A program made the position numbers and the translations under genes. Below the pieces are notes generated by a model, which was not told where the DNA came from, did not search any database, and saw only the letters and a program-made list of their open reading frames with translations. This document shows, piece after piece, positions 1-64,000 of a stretch of 64,000 bases of DNA. This DNA is from Burkholderiaceae bacterium (GTDB lineage Bacteria; Pseudomonadota; Gammaproteobacteria; Burkholderiales; Burkholderiaceae_C): positions 1 to 64,000 of the forward strand of contig JAIRVJ010000122.1 in the NCBI GenBank assembly GCA_031253955.1, in the 5' to 3' direction. The stretch's first letter is position 1. The number at the start of each line of letters is the position of its first letter.

Positions 1-2
1 TG

Positions 3-470
3 GCGCGGCAATGCAATTGCAGCTACCGCACCGTCCAGCGTGCTTTCCGGTTCTTCAAGCGCAGGGGCTACCTGATCGTCACACGAAGGTGGAACACAAG
101 CTCAATCTGCCAGATCACCAAGCGGTTCTTGGCCCAATTGACCGAACCCATGCTGTCCGCGGCCTCCTGGTTGCGCCACCAGCTCGGAATAGGGACAAGC
201 CCCACTGGCCGGCATCCATCACAGCCCACCCGCCCACACCCAAATTTGCGATTCAGCGCCAAATCGCAAACCGTTGTCTCCCGCACCGCTCTGGCCTGCC
301 TGTCCGGCAGCAAACCAACCTCACCGGCACCACAGCTTCTGGTGTCAGCGCCGCGCAAAAAAGGCATCCCGGAACCGTTCCGCGGGCAAATTGCAGAGCT
401 ACGGGCACGGATAGCAGCCGACCTTGAGGCCAGAAAAAACACCCTTCGTTTTAATGTTCAAAAGCTTTAA
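3..470 (+). CDS. C-terminal part of a helix-turn-helix / replication-initiator-like protein (5' truncated by window edge)
   Basis: Frame 3 is open from the window start: ARQCNCSYRTVQRAFRFFKRRGYLIVTRRWNTSSICQITKRFLAQ...; HTH-like SYRTVQRAFRFFKRRGYL. Confidence 0.5.
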   Translation, partial: ARQCNCSYRTVQRAFRFFKRRGYLIVTRRWNTSSICQITKRFLAQLTEPMLSAASWLRHQLGIGTSPTGRHPSQPTRPHPNLRFSAKSQTVVSRTALACLSGSKPTSPAPQLLVSAPRKKGIPEPFRGQIAELRARIAADLEARKNTLRFNVQKL

Positions 471-533
471 AACGTTAAAAGCTTCTAAAGCTTTTAAAAC
501 TTTAAAAGTTTTAAAAGTTTAAAAACTTAAAAC
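461..533. repeat. Array of degenerate 8-10 bp TTTAAAAS words
   Basis: TTAAAA cores at about 467, 475, 485 (CTAAAG), 494, 502, 511, 519, 527. Confidence 0.7.
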
Positions 534-555
534 ATCCAAAACAATTGAGAACGCA

Positions 556-1128
556 ATGTTCAATTCAATTGTCAATGAACCAAAAGAATTGGAAGAATTG
601 AACCTTCCAATCAAGGCGATCTGGCTGCCGGCGCTAGAGATACGCCGTTCCGTTGATCTTGCCAGGATCAATGAATTGGCCGAAAGCATGAAAAACATTG
701 GACAACTTCACCGGATTGGCGTCAGACCCATAAAAAAAGATCTCTACGAATTGATCTATGGAGAACGCCGGTTGCGCGCGGCAATGGTGCTGAATTGGGA
801 AAAAATTCAAACGACAGTTTTTTATAACATCAGCAGCAATGACGTCGCTTTGGCAGTCATGGCTGCCGAGAACGTCCACACCGAAAAATTCAGGGCCATT
901 GAAAACATCGCAATTATTTCCGAACTCAAGGGATTTGGTTTCAATGATCAGGCCATTGCCAGAATACTATCCCAGCCGGACGATTGGGTGCGGAACCATT
1001 TATGCGTCATGCGTGATTCAGTGGCGCGGCACATCGCCGAAACCGGAACCTTGCTGAATGCCAGGGACTTGAAAAATTTCATGGCATTCCCAGCGGCGAT
1101 CAGGAGCACGTTGCTGGAGGCAGCCTGA
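556..1128 (+). CDS. ParB/RepB/Spo0J-like N-terminal domain protein
   Basis: ELAESMKNIGQLHRIGVRPIKKDLYELIYGERRLRAAMVLNW with ENVHTEKFRAIENI resembles the ParB nuclease domain and HTH. Confidence 0.75.
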   Translation: MFNSIVNEPKELEELNLPIKAIWLPALEIRRSVDLARINELAESMKNIGQLHRIGVRPIKKDLYELIYGERRLRAAMVLNWEKIQTTVFYNISSNDVALAVMAAENVHTEKFRAIENIAIISELKGFGFNDQAIARILSQPDDWVRNHLCVMRDSVARHIAETGTLLNARDLKNFMAFPAAIRSTLLEAA

Positions 1129-1129
1129 G

Positions 1130-1690
1130 GTGACCGCCATGAATGCAGCCAGCGAAAAAGAATTCGTCGAACGTTGCGATGCCATTTTTAATTCGATGAA
1201 CAGGAAGTATCTTGGAAAAATTGCCAATTTTTTGAATTGGTCTATCGAAGATATGCGCCAGGAATTCAGGCTTGTTTGCTGGGAAGCCTGGCTTGGCCGT
1301 AATAATTTTGACAGCTCTGTTGGAGACATCAAGGGCTATTTTTTCGGCAAGACCAGGACATTCCTTTATAAACGGGACGGGTATCGCAATTTTAAATATG
1401 TCGATGATATGATCGCCGGAAAAGACTTCCAAGGCGCCGACACAGCAAAATCCGTGCTCGAAGAATTGATTGACCGCGAGGAACAGGAAGAAAATGACAA
1501 GGTAAATTGTCAGCGGCACATGGCTTATTCTTCTGCCGGTATGCCTGTGAAAGGACGCCGGAGTCTGCTTTATCGTTTGTGGAAACAGGGCATGAGTCAA
1601 ACACAAATTGCAAAGATTGGCGGTTGCAGCCAAGGCCAGATTTCCCGTGTTTTAAAAAAAGAGGCCGCATCGTATGCCAACGCCCATTGA
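1130..1690 (+). CDS. Sigma-70-like / HTH DNA-binding protein
   Basis: DMRQEFRLVCWEAWLGRNNFDSSVGDIKGYFFGKTRTFL resembles sigma region 2; C-terminal HTH MSQTQIAKIGGCSQGQISRVLKK resembles region 4. Confidence 0.45.
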   Translation: MTAMNAASEKEFVERCDAIFNSMNRKYLGKIANFLNWSIEDMRQEFRLVCWEAWLGRNNFDSSVGDIKGYFFGKTRTFLYKRDGYRNFKYVDDMIAGKDFQGADTAKSVLEELIDREEQEENDKVNCQRHMAYSSAGMPVKGRRSLLYRLWKQGMSQTQIAKIGGCSQGQISRVLKKEAASYANAH

Positions 1691-1854
1691 CAGCAGACTC
1701 CCAAGCCTTGGCAAAAGACGATCCGAAGGAATGTTGAAATGAATGAACAGCCTGAAATGAACGAACAATTCGCAGCCCTGTGCAAGCGGCGGCTGCTGGA
1801 ATGTGACCTACTTTGAGCGTTTTACCTAATTTGAACCAACGAAAGGGGATTGAA

Positions 1855-2505
1855 ATGCGCAAGCAAACGGAAGGCGTACCTATCGCTGCGATTCGCGTGG
1901 CAGAAATAACCAACGGGGAATGGCGTGGCACCGGTGGCGGCATCGGCTTCGGGGCAGGCGGCATTGGCTTGTTCGGCGGTGGCGCTGGTGGCACCATGCA
2001 CCAAGAGACAGAGCGAGCAAAGGAATTTAAGCCACCAAAGAAAGCGACGCGGGACTGGTTTCGCATGATGCTCCCGTTGATCGTGATTGGGCTTTTTGCG
2101 TTCATCATTGGTGACCAGAGCCGTTTCGGGAAGATACTTGTCGGTATGACCGAGGGCGATCCTGCGGTTCCTGCCACGGAATTTGCTACTAATCTTGGAA
2201 GGTTTGCTAGCGAACTGTTCAATATCGAATGGTACTTACCTCTTCTTGCTATTCCTGCTGCTGTGTATTGGTTGCTGTTTCAGTTGCCAAAGAGATTGGA
2301 GGAAGAGGACAAGCGTCTTGCGAAAGCGCAGCCTGGGGATGCTACGCGCGAGGCCATCTACCAGCGCCTGCGCTACGTTGAGGCGGACAACGTAGTTTTT
2401 GACCCGATCAGCGGGCGCGAAGTGTCCGCGACGAATGAGGCAATCATGGAACTTATCAACGTCCTAATTGGAGAGCAGCCGCAACTGGAAGGAGCGAAGC
2501 CATGA
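1855..2505 (+). CDS. Membrane protein with glycine-rich N-terminal region
   Basis: RBS GAAAGGGGA before ATG at 1855; GGGIGFGAGGIGLFGGGAGG followed by two TM segments. Confidence 0.6.
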   Translation: MRKQTEGVPIAAIRVAEITNGEWRGTGGGIGFGAGGIGLFGGGAGGTMHQETERAKEFKPPKKATRDWFRMMLPLIVIGLFAFIIGDQSRFGKILVGMTEGDPAVPATEFATNLGRFASELFNIEWYLPLLAIPAAVYWLLFQLPKRLEEEDKRLAKAQPGDATREAIYQRLRYVEADNVVFDPISGREVSATNEAIMELINVLIGEQPQLEGAKP

Positions 2506-2696
2506 AGAAATTTGGCTTCCGGGGAGCAATGGAACAGGAAACTCATTTAAGCGGTTCGATGCGGCTATGGGGTGATAAGCCCGATCTGGCCGAATGGATG
2601 GATGCCGATGGTCCGATAGTGTTCTACAAGATGTTGGGCATCATCATCGATGAAGAACCGAAACCGATTGCCGTCCTGGAGAATGCAGATGGATAA
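2502..2696 (+). CDS. Small hypothetical protein
   Basis: ATGA overlap with the upstream gene; 64 aa. Confidence 0.5.
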   Translation: MKKFGFRGAMEQETHLSGSMRLWGDKPDLAEWMDADGPIVFYKMLGIIIDEEPKPIAVLENADG

Positions 2697-3015
2697 CTTC
2701 ATGAGCCATGTCATGGCAATTGTTGTTTTAATCATGGGGATTGCATGTATTGGCTGGTTTCCGCAAGGTTGGCGTGATCTTCAATCAGGAAGATTGGTTC
2801 GATTTCTATTATATCATATAGCTCTTCTGTTCGTGCTTTTTGAAATTCTGAATCTTTACGTCAAACCTGGTGTTTGGCAGATGCCGGTGGTGCAAGGTAT
2901 TTTTATTATATTTGTATTTTTTATACTTATAGTAATTGGCACGCCTCTTTTCAAAAAATTTTCAATGCGTCTTAGAGTCAAAATTAAAAAAGCGATGAAA
3001 GATCATCCAAAATGA
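2689..3015 (+). CDS. Small membrane protein
   Basis: Overlaps the upstream stop; three predicted hydrophobic segments. Confidence 0.55.
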   Translation: MDNFMSHVMAIVVLIMGIACIGWFPQGWRDLQSGRLVRFLLYHIALLFVLFEILNLYVKPGVWQMPVVQGIFIIFVFFILIVIGTPLFKKFSMRLRVKIKKAMKDHPK

Positions 3016-3320
3016 TATGCCCCGCCTTTTGCATTCCTTCTTTTGCCATCAAAGCAGGCGGATTGTTGCTGTTGGCGCTCACCATTGTGCTGACGGCCCG
3101 CATTCTGATCTACATCACCTGGAACAAATCATTTGGCTTCAAGTGGTATGGCGGCGTCTTTTCCCTGATGATGATCGAAGGTCTGGTAAGCATGGTTGCC
3201 ATTGTCATATTTTTAATGGGCGCGGCATGGATCCTTGGGTTCAACATAGGTCATCTCTTGGATACCCTGCATCACATGTTGCAGTGCTTGTTCCATAACT
3301 TAAGGACTTGTCCATCCTGA
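3012..3320 (+). CDS. Small membrane protein
   Basis: ATGA overlap with the upstream gene; hydrophobic segments. Confidence 0.5.
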   Translation: MICPAFCIPSFAIKAGGLLLLALTIVLTARILIYITWNKSFGFKWYGGVFSLMMIEGLVSMVAIVIFLMGAAWILGFNIGHLLDTLHHMLQCLFHNLRTCPS

Positions 3321-3344
3321 TATGAAAGTTCTTGAAACCTTGAA

Positions 3345-3434
3345 AGAGTTTAGAAGTTTTTAAAGATTTCAAGACTCGAAACCTTTAAAACTTTTAAAAG
3401 TTTTCAAGACTTGAAGCTTTTAAAAGCTTAAAGG
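3345..3434. repeat. Array of degenerate TTTTAAAA words
   Basis: tttttaaagatttcaagactcgaaacctttaaaacttttaaaagttttcaagacttgaagcttttaaaagctta. Confidence 0.65.
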
Positions 3435-3470
3435 ATTGCGGCAACCATGCAAAACATAGCACCGTGCATT

Positions 3471-4148
3471 TCAAAGACCGCCCTTTCCGGGCCTCAAGTC
3501 CCCGATGTCCGGCCTCAAGGCGCTTTCGGCGGGCGAGGCAGCAGCAGCCGTGGCAAGGCTTGGACGTGCCGGCGTGCGTGCGACCCTGTAGTAGCCGGTG
3601 GCCGCCCGGAAAGCCTCGGGTGTCAACGCGGCATCCGATCCGGCGGGAAGCTCCCTGGACACCCAGGCGGGCAAAGTCCCATTCGGAATGGCCGGCACCA
3701 CGGGCGCGGCGGCAGGCGCGGCATTGGGGCGCACCTGGGCATAGATCGCGGCGGCGTAACTCGCTCCGGTGTCGTTAATTTTGCCTGTGCTGTAGATCGA
3801 CAACGTGTTTGGCAGACTGCCGTCCGATTGCCGCCATGCCGCCAGCAGCACGCCTTGCGCGGCGGTCAGATTCGCGCAGGGCTTGAAGATCGTCTCCACC
3901 GATTGTCCAAGCCAGGCAAGATTTTTATGGTTGATCTGACCCAATCCCAGATCGACGGAATGACCCAAGGCAATCAGGCTTTTGGCCCATGCAATGGCTT
4001 CGGCTTCGGTTTGAGGCCAATAGCTGGTTGCGGTGGTGTTGTCATGAATGGCCAAAGGATGGCCGCCCGATTCATGTTGCACGATGGCAGCCAGGGTCAT
4101 GGGCGCAATCATCGGGGCGCATGTCGAGATGAGGTCAATGGGTGTCAT
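3471..4148 (-). CDS. virB1: VirB1-like lytic transglycosylase
   Basis: LAAIVQHESGGHPLAIHDN...VDLGLGQINHKNLAWLGQSVETIFKPCANLTAAQGVL: SLT/VirB1 signature. Confidence 0.85.
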   Translation of the reverse strand: MTPIDLISTCAPMIAPMTLAAIVQHESGGHPLAIHDNTTATSYWPQTEAEAIAWAKSLIALGHSVDLGLGQINHKNLAWLGQSVETIFKPCANLTAAQGVLLAAWRQSDGSLPNTLSIYSTGKINDTGASYAAAIYAQVRPNAAPAAAPVVPAIPNGTLPAWVSRELPAGSDAALTPEAFRAATGYYRVARTPARPSLATAAAASPAESALRPDIGDLRPGKGGL

Positions 4149-4220
4149 TTCAGAGTTTCAATTGGAATTGGATACGAATTCAATTCCCAATTCAGGAATT
4201 GGCCATGTGCAAGGTCAAGG

Positions 4221-4252
4221 GCTTCAATTGTTTACTTCGAGAGCCTATGCCA
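4221..4252 (-). promoter_or_regulatory. Operon-head element copy H
   Basis: Minus strand GGCATAGGCTCTCGAAGTAAACAATTGAAGC, upstream of virB1. Confidence 0.6.
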
Positions 4253-4270
4253 ATTCACGGGTTTTATTCA

Positions 4271-4301
4271 ATGAATAGTGCATCGAAGTAAGCCTAGGGG
4301 C
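4271..4301 (+). promoter_or_regulatory. Operon-head element copy A
   Basis: ATGAATAGTGCATCGAAGTAAGCCTAGGGGC, upstream of the H-NS-like gene. Confidence 0.65.
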
Positions 4302-4342
4302 TTGCAGGATGCCGGCCCGCTTCTTTTGACGAAAGGAATTCC

Positions 4343-4948
4343 ATGCTCGGACTTGACAAATTTTTCAGCGATGCCACCAAAGGCGCACAGGAGCGGCGCG
4401 AGCCGCCTGCCGATGCGTCGCAAGTGCAACCCGTGCAACGTCTCAGGCGCTCAGGCGGTTGGCTGGATCCGGCTTCCTTCGAGGACGCTGGCGCCAGTGC
4501 CGAAAGCCAAGCGCCGAAACCTGCCGCGCCGTCTGAAACGCCGCAACTGATCCACCCACCTCAAAAGGAACTCCCCATGATCGCGGATACCACCCAACTC
4601 ACGCAAGCCGAGCGCGAACTCGATCAGATGCTCTTGCAGCAAGCGCAGATCGCCGAGCGCGTGCAGGCCAAGAAACAGGAACTCAAAACCGCCGCGCTCG
4701 CGGAAATACGCGCCAAGATCAGCCGTTACGGCATGACGGCCGATGAATTGGGTTTTACCCGGGCGGCCGCTGGCAATACCCGCTTGCCGCCTGGTGAACG
4801 CAGCGCCGGCGAGAAGGGCAAGCGCGCCGCCACCCCTGTGAAATACCGCGATCCGGCCACGGGCATGACGTGGACGGGCCGCGGCCGCATGCCTGCCTGG
4901 CTGCAAAACAAGGACCGTTCAGTCTACCTGATCGATCCGGCAGCCTGA
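4343..4948 (+). CDS. H-NS family nucleoid protein with N-terminal extension (alternative start 4577)
   Basis: C-terminal KYRDPATGMTWTGRGRMPAWLQ is the H-NS DNA-binding motif; RBS-like AAAGGAATTCC (4343) and AAAGGAACTCCCC (4577). Confidence 0.85.
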   Translation: MLGLDKFFSDATKGAQERREPPADASQVQPVQRLRRSGGWLDPASFEDAGASAESQAPKPAAPSETPQLIHPPQKELPMIADTTQLTQAERELDQMLLQQAQIAERVQAKKQELKTAALAEIRAKISRYGMTADELGFTRAAAGNTRLPPGERSAGEKGKRAATPVKYRDPATGMTWTGRGRMPAWLQNKDRSVYLIDPAA

Positions 4949-7108
4949 GTGTCCATCATGCTCATCATCGCCGAAAAGCCCTCGATGGCACGCAGCATCG
5001 CCGGCGTGCTGGGGCAACCCGTCCAGTGCGAAGGTTTCATCACATGCGCACGCGCCACCGTCACCTGGTGCGCGGGCCACCTGCTCGAACAATTGCAGCC
5101 CGAAGAATACTTCGGCGGCGCCTTCATTGGCCGCGAAGACTTGCCGGTGGTGCCCGATGTCTGGAAACTGCAAGCCAAGGATGGCCGCGCCCAGCATCAA
5201 ATCAACGTCATCCAGTCCCTGCTCAAGGATGCCAGGGAAGTGGTCAACGCGGGCGATGCCGACCGCGAAGGTCAATTGCTGGTCGATGAAGTCCTGATCC
5301 ATTTGGGCTGGAAAGGCAAAACGCTACGGCTGTGGACCGGCAGCCTCGACGATGAAAGCCTCAGACGGGCGCTGGCCAGCCTCAAACCCAACGAAGCCAT
5401 GCACAGTCTGTACGAATCGGCGCTGGCGCGCCAGCGCGCCGATTGGCTTTTGGGCTACAACGCCAGCATCGCTTTTTCGCGCAACCTCAAAGCGCAGGGT
5501 CTGGAAGGCGGCTGGTCCATAGGCCGCGTGCAAACCCCCACGCTGGCCCTGATCGTGGATCGAATGGCTCAAATCAAAGGCCATACCCGGCAGGATCACT
5601 ACACCATCAAGATCATCCTGAAAGACGGTACCGCTGCCGTTTGGCAAATTCCCGATGAACTGCTCACCGATGGCCTGATGCTCGACCAGCGATACGCCGA
5701 ACAACTGGCGCAAGAAGTCGATGGCAAAACCGGCGCGGTCCAATCGTTTGTCAAACGCCAAGGCACGCGCGCCGCGCCCTTACCCTACAGCCTGGCGGCC
5801 TTGCAAATGGAAGCCAACAGCCGAATCGGGCTTTCCGCCAAAGAAACGCTCGAAGCCGCGCAGGCGCTCTACGAAGCCAAGGCCACCACCTATCCCCGCA
5901 CCGATTGCCGCCACCTGCCCGAAGAAATGCACCCGGATGCCGCGCGCATCCTGCAAGCTATCGGCGCCGCCAGTGCCGGCGATGTCAATCCAGAGCGCCA
6001 ACACGCCGCCTGGAACGACCGGGAAATCACGGCCCACCACGCCATCATCCCCACCGGGCAAGCCCTGCCCGGGAACTTGAATGACAAGACCCAAAAAGTC
6101 TATGACCTCATCAAGGAATCCTACATCCGGCTCTTTATGGCCGATGAGCAATTCGAGCAACAGCAGGCCATCTTTGAATTCCACGGCAGCGATCAATTGA
6201 TCTTCAAAGCCACGGCCAAAAAGATCCTCCAGCCCGGCTGGACCGCCTTGGGCCAGGAAGTCAAAGACGACGAAAGCCAAAAAGCCGACGATGAATCGGG
6301 CAAAGTATTGCCCGGCTACACCGAAGGTCAGCCCATCCAGTGCGAAAAGGCTATGGTCGAAGCCAGACAAACCAAGCCGCCCAAGCCCTACAACGACAAA
6401 ACCCTGATCGCGGCCATGATCGGCATCCACAAACTGGTCACCGATCCCAAGCTTAAAGCGCGCCTGAAAGAAACCTCCGGCCTGGGCACCGAAGCCACCC
6501 GGGCGGCCATGATCGAAACCCTGATCGAGCGCGGCTACACAGAGCGCAAAAACAAGGAAATCCACCCCACCGAACGCGGCATCCGACTCATCATTTTGCT
6601 GCGCCAAAGCTGCCCAACCCTCACCGACCCCGGGGAAACTGCCATACAGGAAGACGCCCTGGCCGACATCGCCGCCAAAAAACTCCCCTTCGGGAAATTC
6701 ATGGAAAACGCCATCGAAAAGACCAGGAGCGCCACCCAAGCCCTGTCCAATCAAGTGGACGCCAACGTCCCCACGGCGCCCTGTCCGGCCTGCGGCAAGG
6801 ATGACTGCATCCAACTCAAGAGCAAGGCCGGCAACCTCTACTGGAAATGCCGCGCTTGCCAAGCCGCCTTCGGCGACCACCACGGCCAGCCCGGCAGGCT
6901 ATTCGAGAAAAGGCAAGAAAACACCGAAAACAAGAACAACCCCGCACCCGAACCCTGCCCGGCCTGCCCCAGGTGCAAGCAAAAAACAGGCAAATACCTG
7001 ACCCGCAACGACAAGCCCTACTTCCGTTGCGCCCAATGCAACCAGAGCTATTGGCCCGACTTTAAGGACAAGGCAAAGATCGGCAAGGCATGGGAGACCA
7101 CGAAATGA
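4949..7108 (+). CDS. topB: DNA topoisomerase III
   Basis: MLIIAEKPSMARSIAGVLG...DADREGQLLVDEVL...TYPRTDCRHLPEEM...; C-terminal Cys4 zinc motifs; GTG start. Confidence 0.95.
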   Translation: MSIMLIIAEKPSMARSIAGVLGQPVQCEGFITCARATVTWCAGHLLEQLQPEEYFGGAFIGREDLPVVPDVWKLQAKDGRAQHQINVIQSLLKDAREVVNAGDADREGQLLVDEVLIHLGWKGKTLRLWTGSLDDESLRRALASLKPNEAMHSLYESALARQRADWLLGYNASIAFSRNLKAQGLEGGWSIGRVQTPTLALIVDRMAQIKGHTRQDHYTIKIILKDGTAAVWQIPDELLTDGLMLDQRYAEQLAQEVDGKTGAVQSFVKRQGTRAAPLPYSLAALQMEANSRIGLSAKETLEAAQALYEAKATTYPRTDCRHLPEEMHPDAARILQAIGAASAGDVNPERQHAAWNDREITAHHAIIPTGQALPGNLNDKTQKVYDLIKESYIRLFMADEQFEQQQAIFEFHGSDQLIFKATAKKILQPGWTALGQEVKDDESQKADDESGKVLPGYTEGQPIQCEKAMVEARQTKPPKPYNDKTLIAAMIGIHKLVTDPKLKARLKETSGLGTEATRAAMIETLIERGYTERKNKEIHPTERGIRLIILLRQSCPTLTDPGETAIQEDALADIAAKKLPFGKFMENAIEKTRSATQALSNQVDANVPTAPCPACGKDDCIQLKSKAGNLYWKCRACQAAFGDHHGQPGRLFEKRQENTENKNNPAPEPCPACPRCKQKTGKYLTRNDKPYFRCAQCNQSYWPDFKDKAKIGKAWETTK

Positions 7109-7199
7109 CCGCTGATGCAAAGCACAACCCCGGCTACCAAAAAATCATGGCATTCAGCCAAAAAGAAATTAAAAATACCGAAAACAGCGAAACAAACGT

Positions 7200-8291
7200 A
7201 TGAACAAACATCTTGAACAGATACTGCCGGGCAGTTTGAAATCGCCGATAGGCCGCGACTATCACTGGAACTGGGTGAAAAACTTTGTCCGCGAGAACCT
7301 GGGCATAACCACCGGCATGAGTCTGCTGTTGCTTGTCATGGTGTATGTCGGGGTCAGTTGGCAAATTCCTGTTGAATCATTTGTCCAGCAGGTGTTGGCG
7401 GTGGTCATGATTTTTGGCGTATTGGGCCTTATGGCGCTTTCGATTCGGATGGCGTTGCATGAAGACGTGGGCACGATGGGCGGTGTTGCACGTCAACTTG
7501 TCTGGTATCTGATCACGTACTTTGTTGTGTTGTGGATGATCGGTGCAATTGGCGACAACACCTATCGCTGGATCATTGTCAATCCCAATACAACGGCAGA
7601 GATAACAGTTTCGCTCCTGATCTGCTGGGCTATCTTGCGCATCAGCAAAATCAGCAAGTATGCGGCGCCCTCCGTGATCGCCGACAACAACATGGCCCCC
7701 GGCATCGCGCTGCGCAAAACCCCGACACCACGCGACGACAGCTACACAGCCGCGCACGAAGCCGGACATACGTTGCTGTATGCGGTCCTTGACGAGCTTC
7801 CAGGGGACTTCAAGGTCATCGTTAACGAGTATGCCGACCCCAACGGCTCCCTCGGAAGCGTCAGCGCCATCAGCTATGTGAATTGCCACGAAGAAAAATT
7901 GCTTGTCGAGTGGGAAATCCTGGTTTTACTGGCCGGCCAGCTTGGCGAAGAAGCTATCTTGGGCAGCACAACGATGGGCAGCGGAAACGATTATCACCGC
8001 TGGCTGGGCTACGCCCGCCGCTATCTCGCTAATCACTATCGCGGCATCTACTACGACGAACCGCAGAACAAGTTCGAGCAGGAACAAAACGAAGCCAAGC
8101 TGCAAGCGTTGCAAGCCGGACAAGTGGCTCTGCTGCACAAGTTCTTTGCCATGAACGCAGAGTTGCTCAAACAGCTTGCCGATACTTTACTGGAGAAACG
8201 AAGCATGGGCCGTGAACAGATAACCCCATTTCTGAGCCGCGCGACACTGCCGGATGGTTTTCCGCGTCCCTGCGTCCGTTTAATTCATTAG
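7200..8291 (+). CDS. Membrane-anchored M41 (FtsH-type) peptidase-like protein lacking an AAA domain
   Basis: N-terminal TM segments, then YTAAHEAGHTLLYAV and LLAGQLGEEAILGSTTMGSGNDYHRWLGYAR, matching the FtsH zinc-protease layout; no Walker A/B. Confidence 0.75.
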   Translation: MNKHLEQILPGSLKSPIGRDYHWNWVKNFVRENLGITTGMSLLLLVMVYVGVSWQIPVESFVQQVLAVVMIFGVLGLMALSIRMALHEDVGTMGGVARQLVWYLITYFVVLWMIGAIGDNTYRWIIVNPNTTAEITVSLLICWAILRISKISKYAAPSVIADNNMAPGIALRKTPTPRDDSYTAAHEAGHTLLYAVLDELPGDFKVIVNEYADPNGSLGSVSAISYVNCHEEKLLVEWEILVLLAGQLGEEAILGSTTMGSGNDYHRWLGYARRYLANHYRGIYYDEPQNKFEQEQNEAKLQALQAGQVALLHKFFAMNAELLKQLADTLLEKRSMGREQITPFLSRATLPDGFPRPCVRLIH

Positions 8292-8354
8292 GCGGATAGG
8301 CGCAAAGTTTTGAGCCGCTTAAAAATGCCGGAATCAACGAAAGGAATGTGTAAC

Positions 8355-8636
8355 ATGAATAAGTCAGAAAAAATAGTTTTGATAATTATGCTTGCTGTTA
8401 GCTTGGTGATGATATGGATTATGTTATCAAAGGAAACCGGACCCGGCTCGCAGACTTGGTATCAACATCACGACACCGAGCGCAACGCGCAACTTGCCAT
8501 ATGTAAGACAAACCCTTTTGAGTTAGCCACTACAGAACCTTGTGTCAACGCCCTGCGCGCCAACAAAATTCGGGGCAAAGGAATTGCCGACATCATGGAT
8601 GCGCCCATGCTTGAATTGGAGCGAAAGAATGAATAA
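8355..8636 (+). CDS. EexN-like entry-exclusion protein
   Basis: TWYQHHDTERNAQLAICKTNPFELATTEPCVNALRAN matches the EexN-type pattern YxxHxxERxAxLxxCxxNPxEL...CxNA; N-terminal TM. Confidence 0.6.
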   Translation: MNKSEKIVLIIMLAVSLVMIWIMLSKETGPGSQTWYQHHDTERNAQLAICKTNPFELATTEPCVNALRANKIRGKGIADIMDAPMLELERKNE

Positions 8637-9141
8637 CGGCCTGCAACAATTGATCGATGAAATCGAGCTTTGGTACATCAAAGAAACATTGACTCTTTTA
8701 AGAAAGTTCGACTCCGTCCGTATTGTACTGGATACAGCCACGCTGGACGGCCCCGTGACGGCCCATGACAAGGAAAAATGGGCTGGATTTCATGCCCCCG
8801 TGAAACAATTCATTGAAAAAAGCAACCACCTTGCCGAATCCGTCAACTGGAAAATTCAGCGCCATTTGCGCGATATTTATCTGGCGCACAACAATCCGAG
8901 GTTGAACCGAAGCCAATTTCTGGGCAATTACATGGAATTCGGAGAAAGCATGGGTGTATTTGAAATTCGTTCCTGTTTGCGCGAATATAAATTTTGCTGC
9001 GGCACGATGCATGATCTTTTCACGCAAGCCATGACTGATTTTTTATTGACAAATGAAAGTTTTTATCGCAACCCCGGTTCAATTTTCATGAACCATCAAT
9101 CCCAAAGAAAGGAACTGCCATGTTCAACGAAGCAACTCTGA
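8629..9141 (+). CDS. Hypothetical protein
   Basis: Start MNNGLQQLIDEIEL overlaps the upstream gene end. Confidence 0.5.
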   Translation: MNNGLQQLIDEIELWYIKETLTLLRKFDSVRIVLDTATLDGPVTAHDKEKWAGFHAPVKQFIEKSNHLAESVNWKIQRHLRDIYLAHNNPRLNRSQFLGNYMEFGESMGVFEIRSCLREYKFCCGTMHDLFTQAMTDFLLTNESFYRNPGSIFMNHQSQRKELPCSTKQL

Positions 9142-9530
9142 TTGGCCGTCTCGGCCAAAACCCTGAAATCAAACACAAGGCCGGCGAAGACGACGAATTC
9201 GCCATCGCCTCTGTGGCCACCACCCGCACCTGGAAAAACGCCAGCGGCGAAAAGCAAGAAGCCACCGAATGGCACCGGCTCGTGTTCTTCCGTAAACTGG
9301 CCCAGATCGCCAAAGAGCACCTCAAAAAAGGCGCTCTCATCTGGGTGCGCGGTCCCATCCAGACCCGCAAGTGGGCCGACGACAGCGGCACAGAACACTA
9401 CAGCACCCAAATTGTCGTCAATGAAATCAGGATGCTGGGCAAGCCAGCCGCAAAAGACGAACCGGAAGCCGGGACAGACGCAGATGCTGGCGCCGAAAGC
9501 GCCAGCATGGATGCGTTTGTGGGAGATTGA
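9120..9530 (+). CDS. ssb: Single-stranded DNA-binding protein
   Basis: MFNEATLIGRLGQNPEI...TEWHRLVFFRKLAQIAKEHLKKGALIWVRGPIQTRKW...; acidic tail. Confidence 0.95.
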   Translation: MFNEATLIGRLGQNPEIKHKAGEDDEFAIASVATTRTWKNASGEKQEATEWHRLVFFRKLAQIAKEHLKKGALIWVRGPIQTRKWADDSGTEHYSTQIVVNEIRMLGKPAAKDEPEAGTDADAGAESASMDAFVGD

Positions 9531-9534
9531 GCGC

Positions 9535-10131
9535 ATGAAAATAACAGCCTGGATAAAAGCATGGTGCTTCCTCTTCCTTTTGGCGGGAACCCTTGCCCAT
9601 GCTTTCATGGCTGCATCATCTGCCAAGGCAGCGGTCTGGACTTCGGGAGCGGCCCCGTGCCATCCCGAAGTCAATTTCTCACCCGAAAACTCAATCACCG
9701 GCAATGCGCAACAACTGGTCGAGCAAGTCCTCCAATCGGCCAAAAAGTCGATCCGGCTGGCCGGCTATACCTTCACATCGCCAGCCATCGTCCGCAGCCT
9801 CATCGCGGCCAAGCGCCGGGGGGTGGATGTACAGGTTCTGGTGGACGACAAAGGCAACCACGGACCAGCTTCCGTGGCCGCCCTCAACCTGCTGGCCCAG
9901 GCCGCCATTCCGGTGCGCACGATTGGGGTTTACCCCATCCATCACGACAAATACATCGTCGCCGATAGCTCCACAGTGGAAACCGGCAGCTTCAATTTCA
10001 CCAAAGCCGCCGCCGAAAAAAACAGCGAAAACGCTCTCGTGCTCTGGAACTGCGAAAGCATCGCCAAAGCCTACTTGAACCACTGGACTTCAAGATGGAA
10101 CCAGGGCAAAAACTGGCAATTGAATTATTGA
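9535..10131 (+). CDS. nuc: Secreted phospholipase-D-superfamily nuclease (Nuc-like)
   Basis: Signal peptide; single HKD motif HHDKYIVADSSTVETGSFNFT. Confidence 0.85.
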   Translation: MKITAWIKAWCFLFLLAGTLAHAFMAASSAKAAVWTSGAAPCHPEVNFSPENSITGNAQQLVEQVLQSAKKSIRLAGYTFTSPAIVRSLIAAKRRGVDVQVLVDDKGNHGPASVAALNLLAQAAIPVRTIGVYPIHHDKYIVADSSTVETGSFNFTKAAAEKNSENALVLWNCESIAKAYLNHWTSRWNQGKNWQLNY

Positions 10132-10172
10132 TCGAAGAGCACAATTCTTTAATCAATGAAAGGAGAATCCAA

Positions 10173-10448
10173 ATGAATGCAATCGTTGATGGCCTCAGTG
10201 TGTTGGGCGCTGTCCTCAGTTGTCTGTTCGTCTCTGTACTCGTTGCCGACAGGATGAATGACAAGTTTGCGCGGCCTATCGTCACTAGCTTGTGGTTCGC
10301 CATAGGTTTTGGCATTAACGCACTCTACGGCGACGGGCTGTACTCCATATGGGATTGGGCGCAGGCTTGGGCACTCGGCATAAGCCTGGCTGCGGCGGCG
10401 CACATTGTTATGGGCATGGTGGTGTCGAAAGAAGTAAATCATGTATAA
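10173..10448 (+). CDS. Small membrane protein
   Basis: RBS AAAGGAGAATCC before ATG 10173; hydrophobic segments. Confidence 0.5.
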   Translation: MNAIVDGLSVLGAVLSCLFVSVLVADRMNDKFARPIVTSLWFAIGFGINALYGDGLYSIWDWAQAWALGISLAAAAHIVMGMVVSKEVNHV

Positions 10449-10500
10449 ATGACAAGTAGCGGAACAACAAGTGTCGATTTGCTTGCAATTTGTAAGACGG

Positions 10501-10532
10501 TTGGCGCCAATGCTTGTTTGGTGCTAGCACCA
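10501..10532. promoter_or_regulatory. Pair of perfect palindromes upstream of 10551
   Basis: TTGGCGCCAA (10501-10510) and TGGTGCTAGCACCA (10519-10532). Confidence 0.6.
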
Positions 10533-10550
10533 CCAACCAAGTAGAAAGCT

Positions 10551-10874
10551 ATGGAAGCAACCACCGAATTCGTGTTGATCGAAAAAATTCAGCGCCTTGA
10601 GCGGCAAGTAACACACCTGCAACGTGAGCTGCGGCGGACAGAGAGGGCGACCTTTGGAGCCATGCTCGGCCCGCTTCGCCTACGGGAAACCGTGTTGCTC
10701 TATATCGGCACAGAGGATGCGGCCCAGTTCTCCGAACGACTGGCGCGAGAGTTCGATACGGAGGTCGCTTGTCAGGCGCTGCAACACCTGTTTGATCTGA
10801 ACCGTGCTCCTGTTCCTGATGAACTGCGCGAAGCGATGCGTGCAGTCTTTAATCATGGAATGCGCCGGTGGTAG
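10551..10874 (+). CDS. Hypothetical coiled-coil protein
   Basis: 107 aa ORF with helical N-terminus. Confidence 0.5.
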   Translation: MEATTEFVLIEKIQRLERQVTHLQRELRRTERATFGAMLGPLRLRETVLLYIGTEDAAQFSERLAREFDTEVACQALQHLFDLNRAPVPDELREAMRAVFNHGMRRW

Positions 10875-10899
10875 GACCCATTCAAGAAAGGTCATTGAA

Positions 10900-11967
10900 A
10901 TGGACATTCGCGCCCAGGAAGTCCGCCGCCGCGGTCTGGAAGCTCTGGCCCGCTACTTTGGCCCCATCATCAACGAAGCCTTGGCCGATCCCCAGGTTAT
11001 CGAAGTCATGCTCAACCCGGACGGAAAGCTCTGGATTGACTATTTGGGCGAGCGCGGCATGGTGAAAGCTGGCGAGTTGGATGCTGCGCAAGGACTGGGT
11101 ATCATCACCACGGTAGCCGGCATTCTGGAAGCCGAAGTCACTTCCGACAAACCCATTCTCGAATGTGAGCTACCTTCCGATGGCAGCCGCTTTGAGGGCT
11201 TGATTGCCCCTATCGTCACCGGGCCGACCTTCGCTATCAGAAAAAAAGCATCGCTGATCTACACCCTGGACGACTACGTTGCAAAAAATATCATGACGTT
11301 GAGCCAGAAAGACGCCCTTGAACAGGCCGTGTACAGCCAGCATGGAAAAGTTTCCGGCCCGGAGCAAATTTACCAAGATGCGATCCAACAAGCTATCTCT
11401 TATCGGGAAAAAACCTCTAAAAATGCTTTGGAACAGACTATTGCCAACCGGGAGAACATCCTTGTATCCGGCGGCACCGGCACTGGCAAAACCACCCTGG
11501 CCAATGCCATGCTGGAAGCCATTGCCCGCATTTGCCCGCGGCACCGCATCATCATCATTGAAGACACCCGCGAACTTCAATGCAAGGCCGAAAACGTGGT
11601 GCCCCTCAGAACCAGCGACAACGTGGACATGACGATGCTGCTGCGCGCCACCATGCGCCTGCGCCCGGACCGCATTATCGTCGGTGAAACCCGCGATAAA
11701 AGCGCCCTGGCGCTGCTCAAGGCATGGAACACCGGCCATCCGGGCGGCATCAGTACCGTCCACGCCAACAATTCGGCGGCGGCCCTGGTGCGCATCGGCC
11801 AGTTGATCCAGGAAGCCGGCGTTCCCCCCGCCCCCGAATTGATCGCCGAAGCCGTCAATGTGGTCGTTTCTATGGTTCGCACCGCCACCGGACGCATAGT
11901 CGAGGAAGTCATTCGGGTCAAAGGCTATAGACCCGAATACGGCTTCGAGACGGAGCGGATTGCCTAA
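10900..11967 (+). CDS. trbB: TrbB/VirB11 T4SS ATPase
   Basis: GGTGTGKTTLANAML, RIIIIEDTRELQCKAENVVPLRT, TMRLRPDRIIVGETRDKSALALLKAWNTGHPGGISTVHANN. Confidence 0.93.
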   Translation: MDIRAQEVRRRGLEALARYFGPIINEALADPQVIEVMLNPDGKLWIDYLGERGMVKAGELDAAQGLGIITTVAGILEAEVTSDKPILECELPSDGSRFEGLIAPIVTGPTFAIRKKASLIYTLDDYVAKNIMTLSQKDALEQAVYSQHGKVSGPEQIYQDAIQQAISYREKTSKNALEQTIANRENILVSGGTGTGKTTLANAMLEAIARICPRHRIIIIEDTRELQCKAENVVPLRTSDNVDMTMLLRATMRLRPDRIIVGETRDKSALALLKAWNTGHPGGISTVHANNSAAALVRIGQLIQEAGVPPAPELIAEAVNVVVSMVRTATGRIVEEVIRVKGYRPEYGFETERIA

Positions 11968-12007
11968 GACTTTTAAAAGTCTTTTAAAACTTTTTAAAGC
12001 TCTTTTT

Positions 12008-12042
12008 AAAAGCCCGATGAAGAAGATTCATCGGGCTTTTTT
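12008..12042 (+). terminator. Rho-independent terminator after trbB
   Basis: AAAAGCCCGATGAA-GAAGA-TTCATCGGGCTTTT, 14 bp perfect stem, then T run. Confidence 0.9.
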
Positions 12043-12079
12043 AATGGCCGATGGAATGAGCCAATTAAAAAGCCTGACC

Positions 12080-12112
12080 ATGAATAGCCTCTCGAAGTAA
12101 GCAAGTGAGAGC
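12080..12112 (+). promoter_or_regulatory. Operon-head element copy B
   Basis: ATGAATAGCCTCTCGAAGTAAGCAAGTGAGAGC. Confidence 0.65.
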
Positions 12113-12167
12113 AAGGTTGCTCCCGCACCCCGCGCCGCTGGCGCGGTCTACCGATGAAAGGACAGGC

Positions 12168-12401
12168 ATGGCGATCTTTCCGACTACTACCCCTATGAAG
12201 ACCTCGCCGCAGGCGCATCAAGGGATGGATGAGCTGGGCGGCATCTCGGGAGCGTCCGCCGCTGACGCGCAACCCGACGACGAGTTTGGCGAAGCCGACC
12301 TGCTGGCCGGCAACGCCGGCCTCGGCCTCGGTCCCGAAGAGGTCCACGAGCCAGAGGGCAGCTTGGGTCAGGCGGCACCCCGCATGGCCCGGGCGGCCTG
12401 A
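12168..12401 (+). CDS. Small hypothetical protein
   Basis: RBS-like AAAGGACAGGC before ATG 12168; 77 aa acidic. Confidence 0.5.
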   Translation: MAIFPTTTPMKTSPQAHQGMDELGGISGASAADAQPDDEFGEADLLAGNAGLGLGPEEVHEPEGSLGQAAPRMARAA

Positions 12402-12482
12402 CGGTAGCGGCCTCGGTGCACCCGCATCCTGGCGAGTTTCAAAACTTCCACGAGTTCAATTTTTTCACGAAGGAGTCCATCA

Positions 12483-13636
12483 TGGCTTTTATGAATGCAG
12501 GAAAAAACACGAACGAGTCTTCTCAGAAGACTCTCCCCGAAATCAGCGAGGCCGTTCAAAAGGCGCGGGTCGAAATGACGGACCGGCTGGTCGATCAGGC
12601 CGCCAAGGGCATCGCCCCCTGGAACCACAAGCTTGATCCAAATCTCGGGGAACGGCTGCCTTACAACCCGTTTTCCAAAACCAAGGAACACGATGCCCTG
12701 CGCGGGGCCAATGGCCTTCAACTGGCGTCCGTGGCCGAAGACAAAGGCTACAAAGACCCCCGTTGGATCAGCCGCAGCCAAATGCAGGAGCGGGGTTGGT
12801 CATTTAAAACCGGCGAAAAAGGCACCAATGTCGAGTTCTATTCCCCCAAGGGCACGGAGCGCACCCAATACAAACGTGACGATCAGGGCAATGAAGTCTT
12901 CGATGAAGACGGCAACCGCATGAAAGAAACGGTGGTATTGGAAAAATCCACGATTGGCGCGATACAAATGTTCAATCTGGAACAGGTGGTCGAAGGCAAA
13001 TTCGCCAAGACCCCCATTCCAGAGCTGGACAAAGCAGCGCGCCAGCCGGCCCTCAAGGAATTGAACGAGACATTTGCCAAATCCGGGATCGAAGTGCGGG
13101 ACGCAATGTCCGGCGCACCATCGCATATAGGGGTGCAAGGCAAAGGCGCCATCTACCTGTCTGAACCAGACAAGGGCAATGATGTCGCTAAAGCCCAATT
13201 GATGGTGCGCGGCATGGCGGCCAAGGCGCTGACCCTGGACACCGCCGGCGGCTGGAGCAGGGCCGATAGCGACAGGACCAAATTTATCAAAACCGAATTG
13301 CGGATCGAATTGGCGAGCCGCCTTCTGTCCGATAAATATGCCATCCCGAACCAGACCGAGCGGCTGGACGATCTAAAAGGCCACGTAGCGCAGACTTTGG
13401 ACGAAATCAACGGCAAAACCCGAGAAAAAGACCAAATCCGCTTCGCGGCCCGCGACGCCGACCGCGCGGTCACGCGCGTGCTCGACGGTAACTGGAGCCG
13501 GTCCCAGGAATGGAGCCGCAACCAAAACCGCGAGCAGCAGCCCGAACGCTCCCAGCAAGAGCAGCCAGAGCATCCGCAGGAGGTCAAGGCTCCAGCCAAG
13601 TCCCGATCAAAGGGCAAGGCTTTGGAGCGTGGCTAA
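12483..13636 (+). CDS. ArdC-like antirestriction protein (ssDNA-binding N-terminal domain)
   Basis: MTDRLVDQAAKGIAPWNHKL...LPYNPFSKTKEHDALRGANGLQL...DPRWISRSQMQERGWSFKTGEKGTNVEFYSP; C-terminal KALERG. Confidence 0.75.
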
Positions 13637-13660
13637 CCGCTAATTTTTAACCACGAGGCA

Positions 13661-13686
13661 GGGGGAGTGGCAACACTCCCCCTTTT
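13661..13686 (+). terminator. Terminator/attenuator between the ArdC-like and pentapeptide genes
   Basis: GGGGGAGTG-GCAA-CACTCCCCC-TTTT. Confidence 0.8.
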
Positions 13687-13714
13687 CCCGATGTTTTCAG
13701 GCAAGGAGCCAATC

Positions 13715-14554
13715 ATGGCTTTCATGAACCAAATCCCCGATCCATCGGATCAACAGCCCAAACAATCGCCCTACGATATTCTGGTGTGGCTCGATGGCAG
13801 CTATTGTTACCGGCTGGAACGGGAGCGCCCGGGCACGATGGCGGCGGCAAGACCGGATGGCTATCTTGCCGTCAGGGCCAACAGCCAGGCCCATCAAATG
13901 ATCGAAGGCCGACATTGGGATAGGGATCCGGGAGTGCCTGAAGCTCTCTATGACAAGGCCGCCCTGTACGAAAAGGATATTTCATTTCACACCGTGATTA
14001 AAAATGGATTATACCAGAAACTTTACGCCTGTGAAGCGCCCGGAATTCTTGACCGCGCGCAACGTCTGGGCTATGCGGCCAAACAGGCTATCGAGCAAGG
14101 CGTCAGTTTGAAAGGGGCGAATCTGGAGTATATGGAATTGAGTGACGCATCCTTGCGCGGGGTGGATTTTTCCTGCGCATCTTTAGGCAATGTGAAATTG
14201 TTGAGATGCGATATGGTTCACGCTTTGTTGGAAGGATCTGTTTTATACGGCATTGATTTGACCGGCACAAATTTGCAAGGAGCCAAATTCAAGAATGCCG
14301 TCCTGACCCATGCAAACTTCACCAACGCTAATCTGGAAAACGCAGATTTCACGGATGTAATTACCATCTACGGAGCCAATTTCACAGGCGCGCATATTGA
14401 TCGGACACATGGCCTGAAGGAAAAACTGCGCGACAAAGCGCCTGCCAAAGAATCTTGGGAATTGACCGACGCTGAAATCGAAAGCATCGGGCGCGAAGCA
14501 CCCGCCTCTGTCTCCCGCGCGCCCTCCCGTAAGGTTGCCAGCCTAGAACGCTAG
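13715..14554 (+). CDS. Pentapeptide-repeat protein with SLER C-terminus
   Basis: LKGANLEYMELSDASLRGVDFSCASL...LTGTNLQGAKFKNAVLTHANFTNANLENADF; N-terminal MAFMN as in the ArdC-like protein. Confidence 0.75.
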   Translation: MAFMNQIPDPSDQQPKQSPYDILVWLDGSYCYRLERERPGTMAAARPDGYLAVRANSQAHQMIEGRHWDRDPGVPEALYDKAALYEKDISFHTVIKNGLYQKLYACEAPGILDRAQRLGYAAKQAIEQGVSLKGANLEYMELSDASLRGVDFSCASLGNVKLLRCDMVHALLEGSVLYGIDLTGTNLQGAKFKNAVLTHANFTNANLENADFTDVITIYGANFTGAHIDRTHGLKEKLRDKAPAKESWELTDAEIESIGREAPASVSRAPSRKVASLER

Positions 14555-14566
14555 GGGGACACACCT

Positions 14567-16498
14567 ATGCCCACAGCAGCAGCCGGTCCATCCGCCCTCT
14601 ACCAAATTCCCAAGACCGAGCGCGACCCGGCGCGCCTGATCTGGTGGGGCATCTTCGTGTGGATTTTCATCTCGATTTCCGCTTGCTGGCTTACCAGCCA
14701 GTACATGGCCTGGGCCTTGAACCTCAAACCCGTGGCGATGCCCTGGGATTGCTTTTTCTGGTTCTGGGACTACAACAAACAAGAATACGGCGAACACGTC
14801 CTTTCCGTCATAGGCCGCGCCCATGTGCTGCTGGGTGCCGGCGCGCTCATTTCCATGTTCGTGCCCGCCAGCCTGATGTGGAAACAAAAAAGCCGCGTGC
14901 ACGGCCAGCGCAACGACCTTTACGGCTCGGCCCATTGGGCCACACCAGACGAAGTGGCGGCCACCGGCCTGCTGCCCGACGACAAAAACAAAGGCGGCGT
15001 GCTGTTCGGCGCCTACAACGACGGCTCGCGCATCCAGTACCTGCGGCACAAGGGACCGGAACACATGCTGGTATTCGCGCCCACCCGCTCCGGCAAGGGC
15101 GTGGGCATCGTCATCCCCACCCTCTTGTCCTGGGATCAGTCGGTGCTGGTCAACGACATCAAGGGCGAGAACTGGGAACTGTCCAGCGGCTTCCGGCAGC
15201 GGGCGCTGGGCCAGCGTTGCATCCGCTTTGCCCCAGCCGATGAAGGATCGGCCCGGTTTAATCCGCTCAACGAAATCCGCATGGACAACAAGAATCTGAT
15301 CAAGGACGTGCAAAACATTGCCACCATGATCGTCGATCCTGACGGCAAGGGCCTGGAAGACCACTGGGCCAAGACCGGCTTTGACCTGCTGGTGGGCGCC
15401 ATCCTGTACATCCTGCTGGAAGAAAAAATCCGGCAAAAAAATCTCGCCGGCGTCGCCGCGCTGCTCTCCGATGGCGGCGAAATCCGCCAGATTGCCGCGC
15501 AAGAGGCCAAGAAAGGCCGCAAACCCGAAGACGGCGAAATCGATGGCGCGCAAGCGGTAATGCTCTACATCGCCAAAGTCGCCAACGAAAAACTCGAACA
15601 GAACCAATTCCGGGGCGATGCGCGCGGCCAGGCTGAGCGCATCGGCTGGAACGTGGCCGCCCAGGCTGCCGGCGCCATGAACAACAAGGCGCCCAACGAA
15701 TTTTCCGGCGTCATGTCCACCAGCCTGAGTTTTCTGACACTGTACCGCGACTCCGTGGTCGCGCAAAACACCTCCGCCTCGGACTTTTCCATCGAGGATC
15801 TGATGGGCGCGGGGTTCGATCCCAGCGGCAAACCCAAAGGCCCGAAGGTCAGCCTGTACATCGTCAGCCCGCCCAGCGACAAAGACCGCATCAAGCCGCT
15901 CACGCGCCTGATCCTGAACATGACGCTGCGCCGCCTGACCGAAGGCATGTCCTACAACGAGGATGGCACCAGCAAGAGCCTGTACCCGCACCGGCTGCTG
16001 CTGCTGATCGACGAATTTCCCAGCCTGGGCAAGCTCGACGTCTTCGAGGAAGCCCTGGCCTTTATCGCCGGCTACGGCCTGAAAGCCCTGCTCATCACAC
16101 AGGACTTGAGCCAGCTTCAAAAAGCGTACACCAAAGACGAATCCATCGTCAGCAACTGCCACATCCGTATCGCTTACGCCCCCAACAAGGTTGAAACCGC
16201 CGATCTGCTTTCGCAAATGACCGGCAAGATGACCGTCACCCAAACGCAGCTTCAGTATTCCGGCAGCCGTCTGGCCATGATGCTGCACAACGTCAACACC
16301 AGCGAAAACACCGTGGGCCGCGAACTGCTCACGCCCGATGAGTGCATGAGACTGCCGCCCGACGATGAACTGGTCTTCATGGCCGGCCACAGCCCGATCT
16401 ATTGCCAGAAGATCAAGTACTACGCCGACCAGCAGCTCTACGAGCGTATGCAGATGCGCGCGGCGCAATCGAATGCGCCGCAAGGAATGCTGGCATGA
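14567..16498 (+). CDS. traG: TraG/VirD4 type IV coupling protein
   Basis: VFAPTRSGKGVGIVIPTLLSWDQSVLVNDIKGENWELSSGF; LLLIDEFPSLGKLDVFEEALAFIAGYGLKALLITQDLSQLQ; N-terminal TM segments. Confidence 0.95.
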   Translation: MPTAAAGPSALYQIPKTERDPARLIWWGIFVWIFISISACWLTSQYMAWALNLKPVAMPWDCFFWFWDYNKQEYGEHVLSVIGRAHVLLGAGALISMFVPASLMWKQKSRVHGQRNDLYGSAHWATPDEVAATGLLPDDKNKGGVLFGAYNDGSRIQYLRHKGPEHMLVFAPTRSGKGVGIVIPTLLSWDQSVLVNDIKGENWELSSGFRQRALGQRCIRFAPADEGSARFNPLNEIRMDNKNLIKDVQNIATMIVDPDGKGLEDHWAKTGFDLLVGAILYILLEEKIRQKNLAGVAALLSDGGEIRQIAAQEAKKGRKPEDGEIDGAQAVMLYIAKVANEKLEQNQFRGDARGQAERIGWNVAAQAAGAMNNKAPNEFSGVMSTSLSFLTLYRDSVVAQNTSASDFSIEDLMGAGFDPSGKPKGPKVSLYIVSPPSDKDRIKPLTRLILNMTLRRLTEGMSYNEDGTSKSLYPHRLLLLIDEFPSLGKLDVFEEALAFIAGYGLKALLITQDLSQLQKAYTKDESIVSNCHIRIAYAPNKVETADLLSQMTGKMTVTQTQLQYSGSRLAMMLHNVNTSENTVGRELLTPDECMRLPPDDELVFMAGHSPIYCQKIKYYADQQLYERMQMRAAQSNAPQGMLA

Positions 16499-18150
16499 AA
16501 AAAGAAAAACTGCTCCTGGCAAGCCGGATCCTTGCCATCCCGGCTGGAATCCTGTTTGGAATCTGCGCCGAAAAGATTGCGCACCTGACCGGTGCCGGCC
16601 CTCTGCTGCTGGGCGCCTGTTTGCTGGCGGCCATGTCCGCAGCGCTGATCTGGAAACAAAAGAACCGCGTCCGCCGTCAGCGTGATGACACCCGGGATTA
16701 CACCCCTTGGGCTACGTCGTCTCAAATCGAAGCCACCGGCTTGCTGGCTGATGAAAAAAACGCAGGCGGTGTGCTGCTGGGCGCTTCCCACGGCGGCGGC
16801 AGGAGTATCCAGCACTTGTGCAGCAAGGCAGCGGAACACATTCTGGTGGTTGGCCGGGAGCGTTCGGGCAAGAGTGTGGGCATCGTCATTCCGACCCTGC
16901 TCAGTTGGGACCAGTCGGTGCTGGTCTATGACATTGCCGGAGAAAGTTGGGAACTCACCAGCGGTTTCCGGGAACGGGTCCTTGGCCAGCGTTGCATCCG
17001 CTTTGCACCCTCGCAAGAAGGATCGGCCCGATTCAACCCGCTCGATGCGATCCGCATGGATCAGAACCTGGTGAACGACGTACAGAACATCGTCGCCATG
17101 ATTGTCGATCCAGACGGTAAGGACATACACGATCACTGGTTCCATACCAGTTTCAACCTGCTGGCTGGCAGCATTCTTTATGTCCTGCTGGAAGAAAAAA
17201 TCCGGCAAAAAAGCCTGGAAAGTGTGGGCGATCTGCTCGTGGGTCTCGGTGATTTGCGGCAGACTATCGCTGATGAGGCTGGCAACGGCAATACATCACG
17301 CGCGGCCATGTCTTACATGGTCCGGGCCGCCAATGAAAAGCTCAAAAAGAACGATTTCCCCGACACACCGTGCGGTCAGGCCGAACGTGACGGCTGGAAG
17401 CTGGTTGCCCAAACCGTCGGTGGCACGAAGGGCAAAGAGTCCACTGAATATTCGGCTGTCTTGTCAATGAGCCTGCGTTTGCTGCGCCCCTATTGCGAAG
17501 ACTCCATCATCGCGCAAAACACCGCGACCTCGGACTTCTCCATCGATGACCTGATGGGCGGCGGCTTCAATGAGAACGGCCAGCCCAGAGGTCCGAAGGT
17601 CAGCTTGTACATCGTCGCGCCGCCCCATGACAAAGACCGTATCAGGCCGCTCACGCGCCTGATCCTGCACATGACGCTGCGCCGCCTGACCGAAGGCAAC
17701 CCGGACAGCGCCAGCAAGAGCGGGCATCCGCACCGGCTCCTGTTCCTGATCGACGACTTTCCTAGCCTGGGCAAGCTTAACGTATTGGAACAAGCTCTGG
17801 CCTTGACCGCAGACTATGGTTTTAAAGCCTTGCTTACCGCGCAAAGCCTGGCTCAATTGCAAGAGGCATATGGCAAGGATTCATTGATTATTCCCTATTG
17901 CAATATTCGTCTCAGACTCAGCAAGGATGAAATCATCGATTGGTTTTTTACCGGTGAAAACACTGCGGGCTATGAATTGCTCGTGCCCGATGCGTACATA
18001 AGTTTGCCGCCCGATGATGAACTGGTCTTTATGGCCGGTCACAGCCCGATTCATTGCCAGAAGATCAAGTATTACGCCGATCCGCAGCTTAAGGAGTGCG
18101 CCCAAATGGGCGCGGCCACCAGCAACGAACACAACCCCAACCCCCCGTGA
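16495..18150 (+). CDS. Second, divergent TraG/VirD4-like paralogue
   Basis: ATGA overlap with traG; near co-linear with it; GRERSGKSVGIVIPTLL; LFLIDDFPSLGKLNVLEQAL; internal deletion near the C-terminus. Confidence 0.9.
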   Translation: MKKEKLLLASRILAIPAGILFGICAEKIAHLTGAGPLLLGACLLAAMSAALIWKQKNRVRRQRDDTRDYTPWATSSQIEATGLLADEKNAGGVLLGASHGGGRSIQHLCSKAAEHILVVGRERSGKSVGIVIPTLLSWDQSVLVYDIAGESWELTSGFRERVLGQRCIRFAPSQEGSARFNPLDAIRMDQNLVNDVQNIVAMIVDPDGKDIHDHWFHTSFNLLAGSILYVLLEEKIRQKSLESVGDLLVGLGDLRQTIADEAGNGNTSRAAMSYMVRAANEKLKKNDFPDTPCGQAERDGWKLVAQTVGGTKGKESTEYSAVLSMSLRLLRPYCEDSIIAQNTATSDFSIDDLMGGGFNENGQPRGPKVSLYIVAPPHDKDRIRPLTRLILHMTLRRLTEGNPDSASKSGHPHRLLFLIDDFPSLGKLNVLEQALALTADYGFKALLTAQSLAQLQEAYGKDSLIIPYCNIRLRLSKDEIIDWFFTGENTAGYELLVPDAYISLPPDDELVFMAGHSPIHCQKIKYYADPQLKECAQMGAATSNEHNPNPP

Positions 18151-18157
18151 GAACCGC

Positions 18158-18334
18158 ATGAAATTCACCCTGACCATCACCGATGCCGGCGACACAAAAG
18201 TTGATGTCAATTTCAACTTTGATCCGCCCCTTGACGCTGAGATCGAACAGGACACCTTTGCCGCCTATCTGGCGCGCGTCGTTTTGGAAGCCCTTCGCAA
18301 TGAACAGCGCGCCCTGGAAGGAACACAGACATGA
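18158..18334 (+). CDS. Small hypothetical protein
   Basis: 58 aa, MKFTLTITDAGDTKVDVNFNFDPP..., overlaps traF start. Confidence 0.5.
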   Translation: MKFTLTITDAGDTKVDVNFNFDPPLDAEIEQDTFAAYLARVVLEALRNEQRALEGTQT

Positions 18335-18906
18335 GCGGGAACCATCCTGTTTCAAAAGATGAATCCCCGGTCAAAAAGAAACCCCGTAAAAAAACATTTC
18401 TGATGGTTGGAATTGCGATGGGCATTTTGCTCGGAATGTATGCCGGCGTAGGCAGTTTGCACGCGATGGGCTTGCGCATCAACCTGTCGAGCAGTGAACC
18501 CTTGGGCCTGTACTGGATGCACCCTTACCAGGGCAACACCCTCGCCAAGGGCGACTTGATCGAATTTTGTCCGGCCATCCGGCAGCAAGACTTTCCGTTC
18601 ACCTTGCGCGGCGCCTGCCCTGGCGGGGTCATGCCTTTCCTGAAAGAAGTCATCGGCGTGCCGGGCGACCTGGTGCAAGTCACTGACCAGGGTGTCAGTG
18701 TCAACGGTCAGGCCATCGCCGACAGTCAGCCCAAAGACCATTCCGAGGTCACGCAAAAGCCGTTGCCGCACTGGCGCGGCCAAACCACGCTGCGCGCCGG
18801 CCAATACTGGGTCTACGGATCGGGCGATACCAAAAATAGCTTCGATTCCCGCTATTACGGCCCCATCACGGCGCCGCAGATCATTTCCCTCAAAAAGTCT
18901 GGCTGA
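18331..18906 (+). CDS. traF: TraF-like conjugative signal peptidase (S26)
   Basis: INLSSSEPLGLYWMHP...KGDLIEFCP...LKEVIGVPGDLVQVTDQGVSVNGQ...YWVYGSGDTKNSFDSRYYGPI. Confidence 0.9.
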   Translation: MSGNHPVSKDESPVKKKPRKKTFLMVGIAMGILLGMYAGVGSLHAMGLRINLSSSEPLGLYWMHPYQGNTLAKGDLIEFCPAIRQQDFPFTLRGACPGGVMPFLKEVIGVPGDLVQVTDQGVSVNGQAIADSQPKDHSEVTQKPLPHWRGQTTLRAGQYWVYGSGDTKNSFDSRYYGPITAPQIISLKKSG

Positions 18907-19022
18907 CAGCCAAAAAACATGCGATGGACGATAACGACAGGAACAAGTTGCCGACAGCTACCCAAGCGTGATCGCGCACTGGAGCCGTAAACTCAATAAC
19001 CTTGCCCCGAAAGAACCTCACC

Positions 19023-20528
19023 ATGAAACAACCCGCGCGGCGCCAATTCGACGAACCTGACCTGCTCGAAATTCAGGAGGAAGTCATCCAGGCGGTCCAG
19101 GCCGACCCGGAAAAGTTCTTTGCGCGCTACAAGGCATTCCCCCAATCGTTCGGCGGACGCTACGTCAATTCCGACCTTTTCAAGGAAACCTTCGAGCCAT
19201 ACAACCGGTCAAAAGAATCCAGAGGCCGCTACAACCAGGCTGTCCACAATAGCGCCGCGACCCTGGCGGCGGAGCAATTCAGAAGAGCCTTGCAAGAGCC
19301 AAAAGAACCCGGCAAGGATATGGTCATTTTATTGACTGGAATTCCGGGCGCCGGTAAAACTTCTTCTGTCATGAAGGATGAAAAGATGCCTTTTCAGGTT
19401 CATGCCATTTATGAAGGACAATTGGCGGTTCCCGAAGTGGCTCTTGGCAAAGTTCAGGAAGTTCTGGATGCAGGATTCAAGCCTTTTATTGTGGTGGTAC
19501 ACCCAATACCAGAAAAGGCGCTGGATAATACATTTCATCGTTTCAATACGGAAGGCCGTGGCGCCAGCATTGAAACTATGGCGAAAGTCCAGGGTGAAAT
19601 GACCACAGGATTAATGGCGGTACTTGACAAGTTCGGGCCGGATCGGGTACAATTACAGATAACGGATCGCCGGAAAGATTATTTTGATCCGGTGACATTG
19701 GAAGGCTGGGAACATCTCCCTGTTTTAAGATCGGAAGGCAATCATGAACAAATCAGACAAAGACTTGAACGGCGCCTTGAAGCCAGACGAAACGACATTT
19801 CCGACGACGCCTGGCGGCAAGCCAAGGGACTCGCGCCCCTCGGAGAAATTCAGTCCAGCAGAGTGGCTGGCCGCGAACATGAGAGCAATCTCGCGCGACC
19901 CGAAGCTCCTGGCGGAAGTCGAGAAGAGGCTGTTCTAACCCGCTCCAGCCCCGCCCGCAACCCGGCGCGGTGGATGGAACTGGACTCGGACATTTCCAGG
20001 GAAATCAGCGACCACATGGCCGTCCAGTCGGCCCTGGCCCACCTTGGCGAGGACATCGACACCCTGCGCGAAGCCGCCGAAGGCCGCCCCCTGAACGATG
20101 CCCAGCGCCAAATGCTGCGCGATGGCTGGAACGGCCGCCTCATCCTGGGCGATGACCGGCTCACCCGCCTTGGCGAGCTGGCCTACAGCACCGCCAGCAA
20201 GCAGCTTGCCGCCCCTGAGCGGCAATCCCCCGAAATCAGCGAGCAAGAGCGTCAAGACCTGGCCCAGCAGCGCCAGTGGCAGCAGCGCCAAATCCAGTCG
20301 CGCAACATCGCCCAGCGCGAAGAAGCCGACAGCAAGGCACAGGAACTGACCCGCAAGATCGAAGGGCTGAAAGAGCAGGCAGCCGAAATCAAGGCCGGCG
20401 AAACATCCGAACCAGCCAAGCAAGAGCGCATCGAACAGCTACATAAACAGGAGCGCGACATCGTGCGCGAAGCGCCGCAGGAAGTGCGCGCTAGGATACC
20501 CAAGCGCGACCGCGGGCTGGAACGGTAA
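19023..20528 (+). CDS. Zeta-toxin-like P-loop kinase fused to a long charged C-terminal region
   Basis: GGRYVNSDLFKETF and VILLTGIPGAGKTSSVMKDE; coiled-coil C-terminus ending KRDRGLER. Confidence 0.7.
   Translation: MKQPARRQFDEPDLLEIQEEVIQAVQADPEKFFARYKAFPQSFGGRYVNSDLFKETFEPYNRSKESRGRYNQAVHNSAATLAAEQFRRALQEPKEPGKDMVILLTGIPGAGKTSSVMKDEKMPFQVHAIYEGQLAVPEVALGKVQEVLDAGFKPFIVVVHPIPEKALDNTFHRFNTEGRGASIETMAKVQGEMTTGLMAVLDKFGPDRVQLQITDRRKDYFDPVTLEGWEHLPVLRSEGNHEQIRQRLERRLEARRNDISDDAWRQAKGLAPLGEIQSSRVAGREHESNLARPEAPGGSREEAVLTRSSPARNPARWMELDSDISREISDHMAVQSALAHLGEDIDTLREAAEGRPLNDAQRQMLRDGWNGRLILGDDRLTRLGELAYSTASKQLAAPERQSPEISEQERQDLAQQRQWQQRQIQSRNIAQREEADSKAQELTRKIEGLKEQAAEIKAGETSEPAKQERIEQLHKQERDIVREAPQEVRARIPKRDRGLER
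19744..19938 (+). CDS. Candidate nested out-of-frame ORF within the zeta-like gene
   Basis: 64 aa MNKSDKDLNGALKPDE...SPAEWLAANMRAISRDPKLLAEVEKRLF, preceded by GGAAGGCAATC. Confidence 0.3.
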   Translation: MNKSDKDLNGALKPDETTFPTTPGGKPRDSRPSEKFSPAEWLAANMRAISRDPKLLAEVEKRLF

Positions 20529-20582
20529 TTCTCGGACAAGCATCACCGGTCACGAGGCCAAGCACCTTGCAAGGAGCATAAG

Positions 20583-20903
20583 ATGAACAACACGAACATG
20601 AAACGCGCGCGACAGCTTGCGCAACATCAGGGAAAGCAGGCGTTGGCGAGAGCGATCACGAAACGCGCGCGATGGCATGTTGTTGTAGAAGACAGATACA
20701 ACGATCCAGTCACTGAAGAACTGCGCAAGTCGGGTTACGGCCTCTACAACATGCGCACAATACTGGTCACACAAGATTTCGAGGAGTTGAAACGCAAAAT
20801 GTCGAAAGAGGGTAATGACCAAATGTTGGCTTCATCCAAGAATGAAATGCAGAGCAAGCGCATGAAGAAGAAGAACAACGCTTGCGGGACGCCGACAAGC
20901 TAA
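20583..20903 (+). CDS. Basic hypothetical protein
   Basis: 106 aa; RBS AAGGAGCATAAG. Confidence 0.5.
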   Translation: MNNTNMKRARQLAQHQGKQALARAITKRARWHVVVEDRYNDPVTEELRKSGYGLYNMRTILVTQDFEELKRKMSKEGNDQMLASSKNEMQSKRMKKKNNACGTPTS

Positions 20904-20963
20904 CCATGACTTGTCCGTTGTCACCTCCTACGCTTACAGAAATTTGAACGAGTGGAGCAGCAC

Positions 20964-21302
20964 ATGAAAACCCGTCGCCTCGCATTCATCGTCTGGACGC
21001 TGGCCGCTTGCATGGCCGCAGGTGCGGCTGCCGATCCCGGCAACGATGCAAGCGCGGCCACACCCTTGCCGCGCATTGACGGCGGCCAGCCGCCGCGCAG
21101 CCTATGCAACGCCCAGGCCGCACAGTTTCTGATCGGACAGCCGTACAGCCCCAGCACGCTGGCACAGGCGCTGACCGCTGCTGGCGCCGACACGGCGCGC
21201 CTGTTGCGCCCGGACAGCTTCATCACCAAGGAATACATGCGAGGCCGGTTGAACGTGACGGTGGATACCGGCAACCAGATCGTGCGCGTGCATTGCGGAT
21301 GA
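20964..21302 (+). CDS. I78-family peptidase-inhibitor-like secreted protein
   Basis: Signal peptide; CNAQAAQFLIGQPYSPSTLAQALTAAGADTARLLRPDSFITKEYMRGRLNVTVDTGNQIVRVHCG. Confidence 0.75.
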   Translation: MKTRRLAFIVWTLAACMAAGAAADPGNDASAATPLPRIDGGQPPRSLCNAQAAQFLIGQPYSPSTLAQALTAAGADTARLLRPDSFITKEYMRGRLNVTVDTGNQIVRVHCG

Positions 21303-21434
21303 AACCAGAATGAAAGTAATATGAAAATAATATTAAAACATGTACCGGCCAGCCTGTTGTCCACCGTCAGCATGTCCGTCACGTTGAAATACAAGGAGCG
21401 CCATCCAGGCGTTCCGTTTCACAGGAGATAGATC

Positions 21435-21758
21435 ATGAACCGTACCCTGCACCATCCTGCCCTGAAATGGGCTGCTATTACCGCCATAACCCTTGGCGCG
21501 GCAGCCACGGCCTCGGCGCGCGGCCATGTGGCAGTCGGAATATCGCTGCCCGGCGTGGTCATCGGCGCCGGCGGCCCGGTGATGTACTCCGCGCCGGCGG
21601 TGTACCCCTACGCCTACCCGTACCCCTATACCTGGGCAGTCCCTTACGCCTATCCGGCGTATGCGTACCCGTATGGCTATGCCGCTCCCCTTTCGCTCTA
21701 CTACGGACGCTCCGGCTCTTGGCGCCCCGCAGGGCGGTACTATAGACAGCGGCGCTGA
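21435..21758 (+). CDS. Secreted Tyr/Pro-rich protein
   Basis: Signal peptide then YPYAYPYPYTWAVPYAYPAYAYPYGYAAP. Confidence 0.6.
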   Translation: MNRTLHHPALKWAAITAITLGAAATASARGHVAVGISLPGVVIGAGGPVMYSAPAVYPYAYPYPYTWAVPYAYPAYAYPYGYAAPLSLYYGRSGSWRPAGRYYRQRR

Positions 21759-21769
21759 CGAAAAACCGC

Positions 21770-22111
21770 ATGGCCTTCCTGGAACCCGTCCCACAACCCG
21801 CCGAACAGCAGGCGTGGACCATGACCGCCCGCGGGCAGGAAGAACACCTGCTGGCGCGCTGCGCCGCCATCGCGCACGGCGCCGGCCAGCCGCTCGATCC
21901 GCGCGAAGCCAACGTATGCAACGTGGCCGCCATGATCCTTGGCCGCCACCTGGACCGCCAGGCCCGCAACCTCGCCCGGGCCAGCCGGCGCTACTTCGAG
22001 GCGCACCCTCACGAAAAGCTGGAACCCGGCCAAGTCGTAGGCAAAGGCTGGATCTCCGGCTTGCCGCGCCTGCGCGACATGCTCATCCGCAAGATCGAAG
22101 GACGGTCATGA
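21770..22111 (+). CDS. Hypothetical protein (first gene of a two-gene pair)
   Basis: 113 aa; overlaps downstream start at ATGA. Confidence 0.6.
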   Translation: MAFLEPVPQPAEQQAWTMTARGQEEHLLARCAAIAHGAGQPLDPREANVCNVAAMILGRHLDRQARNLARASRRYFEAHPHEKLEPGQVVGKGWISGLPRLRDMLIRKIEGRS

Positions 22112-22746
22112 ATCCCGAATTCCACACCGGCACCGCACTGGCTGGCGCGCTGCGAAAAATTCTGCGGCGCCTGGAACAAGAAATCGCGCCCGACGCACCC
22201 ATCTGCGTTTACTTGGCCGGCGGCATGGCCGTTCACCTGTACACCGGCAAGCGCGTCACCACCGACATCGATGCCGAATTCAGCCGCCGCATCGTCCTTC
22301 CTCCCGACTTGACAGTGGACGTGACCCTGGAAGACGGCTCTGAAAAGCTGGTCTACCTGGACGGAAACTACAACTCGACCTTTGGCCTCATGCACGAGGA
22401 CTACCTTGAGGATGCCCTCCCGATCAATCTGGGGACCGGCAAATTCTCGGTGTGCGTGCTCGCGCCGGTCGATCTGGCCGTTAGCAAAATCGCCCGTCTG
22501 GCCGACAGCGACAAGGAAGACATCGCCGAACTGGCCCGCGCGGGCCTGACCACAGCAGAGGCCATCGAGCAGCGCGCACGCGAAGCGGCAAAGTACTGCG
22601 CCGCCCCGCCGGTGCTGCTGGAGTACAACATCCGCGACGCGGTAGAAATCGCGCGCCAGGCGCAAACGCAAAAAACACCCGAACAGCCGCTTCAAGAGCG
22701 TCGGTGGCTGTCCCCAAAGCATCAGCGCGGCGGTCTGGAGCGATAG
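22108..22746 (+). CDS. Nucleotidyltransferase-fold-like protein (DUF6036/MNT-like) with GLER C-terminus
   Basis: ICVYLAGGMAVHLYTGKRVTTDIDAEFS; later VDLAVSKIARLADSDKEDIAELA typical of these nucleotidyltransferases. Confidence 0.65.
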   Translation: MNPEFHTGTALAGALRKILRRLEQEIAPDAPICVYLAGGMAVHLYTGKRVTTDIDAEFSRRIVLPPDLTVDVTLEDGSEKLVYLDGNYNSTFGLMHEDYLEDALPINLGTGKFSVCVLAPVDLAVSKIARLADSDKEDIAELARAGLTTAEAIEQRAREAAKYCAAPPVLLEYNIRDAVEIARQAQTQKTPEQPLQERRWLSPKHQRGGLER

Positions 22747-22752
22747 CCAGTC

Positions 22753-24792
22753 TCACGCGGTCAATGCCTCGGCTGGTTCGGCTTCGCCAGCGGCATCATC
22801 CAAAGAGCTGCCTTGTGCATCCGCCGCGGCATCTGTCGCCGCTTCCTGCGTATCTTCGCGCGCCGCATCGGTGCGGAACACGGCAGGCATCCAGCCGGCT
22901 TGTTGCGCCAGCCTTTGCGCCTGACCTGCCAGTTCGTCCTTTTTCAGTTTGGCTAGCCGGTTTACATGCTCCGGCGCGAATTCACCTGCTTCTTGCAGAA
23001 TGGTTGCTTTGGACACATGATTGAAATAACCCTCGGTGGTGGGTTGCCACCATGCGGCCATTTCCAGACCGACCGCTTGCGCCAGTGCCACGCCCGGCTG
23101 CTCGGTATACCGTGACACGGCGTGTGGCATCACCACGTCCACCGTCGATGCGGTGCAAATGGCCAGCAGCCGCACCAGTTCATCCTGGGATTTGGCCAGC
23201 AGCGCGGCAAACAACTCGGCGCTGTCCTGCGGCAGAGTCTGGCTGGCGGCTTGTTGCAACTCGCGCAACGCCATGGCGGCGGGCGATTCGGGCCAGTCTG
23301 GCGCCAAGTCTTGCAGTCCAGGCTTGACGGTCAGTTTCAGATTCAGCGGCATATCCCGGCTATAGACGGTATTTTGCAACACGGTTTGCACCATGCCATG
23401 CACCACGGCGGCCAGCGCCGCTTGCGGATGCCGGGCCAGCTCGATTTGCAGCGCGGCGGTGCGATGCACGCTCAAGCGTTGCGCCAGCCGGTCGGGCATG
23501 CGGGATACTTGATGTTGTCCGGCTTTTTGACCCTTCCCGCCGTCGGCGGTATCTCGACTGGCGCGCAGCGCCTTCGCACCAGCTTCGCGCAACAGGCCGC
23601 GATGAACAACTGCCTTGCCCTCGCGGTCGATGGTCACAATGGCTCCGGCGATGGCTTTTATGGCGTCGTTGTATGCGAGCAAACCATCTTCCAGAGCTTG
23701 CAACTGCTCGCCCAGGAGATCGACTTTTTGTTGCAGCGCAAGAGCCTTGTCTTTATCCCCGGCTTCCAAGGCGGCATCGACGGCCTCGGCCAGGGTGCGC
23801 ATCCGGGCCTGGAGTTTGCGAATGTGCACGGTCTCGCGCGGGGTCGGGCTGCGGCGTTCCATCGGAGCGCGCTGGAAGTTTTGCAGATCGGCGTGGGTGA
23901 TGGCAGGTAGCACCTCAACCCAGACCCAGCCCTCGCCGCGCACCGGTGCGGCCATATCTTCCAGCTTGTCTCGCGCCAGCCGCTCCAGCAGTGCGGCATC
24001 GCTGAAATAAACGCCCGTGTCCCCTTCGGCGAACAAATCGCGGCGCACGCTTCCACCTGCCGCCTCATAGGCCGGTTGCCCCACAAAGCGCGCCATCGGG
24101 TGCTGGTAGGCGTCGATCTCACGCTCGGTCAGGCGTTCCCGCAGCGCGAACGGACTGCGGTTATATGGCGGCGCATCGTAGTAGGCCGTTTCCTGGGCGG
24201 CATGGTCATCCACGATGGCCAGGGCCATCAACTGATCGAGCGTGGCTTGTCCGGCCCGATAGTCGGCCAACAGCCGCGGCGAAACATTGGCCAGCCTCAG
24301 GCGGCGCTGTACCACCAGCGGCGTGATGCCGAAATCGGCGGCAATGTCCTCGATGGAGCGTCCCTCGGCCACCAGCGCGGCAAAGGCTTCACACTGATCG
24401 GCGGGGTGCATCGCCTCGCGCTGTACGTTCTCGGTCAGACTGGCGGTGCGGGCCGTGCCATCGGCTACCGGCAGGCAGGGTACTTCCCAATCCTTGGCGA
24501 TACGGCGCTTTTGGGCCAGCAGCCTCAAAGCGAGCAGGCGCCGCTTGCCGGCCACCACTTCGTAGCTATCGCCGGCGGGCATCACGATGAGGTTTTGCAG
24601 CAAACCGACGCGCTCAATCGACGCGGCCAGTTCGGCCACGGACGTATGCGGGGTGGTTTTGCGCACATTGCGGCCTGAAGGCCGCAAGATCAATTGCGAA
24701 AGTGGAACCAAAAGAAGATTCTGGCCCAGATCGGCTGCCTCCAGCGCGGCAGCAGACAAGGCGCGCGCTTCGGTATGGTTGATGGCGTTCAC
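22753..24792 (-). CDS. parB: ParB/RepB/Spo0J family protein
   Basis: LSQLILRPSGRNVRKT...ELAASIERVGLLQNLIVMPAGDSYEVVAGKRRLLALRLL...LTENVQREAMHPADQCEAFAALV; GTG start after AGGAGAAACTCATT. Confidence 0.88.
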   Translation of the reverse strand: MNAINHTEARALSAAALEAADLGQNLLLVPLSQLILRPSGRNVRKTTPHTSVAELAASIERVGLLQNLIVMPAGDSYEVVAGKRRLLALRLLAQKRRIAKDWEVPCLPVADGTARTASLTENVQREAMHPADQCEAFAALVAEGRSIEDIAADFGITPLVVQRRLRLANVSPRLLADYRAGQATLDQLMALAIVDDHAAQETAYYDAPPYNRSPFALRERLTEREIDAYQHPMARFVGQPAYEAAGGSVRRDLFAEGDTGVYFSDAALLERLARDKLEDMAAPVRGEGWVWVEVLPAITHADLQNFQRAPMERRSPTPRETVHIRKLQARMRTLAEAVDAALEAGDKDKALALQQKVDLLGEQLQALEDGLLAYNDAIKAIAGAIVTIDREGKAVVHRGLLREAGAKALRASRDTADGGKGQKAGQHQVSRMPDRLAQRLSVHRTAALQIELARHPQAALAAVVHGMVQTVLQNTVYSRDMPLNLKLTVKPGLQDLAPDWPESPAAMALRELQQAASQTLPQDSAELFAALLAKSQDELVRLLAICTASTVDVVMPHAVSRYTEQPGVALAQAVGLEMAAWWQPTTEGYFNHVSKATILQEAGEFAPEHVNRLAKLKKDELAGQAQRLAQQAGWMPAVFRTDAAREDTQEAATDAAADAQGSSLDDAAGEAEPAEALTA

Positions 24793-24847
24793 AATGAGTT
24801 TCTCCTGATAAGACCGCACATCCGATTTCGTCCGTATTGCGGTCGAT

Positions 24848-25070
24848 GGCGGGCCGCCACCCTTGGCGACCCTGCAACAGCAGCAGCAGCAAGCGCGGGG
24901 ATTGCAAGGGCGCAGCCGAAGCCGCAGCCGTGCCGAGCGCAGCGTAGGACACGGACCGGGTGATGGGGCGCACGAAGTGGCCTGCCGTGAGGACAGGCCC
25001 CTTGCAACCCCCGCGCTTGCTGCTACGCTGCGTGGAAGGGTTCCAAGAGGTGTGGGCGGTCTGCCACGCC
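24848..25070 (-). ncRNA. Structured repeat element copy 1 (type A)
   Basis: Long inverted arms enclosing conserved apical domain; CCGTG/CACGG, CAC-GAA-GTG, TTGCAAGGG/CCCTTGCAA. Confidence 0.7.
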
Positions 25071-25223
25071 GCTTTTAATCTTATTTGGACATTCTTTTGA
25101 TGGGCCGGGCGAAAGCCGTCCATCGATCAGGCACAGGTTGCTGGTCTTGACCAGGAAGGCCATGTTTTTCATCTTCCTGAAAGGTACAAAGAATCGTTTT
25201 TGAAGATTCTTTGGATATTCTGT

Positions 25224-25496
25224 TTACTGTCTGAAAAGATCACCCTCAAGGGCGCGGAAGATCGCCATGTTGATGATGGCCGCGCGGGCCTGGCCGGTGC
25301 GCCTGGCCGCTTCATCGACCCCGCGCAACAGTTCTGGCGCGATGGTTAAGGTGATCTGCCGTTTGTGGCCCTTGGCGATGCCCTTGTCGTAAGTGCCGGC
25401 TGCCGCATGGCGCCCGGGCCAGCCGTCCGGCGCGCCCTGGATGAACGCATCTTGCGCCTCGGCGGGCGTTAGGGTGGGTTTACGCTGAATGACCAT
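25224..25496 (-). CDS. Ribbon-helix-helix partition/regulatory protein
   Basis: KRQITLTIAPELLRGVDEAARRTGQARAAIINMAIFRAL; next to parA. Confidence 0.65.
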   Translation of the reverse strand: MVIQRKPTLTPAEAQDAFIQGAPDGWPGRHAAAGTYDKGIAKGHKRQITLTIAPELLRGVDEAARRTGQARAAIINMAIFRALEGDLFRQ

Positions 25497-25501
25497 CTCG
25501 T

Positions 25502-26170
25502 TTACTCCTGTTTGACGATTGTCTGGATATTAAAAAGCGATGCAATCAGGTGTTCCATCTCGGCCACGGCCTTGGGGTCGTGCGGGAGCAGCTCGGACAC
25601 CGCCAGACCCGCGCCCCCCGCGTTGCTGAACGCCTTGCGGCGGCGGATTGGCGTGGGCAGGTACTCGAACTGGGGAACTGCGGCCACGGCGGCGGCAGCG
25701 TCGGCGTTGTCGCTCGAATGTCCGCCGGGATCGGCCTGGTTGAGGATGGCAAAACAGCGCAAGCCGTCGCGCGTGCTGCGCGCTTCATCCACCAGCGCCG
25801 CCATGTCGTCGAGCGCCCAAACGTCATAGGAGCGTGGAGCAAACGGCACCAGGAGCACGTCCGACAAAATCAGCGCCGCCCGCAGGGCTGTACTGTCGCG
25901 CCCGCCCGCGTCGATGATGATTTCCTGCCATTTGCCGCGCTGCTGGCGCACCTGGCCGCGCAGGGCGGGGCCGTCCGGGTACTGCGCGCACGCAATCCCT
26001 GGCTGGCGCCCGTTCTCGGCCCGTGCCGCGATGGCCGCTGCCGCCGTGCCCTGGCGGTCGCCATCGATCAGCCAAACATCCCGCCCGGCCAGAGCGCGGG
26101 CGATAGCGATCTGGACGGCCAGGATGGTCTTGCCCACGCCGCCTTTGGTGTTGCCTACCGTGATAATCAT
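25502..26170 (-). CDS. parA: ParA family partition ATPase
   Basis: MIITVGNTKGGVGKTILAVQIAIARALAGRDVWLIDGDRQGTA. Confidence 0.93.
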   Translation of the reverse strand: MIITVGNTKGGVGKTILAVQIAIARALAGRDVWLIDGDRQGTAAAAIAARAENGRQPGIACAQYPDGPALRGQVRQQRGKWQEIIIDAGGRDSTALRAALILSDVLLVPFAPRSYDVWALDDMAALVDEARSTRDGLRCFAILNQADPGGHSSDNADAAAAVAAVPQFEYLPTPIRRRKAFSNAGGAGLAVSELLPHDPKAVAEMEHLIASLFNIQTIVKQE

Positions 26171-26216
26171 ATCTAATTCCAATCCTTTGGATATTAAAAC
26201 AATATCCAGTAAAGTG

Positions 26217-27158
26217 TTAATGAATCGTCTTGGAATAGTTATCCGTGACGGCGTCTTTATTCTCGCCGGTGTTCGCCTCGGCGGTGAACGCGCTGACTGC
26301 ATCGTGCAAGACGGTTAGGGCTTCCAGCACGCACAGCCGCCCGCGCACGCGCACCAGTTGACCGCGAAGGTCGCTGCGTTCCAGGTTGCCGGCATCGTAG
26401 GCGGCAAGCAGTTGTGAGTAGTTGTAGGCCGCGCCGCGCCAAAGCCCGGCTGGTGTGATGGTCCATGCGTCAGCTTGCATCAGTGGCTGGCCAAGTGTTA
26501 TGGCCGTCACGGTGTATTCCCGTCCGCCGTGGGCGAAGGTGGGCACATCCGCGATGCCGTCGCGTGCCTCGGACAGGTGTGTCATACAGCAAGCATGGCG
26601 CCAAATGGCGTAAGGTAAAGCTATGCCGGGACGGTTGTCGCGGTAGCTTTCTTGCACAGCCACGGTGCGTACCGGAGCATAGTTGGCGTGCCTCTCACGG
26701 CAAGAGGGCCAGTGGCGCAATTCCAGCGTACCCACGTTGGGAACGTAAAAAGCTGCTATGTCGACGATGCAATTGTGGTGCGTTCGGATTTCCACGCCTG
26801 CAAGATCGTGCTGCCGGGCCAAGGTCATCAACCGTGAAATTTCCGGGCCGGACAGCACGGTCTCGCTGAGGGTGGCGCACAGATTCCGGTAGGGAAAGGG
26901 CTGATCCTCGGCCACGGGCCGTTTCCGTTCGGCTAGCTGTTGCATTTGCGTTCCCAGTCTGATCCTGAAAGCTTCCAAAGCCCACGAGAACGGCTCTCGC
27001 ACGGCTTCGGGCACGTCCGGCAAGGCTGCTTGCGCCCTGGACAGCGCCGCGCGCAGTTGCGGCAAGGTCAATTCCGGTTCGCGCCATCGGCCCGGCAGGT
27101 TCACGCACGCCTGCCCGTGGCTGGCGGCGTCGGCAAAAAGGTCAAGCTGGCCGTTCAT
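26217..27158 (-). CDS. Hypothetical protein of the element
   Basis: 313 aa ORF upstream of parA on the same strand. Confidence 0.6.
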   Translation of the reverse strand: MNGQLDLFADAASHGQACVNLPGRWREPELTLPQLRAALSRAQAALPDVPEAVREPFSWALEAFRIRLGTQMQQLAERKRPVAEDQPFPYRNLCATLSETVLSGPEISRLMTLARQHDLAGVEIRTHHNCIVDIAAFYVPNVGTLELRHWPSCRERHANYAPVRTVAVQESYRDNRPGIALPYAIWRHACCMTHLSEARDGIADVPTFAHGGREYTVTAITLGQPLMQADAWTITPAGLWRGAAYNYSQLLAAYDAGNLERSDLRGQLVRVRGRLCVLEALTVLHDAVSAFTAEANTGENKDAVTDNYSKTIH

Positions 27159-27406
27159 GTGGCTTTCTCCCCGATGTGAGATACGGTTGCCGGGCCGCTG
27201 GTGGAATCAGTCATTGCCACCAAGTCATGGGTGAACCTGTGGAATACCAGAAATTTACCGTTTTGACAAAAACCGAAAAGCTCGCCGTCTATATGCGCCG
27301 CTATGACATTTGAATTTTTGTCATCATACGCAAATGTGGCGATACGCCCGTCGCGTGTCAGCGCCGGTTGACCCGCTTTGAATTCAGCCAGGTTGAATGG
27401 TTTCAT
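27155..27406 (-). CDS. Small hypothetical protein
   Basis: MKPFNLAEFKAGQPALTRDGRIATFAYDD... Confidence 0.6.
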   Translation of the reverse strand: MKPFNLAEFKAGQPALTRDGRIATFAYDDKNSNVIAAHIDGELFGFCQNGKFLVFHRFTHDLVAMTDSTSGPATVSHIGEKAT

Positions 27407-27434
27407 AATGAATTTCCTTGCATGGATTTGATAG

Positions 27435-27677
27435 CTACTCGAACAGGGCATCGTCGATTTCGACGGTGGTCATGGCCCGTTTTACCGTCAGTCCGATATT
27501 CTTTTCCGCAAAAAAGTCCTTTGCATAAAAGGCTTCTTCGTTCTCGAAGGTGTATTCAATACCGTCGTTGCCTTCACCGGAAAGAACAATAGGATCGGAA
27601 ACCTCGTTTGCGGCGGCGATGCTCACGACCGTTCCGTCCTGGTCGTAGAGAGCGTAAACAATCAGATCGATTCGCAT
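27435..27677 (-). CDS. Small hypothetical protein
   Basis: MRIDLIVYALYDQDGTVVSIAAANE... Confidence 0.55.
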   Translation of the reverse strand: MRIDLIVYALYDQDGTVVSIAAANEVSDPIVLSGEGNDGIEYTFENEEAFYAKDFFAEKNIGLTVKRAMTTVEIDDALFE

Positions 27678-27705
27678 GATGTTTTTCTTTGCGGGTTGTG
27701 CCGTC

Positions 27706-28005
27706 TCATGACAGAAAAAACAGGGCTTCATCCCTGGAACGGCCTTCGCGGTGCTCTATTTCCGAGTAGTTGGGCCGCTCGAAGCCTTTGCGGTCGATGG
27801 CGCAAAGCATCCGGTCTTCTTTCTTGTAAAGGATCCTGCCGATCATCTCGTGTCGCAGCGACCCGTTGTCGGCCCGTACTTCAACCATGTCGCCTTGACT
27901 GATTTCATTGTCGAGTTCTTGCAAATCGGTGATCTCCAGGCCCAATTCGCCGGTGCTTACCAGCTCACCGTGCTGCCACCTTTTCAATTCCGTATATCGA
28001 ATCAT
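27706..28005 (-). CDS. Small hypothetical protein
   Basis: MIRYTELKRWQHGELVSTGELGLEITDLQELDNEISQGDMVEVRAD. Confidence 0.6.
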   Translation of the reverse strand: MIRYTELKRWQHGELVSTGELGLEITDLQELDNEISQGDMVEVRADNGSLRHEMIGRILYKKEDRMLCAIDRKGFERPNYSEIEHREGRSRDEALFFLS

Positions 28006-28016
28006 GTGATGCTCCG

Positions 28017-28252
28017 TTGCGGTTGCTTGCGGGCCGCCGCCTTGGCGACCCTGCAACAGACAGCGGCAGCAAGCGCGGCAATTGCAAGGGCGCAGCCGAA
28101 GCCGCAGCCCTGCCGAGCGCAGCGCAGGACAGGGACCGGGTGATGGGGCGCGCGAAGCGGCCTGCCGCAGGACAGGCCCCTTGCAATTGCCGCGCGTGCT
28201 GCCAAGCTGCCAGCAGGGTTGACAAGGTTATTGGCGGCCCGGCCACCGCAAT
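28017..28252 (-). ncRNA. Structured repeat element copy 2 (type A)
   Basis: AATTGCAAGGG/CCCTTGCAATT, CCCTG/CAGGG, CGC-GAA-GCG; 12 nt before a start codon. Confidence 0.7.
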
Positions 28253-28321
28253 GGAGCAGGTCAGCGCCATTCAGTTTGTTGTTTCATTTCAATTCGCCGC
28301 AAGGCAAGGGCGCCATCGTTG

Positions 28322-28771
28322 TCAATTCCAACGATAAATTAGACTTTCTGTCGAGACTGAACAGCGTTGCGCTGGACTCGGTATGACGTGAAAGCCCGGA
28401 AATGGCCCGTTGCCGTCAAAGGCGACTTTGCCTTCAACGAGCAATTCAAGCGCCATCTGCTTATCGGCTTCGTGCAGCCGCAGCCGATAAAAACGCGCCG
28501 CTGGGTACGAGCACCGGCCGATGGCCTCTAGTGCTTCATCTATGTTGGCGAACAACCTGAATGCCTCGCCAATGGTCGATTGCCCATCCAACCCGTTTGA
28601 CCAAAGCATCCCTCTGTCGGGCGTCAGGAACCGCCACACTGGATCATCCGTGGCCGATTGAACCGCGACGGCCAGTTTCCCATCATCCTTAGATGACGCC
28701 TGCAAATCAGATTGGAGCCTCTGCCAGGCTTTGGGAACGTTGGCCGGATTGAATGCAGGGGGTAGAGACAT
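28322..28771 (-). CDS. Hypothetical protein
   Basis: MSLPPAFNPANVPKAWQRLQSDL... Confidence 0.5.
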   Translation of the reverse strand: MSLPPAFNPANVPKAWQRLQSDLQASSKDDGKLAVAVQSATDDPVWRFLTPDRGMLWSNGLDGQSTIGEAFRLFANIDEALEAIGRCSYPAARFYRLRLHEADKQMALELLVEGKVAFDGNGPFPGFHVIPSPAQRCSVSTESLIYRWN

Positions 28772-28784
28772 CGGGATCACTACG

Positions 28785-29135
28785 CTAACTGATCCAACCC
28801 AATGTTGTTTGGCAGTTTTGCGAAGCGATGGAATTTTCTGATTTTCGGTTTTCATGGTCTAAATCAGTGTTGGAAGTCACAATCGTCGCCGGGGTGGTTT
28901 TTACAACTACTTCCCAGGCTGGTTTGTCATTGCCAAGTTTCCATCCGCACTTTTCGATTTGGACTTCATGGGCAGGAAATTTTTTGCAGTATTCAGACTG
29001 TGCGATCTTGGCGGAGACCTCGGAAAGTCCCTGAAAGCGCCTTCCGCTCCAGCGCCTGACGATCTCACCCGTGGGGTTGTGATTGCGTGGTCTGGCGGCT
29101 GCTTTTGCTGAATCAGGTTTGTTCAAACTTTCCAT
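28785..29135 (-). CDS. Hypothetical protein
   Basis: MESLNKPDSAKAAARPRNHNPTGEIVRRWSGRRFQGLSEVSAKIAQ. Confidence 0.5.
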   Translation of the reverse strand: MESLNKPDSAKAAARPRNHNPTGEIVRRWSGRRFQGLSEVSAKIAQSEYCKKFPAHEVQIEKCGWKLGNDKPAWEVVVKTTPATIVTSNTDLDHENRKSENSIASQNCQTTLGWIS

Positions 29136-29421
29136 GATGATTTTCTTTTGTTTCGATGGGACAGAATTCATCTACGCTATAACGCGGCGTGTTGTCATAA
29201 CCGTAGTAGGTATAGCAGGCATGAGAATAAATGCCGCCTCCTTTATTGTGGAGCGGAATATTACGCCGGTTTTGCAGGGCGCGGTAACACAAACAGTGCT
29301 GGCGCCGCTCGCATGTCAATGTGCTGCCCTCAAAAACATTGGTGCCGTGGCAATAGCTGTAAAGGGCTGGCAATGGCGGGAGTTGTTCGTCGGGAACAAT
29401 TTTTTTGTTCAAAGTGTTCAT
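29113..29421 (-). CDS. Hypothetical protein
   Basis: MNTLNKKIVPDEQLPPLPALYSYCHGTNVFEG..., overlaps the downstream gene. Confidence 0.5.
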   Translation of the reverse strand: MNTLNKKIVPDEQLPPLPALYSYCHGTNVFEGSTLTCERRQHCLCYRALQNRRNIPLHNKGGGIYSHACYTYYGYDNTPRYSVDEFCPIETKENHHGKFEQT

Positions 29422-29425
29422 GGTT

Positions 29426-30055
29426 TCAGTCCTTGGCTGGTGTAAACAGTTGCGTTTGTTCTTGCAATATGTGGTAATGAACAATATAGGACTCCATCCA
29501 GTCCCGCCACGATTGTTTTTCGCGCCAGTCTTCGTTCAGATCGGCATCGGCATATGGAGCGATTGACGCGCCCGGCGCATCCAGCGCCGGCCACGGATCG
29601 TGGTTGTCCAGCCCCCACAGCAGCAAGTCGCGCCGCTCCGTGGCCAGCGCGATCAGGTCGATCTGCTTGATGACGGCGCGATGCGCGGAAAACACCGCGG
29701 TCAGGCCCAGGTATTGCCGCAGGTGCAGGGCGTGTGGGGATTCGAGGCTGGCCCATACGTCCCCCAGCGCGAGCTTGACCGGGGTGGACACGTCGCCCAG
29801 CCAGGCTTCATGCAGATCGTGGGTCAGACACGCCAGTTGCACCAGCGGCGGCAAATCGCGCGCCTTGGCGATTTCGGCGCATAGCAATTGATGCTCGGCC
29901 ACGCTGTAAGGCCGCCGGGCGTGGCCCGTAAAACGCACGATCTGCGCGCAAGCACGCGCCATGACCGGTAACGACGGCTGATTCATTGCAGCGTTCGGAC
30001 CGGTCAGGTCGTAACGCTTGCCATTGGCGTCCACGATCCAGAGTTCGCCGTTCAT
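29426..30055 (-). CDS. HD-domain phosphohydrolase-like protein
   Basis: RFTGHARRPYSVAEHQLLCAEIA...ACLTHDLHEAWLGDVSTPVKLAL (H...HD pattern). Confidence 0.75.
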   Translation of the reverse strand: MNGELWIVDANGKRYDLTGPNAAMNQPSLPVMARACAQIVRFTGHARRPYSVAEHQLLCAEIAKARDLPPLVQLACLTHDLHEAWLGDVSTPVKLALGDVWASLESPHALHLRQYLGLTAVFSAHRAVIKQIDLIALATERRDLLLWGLDNHDPWPALDAPGASIAPYADADLNEDWREKQSWRDWMESYIVHYHILQEQTQLFTPAKD

Positions 30056-30118
30056 GCTGATAGCTCCGGGGTTGTATGGAAAGAACAATTCATGAAATTG
30101 ACAGCAGCGCAAGATGCA

Positions 30119-30490
30119 TCATTGCCCAAGATGGTTTGCCAGCACCATGTTGGAGAAAGCATTCGCACTTTTCTCCAGTAACCATCCAAGCGAACCTAGC
30201 AGCCCTACTTTTTTCAGGGCAACTCGGGTTTCGTCGGTCAGCGGGATAACACTAACCGGCTTATGCCAGTCAGGGCTGTTAGCGTCCAAAAAATACGCCT
30301 TTCCATCCGAAGTGTGGAAGCTCGTGGCGTTGTCCGGTATTTGCTTGCCAAAAATGCTTGCAAGACATTCTTGGTTAGTCATCCCGTTGCGGAACATGTA
30401 GTTGAGCTTTAGTTGCTCAGTTGCTCCTAGTTTGTCAAAGGTGGCTTCTGACATGGAAGCCTTATCAGTTTCCGTTAATAGGGTGTTCAT
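30119..30490 (-). CDS. Hypothetical protein
   Basis: 123 aa ORF with RBS AAGAAGGAACC. Confidence 0.5.
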   Translation of the reverse strand: MNTLLTETDKASMSEATFDKLGATEQLKLNYMFRNGMTNQECLASIFGKQIPDNATSFHTSDGKAYFLDANSPDWHKPVSVIPLTDETRVALKKVGLLGSLGWLLEKSANAFSNMVLANHLGQ

Positions 30491-30553
30491 TTTGGTTCCT
30501 TCTTAAAGTCCTTGGTCGGTGATGGGTGAATTGAAATACTTGGGTGTTGCGGT

Positions 30554-30853
30554 TTATGGGCGTTCGCTTGGTTGTTGTCTGGCTGAAAGCGCACCAGGCA
30601 GAGCGTGCAAAACGGCGCTGGCAAGGTTTTCGTCATTGAAAGTATGAAGGCGTGTTTTTTGTCGTGGCTCAATCGAGTAGGAACTGTACCGCCGGTAAAC
30701 CGCTTCAAGAAGGATTTCGTCAGGAGACATTGTTTTCCAACTGGTGCGAAATTCCAGGGCAGTCAGTCTGTCAGGATGGCCGATCTTTTGTTTGAAAACT
30801 GAAATCACGCAGGCCAGCGCGTCGGCGAAGGCGGTTTTATTCGGACTTTCCAT
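30554..30853 (-). CDS. Hypothetical protein
   Basis: MESPNKTAFADALACVISVFKQKIGH; start region GAAAGGAAATCGTCATGGAAAGT resembles that at 29135. Confidence 0.5.
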   Translation of the reverse strand: MESPNKTAFADALACVISVFKQKIGHPDRLTALEFRTSWKTMSPDEILLEAVYRRYSSYSIEPRQKTRLHTFNDENLASAVLHALPGALSARQQPSERP

Positions 30854-30939
30854 GACGATTTCCTTTCGTTTTAATGGTATGAAGGGTTGTCTGACAGCCG
30901 TGCAAGATGGAGTTTTCACGGCGAGTCTTCTTTCCGGTT

Positions 30940-31326
30940 TCAAATGGCTTCATATGAAAAAGTGTGGTTGTCGTCGTAAAGTGCGCTACCAAGCCTATGC
31001 ACCGTATAAAAAAGCATGTCCATGCCCGTTCCTTTGACAATCAGGCCGCCGTTCGGATAGCCGGATTTGTTTTTGCGCGGCCAGCCCAGAACGGTGCTGA
31101 CATAGTCTGTTAAATAAACCAGTTTCGGTTGCCAGGCCAATTGGCCGGCGTTGTTTTTGACTTGTGCATTGGGCATGGATTTGATCGCATACAGATCAAT
31201 TTCACGGCTCATGCCGGATTTGGAAACGCTGCGGATGATGCCGTACACCAGACCACCCTTGGGCAGCACCTGTTTGATCTGTTCCTTGGCGAATTCAATT
31301 TCTTCGGGTGTGTATTTACGGGACAT
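30940..31326 (-). CDS. Hypothetical protein
   Basis: MSRKYTPEEIEFAKEQIKQVLPKGGLVYGIIRSVSKSGMSREIDLYAI. Confidence 0.6.
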   Translation of the reverse strand: MSRKYTPEEIEFAKEQIKQVLPKGGLVYGIIRSVSKSGMSREIDLYAIKSMPNAQVKNNAGQLAWQPKLVYLTDYVSTVLGWPRKNKSGYPNGGLIVKGTGMDMLFYTVHRLGSALYDDNHTFSYEAI

Positions 31327-31350
31327 GATGGATTCCTTTCATTCGTTCAT

Positions 31351-31560
31351 TGCGGCGGCCCGACCGGACGGCCTGACGCATGAAAGCGCGGGCGGCCAGT
31401 GGGGGTGTCAAGGGCGCAGCCGAAGCCGCAGCCGTGCCAAGCGCAGCGCAGGACACGGACCGGGTGATGGGGCGCACGAGTGGCCTGCCGCAGGACAGGC
31501 CCCTTGACACCCCCGCAGCCCGCGCTATGCGTCGCACCAAGGCCGTCTGGCGGGCCGCTG
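31351..31560 (-). ncRNA. Structured repeat element copy 3 (type B)
   Basis: GGGGGTGTCAAGGG/CCCTTGACACCCCC; CCGTG/CACGG; distal GACGCAT/ATGCGTC. Confidence 0.72.
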
Positions 31561-31587
31561 GCTTGTGGCTCTTGGCTGTGGCGGGGT

Positions 31588-32109
31588 TCATGGTGGTGTT
31601 TCCCGTGGTTCTTGCAGCATGGGCGGTGTGCCCGGTGGCCGGTCGAATTTGGCAAGCCAGCGGTTTAAAAAAGTCATGGCATCCTGTTCCTTGTAAAAGG
31701 TATGGCAAAAGTCGGGTGTGATGGTGTTGGAATTGAAGCCGATCAGCAATGTTTTGCCTGATTTGCCCGGCAGATCAGCTTTAAAAACATGAATGCAGGC
31801 GTCGGCATGGACGCTTTCATGGAAAAGCCGGACACAATTGGACGCATGGCGCGGCGGATAGAACCTGGCCCAGCGCAGGTCAAGGAAGCGATGCTTTTTC
31901 CATTGATCCAGAAATTGCTGGAGATCTTTTTTGCTATTGGATAAAACATCCACCAGAAAGCCGCTGCGTTCATCTTTTAATGAAAGGCAGGCAATGAAGG
32001 GATCGCTGTGCGTCACACATTGAGCCACGCCCCCCACGTCGCCCATAGGCTTGAGGGCATCGTAGATGCGGTTGGCGATGTCTTGATGTATCCGGGCTGC
32101 GTGATTCAT
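31588..32109 (-). CDS. Hypothetical protein
   Basis: 173 aa, MNHAARIHQDIANRIYDALKPMGDVGG... Confidence 0.55.
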   Translation of the reverse strand: MNHAARIHQDIANRIYDALKPMGDVGGVAQCVTHSDPFIACLSLKDERSGFLVDVLSNSKKDLQQFLDQWKKHRFLDLRWARFYPPRHASNCVRLFHESVHADACIHVFKADLPGKSGKTLLIGFNSNTITPDFCHTFYKEQDAMTFLNRWLAKFDRPPGTPPMLQEPRETPP

Positions 32110-32137
32110 GATGTTTTAGGACTGTCCGGTTTTGCAT

Positions 32138-32785
32138 TCAGGCGAATTCCATCCAGTGATCAGGTTGAAAGATTTCTATACCCGCGATTTTTTGAGTCTC
32201 AATCTTGTGGGCCAGGCGGTTGCCGGAAATTTTTATGCAGGGCGCGCCCTCGAAGAGGTCTACCTGTTTGAGCATCGGCGCGCCGATGAAACGGTCTTTG
32301 AGCGGCATACACACGCCTTCCATATAGGAGGTTTCCTCGGTCTGCCGGGCGATCTGCCGGATTTCGGCCAGCCGGGTTCCCGCCAGGCGCGTGACCTGGT
32401 AATAGTCCACATGGATCTGCCGGCAACCCCATGCCGCACTGAGCACATCTCCCACGGCCAGCGCGTGCCCTTTGGCCCTTTGGGCTTTTTGTTCTGCGCG
32501 CACTTGCTGCCTGATGCGGGCGATTCGCTGACAGTTGGCAATCCAGCGGTTCATGAATTGCTGCGCCCCGGTTGCGCTGGGAAAAGCGTGTTGAAAGTCG
32601 CTGGCTTTGCGGCTGCCGTGATAGCCTGCCAGGACGATCTGGCCGTCATCGGATAGTTTTTTAAAAGCCAGCAGGCGCAGATCGTCATTGCGGTAGATCA
32701 GCTTCATTTCAAGGCCGGCGGCCTCGGCCATTCGCTGCTCAATCCAGGCGATTCTTTGCGTTGGTTTCAAGGCAAAAGCGGACAT
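32138..32785 (-). CDS. Hypothetical protein
   Basis: MSAFALKPTQRIAWIEQRMAEAAGLEMKLIYRND... Confidence 0.6.
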   Translation of the reverse strand: MSAFALKPTQRIAWIEQRMAEAAGLEMKLIYRNDDLRLLAFKKLSDDGQIVLAGYHGSRKASDFQHAFPSATGAQQFMNRWIANCQRIARIRQQVRAEQKAQRAKGHALAVGDVLSAAWGCRQIHVDYYQVTRLAGTRLAEIRQIARQTEETSYMEGVCMPLKDRFIGAPMLKQVDLFEGAPCIKISGNRLAHKIETQKIAGIEIFQPDHWMEFA

Positions 32786-32819
32786 TTCCTGATTCCTTTT
32801 AAAAGATGGATCAGTCCGG

Positions 32820-33374
32820 TCATTGAAAGACTTCATGGCTGATGCACCAGAAACTTTGCCGGGAGGCGGGTTGCGGATTCCAATAGGCGAAATAGTCTGT
32901 TTTGAGCCGGAACATGGGCCGCACCAGTCCATCCAGCCAGGCGGCATAGGCTTTGGCGGTCTGCCCGGGATGCCCATTGCCCAAGCGCAGCAGATAGCGA
33001 TGCCGCAGGCCGTTTTCTGTTTTCCACAGGCCGCAGCGAATGTGCGGATGAGATGGTTTTTTATCCCCTGCATGGAATTCCCAGGCTTTGATGGCGCTTT
33101 GCCGGTCGGCGCTTTTTAATTCCGCGACATAGGAGGCCAATTGGCCGTCATAGCCCAGGCTCCAATGGTGGTAATGCGCCAGACAGAATAAAACGATCTC
33201 CCGGGCGGTATGGGTCAATTGCCGCATTGGCTGGTTTTCAATGGCCGTTGCATCTTCATCCAATTCATTCTCATCCAATTGCAGAGCGTCGCTCATGTTC
33301 CTGATCTCTTCGATCCATGGCAGGTCGTTCATGTCCAAGGATGAATTCATTACAGGTCTTTTTCCGGTTGCCAT
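32820..33374 (-). CDS. Hypothetical protein
   Basis: MATGKRPVMNSSLDMNDLPWIEEIRNMSDALQL; RBS GAAAGGATC. Confidence 0.55.
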   Translation of the reverse strand: MATGKRPVMNSSLDMNDLPWIEEIRNMSDALQLDENELDEDATAIENQPMRQLTHTAREIVLFCLAHYHHWSLGYDGQLASYVAELKSADRQSAIKAWEFHAGDKKPSHPHIRCGLWKTENGLRHRYLLRLGNGHPGQTAKAYAAWLDGLVRPMFRLKTDYFAYWNPQPASRQSFWCISHEVFQ

Positions 33375-33394
33375 GATGTGATCCTTTCGTGATC

Positions 33395-33606
33395 GTGGCC
33401 GCCCCCCTTGGGCCGCCTGACGCATGAAAGCGCGGGCGGCCAGCGGGGGTGTCAAGGGCGCAGCCGAAGCCGCAGCCCTGCCAAGCGCAGCGCAGGACAG
33501 GGATCGGGTGATGGGGCGCACAGGTGGCCTGCCGCAGGACAGGCCCCTTGACACACCCGCAGCCCGCGCTATGCGTCGGGACAGGCGGCCTTGGAGGGCG
33601 GCAGAC
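33395..33606 (-). ncRNA. Structured repeat element copy 4 (type B)
   Basis: GTGTCAAGGG/CCCTTGACAC; CCCTG/CAGGG; GACGCAT/ATGCGTC. Confidence 0.72.
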
Positions 33607-33630
33607 ATGAAAGATCAAATGGCCATGGTT

Positions 33631-33661
33631 CTTACATAGCCTACTTCGGGCGGCTATTCAT
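33631..33661 (-). promoter_or_regulatory. Operon-head element copy G
   Basis: Minus strand ATGAATAGCCGCCCGAAGTAGGCTATGTAAG. Confidence 0.6.
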
Positions 33662-33680
33662 TCATGGCCGGATGCGCGGC

Positions 33681-33858
33681 TTTTTTAATGGACATTTCTA
33701 TGCCGGTTTAATAGCGGCATGAATCGAGTGATGCGTGGTTTTTTAATTGACATTTCAATTCCCATTCAATGACGGAGGCAATTGAATTCCCCGGCTTGAT
33801 CCGGTTTTTTTAAATTGGCATTTCCTTGTCTGATCCGGGTTTTTTAAATCGGCATTTC
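33681..33858. repeat. Four imperfect copies of TTTTTTAAWTKGRCATTTC in the divergent intergenic region
   Basis: Copies start near 33681, 33739, 33805, 33840, each preceded by GATSCGYGG/TGATCCGG. Confidence 0.6.
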
Positions 33859-33883
33859 AATTCCAATTCAATGGTGCGATGCG

Positions 33884-33916
33884 CTGCATAGCTCTGTGAA
33901 GTAAGCAGTGAGGGCC
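33884..33916 (+). promoter_or_regulatory. Operon-head element copy C
   Basis: CTGCATAGCTCTGTGAAGTAAGCAGTGAGGG, upstream of trbC. Confidence 0.6.
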
Positions 33917-33959
33917 TTGTGGTTCGAGGCCGTCCTTGTTCATGTTCATGGAGCTTGCA

Positions 33960-34292
33960 ATGACGAAATTCGATGTGTACGGGAAGGCCCGGGCGGCTGC
34001 CGCGGCGCTGGCCGCGCTGCTGCTGGCCAAGCTGGCCCTGGCCAGTTCATCGGGCGGCGGGATGCCCTGGGACACCCCCCTGACCAACCTGCAAAACGAC
34101 CTGACCGGGCCGGTGGCGACTGCGGTGGGGGTGATCGCCTTTTTTGCCGCCGGCTCCATGCTGGTGCTGGGCGGCGAGGAGATGAACAGCATCGTCAAGA
34201 AGACGCTGTACATCGTGCTGGGCGTGGCGCTGGTGGTGCTGGGCAACAAGGCGTTGACCTACCTGGGCCTGACCGGCGCGCTGGTGTTTTAG
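33960..34292 (+). CDS. trbC: TrbC/VirB2 pilin
   Basis: Small protein with two hydrophobic segments at the head of the trb cluster; GPVATAVGVIAFFAAGSMLVLGGEEMNSIVKKTLYIVLGVALVV. Confidence 0.88.
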   Translation: MTKFDVYGKARAAAAALAALLLAKLALASSSGGGMPWDTPLTNLQNDLTGPVATAVGVIAFFAAGSMLVLGGEEMNSIVKKTLYIVLGVALVVLGNKALTYLGLTGALVF

Positions 34293-34305
34293 CAGGAGCT
34301 GCGCT

Positions 34306-34614
34306 GTGGCTTCGCTGGAACAGAGCTTTGACGTGCCCTTGCACGCCAGTTTGCATCGTCCTTTGCTGATCTTCGGCGGCGAGCGCGAGCTGGTTTTGAT
34401 GTACGCCGTCACGGTCTTCACCTTCATTTTTGCGGTCCTGACCTGGTGGGCCACGGCCCTTGGCGTGGCCCTGTGGATGACCGGTCAATGGGGTCTGGCG
34501 CGGGCGGCGGTGTTCGATCCGCAACTGTCCCGCACCGGACTTCGCGCCCTGCGCTACCGCAAGGCGTATCGCGCCTACGCCACGCCGTTCGCGCGCCTGA
34601 AGGAATGGAAGTAG
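34306..34614 (+). CDS. trbD: TrbD/VirB3
   Basis: VPLHASLHRPLLIFGGERELVLMYAVTVFTF; GTG start; between trbC and trbE. Confidence 0.88.
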   Translation: MASLEQSFDVPLHASLHRPLLIFGGERELVLMYAVTVFTFIFAVLTWWATALGVALWMTGQWGLARAAVFDPQLSRTGLRALRYRKAYRAYATPFARLKEWK

Positions 34615-34617
34615 CCC

Positions 34618-37116
34618 ATGTGGAACTTGCGGGAATTCAGGAGCAAGGCGCTGGCGCTGCCCGATCTGCTGCCGTGGGCCTTCCTGGTCGAAAACGGCAT
34701 CGTGCTGACCAAGCAAGGCGGCCTGCTGGCCGGCTGGGAGTTCATCGGACCCGATCTGGATTCAGCCACGCGCGCCGAATTGACGGCGATGGCCGCCCGG
34801 ATCAATCGCGCTTTGATGCTGGGCGAAGGCTGGGTGATTCACTGCGACGCCATCCGCGAGTCGGCGCCAGGGTACGCGCCGGAAGGGGCGTTTCCGGACC
34901 GCACCACCCGGCTGATCGACGACGCGCGGCACCAGACGTGGTCGAGCCATTCGCCGGGGTTTCGCTCGCGCTATGTGCTGACCGTTACCTGGTTTGCCGA
35001 GCCGGACGCGGCCAACAAGGTCGCCAACCTGTTTGTCGAGGGCCGCAGCGGCAACGTGGCCCAGCGCAATCTGGAACGCTTCAAGGAACGGCTGGGCGAC
35101 ATCGAGGGCGCGCTGTCGGGGTTTCTCAATGTCAGGCGGCTGGCTGATTTCCCGGCAGGACATCCCGATCAGGCGCAAGGCTTTGATCCGTGGCGCGACG
35201 TGGGGCCGTTCGGGGCTTTTGCCTCGCCCTTGCTTGGGCATCTGGATCAATGCACGATGCCGGCGGTGGGCTTTCGCCCGCTGGTGTTCGGCGAGGTGCC
35301 GATGTACCTGGACAGCTTTTTGGGCACACACGATTTCCAGCCCGGCTTCGTGCCGTTCATTGACGAACATGGCGTGGCGTGTCTGGAGATTTCCCAGTTA
35401 CCCGCCAGCAGCCATCCGGGCCTGATGGATTTTCTTTCACGGATGCCCGTTGAGTACCGCTGGAGCTCGCGCTTCGTTGCGCTGGACATGCTGCAAGCCG
35501 AGAAGATCATCAACCGGCATCGCTCCAAGTGGGCCAACAAGCGCATCAGCATGTTGAACCACTTCCGCCAGTCCCAAGGCGGGCAGGTCTCGCACTACAA
35601 CCTGGATGCGGTCAACATGACCAACGATGCGGTGGACGCTCTGGCCGAAAACTCCAGCGGCGAAGTGCTGTACGGCTACTACACCAGCGTCATCCTGATC
35701 TCGCACACCGACCCGGCCATGCTCGAAGGCATTAGCCGGGAAGTGGCCAAGTTCATCCGGCAGCAGGGTTTCGGCGTGCGCATCGAAAGCGTCAACGCGG
35801 TCGAGGCATGGATGGGCACGCTGCCCGGCAACACGGTAGCCAATGTGCGCCGTCCGCTGATTCATACGCTCAACTTGGCGCACTTGTTGCCTCTGACCGC
35901 GGTGTGGGCCGGCGCCGATGAGCATCCGTGCCCGTTTTATCCGCCGCATTCGCCGCCGCTGTTTTTTGCGAAAACGGACGGGGCCACGCCATTGCGGGTC
36001 AGCCTGCATTCGGGCGATCTGGGCCACACTGTCATCGTGGGGCCGACCGGCGCAGGCAAATCGACGCTGCTGGGCTTGATCGCGGCACAACAGTTTCGCT
36101 ATCCGCGCGCCCAGGTCTTTGTCTTCGACAAGGGCTACTCGATGCAGCCGCTGGTGTGGGCCGCCGGCGGCGAGCACTACGACATCGCCGGCGATGGCAT
36201 GGACGAACTGACGTTCTGTCCGCTGGGCCGGATCGGCGAACCGTCCGAGCAGGATTGGGCCGCCGAATGGATCGAGGGGTTGGTGCAGCTTCAAGGCGTT
36301 GAGGTCACGCCGACGCATCGCAAACGTATTTACGAAGCCGTGGTCTCCCTAGCGCAGTCCACGGATCGGCCCGAGCAGCGCACGCTGACCAACTACGTCC
36401 TGGCCGTGCAGGACAACCAGTTGCGCGACGCCCTGAATGCCTACACCCTGCGCGGCGCCGGCGGCAAGCTGCTGGATGCCGAAAGCGATGCCTTGCGCGA
36501 AGACAGCTTTCAGGTCTTCGAGATGGAACACCTGATGCAAAAGGGCGAAAAGCTGCTGCTGCCCGTCTTGCTGTACCTGTTTCATCGGCTCGAGCAGCGT
36601 TTCAACGGCCAGCCGTCTTTGCTTGTGCTCGATGAAGCTTGGGTGATGTTTGGTCATGGGGTGTTCAAGCAAAAGATCTTCGAGTGGTTGAAGGTGCTGC
36701 GCAAGCTTAACGTTGCCGTGGTTTTTAGCACGCAGTCGCTGGCCGATCTGAACACGTCCGGCATTGCCGACGTGATCTTCGAGTCCTGCCCGACAAAAAT
36801 TTTGCTGGCCAACCCCGCCGCCGTCACCGACAACGTGCGCCCGATGTACGAGCGCATGGGTCTCAATGAGCGGCAAATCCAGATCGTGGCCCAGGGTGTG
36901 CCCAAGAAGGACTACTACATGGTGCACGCGGACGGCAAGCGGCAATTCGAGCTGGGACTGTCCCGCGCCGAACTGGCCTTTGTTGGCGTTTCCGACCGCG
37001 AGAACCTGGGCCGCATTCGCAAATTGAAAAAAGAAATCGGTGACCCATGGCCAGTCCAATGGCTTACCGAAAGAGGGCTGCCTGACGTTGCCCAACGCTG
37101 GGCGGCTTACGCGTAA
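34618..37116 (+). CDS. trbE: TrbE/VirB4 ATPase
   Basis: VIVGPTGAGKSTLLGLIAAQQ; LLVLDEAWVMFGHGVFKQKIFEWLKVLRKLNVAVVFSTQSLADL. Confidence 0.95.
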   Translation: MWNLREFRSKALALPDLLPWAFLVENGIVLTKQGGLLAGWEFIGPDLDSATRAELTAMAARINRALMLGEGWVIHCDAIRESAPGYAPEGAFPDRTTRLIDDARHQTWSSHSPGFRSRYVLTVTWFAEPDAANKVANLFVEGRSGNVAQRNLERFKERLGDIEGALSGFLNVRRLADFPAGHPDQAQGFDPWRDVGPFGAFASPLLGHLDQCTMPAVGFRPLVFGEVPMYLDSFLGTHDFQPGFVPFIDEHGVACLEISQLPASSHPGLMDFLSRMPVEYRWSSRFVALDMLQAEKIINRHRSKWANKRISMLNHFRQSQGGQVSHYNLDAVNMTNDAVDALAENSSGEVLYGYYTSVILISHTDPAMLEGISREVAKFIRQQGFGVRIESVNAVEAWMGTLPGNTVANVRRPLIHTLNLAHLLPLTAVWAGADEHPCPFYPPHSPPLFFAKTDGATPLRVSLHSGDLGHTVIVGPTGAGKSTLLGLIAAQQFRYPRAQVFVFDKGYSMQPLVWAAGGEHYDIAGDGMDELTFCPLGRIGEPSEQDWAAEWIEGLVQLQGVEVTPTHRKRIYEAVVSLAQSTDRPEQRTLTNYVLAVQDNQLRDALNAYTLRGAGGKLLDAESDALREDSFQVFEMEHLMQKGEKLLLPVLLYLFHRLEQRFNGQPSLLVLDEAWVMFGHGVFKQKIFEWLKVLRKLNVAVVFSTQSLADLNTSGIADVIFESCPTKILLANPAAVTDNVRPMYERMGLNERQIQIVAQGVPKKDYYMVHADGKRQFELGLSRAELAFVGVSDRENLGRIRKLKKEIGDPWPVQWLTERGLPDVAQRWAAYA

Positions 37117-37139
37117 TCCACCCCCTGAAAGGAAAGACC

Positions 37140-37859
37140 ATGAAAGCGAAAAGCCAACTCATCCAAACCCTGGGCCTCACCGCCATCGCTTTTGCCAGTG
37201 CGGTCCATGCTTCCGGCGCTTTTGATGGCGCCACACTGCCAGAGCAGATCATCCAGGAAATTACGCTGGTCGAAAGCCTGGCCTCTGATTTGCAGCGCGA
37301 GTATTACCAGTTGCAACAACTGCAATCGGCGTTTTCCGGGCCGAATGCCATGCAAAGCTGGAACAGTCCGGCCACCAAGCAGGCATTGACTCAACTGGTG
37401 AACGCTATTGCCCAGGCCCAGGGCGTGAGCTACACCTTCCAGAACGTGGCCCAAAGAGTGACAGATACCTACGGCGATCCGACCAAACAGATCAACAACT
37501 ATTCGCAACAGGTCGCCAACTGGACGGCGGATACCAACAGCCAGATCGCGGCGGTGCTTCAGCAATACAAGCTCAATGCCAATGATTTCCAGACGCAACA
37601 GGACGCCTTGGATACGATTCAGCGCAAATCCCAAAGCGCCAGCGGTACAAAAGATCTCATGCAGGCGGGCAACCAGATCAACGCCATGTTGCTCACGCAA
37701 ATCCAGAAACTCCAATCGGATGTGCAGGCCGGCAACCAACTGATGGCGAACCGGGCCGGACAGCAAGCTAATCAGGAGGCGCATAAGGATGATGCTTTGA
37801 AGCTGTGGCTCGACAAGAATAAAAATTCTGTCAACATGGGAGATTACAGCGGAATATAA
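37140..37859 (+). CDS. trbJ: TrbJ/VirB5
   Basis: Signal peptide and coiled-coil; position after trbE. Confidence 0.88.
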   Translation: MKAKSQLIQTLGLTAIAFASAVHASGAFDGATLPEQIIQEITLVESLASDLQREYYQLQQLQSAFSGPNAMQSWNSPATKQALTQLVNAIAQAQGVSYTFQNVAQRVTDTYGDPTKQINNYSQQVANWTADTNSQIAAVLQQYKLNANDFQTQQDALDTIQRKSQSASGTKDLMQAGNQINAMLLTQIQKLQSDVQAGNQLMANRAGQQANQEAHKDDALKLWLDKNKNSVNMGDYSGI

Positions 37860-37910
37860 GAGTCATTCCCTGGCAAGCCCAGGGAATTCTTGAAACGCAA
37901 GAGGTGCACT

Positions 37911-39695
37911 ATGTATAAACTATCTGGCAAATTCAAGTATTTGGTGGCTGCTGTAATTGGATTGCTGTTTAATGCAGTGGTCTATGCAGCAGATAGTGCT
38001 CCACTATTGGTAAATTGCGATGTTACCTATAACTCTACTGCGGGCGTAGGCAGTAGCGCGTTTTTTGACAGTATTGTCAAGGCTTTTTATGGAGCGACTG
38101 GTGGAATTAGTGGCGGAACTGGATGGCTTACGAGGGCCAATAGTATTGCTTCGCATATTTTTCTGTCATTGGTCGTGATTGAAATCACTTGGACCGCAAT
38201 TCATTGGTTGTTGCGTAAAAACGAGATTGGAGATTTGATTGTCTCGATGTTTTTCAAAATTATGTCGGTGACGTTCATGTATTGGATAGCCGTTACATTG
38301 GTTCCACAGTGGATCCCAATGTTACTGCAAGGCTTTCTTCAGATAGCAACAGGTATTAGCAATGTCGATTTGGCCAAACTTCAGGGCATAGATGTTCAGG
38401 GGTATCTTTCCCCAAGTGGAATCATGTCGGTGGGCATGTGCAATGCAGATAACCTGGCTGCCATGTCAACCTTGTGGTCTGACTCTAATATAGCAACGCA
38501 ATTGCTTTATTCCTTGATGACAGTGTTTACCATATTTTTTGTATTGGTTTCATTTCTTGTCGTCACACTCCAGTTGCTGATGACAGAAATTGAATCGTTT
38601 ATTGTTTTGTTTGGCGGTGCCGCAATGCTTGGTTTTACCGGATCGCGCTGGACATTACCCTGGGGAGAAAAATATTTTGGGTATGCCGTGAGTGTTGGCG
38701 TAAAACTGCTGGTGATTTATTTGATCGTAGCCGTTGGCAACAAGGTCGTATCGCATGAATTAAATGATATTGTACATAATGCCATGAATGCGGTTGGTGC
38801 TACGGCTAATGACAGCCCGCCAAGTATCAAGGAGTATTTAAGATTGGTTGTCATTTCGTTAATTTATGCAGGATTGGCCTGGAATGTTCCCGGAATGGCG
38901 GGTACTTTCCTGAACGGCAACCCCAATATGAGTCTGGGCACGATGTCCGGCGCGGCAATGGCTACGGGTGCTGTAATGGCTGGAGGTGCTGCGGGATTAG
39001 CCAGCACACCAGGCACTGTAAAGGCTGCTGGCGAAAGCGCCGTTGGCGCCGTCAAAGGCGCCATCGATACAGCTTCTGCCGGCTATCAACGTCTTGCGGC
39101 GATGGGACAAAAGGCGTTCGGCGGCGGCAGCAGCGGCGGAAGTCCCCCCATACCATCCAGCCCACCATCCAGTCCTTCACCCAGCAGTGGCGCTGGCGGT
39201 GGCGCTGCTGGGGGCAGTGCTGGTGGCGCTGGCGGTAGTACTGCTGGCGGTGGTTCTGGCGGCAATGCTGCTGGCGGTGGTACTACGGGTGGCGGCTCTG
39301 CTGGCAGTGGTGCTGGCAGTAGTGCCGGTGGCGATACCGGTAGCAATGCTGGCGGCGAAGGCGGCAACGGTACTGGCGGCGATGCCGGCGGCGGTCCGAG
39401 TAAACCCTTCTCCCTCAGATTCGCCGGCAATTCCAGCGGCGGCGCAACCGGAACCGGAGACGAAAACGCCATCGGCGGAGCCGCCAAGGCAAACGCAGCG
39501 CCCACCGCCCAGCAACTGGACAAGCTCACTGGCGCCATCGACCGCCTGGCTGCCAACCAAGGCAAGCCAGCGCCTTACCACGCCCGCGCCGGCGAATACG
39601 CCAAACAGAAATTGTCCGGCGCCGCGCAGCACCTGAAATCCAGCGACGGCCAGACCGGCAGCGTATCCATTCGCTTCAACCATCCCACCGACTGA
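37911..39695 (+). CDS. trbL: TrbL/VirB6 with Gly/Ser/Ala-rich low-complexity C-terminal region
   Basis: Multi-TM polytopic N-terminal part; position; GGSAGGAGGSTAGGGSGGNAAGGG tail. Confidence 0.88.
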   Translation: MYKLSGKFKYLVAAVIGLLFNAVVYAADSAPLLVNCDVTYNSTAGVGSSAFFDSIVKAFYGATGGISGGTGWLTRANSIASHIFLSLVVIEITWTAIHWLLRKNEIGDLIVSMFFKIMSVTFMYWIAVTLVPQWIPMLLQGFLQIATGISNVDLAKLQGIDVQGYLSPSGIMSVGMCNADNLAAMSTLWSDSNIATQLLYSLMTVFTIFFVLVSFLVVTLQLLMTEIESFIVLFGGAAMLGFTGSRWTLPWGEKYFGYAVSVGVKLLVIYLIVAVGNKVVSHELNDIVHNAMNAVGATANDSPPSIKEYLRLVVISLIYAGLAWNVPGMAGTFLNGNPNMSLGTMSGAAMATGAVMAGGAAGLASTPGTVKAAGESAVGAVKGAIDTASAGYQRLAAMGQKAFGGGSSGGSPPIPSSPPSSPSPSSGAGGGAAGGSAGGAGGSTAGGGSGGNAAGGGTTGGGSAGSGAGSSAGGDTGSNAGGEGGNGTGGDAGGGPSKPFSLRFAGNSSGGATGTGDENAIGGAAKANAAPTAQQLDKLTGAIDRLAANQGKPAPYHARAGEYAKQKLSGAAQHLKSSDGQTGSVSIRFNHPTD

Positions 39696-39719
39696 AAGAT
39701 TTGATTCGGAGTTCATGGA

Positions 39720-40460
39720 ATGAACAACAATCCTGTTGCAGAGCCAGCAAAAGCTTCAAAAGCCTGGGCCAATCCCTACCTGAACGCCCGGCGCGAATGG
39801 GATGAGCGTTACGGCGACCTTATTGCACGCGCTCGCAATTGGCGCTATGCCGCCTTCAGCTCATTTGCCATCACCGCAATGGCCGTGGCTGGCGTCATCT
39901 GGATCGGTTCCCAATCCAAGATACAGCCCTACGTCGTCCAGGTCGATCAACTGGGTGGCCCGGTCGCCGTGGCCATGCCCGTGCGCGACTCCCAGCAAGC
40001 CGTCACCCAGCGCGTAGCCGAAGCCCTGGTAGCCAACTGGATCTGGGATGCCCGCACCGTCTTGAACGACTCCAGCGCCCAAAAAGTCCTGATCGACCGC
40101 GTTTACGCAATGGCCGGCACCAACGCCGCGGCCTACTTGAGCGCCTGGTATCGCAGCAACCCGCCCTTTGGCAGCTACACCAAAGGCGCTTATATCACCA
40201 GCGTGCTGGCGATCTCCAAAGACACCTACCAGGTGACCTGGGACGAAACCAAAACCCAGCTAGGCCAGCAAGGCGCCACTGAACACTGGAAAGCCAACGT
40301 CACCACCGGCATCGATCCCAAGCTGGCCGAGTCCCCAAAAGTCTCCCTGGCCAGCCCGATGGGCATGTATGTCCGTGACGTGACCTGGACCCAAGTCTTC
40401 GCCGGCGCGCAAGAACCCGCGCCAGCAACACCCACCCCTGCTGGAGCCGGCAGGCCATGA
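39720..40460 (+). CDS. trbF: TrbF/VirB8
   Basis: PYLNARREWDERYGDLIARARNWRYAAFSSF...YVVQVDQLGGPVAVA. Confidence 0.92.
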   Translation: MNNNPVAEPAKASKAWANPYLNARREWDERYGDLIARARNWRYAAFSSFAITAMAVAGVIWIGSQSKIQPYVVQVDQLGGPVAVAMPVRDSQQAVTQRVAEALVANWIWDARTVLNDSSAQKVLIDRVYAMAGTNAAAYLSAWYRSNPPFGSYTKGAYITSVLAISKDTYQVTWDETKTQLGQQGATEHWKANVTTGIDPKLAESPKVSLASPMGMYVRDVTWTQVFAGAQEPAPATPTPAGAGRP

Positions 40461-40475
40461 AATCGAGACCATTCT

Positions 40476-40655
40476 ATGAGAAGAGGGATATTGACACAAC
40501 TGACGCGGGCCGACCTCAACGCCCTGGCCGCCCGTATGAAAAAAATCGCCAGCAGCCAACTCAATCACCCCATCGGCAGTCTTTGCCCAACCCAGGCAAA
40601 AAACCAGCCGTCCCGGCCATCTTCAAAAGAGATCGCTCATGAAAGCAGAAAGTGA
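40476..40655 (+). CDS. Candidate 59-aa protein (below the ORF-track length cut-off)
   Basis: MRRGILTQLTRADLNALAARMKKIASSQLNHPIGSLCPTQAKNQPSRPSSKEIAHESRK. Confidence 0.35.
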   Translation: MRRGILTQLTRADLNALAARMKKIASSQLNHPIGSLCPTQAKNQPSRPSSKEIAHESRK

Positions 40656-40983
40656 AATCCGCATGAAATACCCTAAAACCACCCGCTTGAAAGAAAAAGA
40701 CCTCCAAGGCGCCGCCCAAACCATGCGCGCACTGGTTATGTCCGACGAACCCGGCGCGCCGGGCAATCCTTTCTTCAACGTGAAAGATTCCATTCACTAT
40801 CTCCGCAAGGAAATCAATCTGCTTTTGACCGGCGGATGGACTTACGGAAAAGTCGCGTCGTTCCTGACCGAACAGGGCATTCCATGCAAAACGTCCACCT
40901 TGTCGGTCTACATGAATTACGACAAATACCGCAAAAACGCCCTGCGCGCCAGAAATGACAGTCAAGCCAGCATCCTCGCTTGA
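40639..40983 (+). CDS. Small hypothetical protein, possible HTH
   Basis: IHYLRKEINLLLTGGWTYGKVASFLTEQGIPCKTSTLSVYMNYDKYR. Confidence 0.55.
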   Translation: MKAESEIRMKYPKTTRLKEKDLQGAAQTMRALVMSDEPGAPGNPFFNVKDSIHYLRKEINLLLTGGWTYGKVASFLTEQGIPCKTSTLSVYMNYDKYRKNALRARNDSQASILA

Positions 40984-41009
40984 CACTCGATATTTCAGGA
41001 GTACCTGCC

Positions 41010-42215
41010 ATGAAACCCCCCCTCCCGCTCATTCTTTCCGCCGCCTTGCTGGCCACAGGCGGCGCCTGGGCCGATGACGATGCACCCGTGACGCCCCCCG
41101 CCCCCGGAACCACTGCCGGCGCTTCTGCGTCCGCGGCGGTCGCCTCAGAACTCAACCCCTTGCTCAACCATCAGAGCGACGCGGCTCCGCCGCCACCCGC
41201 CGTTCCAATTCCGTCGAATTCGACGGAATTGAATTCCGGCGCAAACCAGAGCGCCCCTCCTGCCGGCATCGCGCCCACGGTCGTTCCGGTGCCTGCCCCC
41301 GCGCCCGCCGCCGCCGCGCCAGCGGCGACGCTGGCGCAGCAAATCCAGTCCCCGCCCCGGGCACCGCGTATGCGCGCGCCCCGGCCCGTGCCTGTCAATA
41401 GCATCACCAACGAAGAGATCGAGCAGGCCGACAAGATTTGGCAGCGGGTCGGCCAGGCCGGCGGCGTCATCGGCACCAACGGCACCGTCATGTACGCCTA
41501 CGGTGAAAGCCGTCCCACCATCAACTGCGCGCCGCTGCACCTGTGCGTCATTCAGCTTATCGCGGGCGAGCAGATCACCGACCTGAGCATCGGCGACAGC
41601 GTGCGCTGGAAGGTCGCGGCCAGCCGGGCCGGCGATGCGCCCGTGGTCGTCACCAAGCCCGTGACCGCCCATCTGGAGACCAACCTCACGGTGCTCACCG
41701 ACCAGGGCCGGGTGTACTACATGACCCTCAAAAGCACCACGAGCAACTACGTTCCGCTGGTGCAGTACTACAACCCGCAAGAGATCATCGAAAAGATCAA
41801 CGCGCGCACCGGCCAGATGCACGCGCAGGCCCAGGCCGCGCAAGAAACGAAAGACGCCAGTCTGGGCAAGCTCGATCCGGCCACGATGGACTTCAACTAT
41901 GCCTGCAAGGGCGAAGCCAGTTTCAAACCCAGCAAAGTGTTCTCCGGCAACGGCCATGTGTACCTGCAAATGCCCGACGACATGAAGTACCACGATGCGC
42001 CCGCCGCGTTCGATCAGAGCAACGACACCACGCAACTCATCAACAGCCGGCTCACGCGCGGCTATACCATCCTGGATGGCCTGCCGGAAAAATTCAAACT
42101 CGTGGTCGGTGTCGGCAGCGATGCCCAGACCATCGAATGCGCGCACGGCAAAAACGATGGCAACTCCAATCGCTGGAACAGGGACAACAACAGGTTCCTG
42201 AATCCACCCAACTGA
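41010..42215 (+). CDS. trbG: TrbG/VirB9 with extended Pro/Ala linker
   Basis: GTVMYAYGESRPTINCAPLHLCVIQLIAGEQITDLSIGDSVRWKV. Confidence 0.92.
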   Translation: MKPPLPLILSAALLATGGAWADDDAPVTPPAPGTTAGASASAAVASELNPLLNHQSDAAPPPPAVPIPSNSTELNSGANQSAPPAGIAPTVVPVPAPAPAAAAPAATLAQQIQSPPRAPRMRAPRPVPVNSITNEEIEQADKIWQRVGQAGGVIGTNGTVMYAYGESRPTINCAPLHLCVIQLIAGEQITDLSIGDSVRWKVAASRAGDAPVVVTKPVTAHLETNLTVLTDQGRVYYMTLKSTTSNYVPLVQYYNPQEIIEKINARTGQMHAQAQAAQETKDASLGKLDPATMDFNYACKGEASFKPSKVFSGNGHVYLQMPDDMKYHDAPAAFDQSNDTTQLINSRLTRGYTILDGLPEKFKLVVGVGSDAQTIECAHGKNDGNSNRWNRDNNRFLNPPN

Positions 42216-42228
42216 CCGGGAGCACCTC

Positions 42229-43578
42229 ATGGCTGAATTCACGGGCTTCGAGGACAAAAAGGTGGAAGACGTTACCGGCGTTGGCGCGGGCAAGGCGATC
42301 CCTTTGCAACAGCCGCACCAACGGCTGGGCGTGCGCCTGTCCAAACGATCCAAGGTCATCGTCGTCGGCGGTTTCGCCGTGATGCTCCTCATGATCTTTT
42401 ACGGCATCATGACTGCCGGCCAGCGCAATGCGCAAGTGGGAGCGTTGACCGACGACTCGCCGGGCCAGCAGCACCCCGATTTCAGCGGAATGCGCAACAC
42501 CGCCCCGCCGGCGATTCCGGTTCAAGCCGCCGCGTCCAAACCGCTCGATGAAAACGACTGCGAAAAGCGCAACAACTCGCCCTGGCCGTGCGCTCCGAAA
42601 AGTAAGGCTTCGGCCCCGCCCTCGGCGGCGCAAAAGCACAAGGACTGGCTGACCAACCAGTATTACAAAGACCTGGAAGAAGACGTCATGGCCCGAAGAG
42701 CCGCCACGCAATCGGAAGTCAAATCCCAGAACATGCAAGTGGCCAACGGCCCCGCCCGTCGCCAGCCGGAAGAGGGATTGCCGGGAGAAACCGCAAGAGA
42801 AAACATCGGAAGAACCCTGCTGGCGGCCAACAATCCCGGCATAAGCGGCGGCAATTTGCAAGCCGACTACCTCAGAGCACTGGGCGGCAACAATGCCGGC
42901 AAAGCCGGTATCGACGCCAACAAAGCCTGGCAACAAGACGTAGGCCAAAACAAAAGCGCCGGCGGCTACCTGCCCGCCACCCGCCAGGCTCCCAGAGGCG
43001 ACTACGAACTGTTTGCCGGCAGCATCATCCCCGCCGTCATGGTCACTGCCATCGATAGCGACCTGCCCGGCACCATCACGGCCCAAGTGCGCCGCACCGT
43101 CTATGACAGCCGCGACCCCTCCATCGTGCTCGTTCCCCAAAGCGCCAAACTGGTCGGCGAATACAACAGCATGGTCCAGTACGGCCAGGAACGCCTGATG
43201 GTGATCTGGAACGAAATCATCTACCCCGACGGCAGCACGCTCGACCTCAAAGGCATGTCCGGCACTGACCTGATTGGCCAGGCCGGCTTCAGCGACGAGG
43301 TCAACAACCACTACATGAAAATCTTCGGCAGTGCCGCCCTCATCAGCCTGTTCGGCGCAGCGGCCCAAATGAGCCAGCCGCAAAATTCAAACATGTGGAG
43401 CGCCCCCACCATGCAAAGCCAGGCCACGGCCAATTTTGCCAACACATTCAATTCAGCCGCGCTGAACATCCTCAACAAAAACCTGAACATCGCCCCCACC
43501 CTGAACATCAGGCCGGGCTACCCCTTCAACGTGCTGGTCAACAAAACCATCGTCATGGAACCGTGGGCCAAGAATTGA
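42229..43578 (+). CDS. trbI: TrbI/VirB10
   Basis: ELFAGSIIPAVMVTAIDSDLPGTITAQVRRTVYDSRD...IYPDGSTLDLKGMSGTDLIGQAGFSDEVNNHYMKIF. Confidence 0.93.
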   Translation: MAEFTGFEDKKVEDVTGVGAGKAIPLQQPHQRLGVRLSKRSKVIVVGGFAVMLLMIFYGIMTAGQRNAQVGALTDDSPGQQHPDFSGMRNTAPPAIPVQAAASKPLDENDCEKRNNSPWPCAPKSKASAPPSAAQKHKDWLTNQYYKDLEEDVMARRAATQSEVKSQNMQVANGPARRQPEEGLPGETARENIGRTLLAANNPGISGGNLQADYLRALGGNNAGKAGIDANKAWQQDVGQNKSAGGYLPATRQAPRGDYELFAGSIIPAVMVTAIDSDLPGTITAQVRRTVYDSRDPSIVLVPQSAKLVGEYNSMVQYGQERLMVIWNEIIYPDGSTLDLKGMSGTDLIGQAGFSDEVNNHYMKIFGSAALISLFGAAAQMSQPQNSNMWSAPTMQSQATANFANTFNSAALNILNKNLNIAPTLNIRPGYPFNVLVNKTIVMEPWAKN

Positions 43579-43581
43579 ACA

Positions 43582-43839
43582 ATGAACCCGGAAACTCTAC
43601 CCATCGCGCGTCTGCAAGGCGTCATTGAAAACCCTGGCGAACACCGGGCTTGTTCCTTGGTTTTTGTGCTACAAACCAAATCGGGTCAAGTAATGCACCT
43701 GACCTATGGAATGCTCATGCAAGCTTTGCATTTTGCGCAAGAGCAAGGCGCAATGGCTGAACTATCGCCTGGCTGGTGGGCAAGAGCCGATGGTTGCGGA
43801 TGCTACAACGAATGGAAATGCGATGACTGCTCTATATGA
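43582..43839 (+). CDS. Small hypothetical protein
   Basis: 85 aa ORF immediately after trbI. Confidence 0.5.
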   Translation: MNPETLPIARLQGVIENPGEHRACSLVFVLQTKSGQVMHLTYGMLMQALHFAQEQGAMAELSPGWWARADGCGCYNEWKCDDCSI

Positions 43840-43908
43840 GCGCCTCCCGTTTGTGTAGGGTCCGACCATAAATCAAGCGACAAAAGAGCAAGTTAATAAA
43901 AGAGTAAT

Positions 43909-43942
43909 AAATTAAAAAGGCGCCGCTGGCGCCCTTTTAATT
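43909..43942. terminator. Bidirectional terminator between convergent transcription units
   Basis: AAATTAAAAAGGCGCC-GCT-GGCGCCCTTTTAATTT. Confidence 0.85.
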
Positions 43943-43957
43943 TCGTCCTATTGAACT

Positions 43958-44635
43958 TCAAGCCGGAGCTTTTTGTAAAATCTGAGCAGCAAGTATTTTG
44001 AGGGAAGGCAGCTTTTGGGCAGCCAAGTCCGCTTCTATTTGTGCCACTTCATTTGGGTTTTGCTGTATTTGTTGTTCAAATTGCTCTGGAGACAAGTGCC
44101 CGAAGTATTTTTTAATGTCTTGCACGGTTTGTTGCTTGTATTGTTTCTTCCTATACCAACGAACAATATATGGAAGGGAAAATCTATACATAGCAAAGAA
44201 ACCAGCCCAAAATAGAATCAAAAAAAACGCACGACCGACGATTCCAGAATTATCCCATGCCCCCTTTGGGTGAAGAGGCAGGATGATACTCCAGACGGCA
44301 ATTAGATATAACGATCCTCCAATTAACATAAGAATGAATGAGGGTGGATTGTCTCCATGAATCAGTTGATCTAGTTTTTGTGCAACATACTCCAGTAGAA
44401 AAAAAGTGATGATTCCACCGTTAATATACCAAACCCAAGTCGGGTCGTCCCAAATAGTATACATAAAACCAAATAACATCATTATTGCAATAGCAAGATA
44501 TTTTAATATATTTATAAAATAATGAATTGGATCTTTTGCGCCTTCCCGAAAAGAATCAGCGATGCTATTCATCTGTTTGCCGGCGTAATTCATACTGCCG
44601 CGTGCAATCATGTATTCAACAAAGCCATTCATCAT
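43958..44635 (-). CDS. Polytopic membrane protein
   Basis: Several TM segments; local low GC. Confidence 0.6.
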   Translation of the reverse strand: MMNGFVEYMIARGSMNYAGKQMNSIADSFREGAKDPIHYFINILKYLAIAIMMLFGFMYTIWDDPTWVWYINGGIITFFLLEYVAQKLDQLIHGDNPPSFILMLIGGSLYLIAVWSIILPLHPKGAWDNSGIVGRAFFLILFWAGFFAMYRFSLPYIVRWYRKKQYKQQTVQDIKKYFGHLSPEQFEQQIQQNPNEVAQIEADLAAQKLPSLKILAAQILQKAPA

Positions 44636-44654
44636 CTTCTCCTAACTTTCAGTT

Positions 44655-44871
44655 TGGAAGCCCACCGTGGGCCGCCTCGACGCATAACAAGCGCGGGCGA
44701 TACGCGGGGGTGTCAAGGGCGCAGCCGAAGCCGCAGCCCTGCCGAGCGCAGCGTAGGACAGGGACCGGGTGATGAGGCGCGCGAAGCGGCCTGCCGCAGG
44801 ACAGGCCCCTTGACACACCCGCAGCCCGCGCTATGCGTCGGAAAGAGGCGGCTTTCGGTGGGCACATTCCA
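44655..44871 (-). ncRNA. Structured repeat element copy 5 (type B)
   Basis: GTGTCAAGGG/CCCTTGACAC; CCCTG/CAGGG; distal arm GGAAGCCCACC...GGTGGGC. Confidence 0.72.
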
Positions 44872-45028
44872 AAGAATAGCACTGTTTTTTGGACGGCGCA
44901 ACAGGGGTTACCCTTGGTCCAGCGCCTCCAGGCAACACTCGCCCAAGTCTAGAAATCGAACGCGCCCTAGCCTTCGACGTTGATTCCTTCCTTGTGACAG
45001 TATCTGTTCGGGGGCAGGGTTTGAGTGT

Positions 45029-45904
45029 TCATGGTTCTTGTCCTTCGGCCATCTTTGCTTTGAGCATCCAGATTTCGGCGTGCGCGTCGATCAGCGCCAG
45101 CGCCGTTCGGTACTCGCGCTCGTGTTCGTTGCCGCCGTGCTTCGCCGCCATCTTTTGCTCAAACTCGGCGCGGGTGCCCGAGAAACAGCCGGTGTATAGG
45201 CGCAACCCCCTGTTCGTGATGCAGGACAAGAGGTAAGTGTTGCGCGATCCGATGGGACCAATTTGCAGGAAGGGGCGCTCGCCAACAAGACGGATGTCAT
45301 CGCTCAGGTACGCGTCGCGCAGGTTCGCGCGTCCCAAGTACGCTTCGCATAGGTTCGTGCGACCCAAGTACGCTTCGCTCAGGTTTGCGCCGTTCAGGTA
45401 CGCGCCGCCCAGGTCTGCGCCGATCAGGTTCGCGTGGCCCAAGTACGCTTTGTTCAGGTTTGCGCCGCTCAGGTATGCGTTGCCTAGGTCTGCGCCGATC
45501 AGGTTCGCGCCGCCTAGGAATGCTCTGCTCAGGTTCGTACTGCGCAGATTCGTGTTGCACAGGTTCGTGCCGCCCAAGTAGGCGCTATTCAGGTTTGCGT
45601 GGCCCAAGTGTGCGTCGTTCAGATATGCGTCGCGCAGGTTCGCGCCGCTCAAGTATGCTTCGCTCAGGTTTGCGCCGCTCAGGTCCGCGCCGCCCAAGTA
45701 CGCTTCGCTCAGGTTTGCTCCGTGCAGGTTGGTATGGCTCTTTACCCCGGCTTCCAGCGCAGCGCGCAATGCAAATCCGCTGTCGTGTTCCTGCCTGGTC
45801 GGCTGGTACTCAAACAGCATTTCGTCCGTGCAGTGGTGTTTGATAATGACTGCGGGTGGCAAGCCGGCGCCGTATTTGTCTGAGGGCGGGGTTTGGGTGT
45901 TCAT
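45029..45904 (-). CDS. Pentapeptide-repeat protein
   Basis: Long A(N/D)LxxAxLxGANL array; 15 bp-periodic DNA. Confidence 0.9.
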   Translation of the reverse strand: MNTQTPPSDKYGAGLPPAVIIKHHCTDEMLFEYQPTRQEHDSGFALRAALEAGVKSHTNLHGANLSEAYLGGADLSGANLSEAYLSGANLRDAYLNDAHLGHANLNSAYLGGTNLCNTNLRSTNLSRAFLGGANLIGADLGNAYLSGANLNKAYLGHANLIGADLGGAYLNGANLSEAYLGRTNLCEAYLGRANLRDAYLSDDIRLVGERPFLQIGPIGSRNTYLLSCITNRGLRLYTGCFSGTRAEFEQKMAAKHGGNEHEREYRTALALIDAHAEIWMLKAKMAEGQEP

Positions 45905-46818
45905 GGTTTTTCTCCTTCCGCCAGAGCCAGGATTTTTGTGGCTTCTTTCATGGCATCGCTAATACCGTCATCGCTTGTCAGATAATCATCCAGATAAGGA
46001 TATATATCGGAGATAAAACGATACATGCGCTCGGACAGGGCGAACAGACGGAAATTGGCGGCGTTTTGATGATTATTGTCCGGCCCGTATTCGATTTCGC
46101 ACAGAATACGCAGTTTGGCATCATACACCCGCCAATAATCAGTTTCCCGACAACTTTCCCACGGACCGGGAGAAAATTGAAGGTCGCCGGTCTGAAGTTC
46201 TTTTTGTAATTTTGCAATTTGAGTTTCCAGTTCAGCGATGCGTTCATCGCGGGGATCGGTCATGGCCTTGGTTTCCTTGCCCGGATCGCTGTGCAAGCTT
46301 CTCAGGCGTTGGGCGAATTGGCGGGCCTGTTTTTCGCTTTCAAAATCTTTGATATGCGCAAGAGTACCATCGGTGAGTTGAGCGTAAACGCTCCAAAATT
46401 CCGGTTCGCGTCCAACGGACTCTGCTGACACTATAAAATTTTTGTCTGTTACTGTCTCTTTGTCCTCAGACACATTTCCTTGAATCTGGATGTGACCGTT
46501 CCAGCCGGGCGGGAACATGTTCGCAAGCTCAAAGCGCCGCCATTCACGGTCTGGCACTGAACTGGACACCGTTTTCCTCATTGGCTTCAGATCGATATAG
46601 CGCATGATGTCACCGGCAGATTCATTATCGTCAGATTCATTTTTTGCGTGGCTCCAGTTTAGTTCGTCTATATCCGTCGTTGCGTAAAGTTCTCCGGCTC
46701 GATTCTCATAGAGCACGCTGCCAGAGTCCTTTGGCAAAGGGCACTCGCCGCCGGACCATTCGATCCATGGCAAGTTTTCCGCCCCATACAGTTGCATGGT
46801 TTTCATAGTTGTACACAT
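45901..46818 (-). CDS. Hypothetical protein
   Basis: Overlaps pentapeptide gene start; alternative start 46806. Confidence 0.6.
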   Translation of the reverse strand: MCTTMKTMQLYGAENLPWIEWSGGECPLPKDSGSVLYENRAGELYATTDIDELNWSHAKNESDDNESAGDIMRYIDLKPMRKTVSSSVPDREWRRFELANMFPPGWNGHIQIQGNVSEDKETVTDKNFIVSAESVGREPEFWSVYAQLTDGTLAHIKDFESEKQARQFAQRLRSLHSDPGKETKAMTDPRDERIAELETQIAKLQKELQTGDLQFSPGPWESCRETDYWRVYDAKLRILCEIEYGPDNNHQNAANFRLFALSERMYRFISDIYPYLDDYLTSDDGISDAMKEATKILALAEGEKP

Positions 46819-46845
46819 TTCATTTCTCTTTCAAACAAAGATTAC

Positions 46846-47058
46846 TGGCTGCCCCCCTTGGGCCGCCTGACGCATGAAAGCGCGGGCGATACGCGGGACT
46901 GTCAAGGGCGCAGCCGAAGCCGCAGCCGTGCCAAGCGCAGCGCAGGACACGGACCGGGTGATGGGGCGCGCGAAGCGGCCTGCCGCAGGACAGGCCCCTT
47001 GACAGACCCGCAGCCCGCGCTATGCGTCGGCAAGAGGCGGCCCCAGCGGGGCGGCTGG
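46846..47058 (-). ncRNA. Structured repeat element copy 6 (type B)
   Basis: CTGTCAAGGG/CCCTTGACAG; CCGTG/CACGG; CGC-GAA-GCG. Confidence 0.72.
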
Positions 47059-47152
47059 AATTTTCAACGCATCCTTTGATCTGAATCAAAGTTTCTGCAA
47101 ATATCTGAAAAAATTTGGGACACAAGGCAATTCCTGACATTGTTTCAGGTGG

Positions 47153-47260
47153 TTTTAAAAGAATTTTTAAAATATTTTTTAAAGACTTTTAAAACTTTTA
47201 AATCTTTTAAAACTTTAAAGACCTTTAAAACTTTAAAACTTTTCAGGTTTTAAAACCTTT
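47153..47260. repeat. Array of degenerate TTTTAAAA words
   Basis: ttttaaaagaatttttaaaatattttttaaagacttttaaaacttttaaatcttttaaaactttaaagacctttaaaac... Confidence 0.7.
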
Positions 47261-47276
47261 CAAGAATTCGCAAGAC

Positions 47277-48467
47277 TCATGATCTGAAACCCCGGTTGCT
47301 GGCCCAGATTACCGGCACGTTCATCAACCTGGCCCATGCCCTGGTGCTGGCCACCTGAATGCGGGGAGCGAAACTGCGAGCCGGCGCCCACCAGGCGTTG
47401 TTCATGGCCAGCACCAGGGTTGGCTGCTCGAACATGGCGAGCATCCATGTCCACGGCTGCAATTGCTCGATACACAGTGCGGCCCAGACCCGCTGATCGT
47501 CCAGCTCAAAAACATGCTGCGCGCCTGCCGGTTGCAACCCCTGCGCATTCCAGGGCCGCCAATTGCCGCCCAGCAGCAGCCCGGCAGCCGCGGTCAGCGG
47601 GAAAGAAAGCGCGTGATCTGGTTGGACCATCACCACCGCATTGAACGGCTTGCCCTTGGGTGCAGGAACCAGGTCTGATCCTTGCGCCTCGTACATTTGC
47701 GCGCCGATAAGCCAGGTCTGGTCAGGGGGCACCGCCAGCGAGAATTGCTGGCGCGTGCCCGGCAGCCAGTCATCGAGCACCGCTTCCGGCAGCACCGCGA
47801 CGGCGGCATCTTTTGCCTGACTTCGCGCCGCGCCGATCAGCGCCTGCTTGTTGGCCAGATCGGCCACCAGATCGCCGTGCGCCGCAGCTATGCTGGTCTG
47901 GATCCCGGCCCAGCCGGACGGAGACGGCAAAGCCCATTGAGCGGGATGGAACACGATGGAATAAATTCCGATACCGATGCCCAGCACCAGGCCCGCTAAA
48001 GGTGCTATCACATCGCACCAAACCAGAACGGCCATAGCAAGGGCCAATCCCCCAAAGCCGGTTGTAGGAAACATCACGCCCGCGGCGTTCAATGGGGACA
48101 GCCAGCCGATCACGCCCAAGGGAGGAATTGCCGTCACCATCAGGGCAAAAAGCCGGCCCGTGGCCGTGCCAGCGAAAGTCCACGGCAAAGCCAGCGCCAC
48201 GGACGCGCCGATCCAGGCCAGCAGGCTCCATCCCCAGTGCCCGCCGTAATAGCCGGCCATTGCACCCGTAATGGAAACGGACCCGATCAGGTAATAGATC
48301 AGAGCCGACAAAAAAGCCCATTTCCGGGAAACGCTAATGGCCGTGGCAACAGGCAGCGCCACGGACAGCAAAGGCCCCCACAGACTTGCGCCACCGGCCA
48401 GCCAGGCCACGCCGCCCAGGGCGGCCAGCGCCAGGCCCGTAACAAGCCGAATGCGCGCACGCATCAT
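47277..48467 (-). CDS. traB: TraB-like conjugal transfer protein (Lnt/carbon-nitrogen-hydrolase-like membrane protein)
   Basis: N-terminal TM block followed by Lnt-like periplasmic domain; ATGA overlap with the traM-like gene. Confidence 0.7.
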   Translation of the reverse strand: MMRARIRLVTGLALAALGGVAWLAGGASLWGPLLSVALPVATAISVSRKWAFLSALIYYLIGSVSITGAMAGYYGGHWGWSLLAWIGASVALALPWTFAGTATGRLFALMVTAIPPLGVIGWLSPLNAAGVMFPTTGFGGLALAMAVLVWCDVIAPLAGLVLGIGIGIYSIVFHPAQWALPSPSGWAGIQTSIAAAHGDLVADLANKQALIGAARSQAKDAAVAVLPEAVLDDWLPGTRQQFSLAVPPDQTWLIGAQMYEAQGSDLVPAPKGKPFNAVVMVQPDHALSFPLTAAAGLLLGGNWRPWNAQGLQPAGAQHVFELDDQRVWAALCIEQLQPWTWMLAMFEQPTLVLAMNNAWWAPARSFAPRIQVASTRAWARLMNVPVIWASNRGFRS

Positions 48468-49231
48468 TTCGCCGAATGCGCGGGCATGGATGGAACCGAT
48501 TGCGGCGCGCCCCGGCTCACACCGATGGAATAAATCCAGGCTCCGATGAATAGCCCAAGAACGAAAGTCAATCCCACCATCCACAGATAGATGCCCTTGA
48601 ATTGGCTTTTGGCGGCAACGGCCACCTGCTGGGCAATCTCCCCGGAGACCTTTGCAGTATCGATGGACACAGGCGGGCTTGGCGAATTGGCAAGGCCATT
48701 GATCTTGCCGGCCATGCCCTCCAGGGTGCGCTGAAACTTGTCGAGCTTGGGTTCCACCACGCTATCCTTGAAGCCATCGAGTGCCTTATCGAGTTCCTGA
48801 AATTCCTTTCGGGTGACCCATTCCATTTCCTCGGCGATCTTTTTGAATTGATGACCGATGGCCACAGGCGTCATCAGGGACTTGGGGTTGTCGGTCAAAT
48901 CCGGGGCCAGGGGCAGTCTGGCCCAAACCAGCGCGATCAAGGCAACGAAAGGCGCGGTCTGCGGGTCTTCCGGGATATAGCCGATCTTCTCCAGGAGATA
49001 GAGAATGTTGTCAATGTCCTTTTCCCGGTCGGGCGTAATGCGGTCATGCCAGCCGATGATCCGGCCCAGCAGCCATTCGGCGCTGGTGCCGGAATAGCTT
49101 TTGGCAATCGTGCGGAAACGGGGCTGCTTGACAAGCTCCCTTGGGCGATAAGCCTGGGAAGTTTCTTCGGGCGCTGTCAGCCCGGATGAGCTTTCGGAAG
49201 ATGTCTGATCTTCCGATGGGTTGCTGGCCAT
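48464..49231 (-). CDS. traM: TraM-like transfer protein
   Basis: Single C-terminal TM; gene order traK-traL-traM as in RP4. Confidence 0.6.
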   Translation of the reverse strand: MASNPSEDQTSSESSSGLTAPEETSQAYRPRELVKQPRFRTIAKSYSGTSAEWLLGRIIGWHDRITPDREKDIDNILYLLEKIGYIPEDPQTAPFVALIALVWARLPLAPDLTDNPKSLMTPVAIGHQFKKIAEEMEWVTRKEFQELDKALDGFKDSVVEPKLDKFQRTLEGMAGKINGLANSPSPPVSIDTAKVSGEIAQQVAVAAKSQFKGIYLWMVGLTFVLGLFIGAWIYSIGVSRGAPQSVPSMPAHSAK

Positions 49232-49234
49232 GAT

Positions 49235-50029
49235 TCAGATCTCCCGCGCGGATGTTTGCTGGCTGTCGATGAATTCCTCCATTTGGCTGAACGTTGCATG
49301 GGTCGAGCGCAACCAGGCATTCAAGGTGAGCCGCTGCCCGTGATTGAGCAAAGGCTTGCCGTTGCCTTGGCCAAGCGCCACATGGAAAGGCTTGCGGCCC
49401 ACCGCGTCGATCACATTGGCGTTGATTTCGGGCAGACAGTTTTCATCCCAGTAAAAGCCGGCGTCGTCGTCGGCCAGCAGTCTGGCGCGCAGCGCGCTGC
49501 TTTCCCAGCGGGTGAACTTGTCGGATTCCCCGAAAAACAGATTGCGCAGAATCAATCCGGTGTGAAAGCGCGCCGGCATCGCCTTGATGCGTTCTTCCAG
49601 CGTGCGAATGGCGTCTTCCACGCGCGAAAGCAGCCAGATCGGAAAGGCGTTGGCCTGGCGCAGCACTTCCCCGACAATGGGAATCGTGCCCTGAAAGGCG
49701 CGCGAGCCGATTTGCGCCGGCATGTTGACGATCACGCGGATTTCTTCGTCTTCGTGCTGACTTTGCAGACTGTCCAGCGCGTTGCTCAGGTCGATCCAGC
49801 CCTGCTCGATGGACAGATCGATGATTTGTGTGGTTTCCAGCGTGGGACTGTTTTGCGCAGACAGACCGTCCTTGCCGCACACATCGGGGTTGCTCATGTC
49901 GGCATCGAACACGGCAATGACAGGCCGCGCGCTGGCCTCCAGCGTCAGGTAGTAATGCACCAGGGCGCGGGTGGTCAGGCTCTTGCCCACGCCGCCCTTG
50001 TCGCCGTCAACGAGGTAGGTTCGCAACAT
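49235..50029 (-). CDS. traL: TraL-like P-loop ATPase
   Basis: MLRTYLVDGDKGGVGKSLTTRALVHYY deviant Walker A; gene order. Confidence 0.75.
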   Translation of the reverse strand: MLRTYLVDGDKGGVGKSLTTRALVHYYLTLEASARPVIAVFDADMSNPDVCGKDGLSAQNSPTLETTQIIDLSIEQGWIDLSNALDSLQSQHEDEEIRVIVNMPAQIGSRAFQGTIPIVGEVLRQANAFPIWLLSRVEDAIRTLEERIKAMPARFHTGLILRNLFFGESDKFTRWESSALRARLLADDDAGFYWDENCLPEINANVIDAVGRKPFHVALGQGNGKPLLNHGQRLTLNAWLRSTHATFSQMEEFIDSQQTSAREI

Positions 50030-50072
50030 TTGGGATTCCTTTCAAAACGGGTTGGGGATCAATGCGCGTCAG

Positions 50073-50882
50073 TCAGCGCGCGGTCGTGGGCAGCGAGGCC
50101 TGGTGCGCGGTGCGCTCCTCGGGACTTTTGAGGTTCCAGCACTTCTCGATCCACTGGGTTTCGGTAAGCTCGCTGGCAAAACGCGGCATTTCGCCGGACC
50201 ACGGCGGCTCGGTGTGCCACATGCGCCAGCAGTAATCAGCGTCCGATTCGTTCTTACCGCGCGCCACGATGGCGCCGTACTTGCGGTCGTCCTCGTAGCG
50301 GCCAGCCCAGATCGGCGCCTTGCGGCGCATCCTTTGTTCGCGCTCGGCGCTGTCCTTGGGAGACGCGGCGGCGGCGGTGGCCGGCTTTTCCGGTTTGGCG
50401 GGAGGTTTTGCAGCGGGCGCGGGCGCCGCCGATGTATTTTTGGCCGCGGCGATCACGGTGGTGGCCGCCGCAGCCGCAACGGTGGCATCCGGGCCGGTTG
50501 GCTGCACAGCCGCGTCCCGATTCTTGGGCGGGCGCCCGATGCGCTTGCGGGTTTCGCTTGATGCGGGCCGCGCGCAACGTTTGATCGCTCCGATCAATTT
50601 GCGGCGGCTGATGGCGATGTCTTGGGCCTTTTGCAGGATGGTCTCGGCGATGGTTTCCGGCGCGATTTCAAGCTCCAGGCATTCCCTGATGAGCGTGTTT
50701 TTGGCTTGCAGCAGGCAGGCAATGTGCTGGTCGGCGTTCTTGACGCGCTCCAGCCGCTTGCGGGCGCGCCGGGTGACATCGCGCAGGCGCTCGAGATCAG
50801 TGTAGAAAATCTGCGTGCGCTGGTTGAGCGGCGCCGGATCGTAGGTTGCCGTTGCGGCTGCGGTTTCGGTTTCGGTATTCAT
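50073..50882 (-). CDS. TraK-like DNA-binding protein paralogue 2
   Basis: RRKLIGAIKRCARPASSETRKRIGRPPKN, AT-hook-like GRPPKN; homologous to 50911-51396. Confidence 0.55.
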   Translation of the reverse strand: MNTETETAAATATYDPAPLNQRTQIFYTDLERLRDVTRRARKRLERVKNADQHIACLLQAKNTLIRECLELEIAPETIAETILQKAQDIAISRRKLIGAIKRCARPASSETRKRIGRPPKNRDAAVQPTGPDATVAAAAATTVIAAAKNTSAAPAPAAKPPAKPEKPATAAAASPKDSAEREQRMRRKAPIWAGRYEDDRKYGAIVARGKNESDADYCWRMWHTEPPWSGEMPRFASELTETQWIEKCWNLKSPEERTAHQASLPTTAR

Positions 50883-50910
50883 GGTGTTTTTTCAATAAAA
50901 AGGTGAATCG

Positions 50911-51396
50911 TCAAGACTGGCTTTCAAACGTTCCGGGAAAACGTCCGCGCCGCAGCGTGCGTTTGGGAGTCGCACGCACTGGCGGGGTCTTTGCATCGGC
51001 CACGGCAGCCGGCGCCGCTGGACTTTTGTCCACAGGCTCTGCGGCAGCGGCGTTCTTGGGCGGGCGGCCTATGCGTTTTCTGGGTGCGCCGTCCGGGTTG
51101 AGGCTGCCTGCCGCGCGGGGATCGCATCGCTGGATGGCGCTGACGATCTTGCGGCGGTTGACCGGGCCTTGCCACTTTTCCAAAAGGATGTTGGCAATGT
51201 CGTCGGGCGCCAGGCCGATGTTGAGCAATTCGCCGATGAGCGGGCGGTGCGCCTCGCTCTGGATACGCAGGCAGTCTTCGACTTTCCTGGCGTTCCTGAG
51301 CCTCTTGAGCGCGCGGGCATGTACTTGCTTGAGCGCATAAAACGCTTCATAGGAATAGCGCAGCGGGTCTTGTGGTGAAGCTTCAGGTGAGGTCAC
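50911..51396 (-). CDS. TraK-like oriT-binding protein paralogue 1
   Basis: NRRKIVSAIQRCDPRAAGSLNPDGAPRKRIGRPPKN; divergent from traJ/traI as traK is in RP4. Confidence 0.6.
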   Translation of the reverse strand: MTSPEASPQDPLRYSYEAFYALKQVHARALKRLRNARKVEDCLRIQSEAHRPLIGELLNIGLAPDDIANILLEKWQGPVNRRKIVSAIQRCDPRAAGSLNPDGAPRKRIGRPPKNAAAAEPVDKSPAAPAAVADAKTPPVRATPKRTLRRGRFPGTFESQS

Positions 51397-51445
51397 TTCG
51401 GGTTCTCCTGGTGGTTGCGTGGGCGAAGCGGGCTGCTTCGTGAAG

Positions 51446-51477
51446 GTCCCTACTGCTTACTTCGGAGGGTTATGCAA
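51446..51477 (-). promoter_or_regulatory. Operon-head element copy D
   Basis: Minus strand TTGCATAACCCTCCGAAGTAAGCAGTAGGGAC. Confidence 0.6.
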
Positions 51478-51910
51478 TTCCTAATGTTTTTTGCCATCTT
51501 TGCAATGGCCATTGCAATAGCCATTCGTTCAAGGCAGGGATCGCCGCAATTCGGAATTGAAAGACCTGATTGGGCGGATGTTTTAAAGATCAAAAATTTT
51601 TTAACTGCGGCAATTGTTTTAATGGCCTTTGCAGCGCCATGAACCGCGGCATCGGGAACGTGTTGGCGCAGCCAATGGCTGGCCGAAAGCGTTGGCGCGA
51701 CTGCGTACAAGTAGGCGCGCTGATCCCGGAACAGCTTCATCCTGAAGCCGATGCGCCCATGCCGGGCAGACCAGGCGTGCAAGGCGCGCGGGCGTTGCGC
51801 GCCCCCCCGATCTATCCCCAACTCCCCCGGACACGCTGTTTCCATGCGGCACAGGGCGCCCGCGCTGGAGAGCGCCGCGATCCCCGTGCGCGCCGTTTCG
51901 GGTTTGCAGG

Positions 51911-52070
51911 GGCCCTCGTACACGTCATTTCTGTTTTGCAGCGCCCCTCCTACACCTCATTTCCGTTTTGCAGCGTCCCTCGCGCACGCCCTTTCCGTTT
52001 TGCAATGCCCCTCGTACACGTCATTTCCGTTTTGCAGCGTCCCTCGTGTGCGTCGTTCCCGTTTTCCAGC
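51911..52070. repeat. Five tandem 32 bp repeats
   Basis: Units 51911, 51943, 51975, 52007, 52039; consensus about GYCCCTCGTACACGTCATTTCCGTTTTGCAGC. Confidence 0.85.
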
Positions 52071-52197
52071 GGGTCGGCGCGCGCACCAAGCCGGAACGTG
52101 AACCGCCTCTGAGCGACAGAACCTCCCCACTCGCAACGGACTGACCCACGCTGTCTTCCGGGAGCGGCCCATGCCAGGCAAGTCAGGCGCGCGCACG

Positions 52198-52223
52198 ACG
52201 CGAGAGCGTTTCGCGCCATCCTG
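52198..52223 (+). other. Candidate nic region: hairpin CGCGA-N7-TCGCG followed by CCATCCTG
   Basis: Within the traK-like/traJ-like divergent intergenic region; CATCCTG fits the YATCCTG nic core of IncP-type relaxases. Confidence 0.25.
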
Positions 52224-52807
52224 ATTTGTCCCTAATTCCATCCGACACGCTGTTTCCATATTGCACGGGGCGTCCGCACTGAATGACGGAGATCGTGGCT
52301 GCGTTTGCGCGGGCCAGCTTGCGCACGAAGCCGCAAGAAGCCGGGACGGAAACCGCCTCGATGCGCTACTTCCCGTACTGGAAGGCGGATCGTTCTACCT
52401 GTGGCATGGCTTTCCCGTGATGGGAAGGCAGGAATTCTCCGCCGGTGGCGGGTTGGGCCACCGGCTGTTTGCAGCATCGACAAGCGTAGCGCGGAAGATG
52501 TGCCGGGTCTCGGGCGCCAGCCTGAGCAAGATGGGGATGGGGGGCTGCGTGGCTTTGCCGCGCTGTACCCCCATCCCCTATCTTGTCAGTTTTACGAGCA
52601 AGTGAGTTTCCCGGTGAACAGATCGGATATCCGGTGACAACAGGCCGGCATAAGCCCGCCAGAGAGCAAGTTCATCGGGGAGTGCCTCACCCCCCAACCC
52701 CTTCCAAAAAAACGCTTGCAGGCGATTCTGCGAGGCCGACTGTTTTGCACCAGAACCCGAAAGTGGCCTTTAAAAGGTCTTTTAACGGTCTTTAAAAAAG
52801 AACAGCC

Positions 52808-52840
52808 ATGAATAGCCTCTCGAAGTAGGTAATAGGAGAC
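52808..52840 (+). promoter_or_regulatory. Operon-head element copy E
   Basis: ATGAATAGCCTCTCGAAGTAGGTAATAGGAGAC. Confidence 0.65.
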
Positions 52841-52888
52841 CTCCCGGAATGCCGAAACGATGACCGTGAAGGATTCCAGGGCATGGAA

Positions 52889-52921
52889 ATGAATAGCCTT
52901 TTGAAATAAACAGTAGGAAGT
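52889..52921 (+). promoter_or_regulatory. Operon-head element copy F
   Basis: ATGAATAGCCTTTTGAAATAAACAGTAGGAAGT. Confidence 0.6.
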
Positions 52922-52940
52922 CTTTCAAGGAATTCAGGCG

Positions 52941-53318
52941 ATGAGCATAGCCACAGTCAGTACACACCATAGCACGTCTCCCGATGGAACGAAGCGAACT
53001 AGGCACCTGAAGGTGCGTTGCACCCGCGGCGAGTATGAGGAAATCAGACGGCGCGCCGGGGAAGCGGGCATGAGTCTGAGCGAATACCTGCGCTGCGCGG
53101 CATTCAACCAACGCATCGTCGCCAAGGATGCCTATTCCATGATCGGCGAGCTGCGCAAGATCGGGGCGCTCATCAAGCACAACTACCCCTCGGTCAAGAG
53201 CTGGAGCGGGGAAGAAAGGCGTCGCTACTGGAAGAGTCATGAACAATTGCGGGAATTGGCCGATGCAATGGCTTGCATGATCGGATTGAAAAAAATAGCG
53301 AAGGAGCTATTGAAATGA
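52941..53318 (+). CDS. traJ: TraJ/MobC-like relaxosome accessory protein (RHH)
   Basis: RTRHLKVRCTRGEYEEIRRRAGEAGMSLSEYLRCAAFNQRI; precedes relaxase. Confidence 0.8.
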   Translation: MSIATVSTHHSTSPDGTKRTRHLKVRCTRGEYEEIRRRAGEAGMSLSEYLRCAAFNQRIVAKDAYSMIGELRKIGALIKHNYPSVKSWSGEERRRYWKSHEQLRELADAMACMIGLKKIAKELLK

Positions 53319-55219
53319 TTCCGACTGTCTTGAAATCCAATCGGCAAAGCGCGCCGGAGGTCCGTTTCAAGCGGGTCGTGGAGTACGTGGGGCGCGACGA
53401 TGATGAAGCGCGCGACAAAGGTCAGAAACCCCTGACGGATGAAAATTGCGGCGTTTTCAACATGGATGCCGATTGCGCGACGCCGCAAGATCGGGAAACA
53501 CTCTGGCAGATCATGAGCGGTGACGCTGCGCAGGCGCGCTACAAAGGTGAGCCGGTCTATCATTTCGACGTGTCATGGATGGAAGGCGAGCACCCGACGC
53601 GCGAGCAACTGGAAAGCACGGCTAGGCACTTCACTCGCGGACTGGGTTTCGGCCAGTGCCAAACCTTCTGGGCCGTGCACCGCGACACCGACAACGATCA
53701 CCTGCACATCATCGTCAACAAGGTCATGGTGCAGGAAGACGGCAGTTGCATCGTTGTAGAAAAGCCGCGTTTTGACTACCGTGTTCTGGCCCGTCTGGCG
53801 CGCGAGGTCGAAATCGAACAGGGTTGGGAGCACGCGCCGGGCTACTACGTCGCTGTTCAAACGCAGGCCGGCGATAAAGAGATCATGCCTAGGAAGGAAG
53901 CGGTAGCGCGTGGTTTGTGGAATAAAGATTGGGAAAAACAAAAGATCAGCCGCATGGCCGGACGGGTAGAACAGTATCTGGGCACCGACTCGTTTCAGAC
54001 GTGGGTCATCGGCGAGCCGGGACGCGCCTTGTACGAAACGCTCCAACAGCCAGGCGCCATTTGGGAACGGGTGCATGAAACGTTGGCACGGTATGGCGTC
54101 GCCATCGAGACCAAGGGTTCTGGACTGGTAGTTACGACTACCCTGGACGATGGCCGGGTGCTGGCGGCCAAAGCCTCCCAGATCGGCAAGTGGGCCAGCA
54201 AGGCCGCCCTCGAAAAACGTCTGGGCGCGTATCAGCCCCCGTCAGAGGGGGTGCTGCAAGCCAAGCAGCAGGCACAGCATAACTATCCGCAGGCCGTGCG
54301 TGCGCAGCGCGCCGGTGAACAAAACCCGAAATTCGGTGAAAATTCCCGCGCGGTTCGTAAAACAGAACGCGAAATACAACGGGGGGAGCTGCTCGAACGC
54401 TTCGAGAGCGAGCAAAAGAGCAACGCCGGGCCGGCGCGCAAACGCCAACGCGACACTTTACGCGAGCGGCATCAAGATGAGAGGAAGACGCTTAAGGCCG
54501 ATCTGGCCGGGCAGCGCCGGCAGTTATTCCGCGCCGCCAAAGCCGGACATCGCCTGGTCACGCCCGTCGAACTGGCGCTGCACGCCCGCCAGCGCGCGCT
54601 GCAACTGGAAGCGTTGCAAAAGCGTCAACGCGAGGAACGGCTCGCATTTTCAAAATCATTGCCCAAACGCGCTGCAACGTGGCGCGCCTGGCTCGAACAA
54701 CAGGCCGGACAGGATGATGCCGCTGCGCAAGCGGCCTTGCGCGGTATTCGCTACCAGGAACAACGTAAGAAGAAACAGCAGGTCAACGCTATTGCACGCG
54801 CGGTCGAGGAACAACAAGAACAAGAACAAGAACAAGAACAGCAAATCAGGATGCTGACAGTCGCCAGGCTGCGGGCGGAAGTGGATCGCAGACTTCAATG
54901 GGTCGTCTACAAATCCCAAGACGGTACAACCCGCATGGTCGATGAAGGACACCGCATTGTTGTCAAGGATTTGCACGATGACACCCTGGAAGCGGCGCTG
55001 CGCGTGGCGGCGGCCAAGTATTACAATCAAATCACGATCACCGGCACGGCTGAGTTTCGTGAGCGCACCGCGCGCATGGCCGTGCAGTTGGGGATCGGCG
55101 TCAAGGATGATGATCTGCAAGGCATCGTCCGCGACGAACGCGAGAAGTCTCAAAAGTTATCACGCACAGCGTCGCAAGAAAACCGCCAAGGTTTTGATCG
55201 GCGCGATCCAGAACGTTAG
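53315..55219 (+). CDS. traI: TraI-like MOB_P relaxase with C-terminal LPD7-like domain
   Basis: FWAVHRDTDNDHLHIIVNKV relaxase His motif; C-terminal VDEGHRIVVKDLHDDTLEAALRVAAAKYYNQITITGTAEFRERTARMAVQLGI; ATG at 53315. Confidence 0.92.
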   Translation: MIPTVLKSNRQSAPEVRFKRVVEYVGRDDDEARDKGQKPLTDENCGVFNMDADCATPQDRETLWQIMSGDAAQARYKGEPVYHFDVSWMEGEHPTREQLESTARHFTRGLGFGQCQTFWAVHRDTDNDHLHIIVNKVMVQEDGSCIVVEKPRFDYRVLARLAREVEIEQGWEHAPGYYVAVQTQAGDKEIMPRKEAVARGLWNKDWEKQKISRMAGRVEQYLGTDSFQTWVIGEPGRALYETLQQPGAIWERVHETLARYGVAIETKGSGLVVTTTLDDGRVLAAKASQIGKWASKAALEKRLGAYQPPSEGVLQAKQQAQHNYPQAVRAQRAGEQNPKFGENSRAVRKTEREIQRGELLERFESEQKSNAGPARKRQRDTLRERHQDERKTLKADLAGQRRQLFRAAKAGHRLVTPVELALHARQRALQLEALQKRQREERLAFSKSLPKRAATWRAWLEQQAGQDDAAAQAALRGIRYQEQRKKKQQVNAIARAVEEQQEQEQEQEQQIRMLTVARLRAEVDRRLQWVVYKSQDGTTRMVDEGHRIVVKDLHDDTLEAALRVAAAKYYNQITITGTAEFRERTARMAVQLGIGVKDDDLQGIVRDEREKSQKLSRTASQENRQGFDRRDPER

Positions 55220-55270
55220 CGAGTGCTAAATTCTCCGCCGGGCTGACAAGGCCCGCGCAGCTTCTTTTAA

Positions 55271-56641
<1,371 letters not shown>

Positions 56642-57257
56642 TCCCCTCTTTATCTCCCCTTTTTGCCTAAAAAACAGGCAGCGCGCGGGGTAACGCAACA
56701 AGTGGCAGGCTTGCTGCGCAGCCTGCAATCCGTGGGCGCATAGGCGCGCAAGCGCGCCGTTGCTCGCGGAAAATCAACAGTCCCCCCACGCCTTGCTGCG
56801 CAGGCGCGGGGAGAAAAACAGGTTCCCCCCTGTTCTCGTAGAAAGAACGATGCTTCGATCCGCTCATGCCGGCGTAGGCAGGAATGACTTTGCCTATCAG
56901 AAAAGAAGGCGAAGCTGCGCCCTAAAATGCGCGTGTTTGAAGGAAACGCTACACGACCGCGTGGCGGTCGCGGGGGCAGAGTCCCGCCCCCAACGCCTTA
57001 AAGGCGTGGACAACCCCTTTTGGGGTTGCCCACCCCGCGGCGTTCCCTCGCCCTGATTACAATAAGCTATGAAAATAATAGCTAAAAAGCTAATAGATGC
57101 AAGACTCTACAGAAATTCCGAGTTATTTGCATGGTTATTTGCGCTCCCCCTTGACAACACATCTACTTGTGGGAGAGGGTTGGGGAGAGGGCAAGCGGCG
57201 CTGGTTGAAGCAACAACGCTTGTGCCGCCCGCCCCCTCTGCCTAACCCTCTCGCCCA

Positions 57258-57394
57258 AGGAGGGTGTCGCAAAAAGGTCGTCATTCCCGCGCAGGCGGGA
57301 ATCCAGAGACGGTAGTTTCGAGGTAACGCTTCTGGATTCCCGCCTTCGCGGGAATGACGAAAGGGGACGCGATTGCCCTTTTGCGACACCCTCC
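57258..57394. repeat. REP/dRS3-like inverted repeat insertion
   Basis: CCCAAGGAGGGTGTCGCAAAAAGG...GTCATTCCCGCGCAGGCGGGAATCCAGA / TCTGGATTCCCGCCTTCGCGGGAATGAC...CCTTTTGCGACACCCTCCAAGGG. Confidence 0.8.
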
Positions 57395-57442
57395 AAGGGG
57401 GAGAGGGAATAACCAAACCAAAACTGCTCTGAGCGCCAAACT

Positions 57443-58435
57443 TTACTCATACCCGTAGCTGCGCAGGTGCGCTTCGTCGTCGGCCCAGCCGGAGCGCACT
57501 TTGACCCACAGATCCAGATGCACTTTGGCCTGCATGAGCTTTTCCAGTTCCTGCCGCGCTTCGGTGCCGATGCGTTTGAGGCGCTCGCCGCGCTCGCCGA
57601 TGACCATCGCCTTGTGCCCATCGCGCTCGACCACGATGGTGGCGGCAATGCGCACCATCCGGCCATGCGCCTTGCTTTTTTCCTCCTCGAACTGCTCCAC
57701 CGTCACGGTGCAGGCGTAGGGCAATTCGTCGCCCGTGAGGCGAAAGAGCTTCTCGCGCACGATCTCGCCGGCCAGAAAACGCTCGTTGCGGTCGGTCAAC
57801 TCGTCCTCGCCGTAGTGCCACGGCTGCTCGGGCAGATACGGCGTGCAGATTTCCAGCAGGCGGTTCACGTCCTTCGGGTTTTTGGCCGACATGGGCACGT
57901 ACTCGGCAAAAGGATGGCGCTCCTGCATCTGCCGCAGCCATGGGGCGATGTCGGCGCGGCGGCGCACGGCGTCGAGCTTGTTGGCCACCAGGATGACCGG
58001 CGCATCGTGCAGCAGCGCGAGCGCCTGGGCGTCGGCAGGCGTGAACGCGCCCGCCTCCACCACGAACAGCGCCAGATCGACGCCCTCGACAGCGCCGCGC
58101 ACGGTTTGGTTGAGCAGCTTGTTGAGAGCGGCCGCGTGCCGCGTTTGGAAACCCGGCGTATCGACGAACACGAACTGCGCCCCGCCACCCGCGCCATCGG
58201 GCAGCGTGCGGATGCCCGTGATGCGGTGGCGCGTGGTCTGCGCCTTGCGCGAGGTGATGCTGATCTTCTGGCCGACCAGCGCGTTGAGCAGCGTGGATTT
58301 GCCCACGTTGGGGCGGCCCACGATGGCGATCAGGCCGCAGCGCCGGTTTGGAGCAGCCTTCCCGTTTTTAGTGTCAAATTGGCCTTTAACGAAGGCCACG
58401 ACTTGGTCGTGCGCTATGTTTTCAGGAATATTCAT
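57443..58435 (-). CDS. era: GTPase Era
   Basis: [48 protein letters not shown] domain [24 protein letters not shown]. Confidence 0.97.
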
Positions 58436-59130
58436 GTCTTGGATGATGGCTGTACCGCGCGCAGCATGGCCGCCGCCCCAGCCTGCTCCGCCGCGCGCCG
58501 CGAAGCGCCCTGCCCCAACTCGCGCAACCCCAGCGGCGCCACGGTGCAGGCCACCTCGAAAGTCTGGCGGTGCGCCGCGCCCAGCACCCGGACGACTTCG
58601 TACTGCGGCAGCGGCATTCCGCGCCCTTGCAGCCATTCTTGCAGGGCGGTCTTGGCGTCCCGGGCGGTTACGGCCATGTCCGGGTGAATGGGCTCGCGCT
58701 CGAACAGCCGGCGCACCAGCGCCTGGGCCGCCGGGTAGCCGCCGTCCAGATACACCGCGCCAATGACGGCTTCCAGCGCATCAGCCAGGATAGAGGGCTT
58801 ATCTTGCCCGCCGCCGCGCAACTCGCCTTCGCCGAGCAGCAGGCGCCCAGGCAGGCCGAGGTCGAGCGCGAGCCGGTGCAAGGTGGCCTGTCTAACCAGA
58901 TTGGCGCGCACGCGCGAAAGATCGCCTTCGGGCAGATCGCCCAGCGCCTCGTAGAGCATGTGGGCCACAGCCAAGCCCAGCACCGAATCGCCCAGGAATT
59001 CCAGCCGCTCGTTGTGATCGGCCGAGTAACTGCGGTGCGTGAGAGCGCGCGCCAGAAGCGCCGAATTGCCGAACCGGTACGCCAGCCGCGCTTGCAACTC
59101 TGGCAGCAGGGCAGGAGCGCGGCAGATCAA
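58432..59130 (-). CDS. rnc: Ribonuclease III
   Basis: [22 protein letters not shown]; dsRBD C-terminus. Confidence 0.97.
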
Positions 59131-59517
59131 CGGTAGCCCACGTCAGTCGTTCCCTTGTATTTGATCAACAGATAGACCGGCTCAATCAGGGGAATTTCCT
59201 TGTCGTAGGCAAAGCGGATCACCACCTTATCGCCCTTCTTGGTGATATCCAGATCCTTGCCCTGGATCGTGTCCGAGCCAATGTAGGCGGCGGCGGCGGC
59301 CAAATCGAAACTCCTGCGGATGGCTTGCGGTGTCTCCCCGCCGTCGGCGGCGGCTTTCTTGGCCGTCTTGATGACCTCCATGTACTCCGCCACCGTGGGA
59401 ACGACCCGCAGGCCGACAATGATCAAAAGCGCCAGGACGATGCCCAGAATCAACAGGCCGAAGAACGAAATGCCGCGTTGAGAAAACCTGCCGCGTGCGC
59501 GCTGCTTGTGTTTCATG
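59127..59517 (-). CDS. DUF4845 membrane protein
   Basis: QRGISFFGLLILGIVLALLIIVGLRVVPTVAEYMEVIKTAKKAA between lepB and rnc. Confidence 0.85.
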
Positions 59518-59532
59518 AAGTTTTCCGCCTTA

Positions 59533-60498
59533 TCAGTTGAAAGATCCAATGCGTTTCACATCGCTGAAATTCATCCACACGAAAAATGCCCGGCCCACGA
59601 TGTTCGCGTCGGGCACGAAACCCCAGTAGCGGGAATCCAGTGAATTATCGCGATTGTCGCCCATCATGAAATAACGCCCGGGCGGCACCTTGCAGACGAA
59701 GCCTTCGGCGCTGTAAGTACACTGGTCGCGGTACTGGAACTGGTCGGCGCCGGTCACCATGGCCGGGTGGCTGTCGTTGACCAGTACCCGGTGGCGCACC
59801 GGGCCGAGCTGTTCGTCGAGCTGTTTGGAATACCCCATCGTGCTGGCATTGAAGAAGTCGGACGCCTGAACCTGTGGCATCGGCTGGCCGTTGATGGTCA
59901 GTTGCTTGTTCAGGTAGCGCACCTCGTCGCCCGGCAGGCCCACCACGCGCTTGATGTAGTTCTCGCTCGGCTTGGGCGGAAAGCGGAACACCACCACGTC
60001 GCCGCGCTGCAAGGAATTACCTCCGGTGATGCGCGTGCCCAGCACCGGCAGCTTCAGTCCATAGGTGAATTTGTTGACCAGAATCAAATCGCCTACCAGC
60101 AGCGTCGGCTCCATCGAACTGGAAGGAATTTTGAACGGCTCGAACACGAACGAACGCAGCGCAAAAACGATCAGGATGACGGGAAATAGCCCCGCCGTCC
60201 AATCCAGCCACCAAGGCTGCGCCAGGAGCTTTTCGCGCGCCGCGGTCACGTCGCCATCGACCTGGGTGATGCCCTTGGCGGCCAATTCGGCGCGGCGCTG
60301 CGCGTCTTGCGTTTGCAGCATCTGGGCGGCGGCGCGGCGGCACGGCAGGAAAAACAGGCGCTCGGCCAGCCAGTACAGGCCCGTCACCACCGTCGCGGCC
60401 AGCAGCAGCAGCTCGAAGTTGCCGTCAACGAAGTCCATATACCAGGCCGTGCCGTAACCGGCAAAGCACGCCAAAATGAGCGAGGTCAACAGCGGCAT
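59533..60498 (-). CDS. lepB: Signal peptidase I
   Basis: FEPFKIPSSSMEPTLLVGDLILVNKFTYGLKLP; YIKRVVGLPGDEV; FMMGDNRDNSLDSRYWGFV. Confidence 0.97.
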   Translation of the reverse strand: MPLLTSLILACFAGYGTAWYMDFVDGNFELLLLAATVVTGLYWLAERLFFLPCRRAAAQMLQTQDAQRRAELAAKGITQVDGDVTAAREKLLAQPWWLDWTAGLFPVILIVFALRSFVFEPFKIPSSSMEPTLLVGDLILVNKFTYGLKLPVLGTRITGGNSLQRGDVVVFRFPPKPSENYIKRVVGLPGDEVRYLNKQLTINGQPMPQVQASDFFNASTMGYSKQLDEQLGPVRHRVLVNDSHPAMVTGADQFQYRDQCTYSAEGFVCKVPPGRYFMMGDNRDNSLDSRYWGFVPDANIVGRAFFVWMNFSDVKRIGSFN

Positions 60499-62306
60499 CA
60501 CTCGTCCACCTGAAGAATGGCCAAAAACGCTTCCTGCGGCACTTCGACCGAACCGATCTGCTTCATTCTCTTCTTGCCTGCTTTCTGCTTTTCCAGTAAT
60601 TTGCGCGTGCGGGTAATGTCGCCGCCGTAGCATTTTGCCAGCACATTCTTGCGCAGCGCCTTGATGTTCTCGCGCGCGATCACGTGCGCGCCGATGGCCG
60701 CCTGGATCGCCACGTCAAATTGCTGCCGGCTGATGATCTCGCGCATCTTGGCGGCCACCGCGCGCCCGCGGAATTGCGCCTGGCTGCGATGCACGATGAT
60801 CGACAGCGCATCCACCTTCTCGCCGTTGAGCAGCATGTCCACCTTGACCACGTCGGAGGCGCGGTACTCCTTGAACTCGTAGTCCATGCTCGCGTAACCG
60901 CGGCTGACGCTCTTGAGCTTGTCGAAAAAGTCCAGCACGATCTCGCCCAGCGGAATCTCGTAGGTCAGCATCACCTGCCGGCCATGGTAGGCCATGTTGA
61001 TCTGCGCGCCGCGTTTCTGGCTGCACAGCGTCATCACCTGGCCCACGTACTCCTGCGGCAGGTACAGGTGAACGGTGACGATCGGCTCGCGAATCTCGTT
61101 GATGCGGCCCTGATCGGGCATTTTGGAGGGGTTTTCCACCAGGATGACCTCGCCGTCGGCCTTTTCCACCTGATACACCACGCTTGGCGCGGTGGTAATC
61201 AGGTCCTGGTCGAACTCGCGCTCCAGCCGTTCCTGCACGATCTCCATGTGCAGCAGGCCCAGAAAACCGCAGCGAAAGCCAAAGCCCAGCGCCTGGCTCA
61301 CCTCCGGCTCGAAACGCAGCGAGGCGTCGTTGAGTTGCAGTTTTTCCAGGCTGTCGCGCAGCGCGTCGTACTGGTTGGCCTCGGTCGGGTACAGCCCGGC
61401 AAACACCTGCGGCTGCACCTCCTTGAAACCCGGCAGGGCGCGCGCGGCCGGCCCAAGATTGTTGGGCAGCTTTTTTTCCAGCGTGACGGTATCGCCTACT
61501 CTGGCGGCTTTCAATTCCCGGATTCCGGCGACGATGTAGCCCACTTCGCCCGCTTCCAGCGCCTCGCGCGGCGCGTTGGCGGGCGTGAACACGCCCAGAC
61601 CGCCCGCCTCGTAAACCGCGCCGGTGGCCATCAGCCGGATGCGCTCGCCCTTTTGCAGCCGGCCATCGACCACCCGCACCAGCATCACCACGCCCACGTA
61701 GGTATCAAACCAGGAATCGATAATCATGGCGCGCAGCGGCGCGTCGGCCTGGCCGCGCGGCGCCGGCACTTTGGCGACGATCTGCTCGAGCACGTCGTCG
61801 ATCCCCAGACCGGTCTTGGCGGAAATGGCCAGGGCTTGGCTGGCGTCCAGGCCGATCACGTCCTCGATCTCCTCCTTGGCGCGCTGCGGGTCGGCCTGCG
61901 GCAAGTCCATCTTGTTGAGCACCGGCAGCACCTCGACGCCCAACTCCAGCGCCGTGTAGCAGTTGGCCACCGTCTGCGCCTCCACGCCCTGCGACGCATC
62001 GACCACCAGCAGCGCTCCCTCGCACGCCGACAGCGAGCGCGAAACCTCGTAGCTGAAGTCCACATGGCCCGGCGTGTCGATCAGATTGAGGTGGTAAACC
62101 TGCCCGTCGCGCCCCGTGTAGCGCAGCGCGGCGGTCTGCGCCTTGATGGTTATCCCCCGCTCCTTCTCGATGTCCATCGAGTCCAGCACCTGCGCCTGCA
62201 TCTCGCGTTCGGGCAAGCCGCCGCAACGCTGGATCAGCCGGTCAGCCAGCGTGGACTTGCCGTGATCGATGTGCGCAATGATTGAAAAATTTCTGATGTG
62301 TTTCAT
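60498..62306 (-). CDS. lepA: Elongation factor 4 (LepA)
   Basis: [35 protein letters not shown] overlap with lepB. Confidence 0.98.
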
Positions 62307-62349
62307 CAACGGAACGAGGCAACCTGTTGAATTACTTGCAGCCGCATAC

Positions 62350-62382
62350 GAAAAAAGGGCGCGCCCGTTGGCAGGCGCGCCC
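62350..62382 (-). terminator. Rho-independent terminator upstream of lepA
   Basis: Minus strand GGGCGCGCC-TGCCAACG-GGCGCGCCC-TTTTTT. Confidence 0.8.
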
Positions 62383-62580
62383 TCAACCAACCGTCCATGG
62401 CAACTGCGGAAGTTGGAACTCCATTGTAGGAGAAAAGAACGGGAAGCCCATCAAAATTTTGAGCGCGAGCCGCCGTTGCAACTTGGCAACGCATGGTTAT
62501 CAACAGGTTGTTTTTGGGTTATCAACAAATGATCGCCGCGCCGGAGCGCCTTATGGGCGTTCCGGTATCGCCGCTGGCTG

Positions 62581-62623
62581 CATTTCCTCAATATGAAAAT
62601 TTATTTCTCATATTGAGGAAATG
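62581..62623. repeat. Perfect 16 bp inverted repeat
   Basis: CATTTCCTCAATATGA-aaatttatttc-TCATATTGAGGAAATG. Confidence 0.9.
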
Positions 62624-62749
62624 TGCTTTTCCATTATTACTGAAAAGCGATGTCGGAAGCCGGGATTGTAGCGAAAATGTATGAGCCATTCACAACGAAA
62701 TCCGCTAGACCGCACCGGCGGCACCCCTTCCAGGACGCCGCCGTGCCCA

Positions 62750-64000
62750 TCAACCAGCGCGGCGGATCAGCACGTACTGGGCAAGATCGCCACGGGAGAT
62801 GAGCAGCGCCACCGGCTTGTCCCGGTCGGCCTTGGCGAGCGCGCTTTCCAGTTGCGCCACGCTGCCCACTTCCATGTTTCCCACGGCCAGCACCACATCG
62901 CCCTCGCGCAGCCCGGCGCTGGCGGCGGCGTCAGAGGCGGCTTGCACGTACACCCCGCGTTCGAGCTTGAGTTCCTTTTTCTGGGCCTTGCTCAGTTCGC
63001 TCACCGTCAGGCCCAACGCCTGCGCCGCGGGCGTGGCCTTGGCGTGGTCGCTGCGCTCGGACGCAGGCCCAGCGCCTTGCGCCGATGCTTCCTGCTCCAT
63101 CTCGGTGACGACGATCGGCAGATCGCGCGAGCTGCCGCGCCGAAACACCGTGATGGTGCTGCGCGCGCCCGGTTTGGTGTTGCCGACCATGCGCGGCAGA
63201 TCCGAGACCTTTTCAACGGTCCGCCCATCGAATTTGGTGATGATGTCGCCCGGCTGTACGCCCGCCTTGTCGGCCGGGGAGCCTTTTTCCACCGAGCGCA
63301 CCAGCGCGCCCTGCGATTGGCCCAGGCCGATGGATTCGGCCACGTCCTGCCCCACCCGGCCGATCTGCACGCCGATGCGCCCGCGCGTGACCTTGCCGCT
63401 GGCACGCAACTGGTCGCTCACGCGCATCGCCTCGTCGATCGGGATGGCAAAGGAAATGCCCATAAAGCCGCCCGAGCGCGAATAAATCTGGCTGTTGATG
63501 CCCACCACCTCGCCGCGCATGTTGATGAGCGGCCCGCCGGAATTGCCGGGGTTGACCGCCACGTCGGTCTGAATGAGCGGCAGATAGTCGCCCGTGTCGC
63601 GCTGCTTGGCGCTGACGATGCCGGCGGTGACGGTGTTGTCCAGCCCGAAGGGCGAGCCGATCGCCACCACCCATTCGCCCACGCGCAAACGGCTGGCGTC
63701 GCCGATGCGCACGGCGGGCAGGCCGGCGCCATCGATCTTCACCAGCGCCACGTCGGTGCGCTTGTCGGCGCCGACGATTTTGGCCTTGAATTCGCGCTTG
63801 TCGGGCAGGGTGACCGTCACTTTGTCGGCGCCCTCGACCACGTGGGCGTTGGTCATCACGTAGCCGTCGGCGCTGAGGATGAAGCCGGAGCCGACGCCGC
63901 GCGGAACCTCATGCTCGCTGGGGGCCGGGCGCCCCTGGCGCGGCGCGGGGCGCGGCATGCCGGGCGGCGGCCCGCCGAAAAAGCGCCGGAAAAATTCCTC
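62750..64000 (-). CDS. mucD: DegP/MucD-type periplasmic serine protease (5' end outside window)
   Basis: VMTNAHVVEGADKVTVTL; TDVALVKIDG; NPGNSGGPLINMRGEVVGIN; PDZ domains. Confidence 0.95.
   Translation of the reverse strand, partial: EEFFRRFFGGPPPGMPRPAPRQGRPAPSEHEVPRGVGSGFILSADGYVMTNAHVVEGADKVTVTLPDKREFKAKIVGADKRTDVALVKIDGAGLPAVRIGDASRLRVGEWVVAIGSPFGLDNTVTAGIVSAKQRDTGDYLPLIQTDVAVNPGNSGGPLINMRGEVVGINSQIYSRSGGFMGISFAIPIDEAMRVSDQLRASGKVTRGRIGVQIGRVGQDVAESIGLGQSQGALVRSVEKGSPADKAGVQPGDIITKFDGRTVEKVSDLPRMVGNTKPGARSTITVFRRGSSRDLPIVVTEMEQEASAQGAGPASERSDHAKATPAAQALGLTVSELSKAQKKELKLERGVYVQAASDAAASAGLREGDVVLAVGNMEVGSVAQLESALAKADRDKPVALLISRGDLAQYVLIRRAG

Follow-up and report, generated by a model that had tools for sequence, protein, structure and literature searches.

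Why does a conjugative element carry two genes for coupling proteins, one directly behind the other? To our knowledge, coupling proteins of type IV systems (T4CPs) are generally regarded as homohexamers, with one gene per transfer system. In the window, a 64-kb stretch of DNA corresponding to contig C58 of a Burkholderiaceae assembly (2.6 Mb, 167 contigs), two such genes stand side by side; no further PF02534 gene occurs in that assembly. All coordinates given in the following are positions in the window, unless they carry a locus label.

14567-16498, + strand: traG1, a canonical TraG/VirD4-type coupling protein of 643 aa
16495-18150, + strand: traG2, a diverged and in all likelihood chimeric T4CP paralogue of 551 aa

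An earlier note on this DNA had described the two as adjacent, translationally coupled paralogues, and its coordinates and frames are correct: the ATG of traG2 at 16495 overlaps the TGA of traG1 as ATGA, and the two proteins are 57% identical over 538 columns (BLASTP). Given this identity, and given that both exceed the curated PF02534 cut-off of 20.1 (346.6 bits for traG1, 228.5 bits for traG2), their pairing is not a matter of chance. A duplication introduced by the assembly can be ruled out as the source of traG2, because the copies are merely 57% identical. The first copy is 87% identical to the TraG of the closest relative (G008, a Burkholderiaceae MAG belonging to the same genus) and keeps all family-invariant motifs, with APTRSGKG and DEFPSLG as in its relatives. 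Judged by the gene content of the surroundings, the pair lies within a VirB-type conjugation system that has a single VirB4.

10804-11967, + strand: VirB11/TrbB-type ATPase belonging to this transfer system (T2SSE, PF00437)
18331-18906, + strand: traF, conjugative-transfer signal peptidase (S26; PF10502, E 2.8e-20)
34618-37116, + strand: VirB4-type ATPase, the sole PF03135 match in the genome
37890-43578, + strand: VirB6, VirB8, VirB9 and VirB10-type genes (PF04610, PF04335, PF03524, PF03743)
53273-55219, + strand: relaxase, a MobA/VirD2 domain with TraI_middle and LPD7

The origin of the second copy can be read from its N-terminus. By hydropathy, traG1 has two transmembrane (TM) helices, at residues 22-43 and 78-105, with a periplasmic loop of ~35 residues between them. 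The alignment of traG2 to copy 1 begins at about residue 34 of the former and residue 84-85 of the latter; its TM2 spans residues 28-55 by hydropathy, only a few residues separate its two TM helices, and the TM1 and periplasmic loop of TraG are not part of it. The earlier note had taken this region for a shorter N-terminus. It does differ from that of TraG, but it appears to be derived from TraF rather than being a shortened TraG N-terminus.

16495-16593, + strand: probably TraF-derived N-terminus of traG2, residues 1-33 including TM1, from in-frame DNA matches to traF
16594-16659, + strand: start of the TraG-derived part of traG2 (TM2), from local DNA/protein alignment and hydropathy

Compared with TraG TM1, the traG2 N-terminus yields local scores of 14-18, that is, no match. 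By contrast, its sequence, LLASRILAIPAGILFGIC-AEKIAHLTG, aligns with the TraF anchor of G008, MTARRIVGTATAILLGMCVATLVLHAQG, at a score of 40 (core-shuffle p = 0.0018), which makes the latter the top non-self match of 757 TM segments. The same relationship is seen in the DNA: the TM1-coding segment of traG2 agrees in frame with G008 traF at 32/51 bases and with the traF of the window at 29/51, and of the 3,820 TM-coding segments compared, these two traF sequences rank highest after traG2 itself (null: mean 15.3, sd 3.3). G008 has no second traG copy; there, traF comes immediately after traG, and the two genes overlap as ATGA. From such an arrangement, a tandem duplication that began inside traG, at ~codon 85, passed over the overlap with traF and ended ~28 codons into the latter would have left traG complete and placed behind it, in frame, a traF'::'traG gene that inherited the ATGA coupling of traF to traG. 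An event of this kind would explain the gene order, the reading frame and the overlap of traG2 together. On these alignments, traG2 is in all likelihood a natural TraF-TraG chimera (traF'::'traG), and there is good support for its origin by a local traG-traF duplication. A fusion of this type would be a clear and checkable route for a secretion ATPase to swap its membrane anchor in one step.

In protein trees, copy 2, copy 1 and the TraG of G008 form one clade (100/100). Within it, the order of splits is a trichotomy, which dates the duplication to roughly the time at which the two elements separated. The terminal protein branch of copy 2 is ~14-fold longer than those of copy 1 and G008 TraG (~1.15-1.19 versus 0.07-0.09). 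Such a long branch leaves the exact place of traG2 in the tree unsure and would thus leave room for its acquisition from another element instead of local duplication, but we consider this very improbable, since traG2 falls inside the clade of copy 1 and G008 TraG at 100/100 and resembles the local traF in its TM1, as a local duplication predicts. Gene conversion between the copies was ruled out as well, as the dS of copy 2, computed segment by segment for its branch, stays at 0.5-1.3, with no tract of low dS.

What kind of protein resulted? AF2 models of both copies are poor (mean pLDDT 58 and 60) and no geometry was taken from them; for this reason, both copies were mapped by sequence alignment to Cag-beta (PDB 8dol), the closest solved structure to traG2 by sequence (E 3e-11). 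A fold search with the low-confidence traG2 model matches Cag-beta and TrwB. The ATPase activity of Cag-beta depends on R241 and K244 (Walker A) and on E551 (Walker B); a hairpin at residues 631-658 builds the 12-stranded barrel that keeps its hexamer together, with L183/F184 plugging the gap beside this barrel (PMC9886983).

15077-15100, + strand: Walker A of traG1, APTRSGKG, equivalent of GRERSGKS in traG2
16852-16875, + strand: Walker A of traG2, GRERSGKS, in which the counterparts of Cag-beta R241 (Arg) and K244 (Lys) are retained
16010-16015, + strand: Walker B residues D482 and E483 of traG1, equivalent of D420-D421 in traG2
17752-17757, + strand: Walker B Asp-Asp of traG2, D420-D421, by alignment to copy 1
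16193-16282, + strand: segment of traG1 absent from traG2, residues 543-572; deletion point near 17932 in traG2

At the mapped positions, copy 1 has R174, K177, E483, a full hairpin (~554-586) and L118/Y119 at the plug, and copy 2 has R123, K126, D421 and T66/R67, respectively, for the two Walker motifs and the plug. Hence, traG2 keeps the Walker A Lys, the cis Arg finger and the Walker B Asp, but has an Asp in place of the catalytic Glu; every other full-length relative read has DE at this site. This Walker B change in copy 2 (E483 to D421) had been noticed before, as had that of ITQDLSQ to TAQSLAQ, and both are present. The RSGKS that was said to be retained is indeed found in copy 2, with the correction that copy 1 reads APTRSGKG, so that the P-loop is more textbook in traG2 than in traG1. 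Likewise, the C-terminal gap in copy 2 exists, but it comprises 30 residues (E543-M572 of copy 1) and not ~35. According to the alignment, it overlaps the equivalent of Cag-beta 631-658 and removes the first strand of the barrel hairpin. As far as can be told from sequence, the changes to the membrane layer of traG2 fall into three separate stretches, whereas its nucleotide site is for the most part retained.

The residue changes in the earlier note are but a small sample, given that traG2 breaks 89 of the 247 positions that are invariant in 11 other TraGs, compared to 0-8 in other members. Such a count invites the question of whether the gene is still under selection. In a three-taxon codon model, in which copy 2 is known from a single genome and constraint is averaged along one branch, omega on the copy 2 branch is 0.26 versus 0.06 elsewhere (2dlnL = 33.9), and omega = 1 is rejected for this branch (2dlnL = 37.4). 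The branch has a dS of ~0.9, for which ~33 nonsense mutations would be expected under neutrality; the 551 open codons contain no internal stop. The earlier note had argued from the intact frame of over 550 codons that copy 2 is not simply decaying, and had named a dN/dS near 1 as evidence to the contrary; both the frame and the omega of 0.26 on this branch bear the argument out. Together with the absence of stops and frameshifts, this omega also rules out that traG2 is a pseudogene. A final neutral phase longer than ~7-9% of the copy 2 branch is unlikely, though a late loss of constraint may have spanned up to that share of it.

The remaining constraint is distributed unevenly over the protein. 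With layer boundaries that were set after the deletion had been seen, and p-values that are for this reason descriptive, traG2 keeps 10/50 family-invariant residues in the membrane-proximal layer and 111/144 in the ATPase core (Fisher p = 1.5e-12; 1e-6 without the deleted columns), and its omega is 0.21 in the core, 0.30 in the all-alpha domain (AAD) and 0.58 in the membrane-proximal layer (LRT p = 3e-5). Constraint was thus lost mainly in the membrane-proximal layer, and the ATPase core is still selected.

These values bear on the view that traG2 is a redundant duplicate in slow decay, retained by chance or through operon coupling. Several observations would fit it: the gene is found in a single genome only, its omega is fourfold up, its broken family-invariant sites are numerous (the 89 above), and its GC3 has dropped to 0.68, compared to 0.80 in copy 1. 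We nevertheless find slow decay unlikely, in view of the rejection of omega = 1, the lack of any of the ~33 stops expected on a neutral branch, the sharp differences in constraint between structural layers, and a synonymous divergence near 0.9, which implies long survival.

No traG2 orthologue was found in 29 genomes of the genus, 401 of the family and 399 of the order, which yielded ordinary TraGs only, nor in collections of genome contigs, viral contigs and plasmids, which were scanned with short exact peptide patterns that can miss divergent copies. Tandem T4CPs were absent among the PF02534 matches listed for 124 positive genomes of the family, with up to three places scored in each (<=3), and in the neighbourhood of the top TraG place in two plasmids that have several. 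A search of the open-access literature returned no tandem T4CP of the traG2 design. IncA/C plasmids with two or three T4CPs have been reported, with no mention at that point of tandem paralogy (PMC9709138).

Compared with known systems, traG2 stands as a novel variant within the T4CP family and does not represent a system of a new kind. With IncP/RP4-type TraG (VirD4/TraG, PF02534), it has in common the fold family, the two N-terminal TM helices and Walker A/B, and the element as a whole shares with IncP/RP4-type systems the traG-traF gene order and one VirB-type machine. It differs from RP4-type TraG in its probably TraF-derived TM1, the near absence of a periplasmic loop, the deleted first barrel strand, the Walker B Glu to Asp change, the altered family-invariant residues and the intact TraG adjoining it. 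Cag-beta (Cag5) of Helicobacter pylori, nearest by sequence and fold, has the same Arg-Ser-Gly-Lys in Walker A, but a full barrel hairpin and Glu551; its regulator CagZ, which traps Cag-beta as a monomer, is an unrelated protein, whereas traG2 encodes a T4CP paralogue. A division of the coupling function over two co-inherited proteins is also known from TraG-TraJ of H-type plasmids and TraI/TraJ of pIP501 (PMC7434980). Yet H-plasmid TraJ is a multi-helix membrane protein of ~200 residues and no paralogue of its TraG, and the pIP501 coupling proteins, unlike traG1 and traG2, are without a TMD (PMC7434980).

A further related case is man-made. The laboratory chimera TMD(TraJ pKM101)-CD(TrwB R388) resembles traG2 in combining a T4CP cytosolic domain with a foreign anchor, with the native protein alongside; it differs in that its anchor comes from another coupling protein and its cytosolic domain is complete, while traG2 is natural and its anchor apparently stems from a peptidase (PMC7431656). 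This chimera is partly active and negatively dominant, lowering transfer ~tenfold beside the native protein (PMC7431656). With this in mind, our first guess for traG2 is that it modulates TraG1.

Following this guess, the traG2 product would be a two-helix inner-membrane RecA-type ATPase on the signal-anchor helix of TraF, presumably unable to act as a stand-alone transfer channel and made together with TraG1 as an accessory subunit. It would most likely enter or compete with TraG1 rings, or occupy a VirB4/VirB11 docking face, and might in this way tune, and probably lower, the passage of substrates. From its sequence features, we infer altered oligomerisation, weak ATPase activity and a regulatory action. 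A mixed traG1/traG2 hexamer is a possible form of this explanation, and an atypical traG2 homo-oligomer could exist, too. While a selected accessory subunit working with or against copy 1 is the most likely role, we propose the explanation in its entirety, namely a TraF-anchored chimera with a lost barrel strand and a selected core that acts as accessory or regulatory partner of TraG1, only tentatively and with slightly less than even confidence. Its strictest version, in which traG2 would be a natural dominant-negative coupling protein, that is, a co-translated, TraF-anchored and barrel-less subunit that inhibits or modulates the transfer of DNA and proteins by joining the working hexamer or competing with it, seems rather unlikely to us. 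If traG2 is a selected, co-translated paralogue without the ring-closing layer, it would provide a natural handle on mixed T4CP rings, and also on how an element limits its own transfer.

Two other roles have to be weighed against an accessory subunit. The earlier note had suggested a separate cargo receptor that fits a set of candidate effectors, and an independent coupling protein could in principle bring different cargo through the same channel. The constraint on the ATPase core (omega 0.21) would agree with this, as would the stronger divergence of the cargo-facing all-alpha domain (omega 0.30, with an 8-residue gap), considering that this domain and the tail are the established site of substrate recruitment in T4CPs (PMC7434980). 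Still, traG2 is without the TM1 of TraG and its periplasmic loop; these parts help other T4CPs to contact VirB10 and to oligomerise (PMC7434980). The first barrel strand is missing, too, and traG2 has thus lost parts with which T4CPs dock and form a closed, conducting ring. Nor does it have an extra C-terminal receptor domain. Moreover, candidate cargo proteins that end in LER are also found in G008, beside a single traG, and hence do not depend on copy 2. On these grounds, the suggestion does not hold up well: an independent cargo receptor is less likely than an accessory subunit, and we deem it quite unlikely. Alternatively, traG2 may be a membrane ATPase repurposed outside coupling, for instance in exclusion, in immunity to related elements or in the control of pilus or relaxosome. 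A rewritten membrane-proximal layer on a retained NTPase core and the ATGA coupling to tra genes would be in line with this, but positive evidence for any such role is absent, and the family-level fold and the core motifs are still T4CP-like, which makes it improbable.

The candidate cargo proteins deserve a description of their own. Four proteins of the transfer region end in a basic ...LER tail (ALERG, SLER, GLER and GLER); they are an ArdC-like, a pentapeptide-repeat, a zeta-toxin-like and a DUF6036 nucleotidyltransferase protein. The genes concerned lie at 12416-13636, 13667-14554, 19002-20528 and 21661-22746, and at L005 47-790, 472-1275 and 3716-4345. The counterparts in G008 end in ALERA, GLQR and GLER (two LER, one LQR), and LERx-stop occurs just 6 times across all six frames of the window. 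The tail is possibly a shared signal for export through the coupling protein. A second pentapeptide-repeat protein is encoded on the minus strand at 45029-45904. The transfer region further encodes a nuclease of the PLD family that probably has a signal peptide (9142-10131), an M41-peptidase-like membrane protein without a match to an AAA domain (7200-8291) and a topoisomerase (4949-7108).

Finally, the junction between traG2 and traF holds a further small frame.

18158-18334, + strand: 58-aa orphan ORF between traG2 and traF, overlapping the start of traF by ATGA

It has no Pfam match, no second copy in the genome and no match in plasmids, and it is absent in G008, where traG abuts traF. The TraF of the window has ~20 extra N-terminal residues (MSGNHPVSKDESPVKKKPRKK) relative to that of G008. 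In other elements, the traG/traF junction carries differing extra genes, which gives it the look of a preferred site of insertion: a HipB/HipA-like pair, an EAL-domain-like protein, a lytic transglycosylase-like protein and an SSB, all named by eye except for the SSB. These junction genes are located at L031 11648-12594, L034 11654-13962, L038 11677-12474, L042 1797-2459, L039 11511-12092, L040 6782-7375 and L055 10197-10640.
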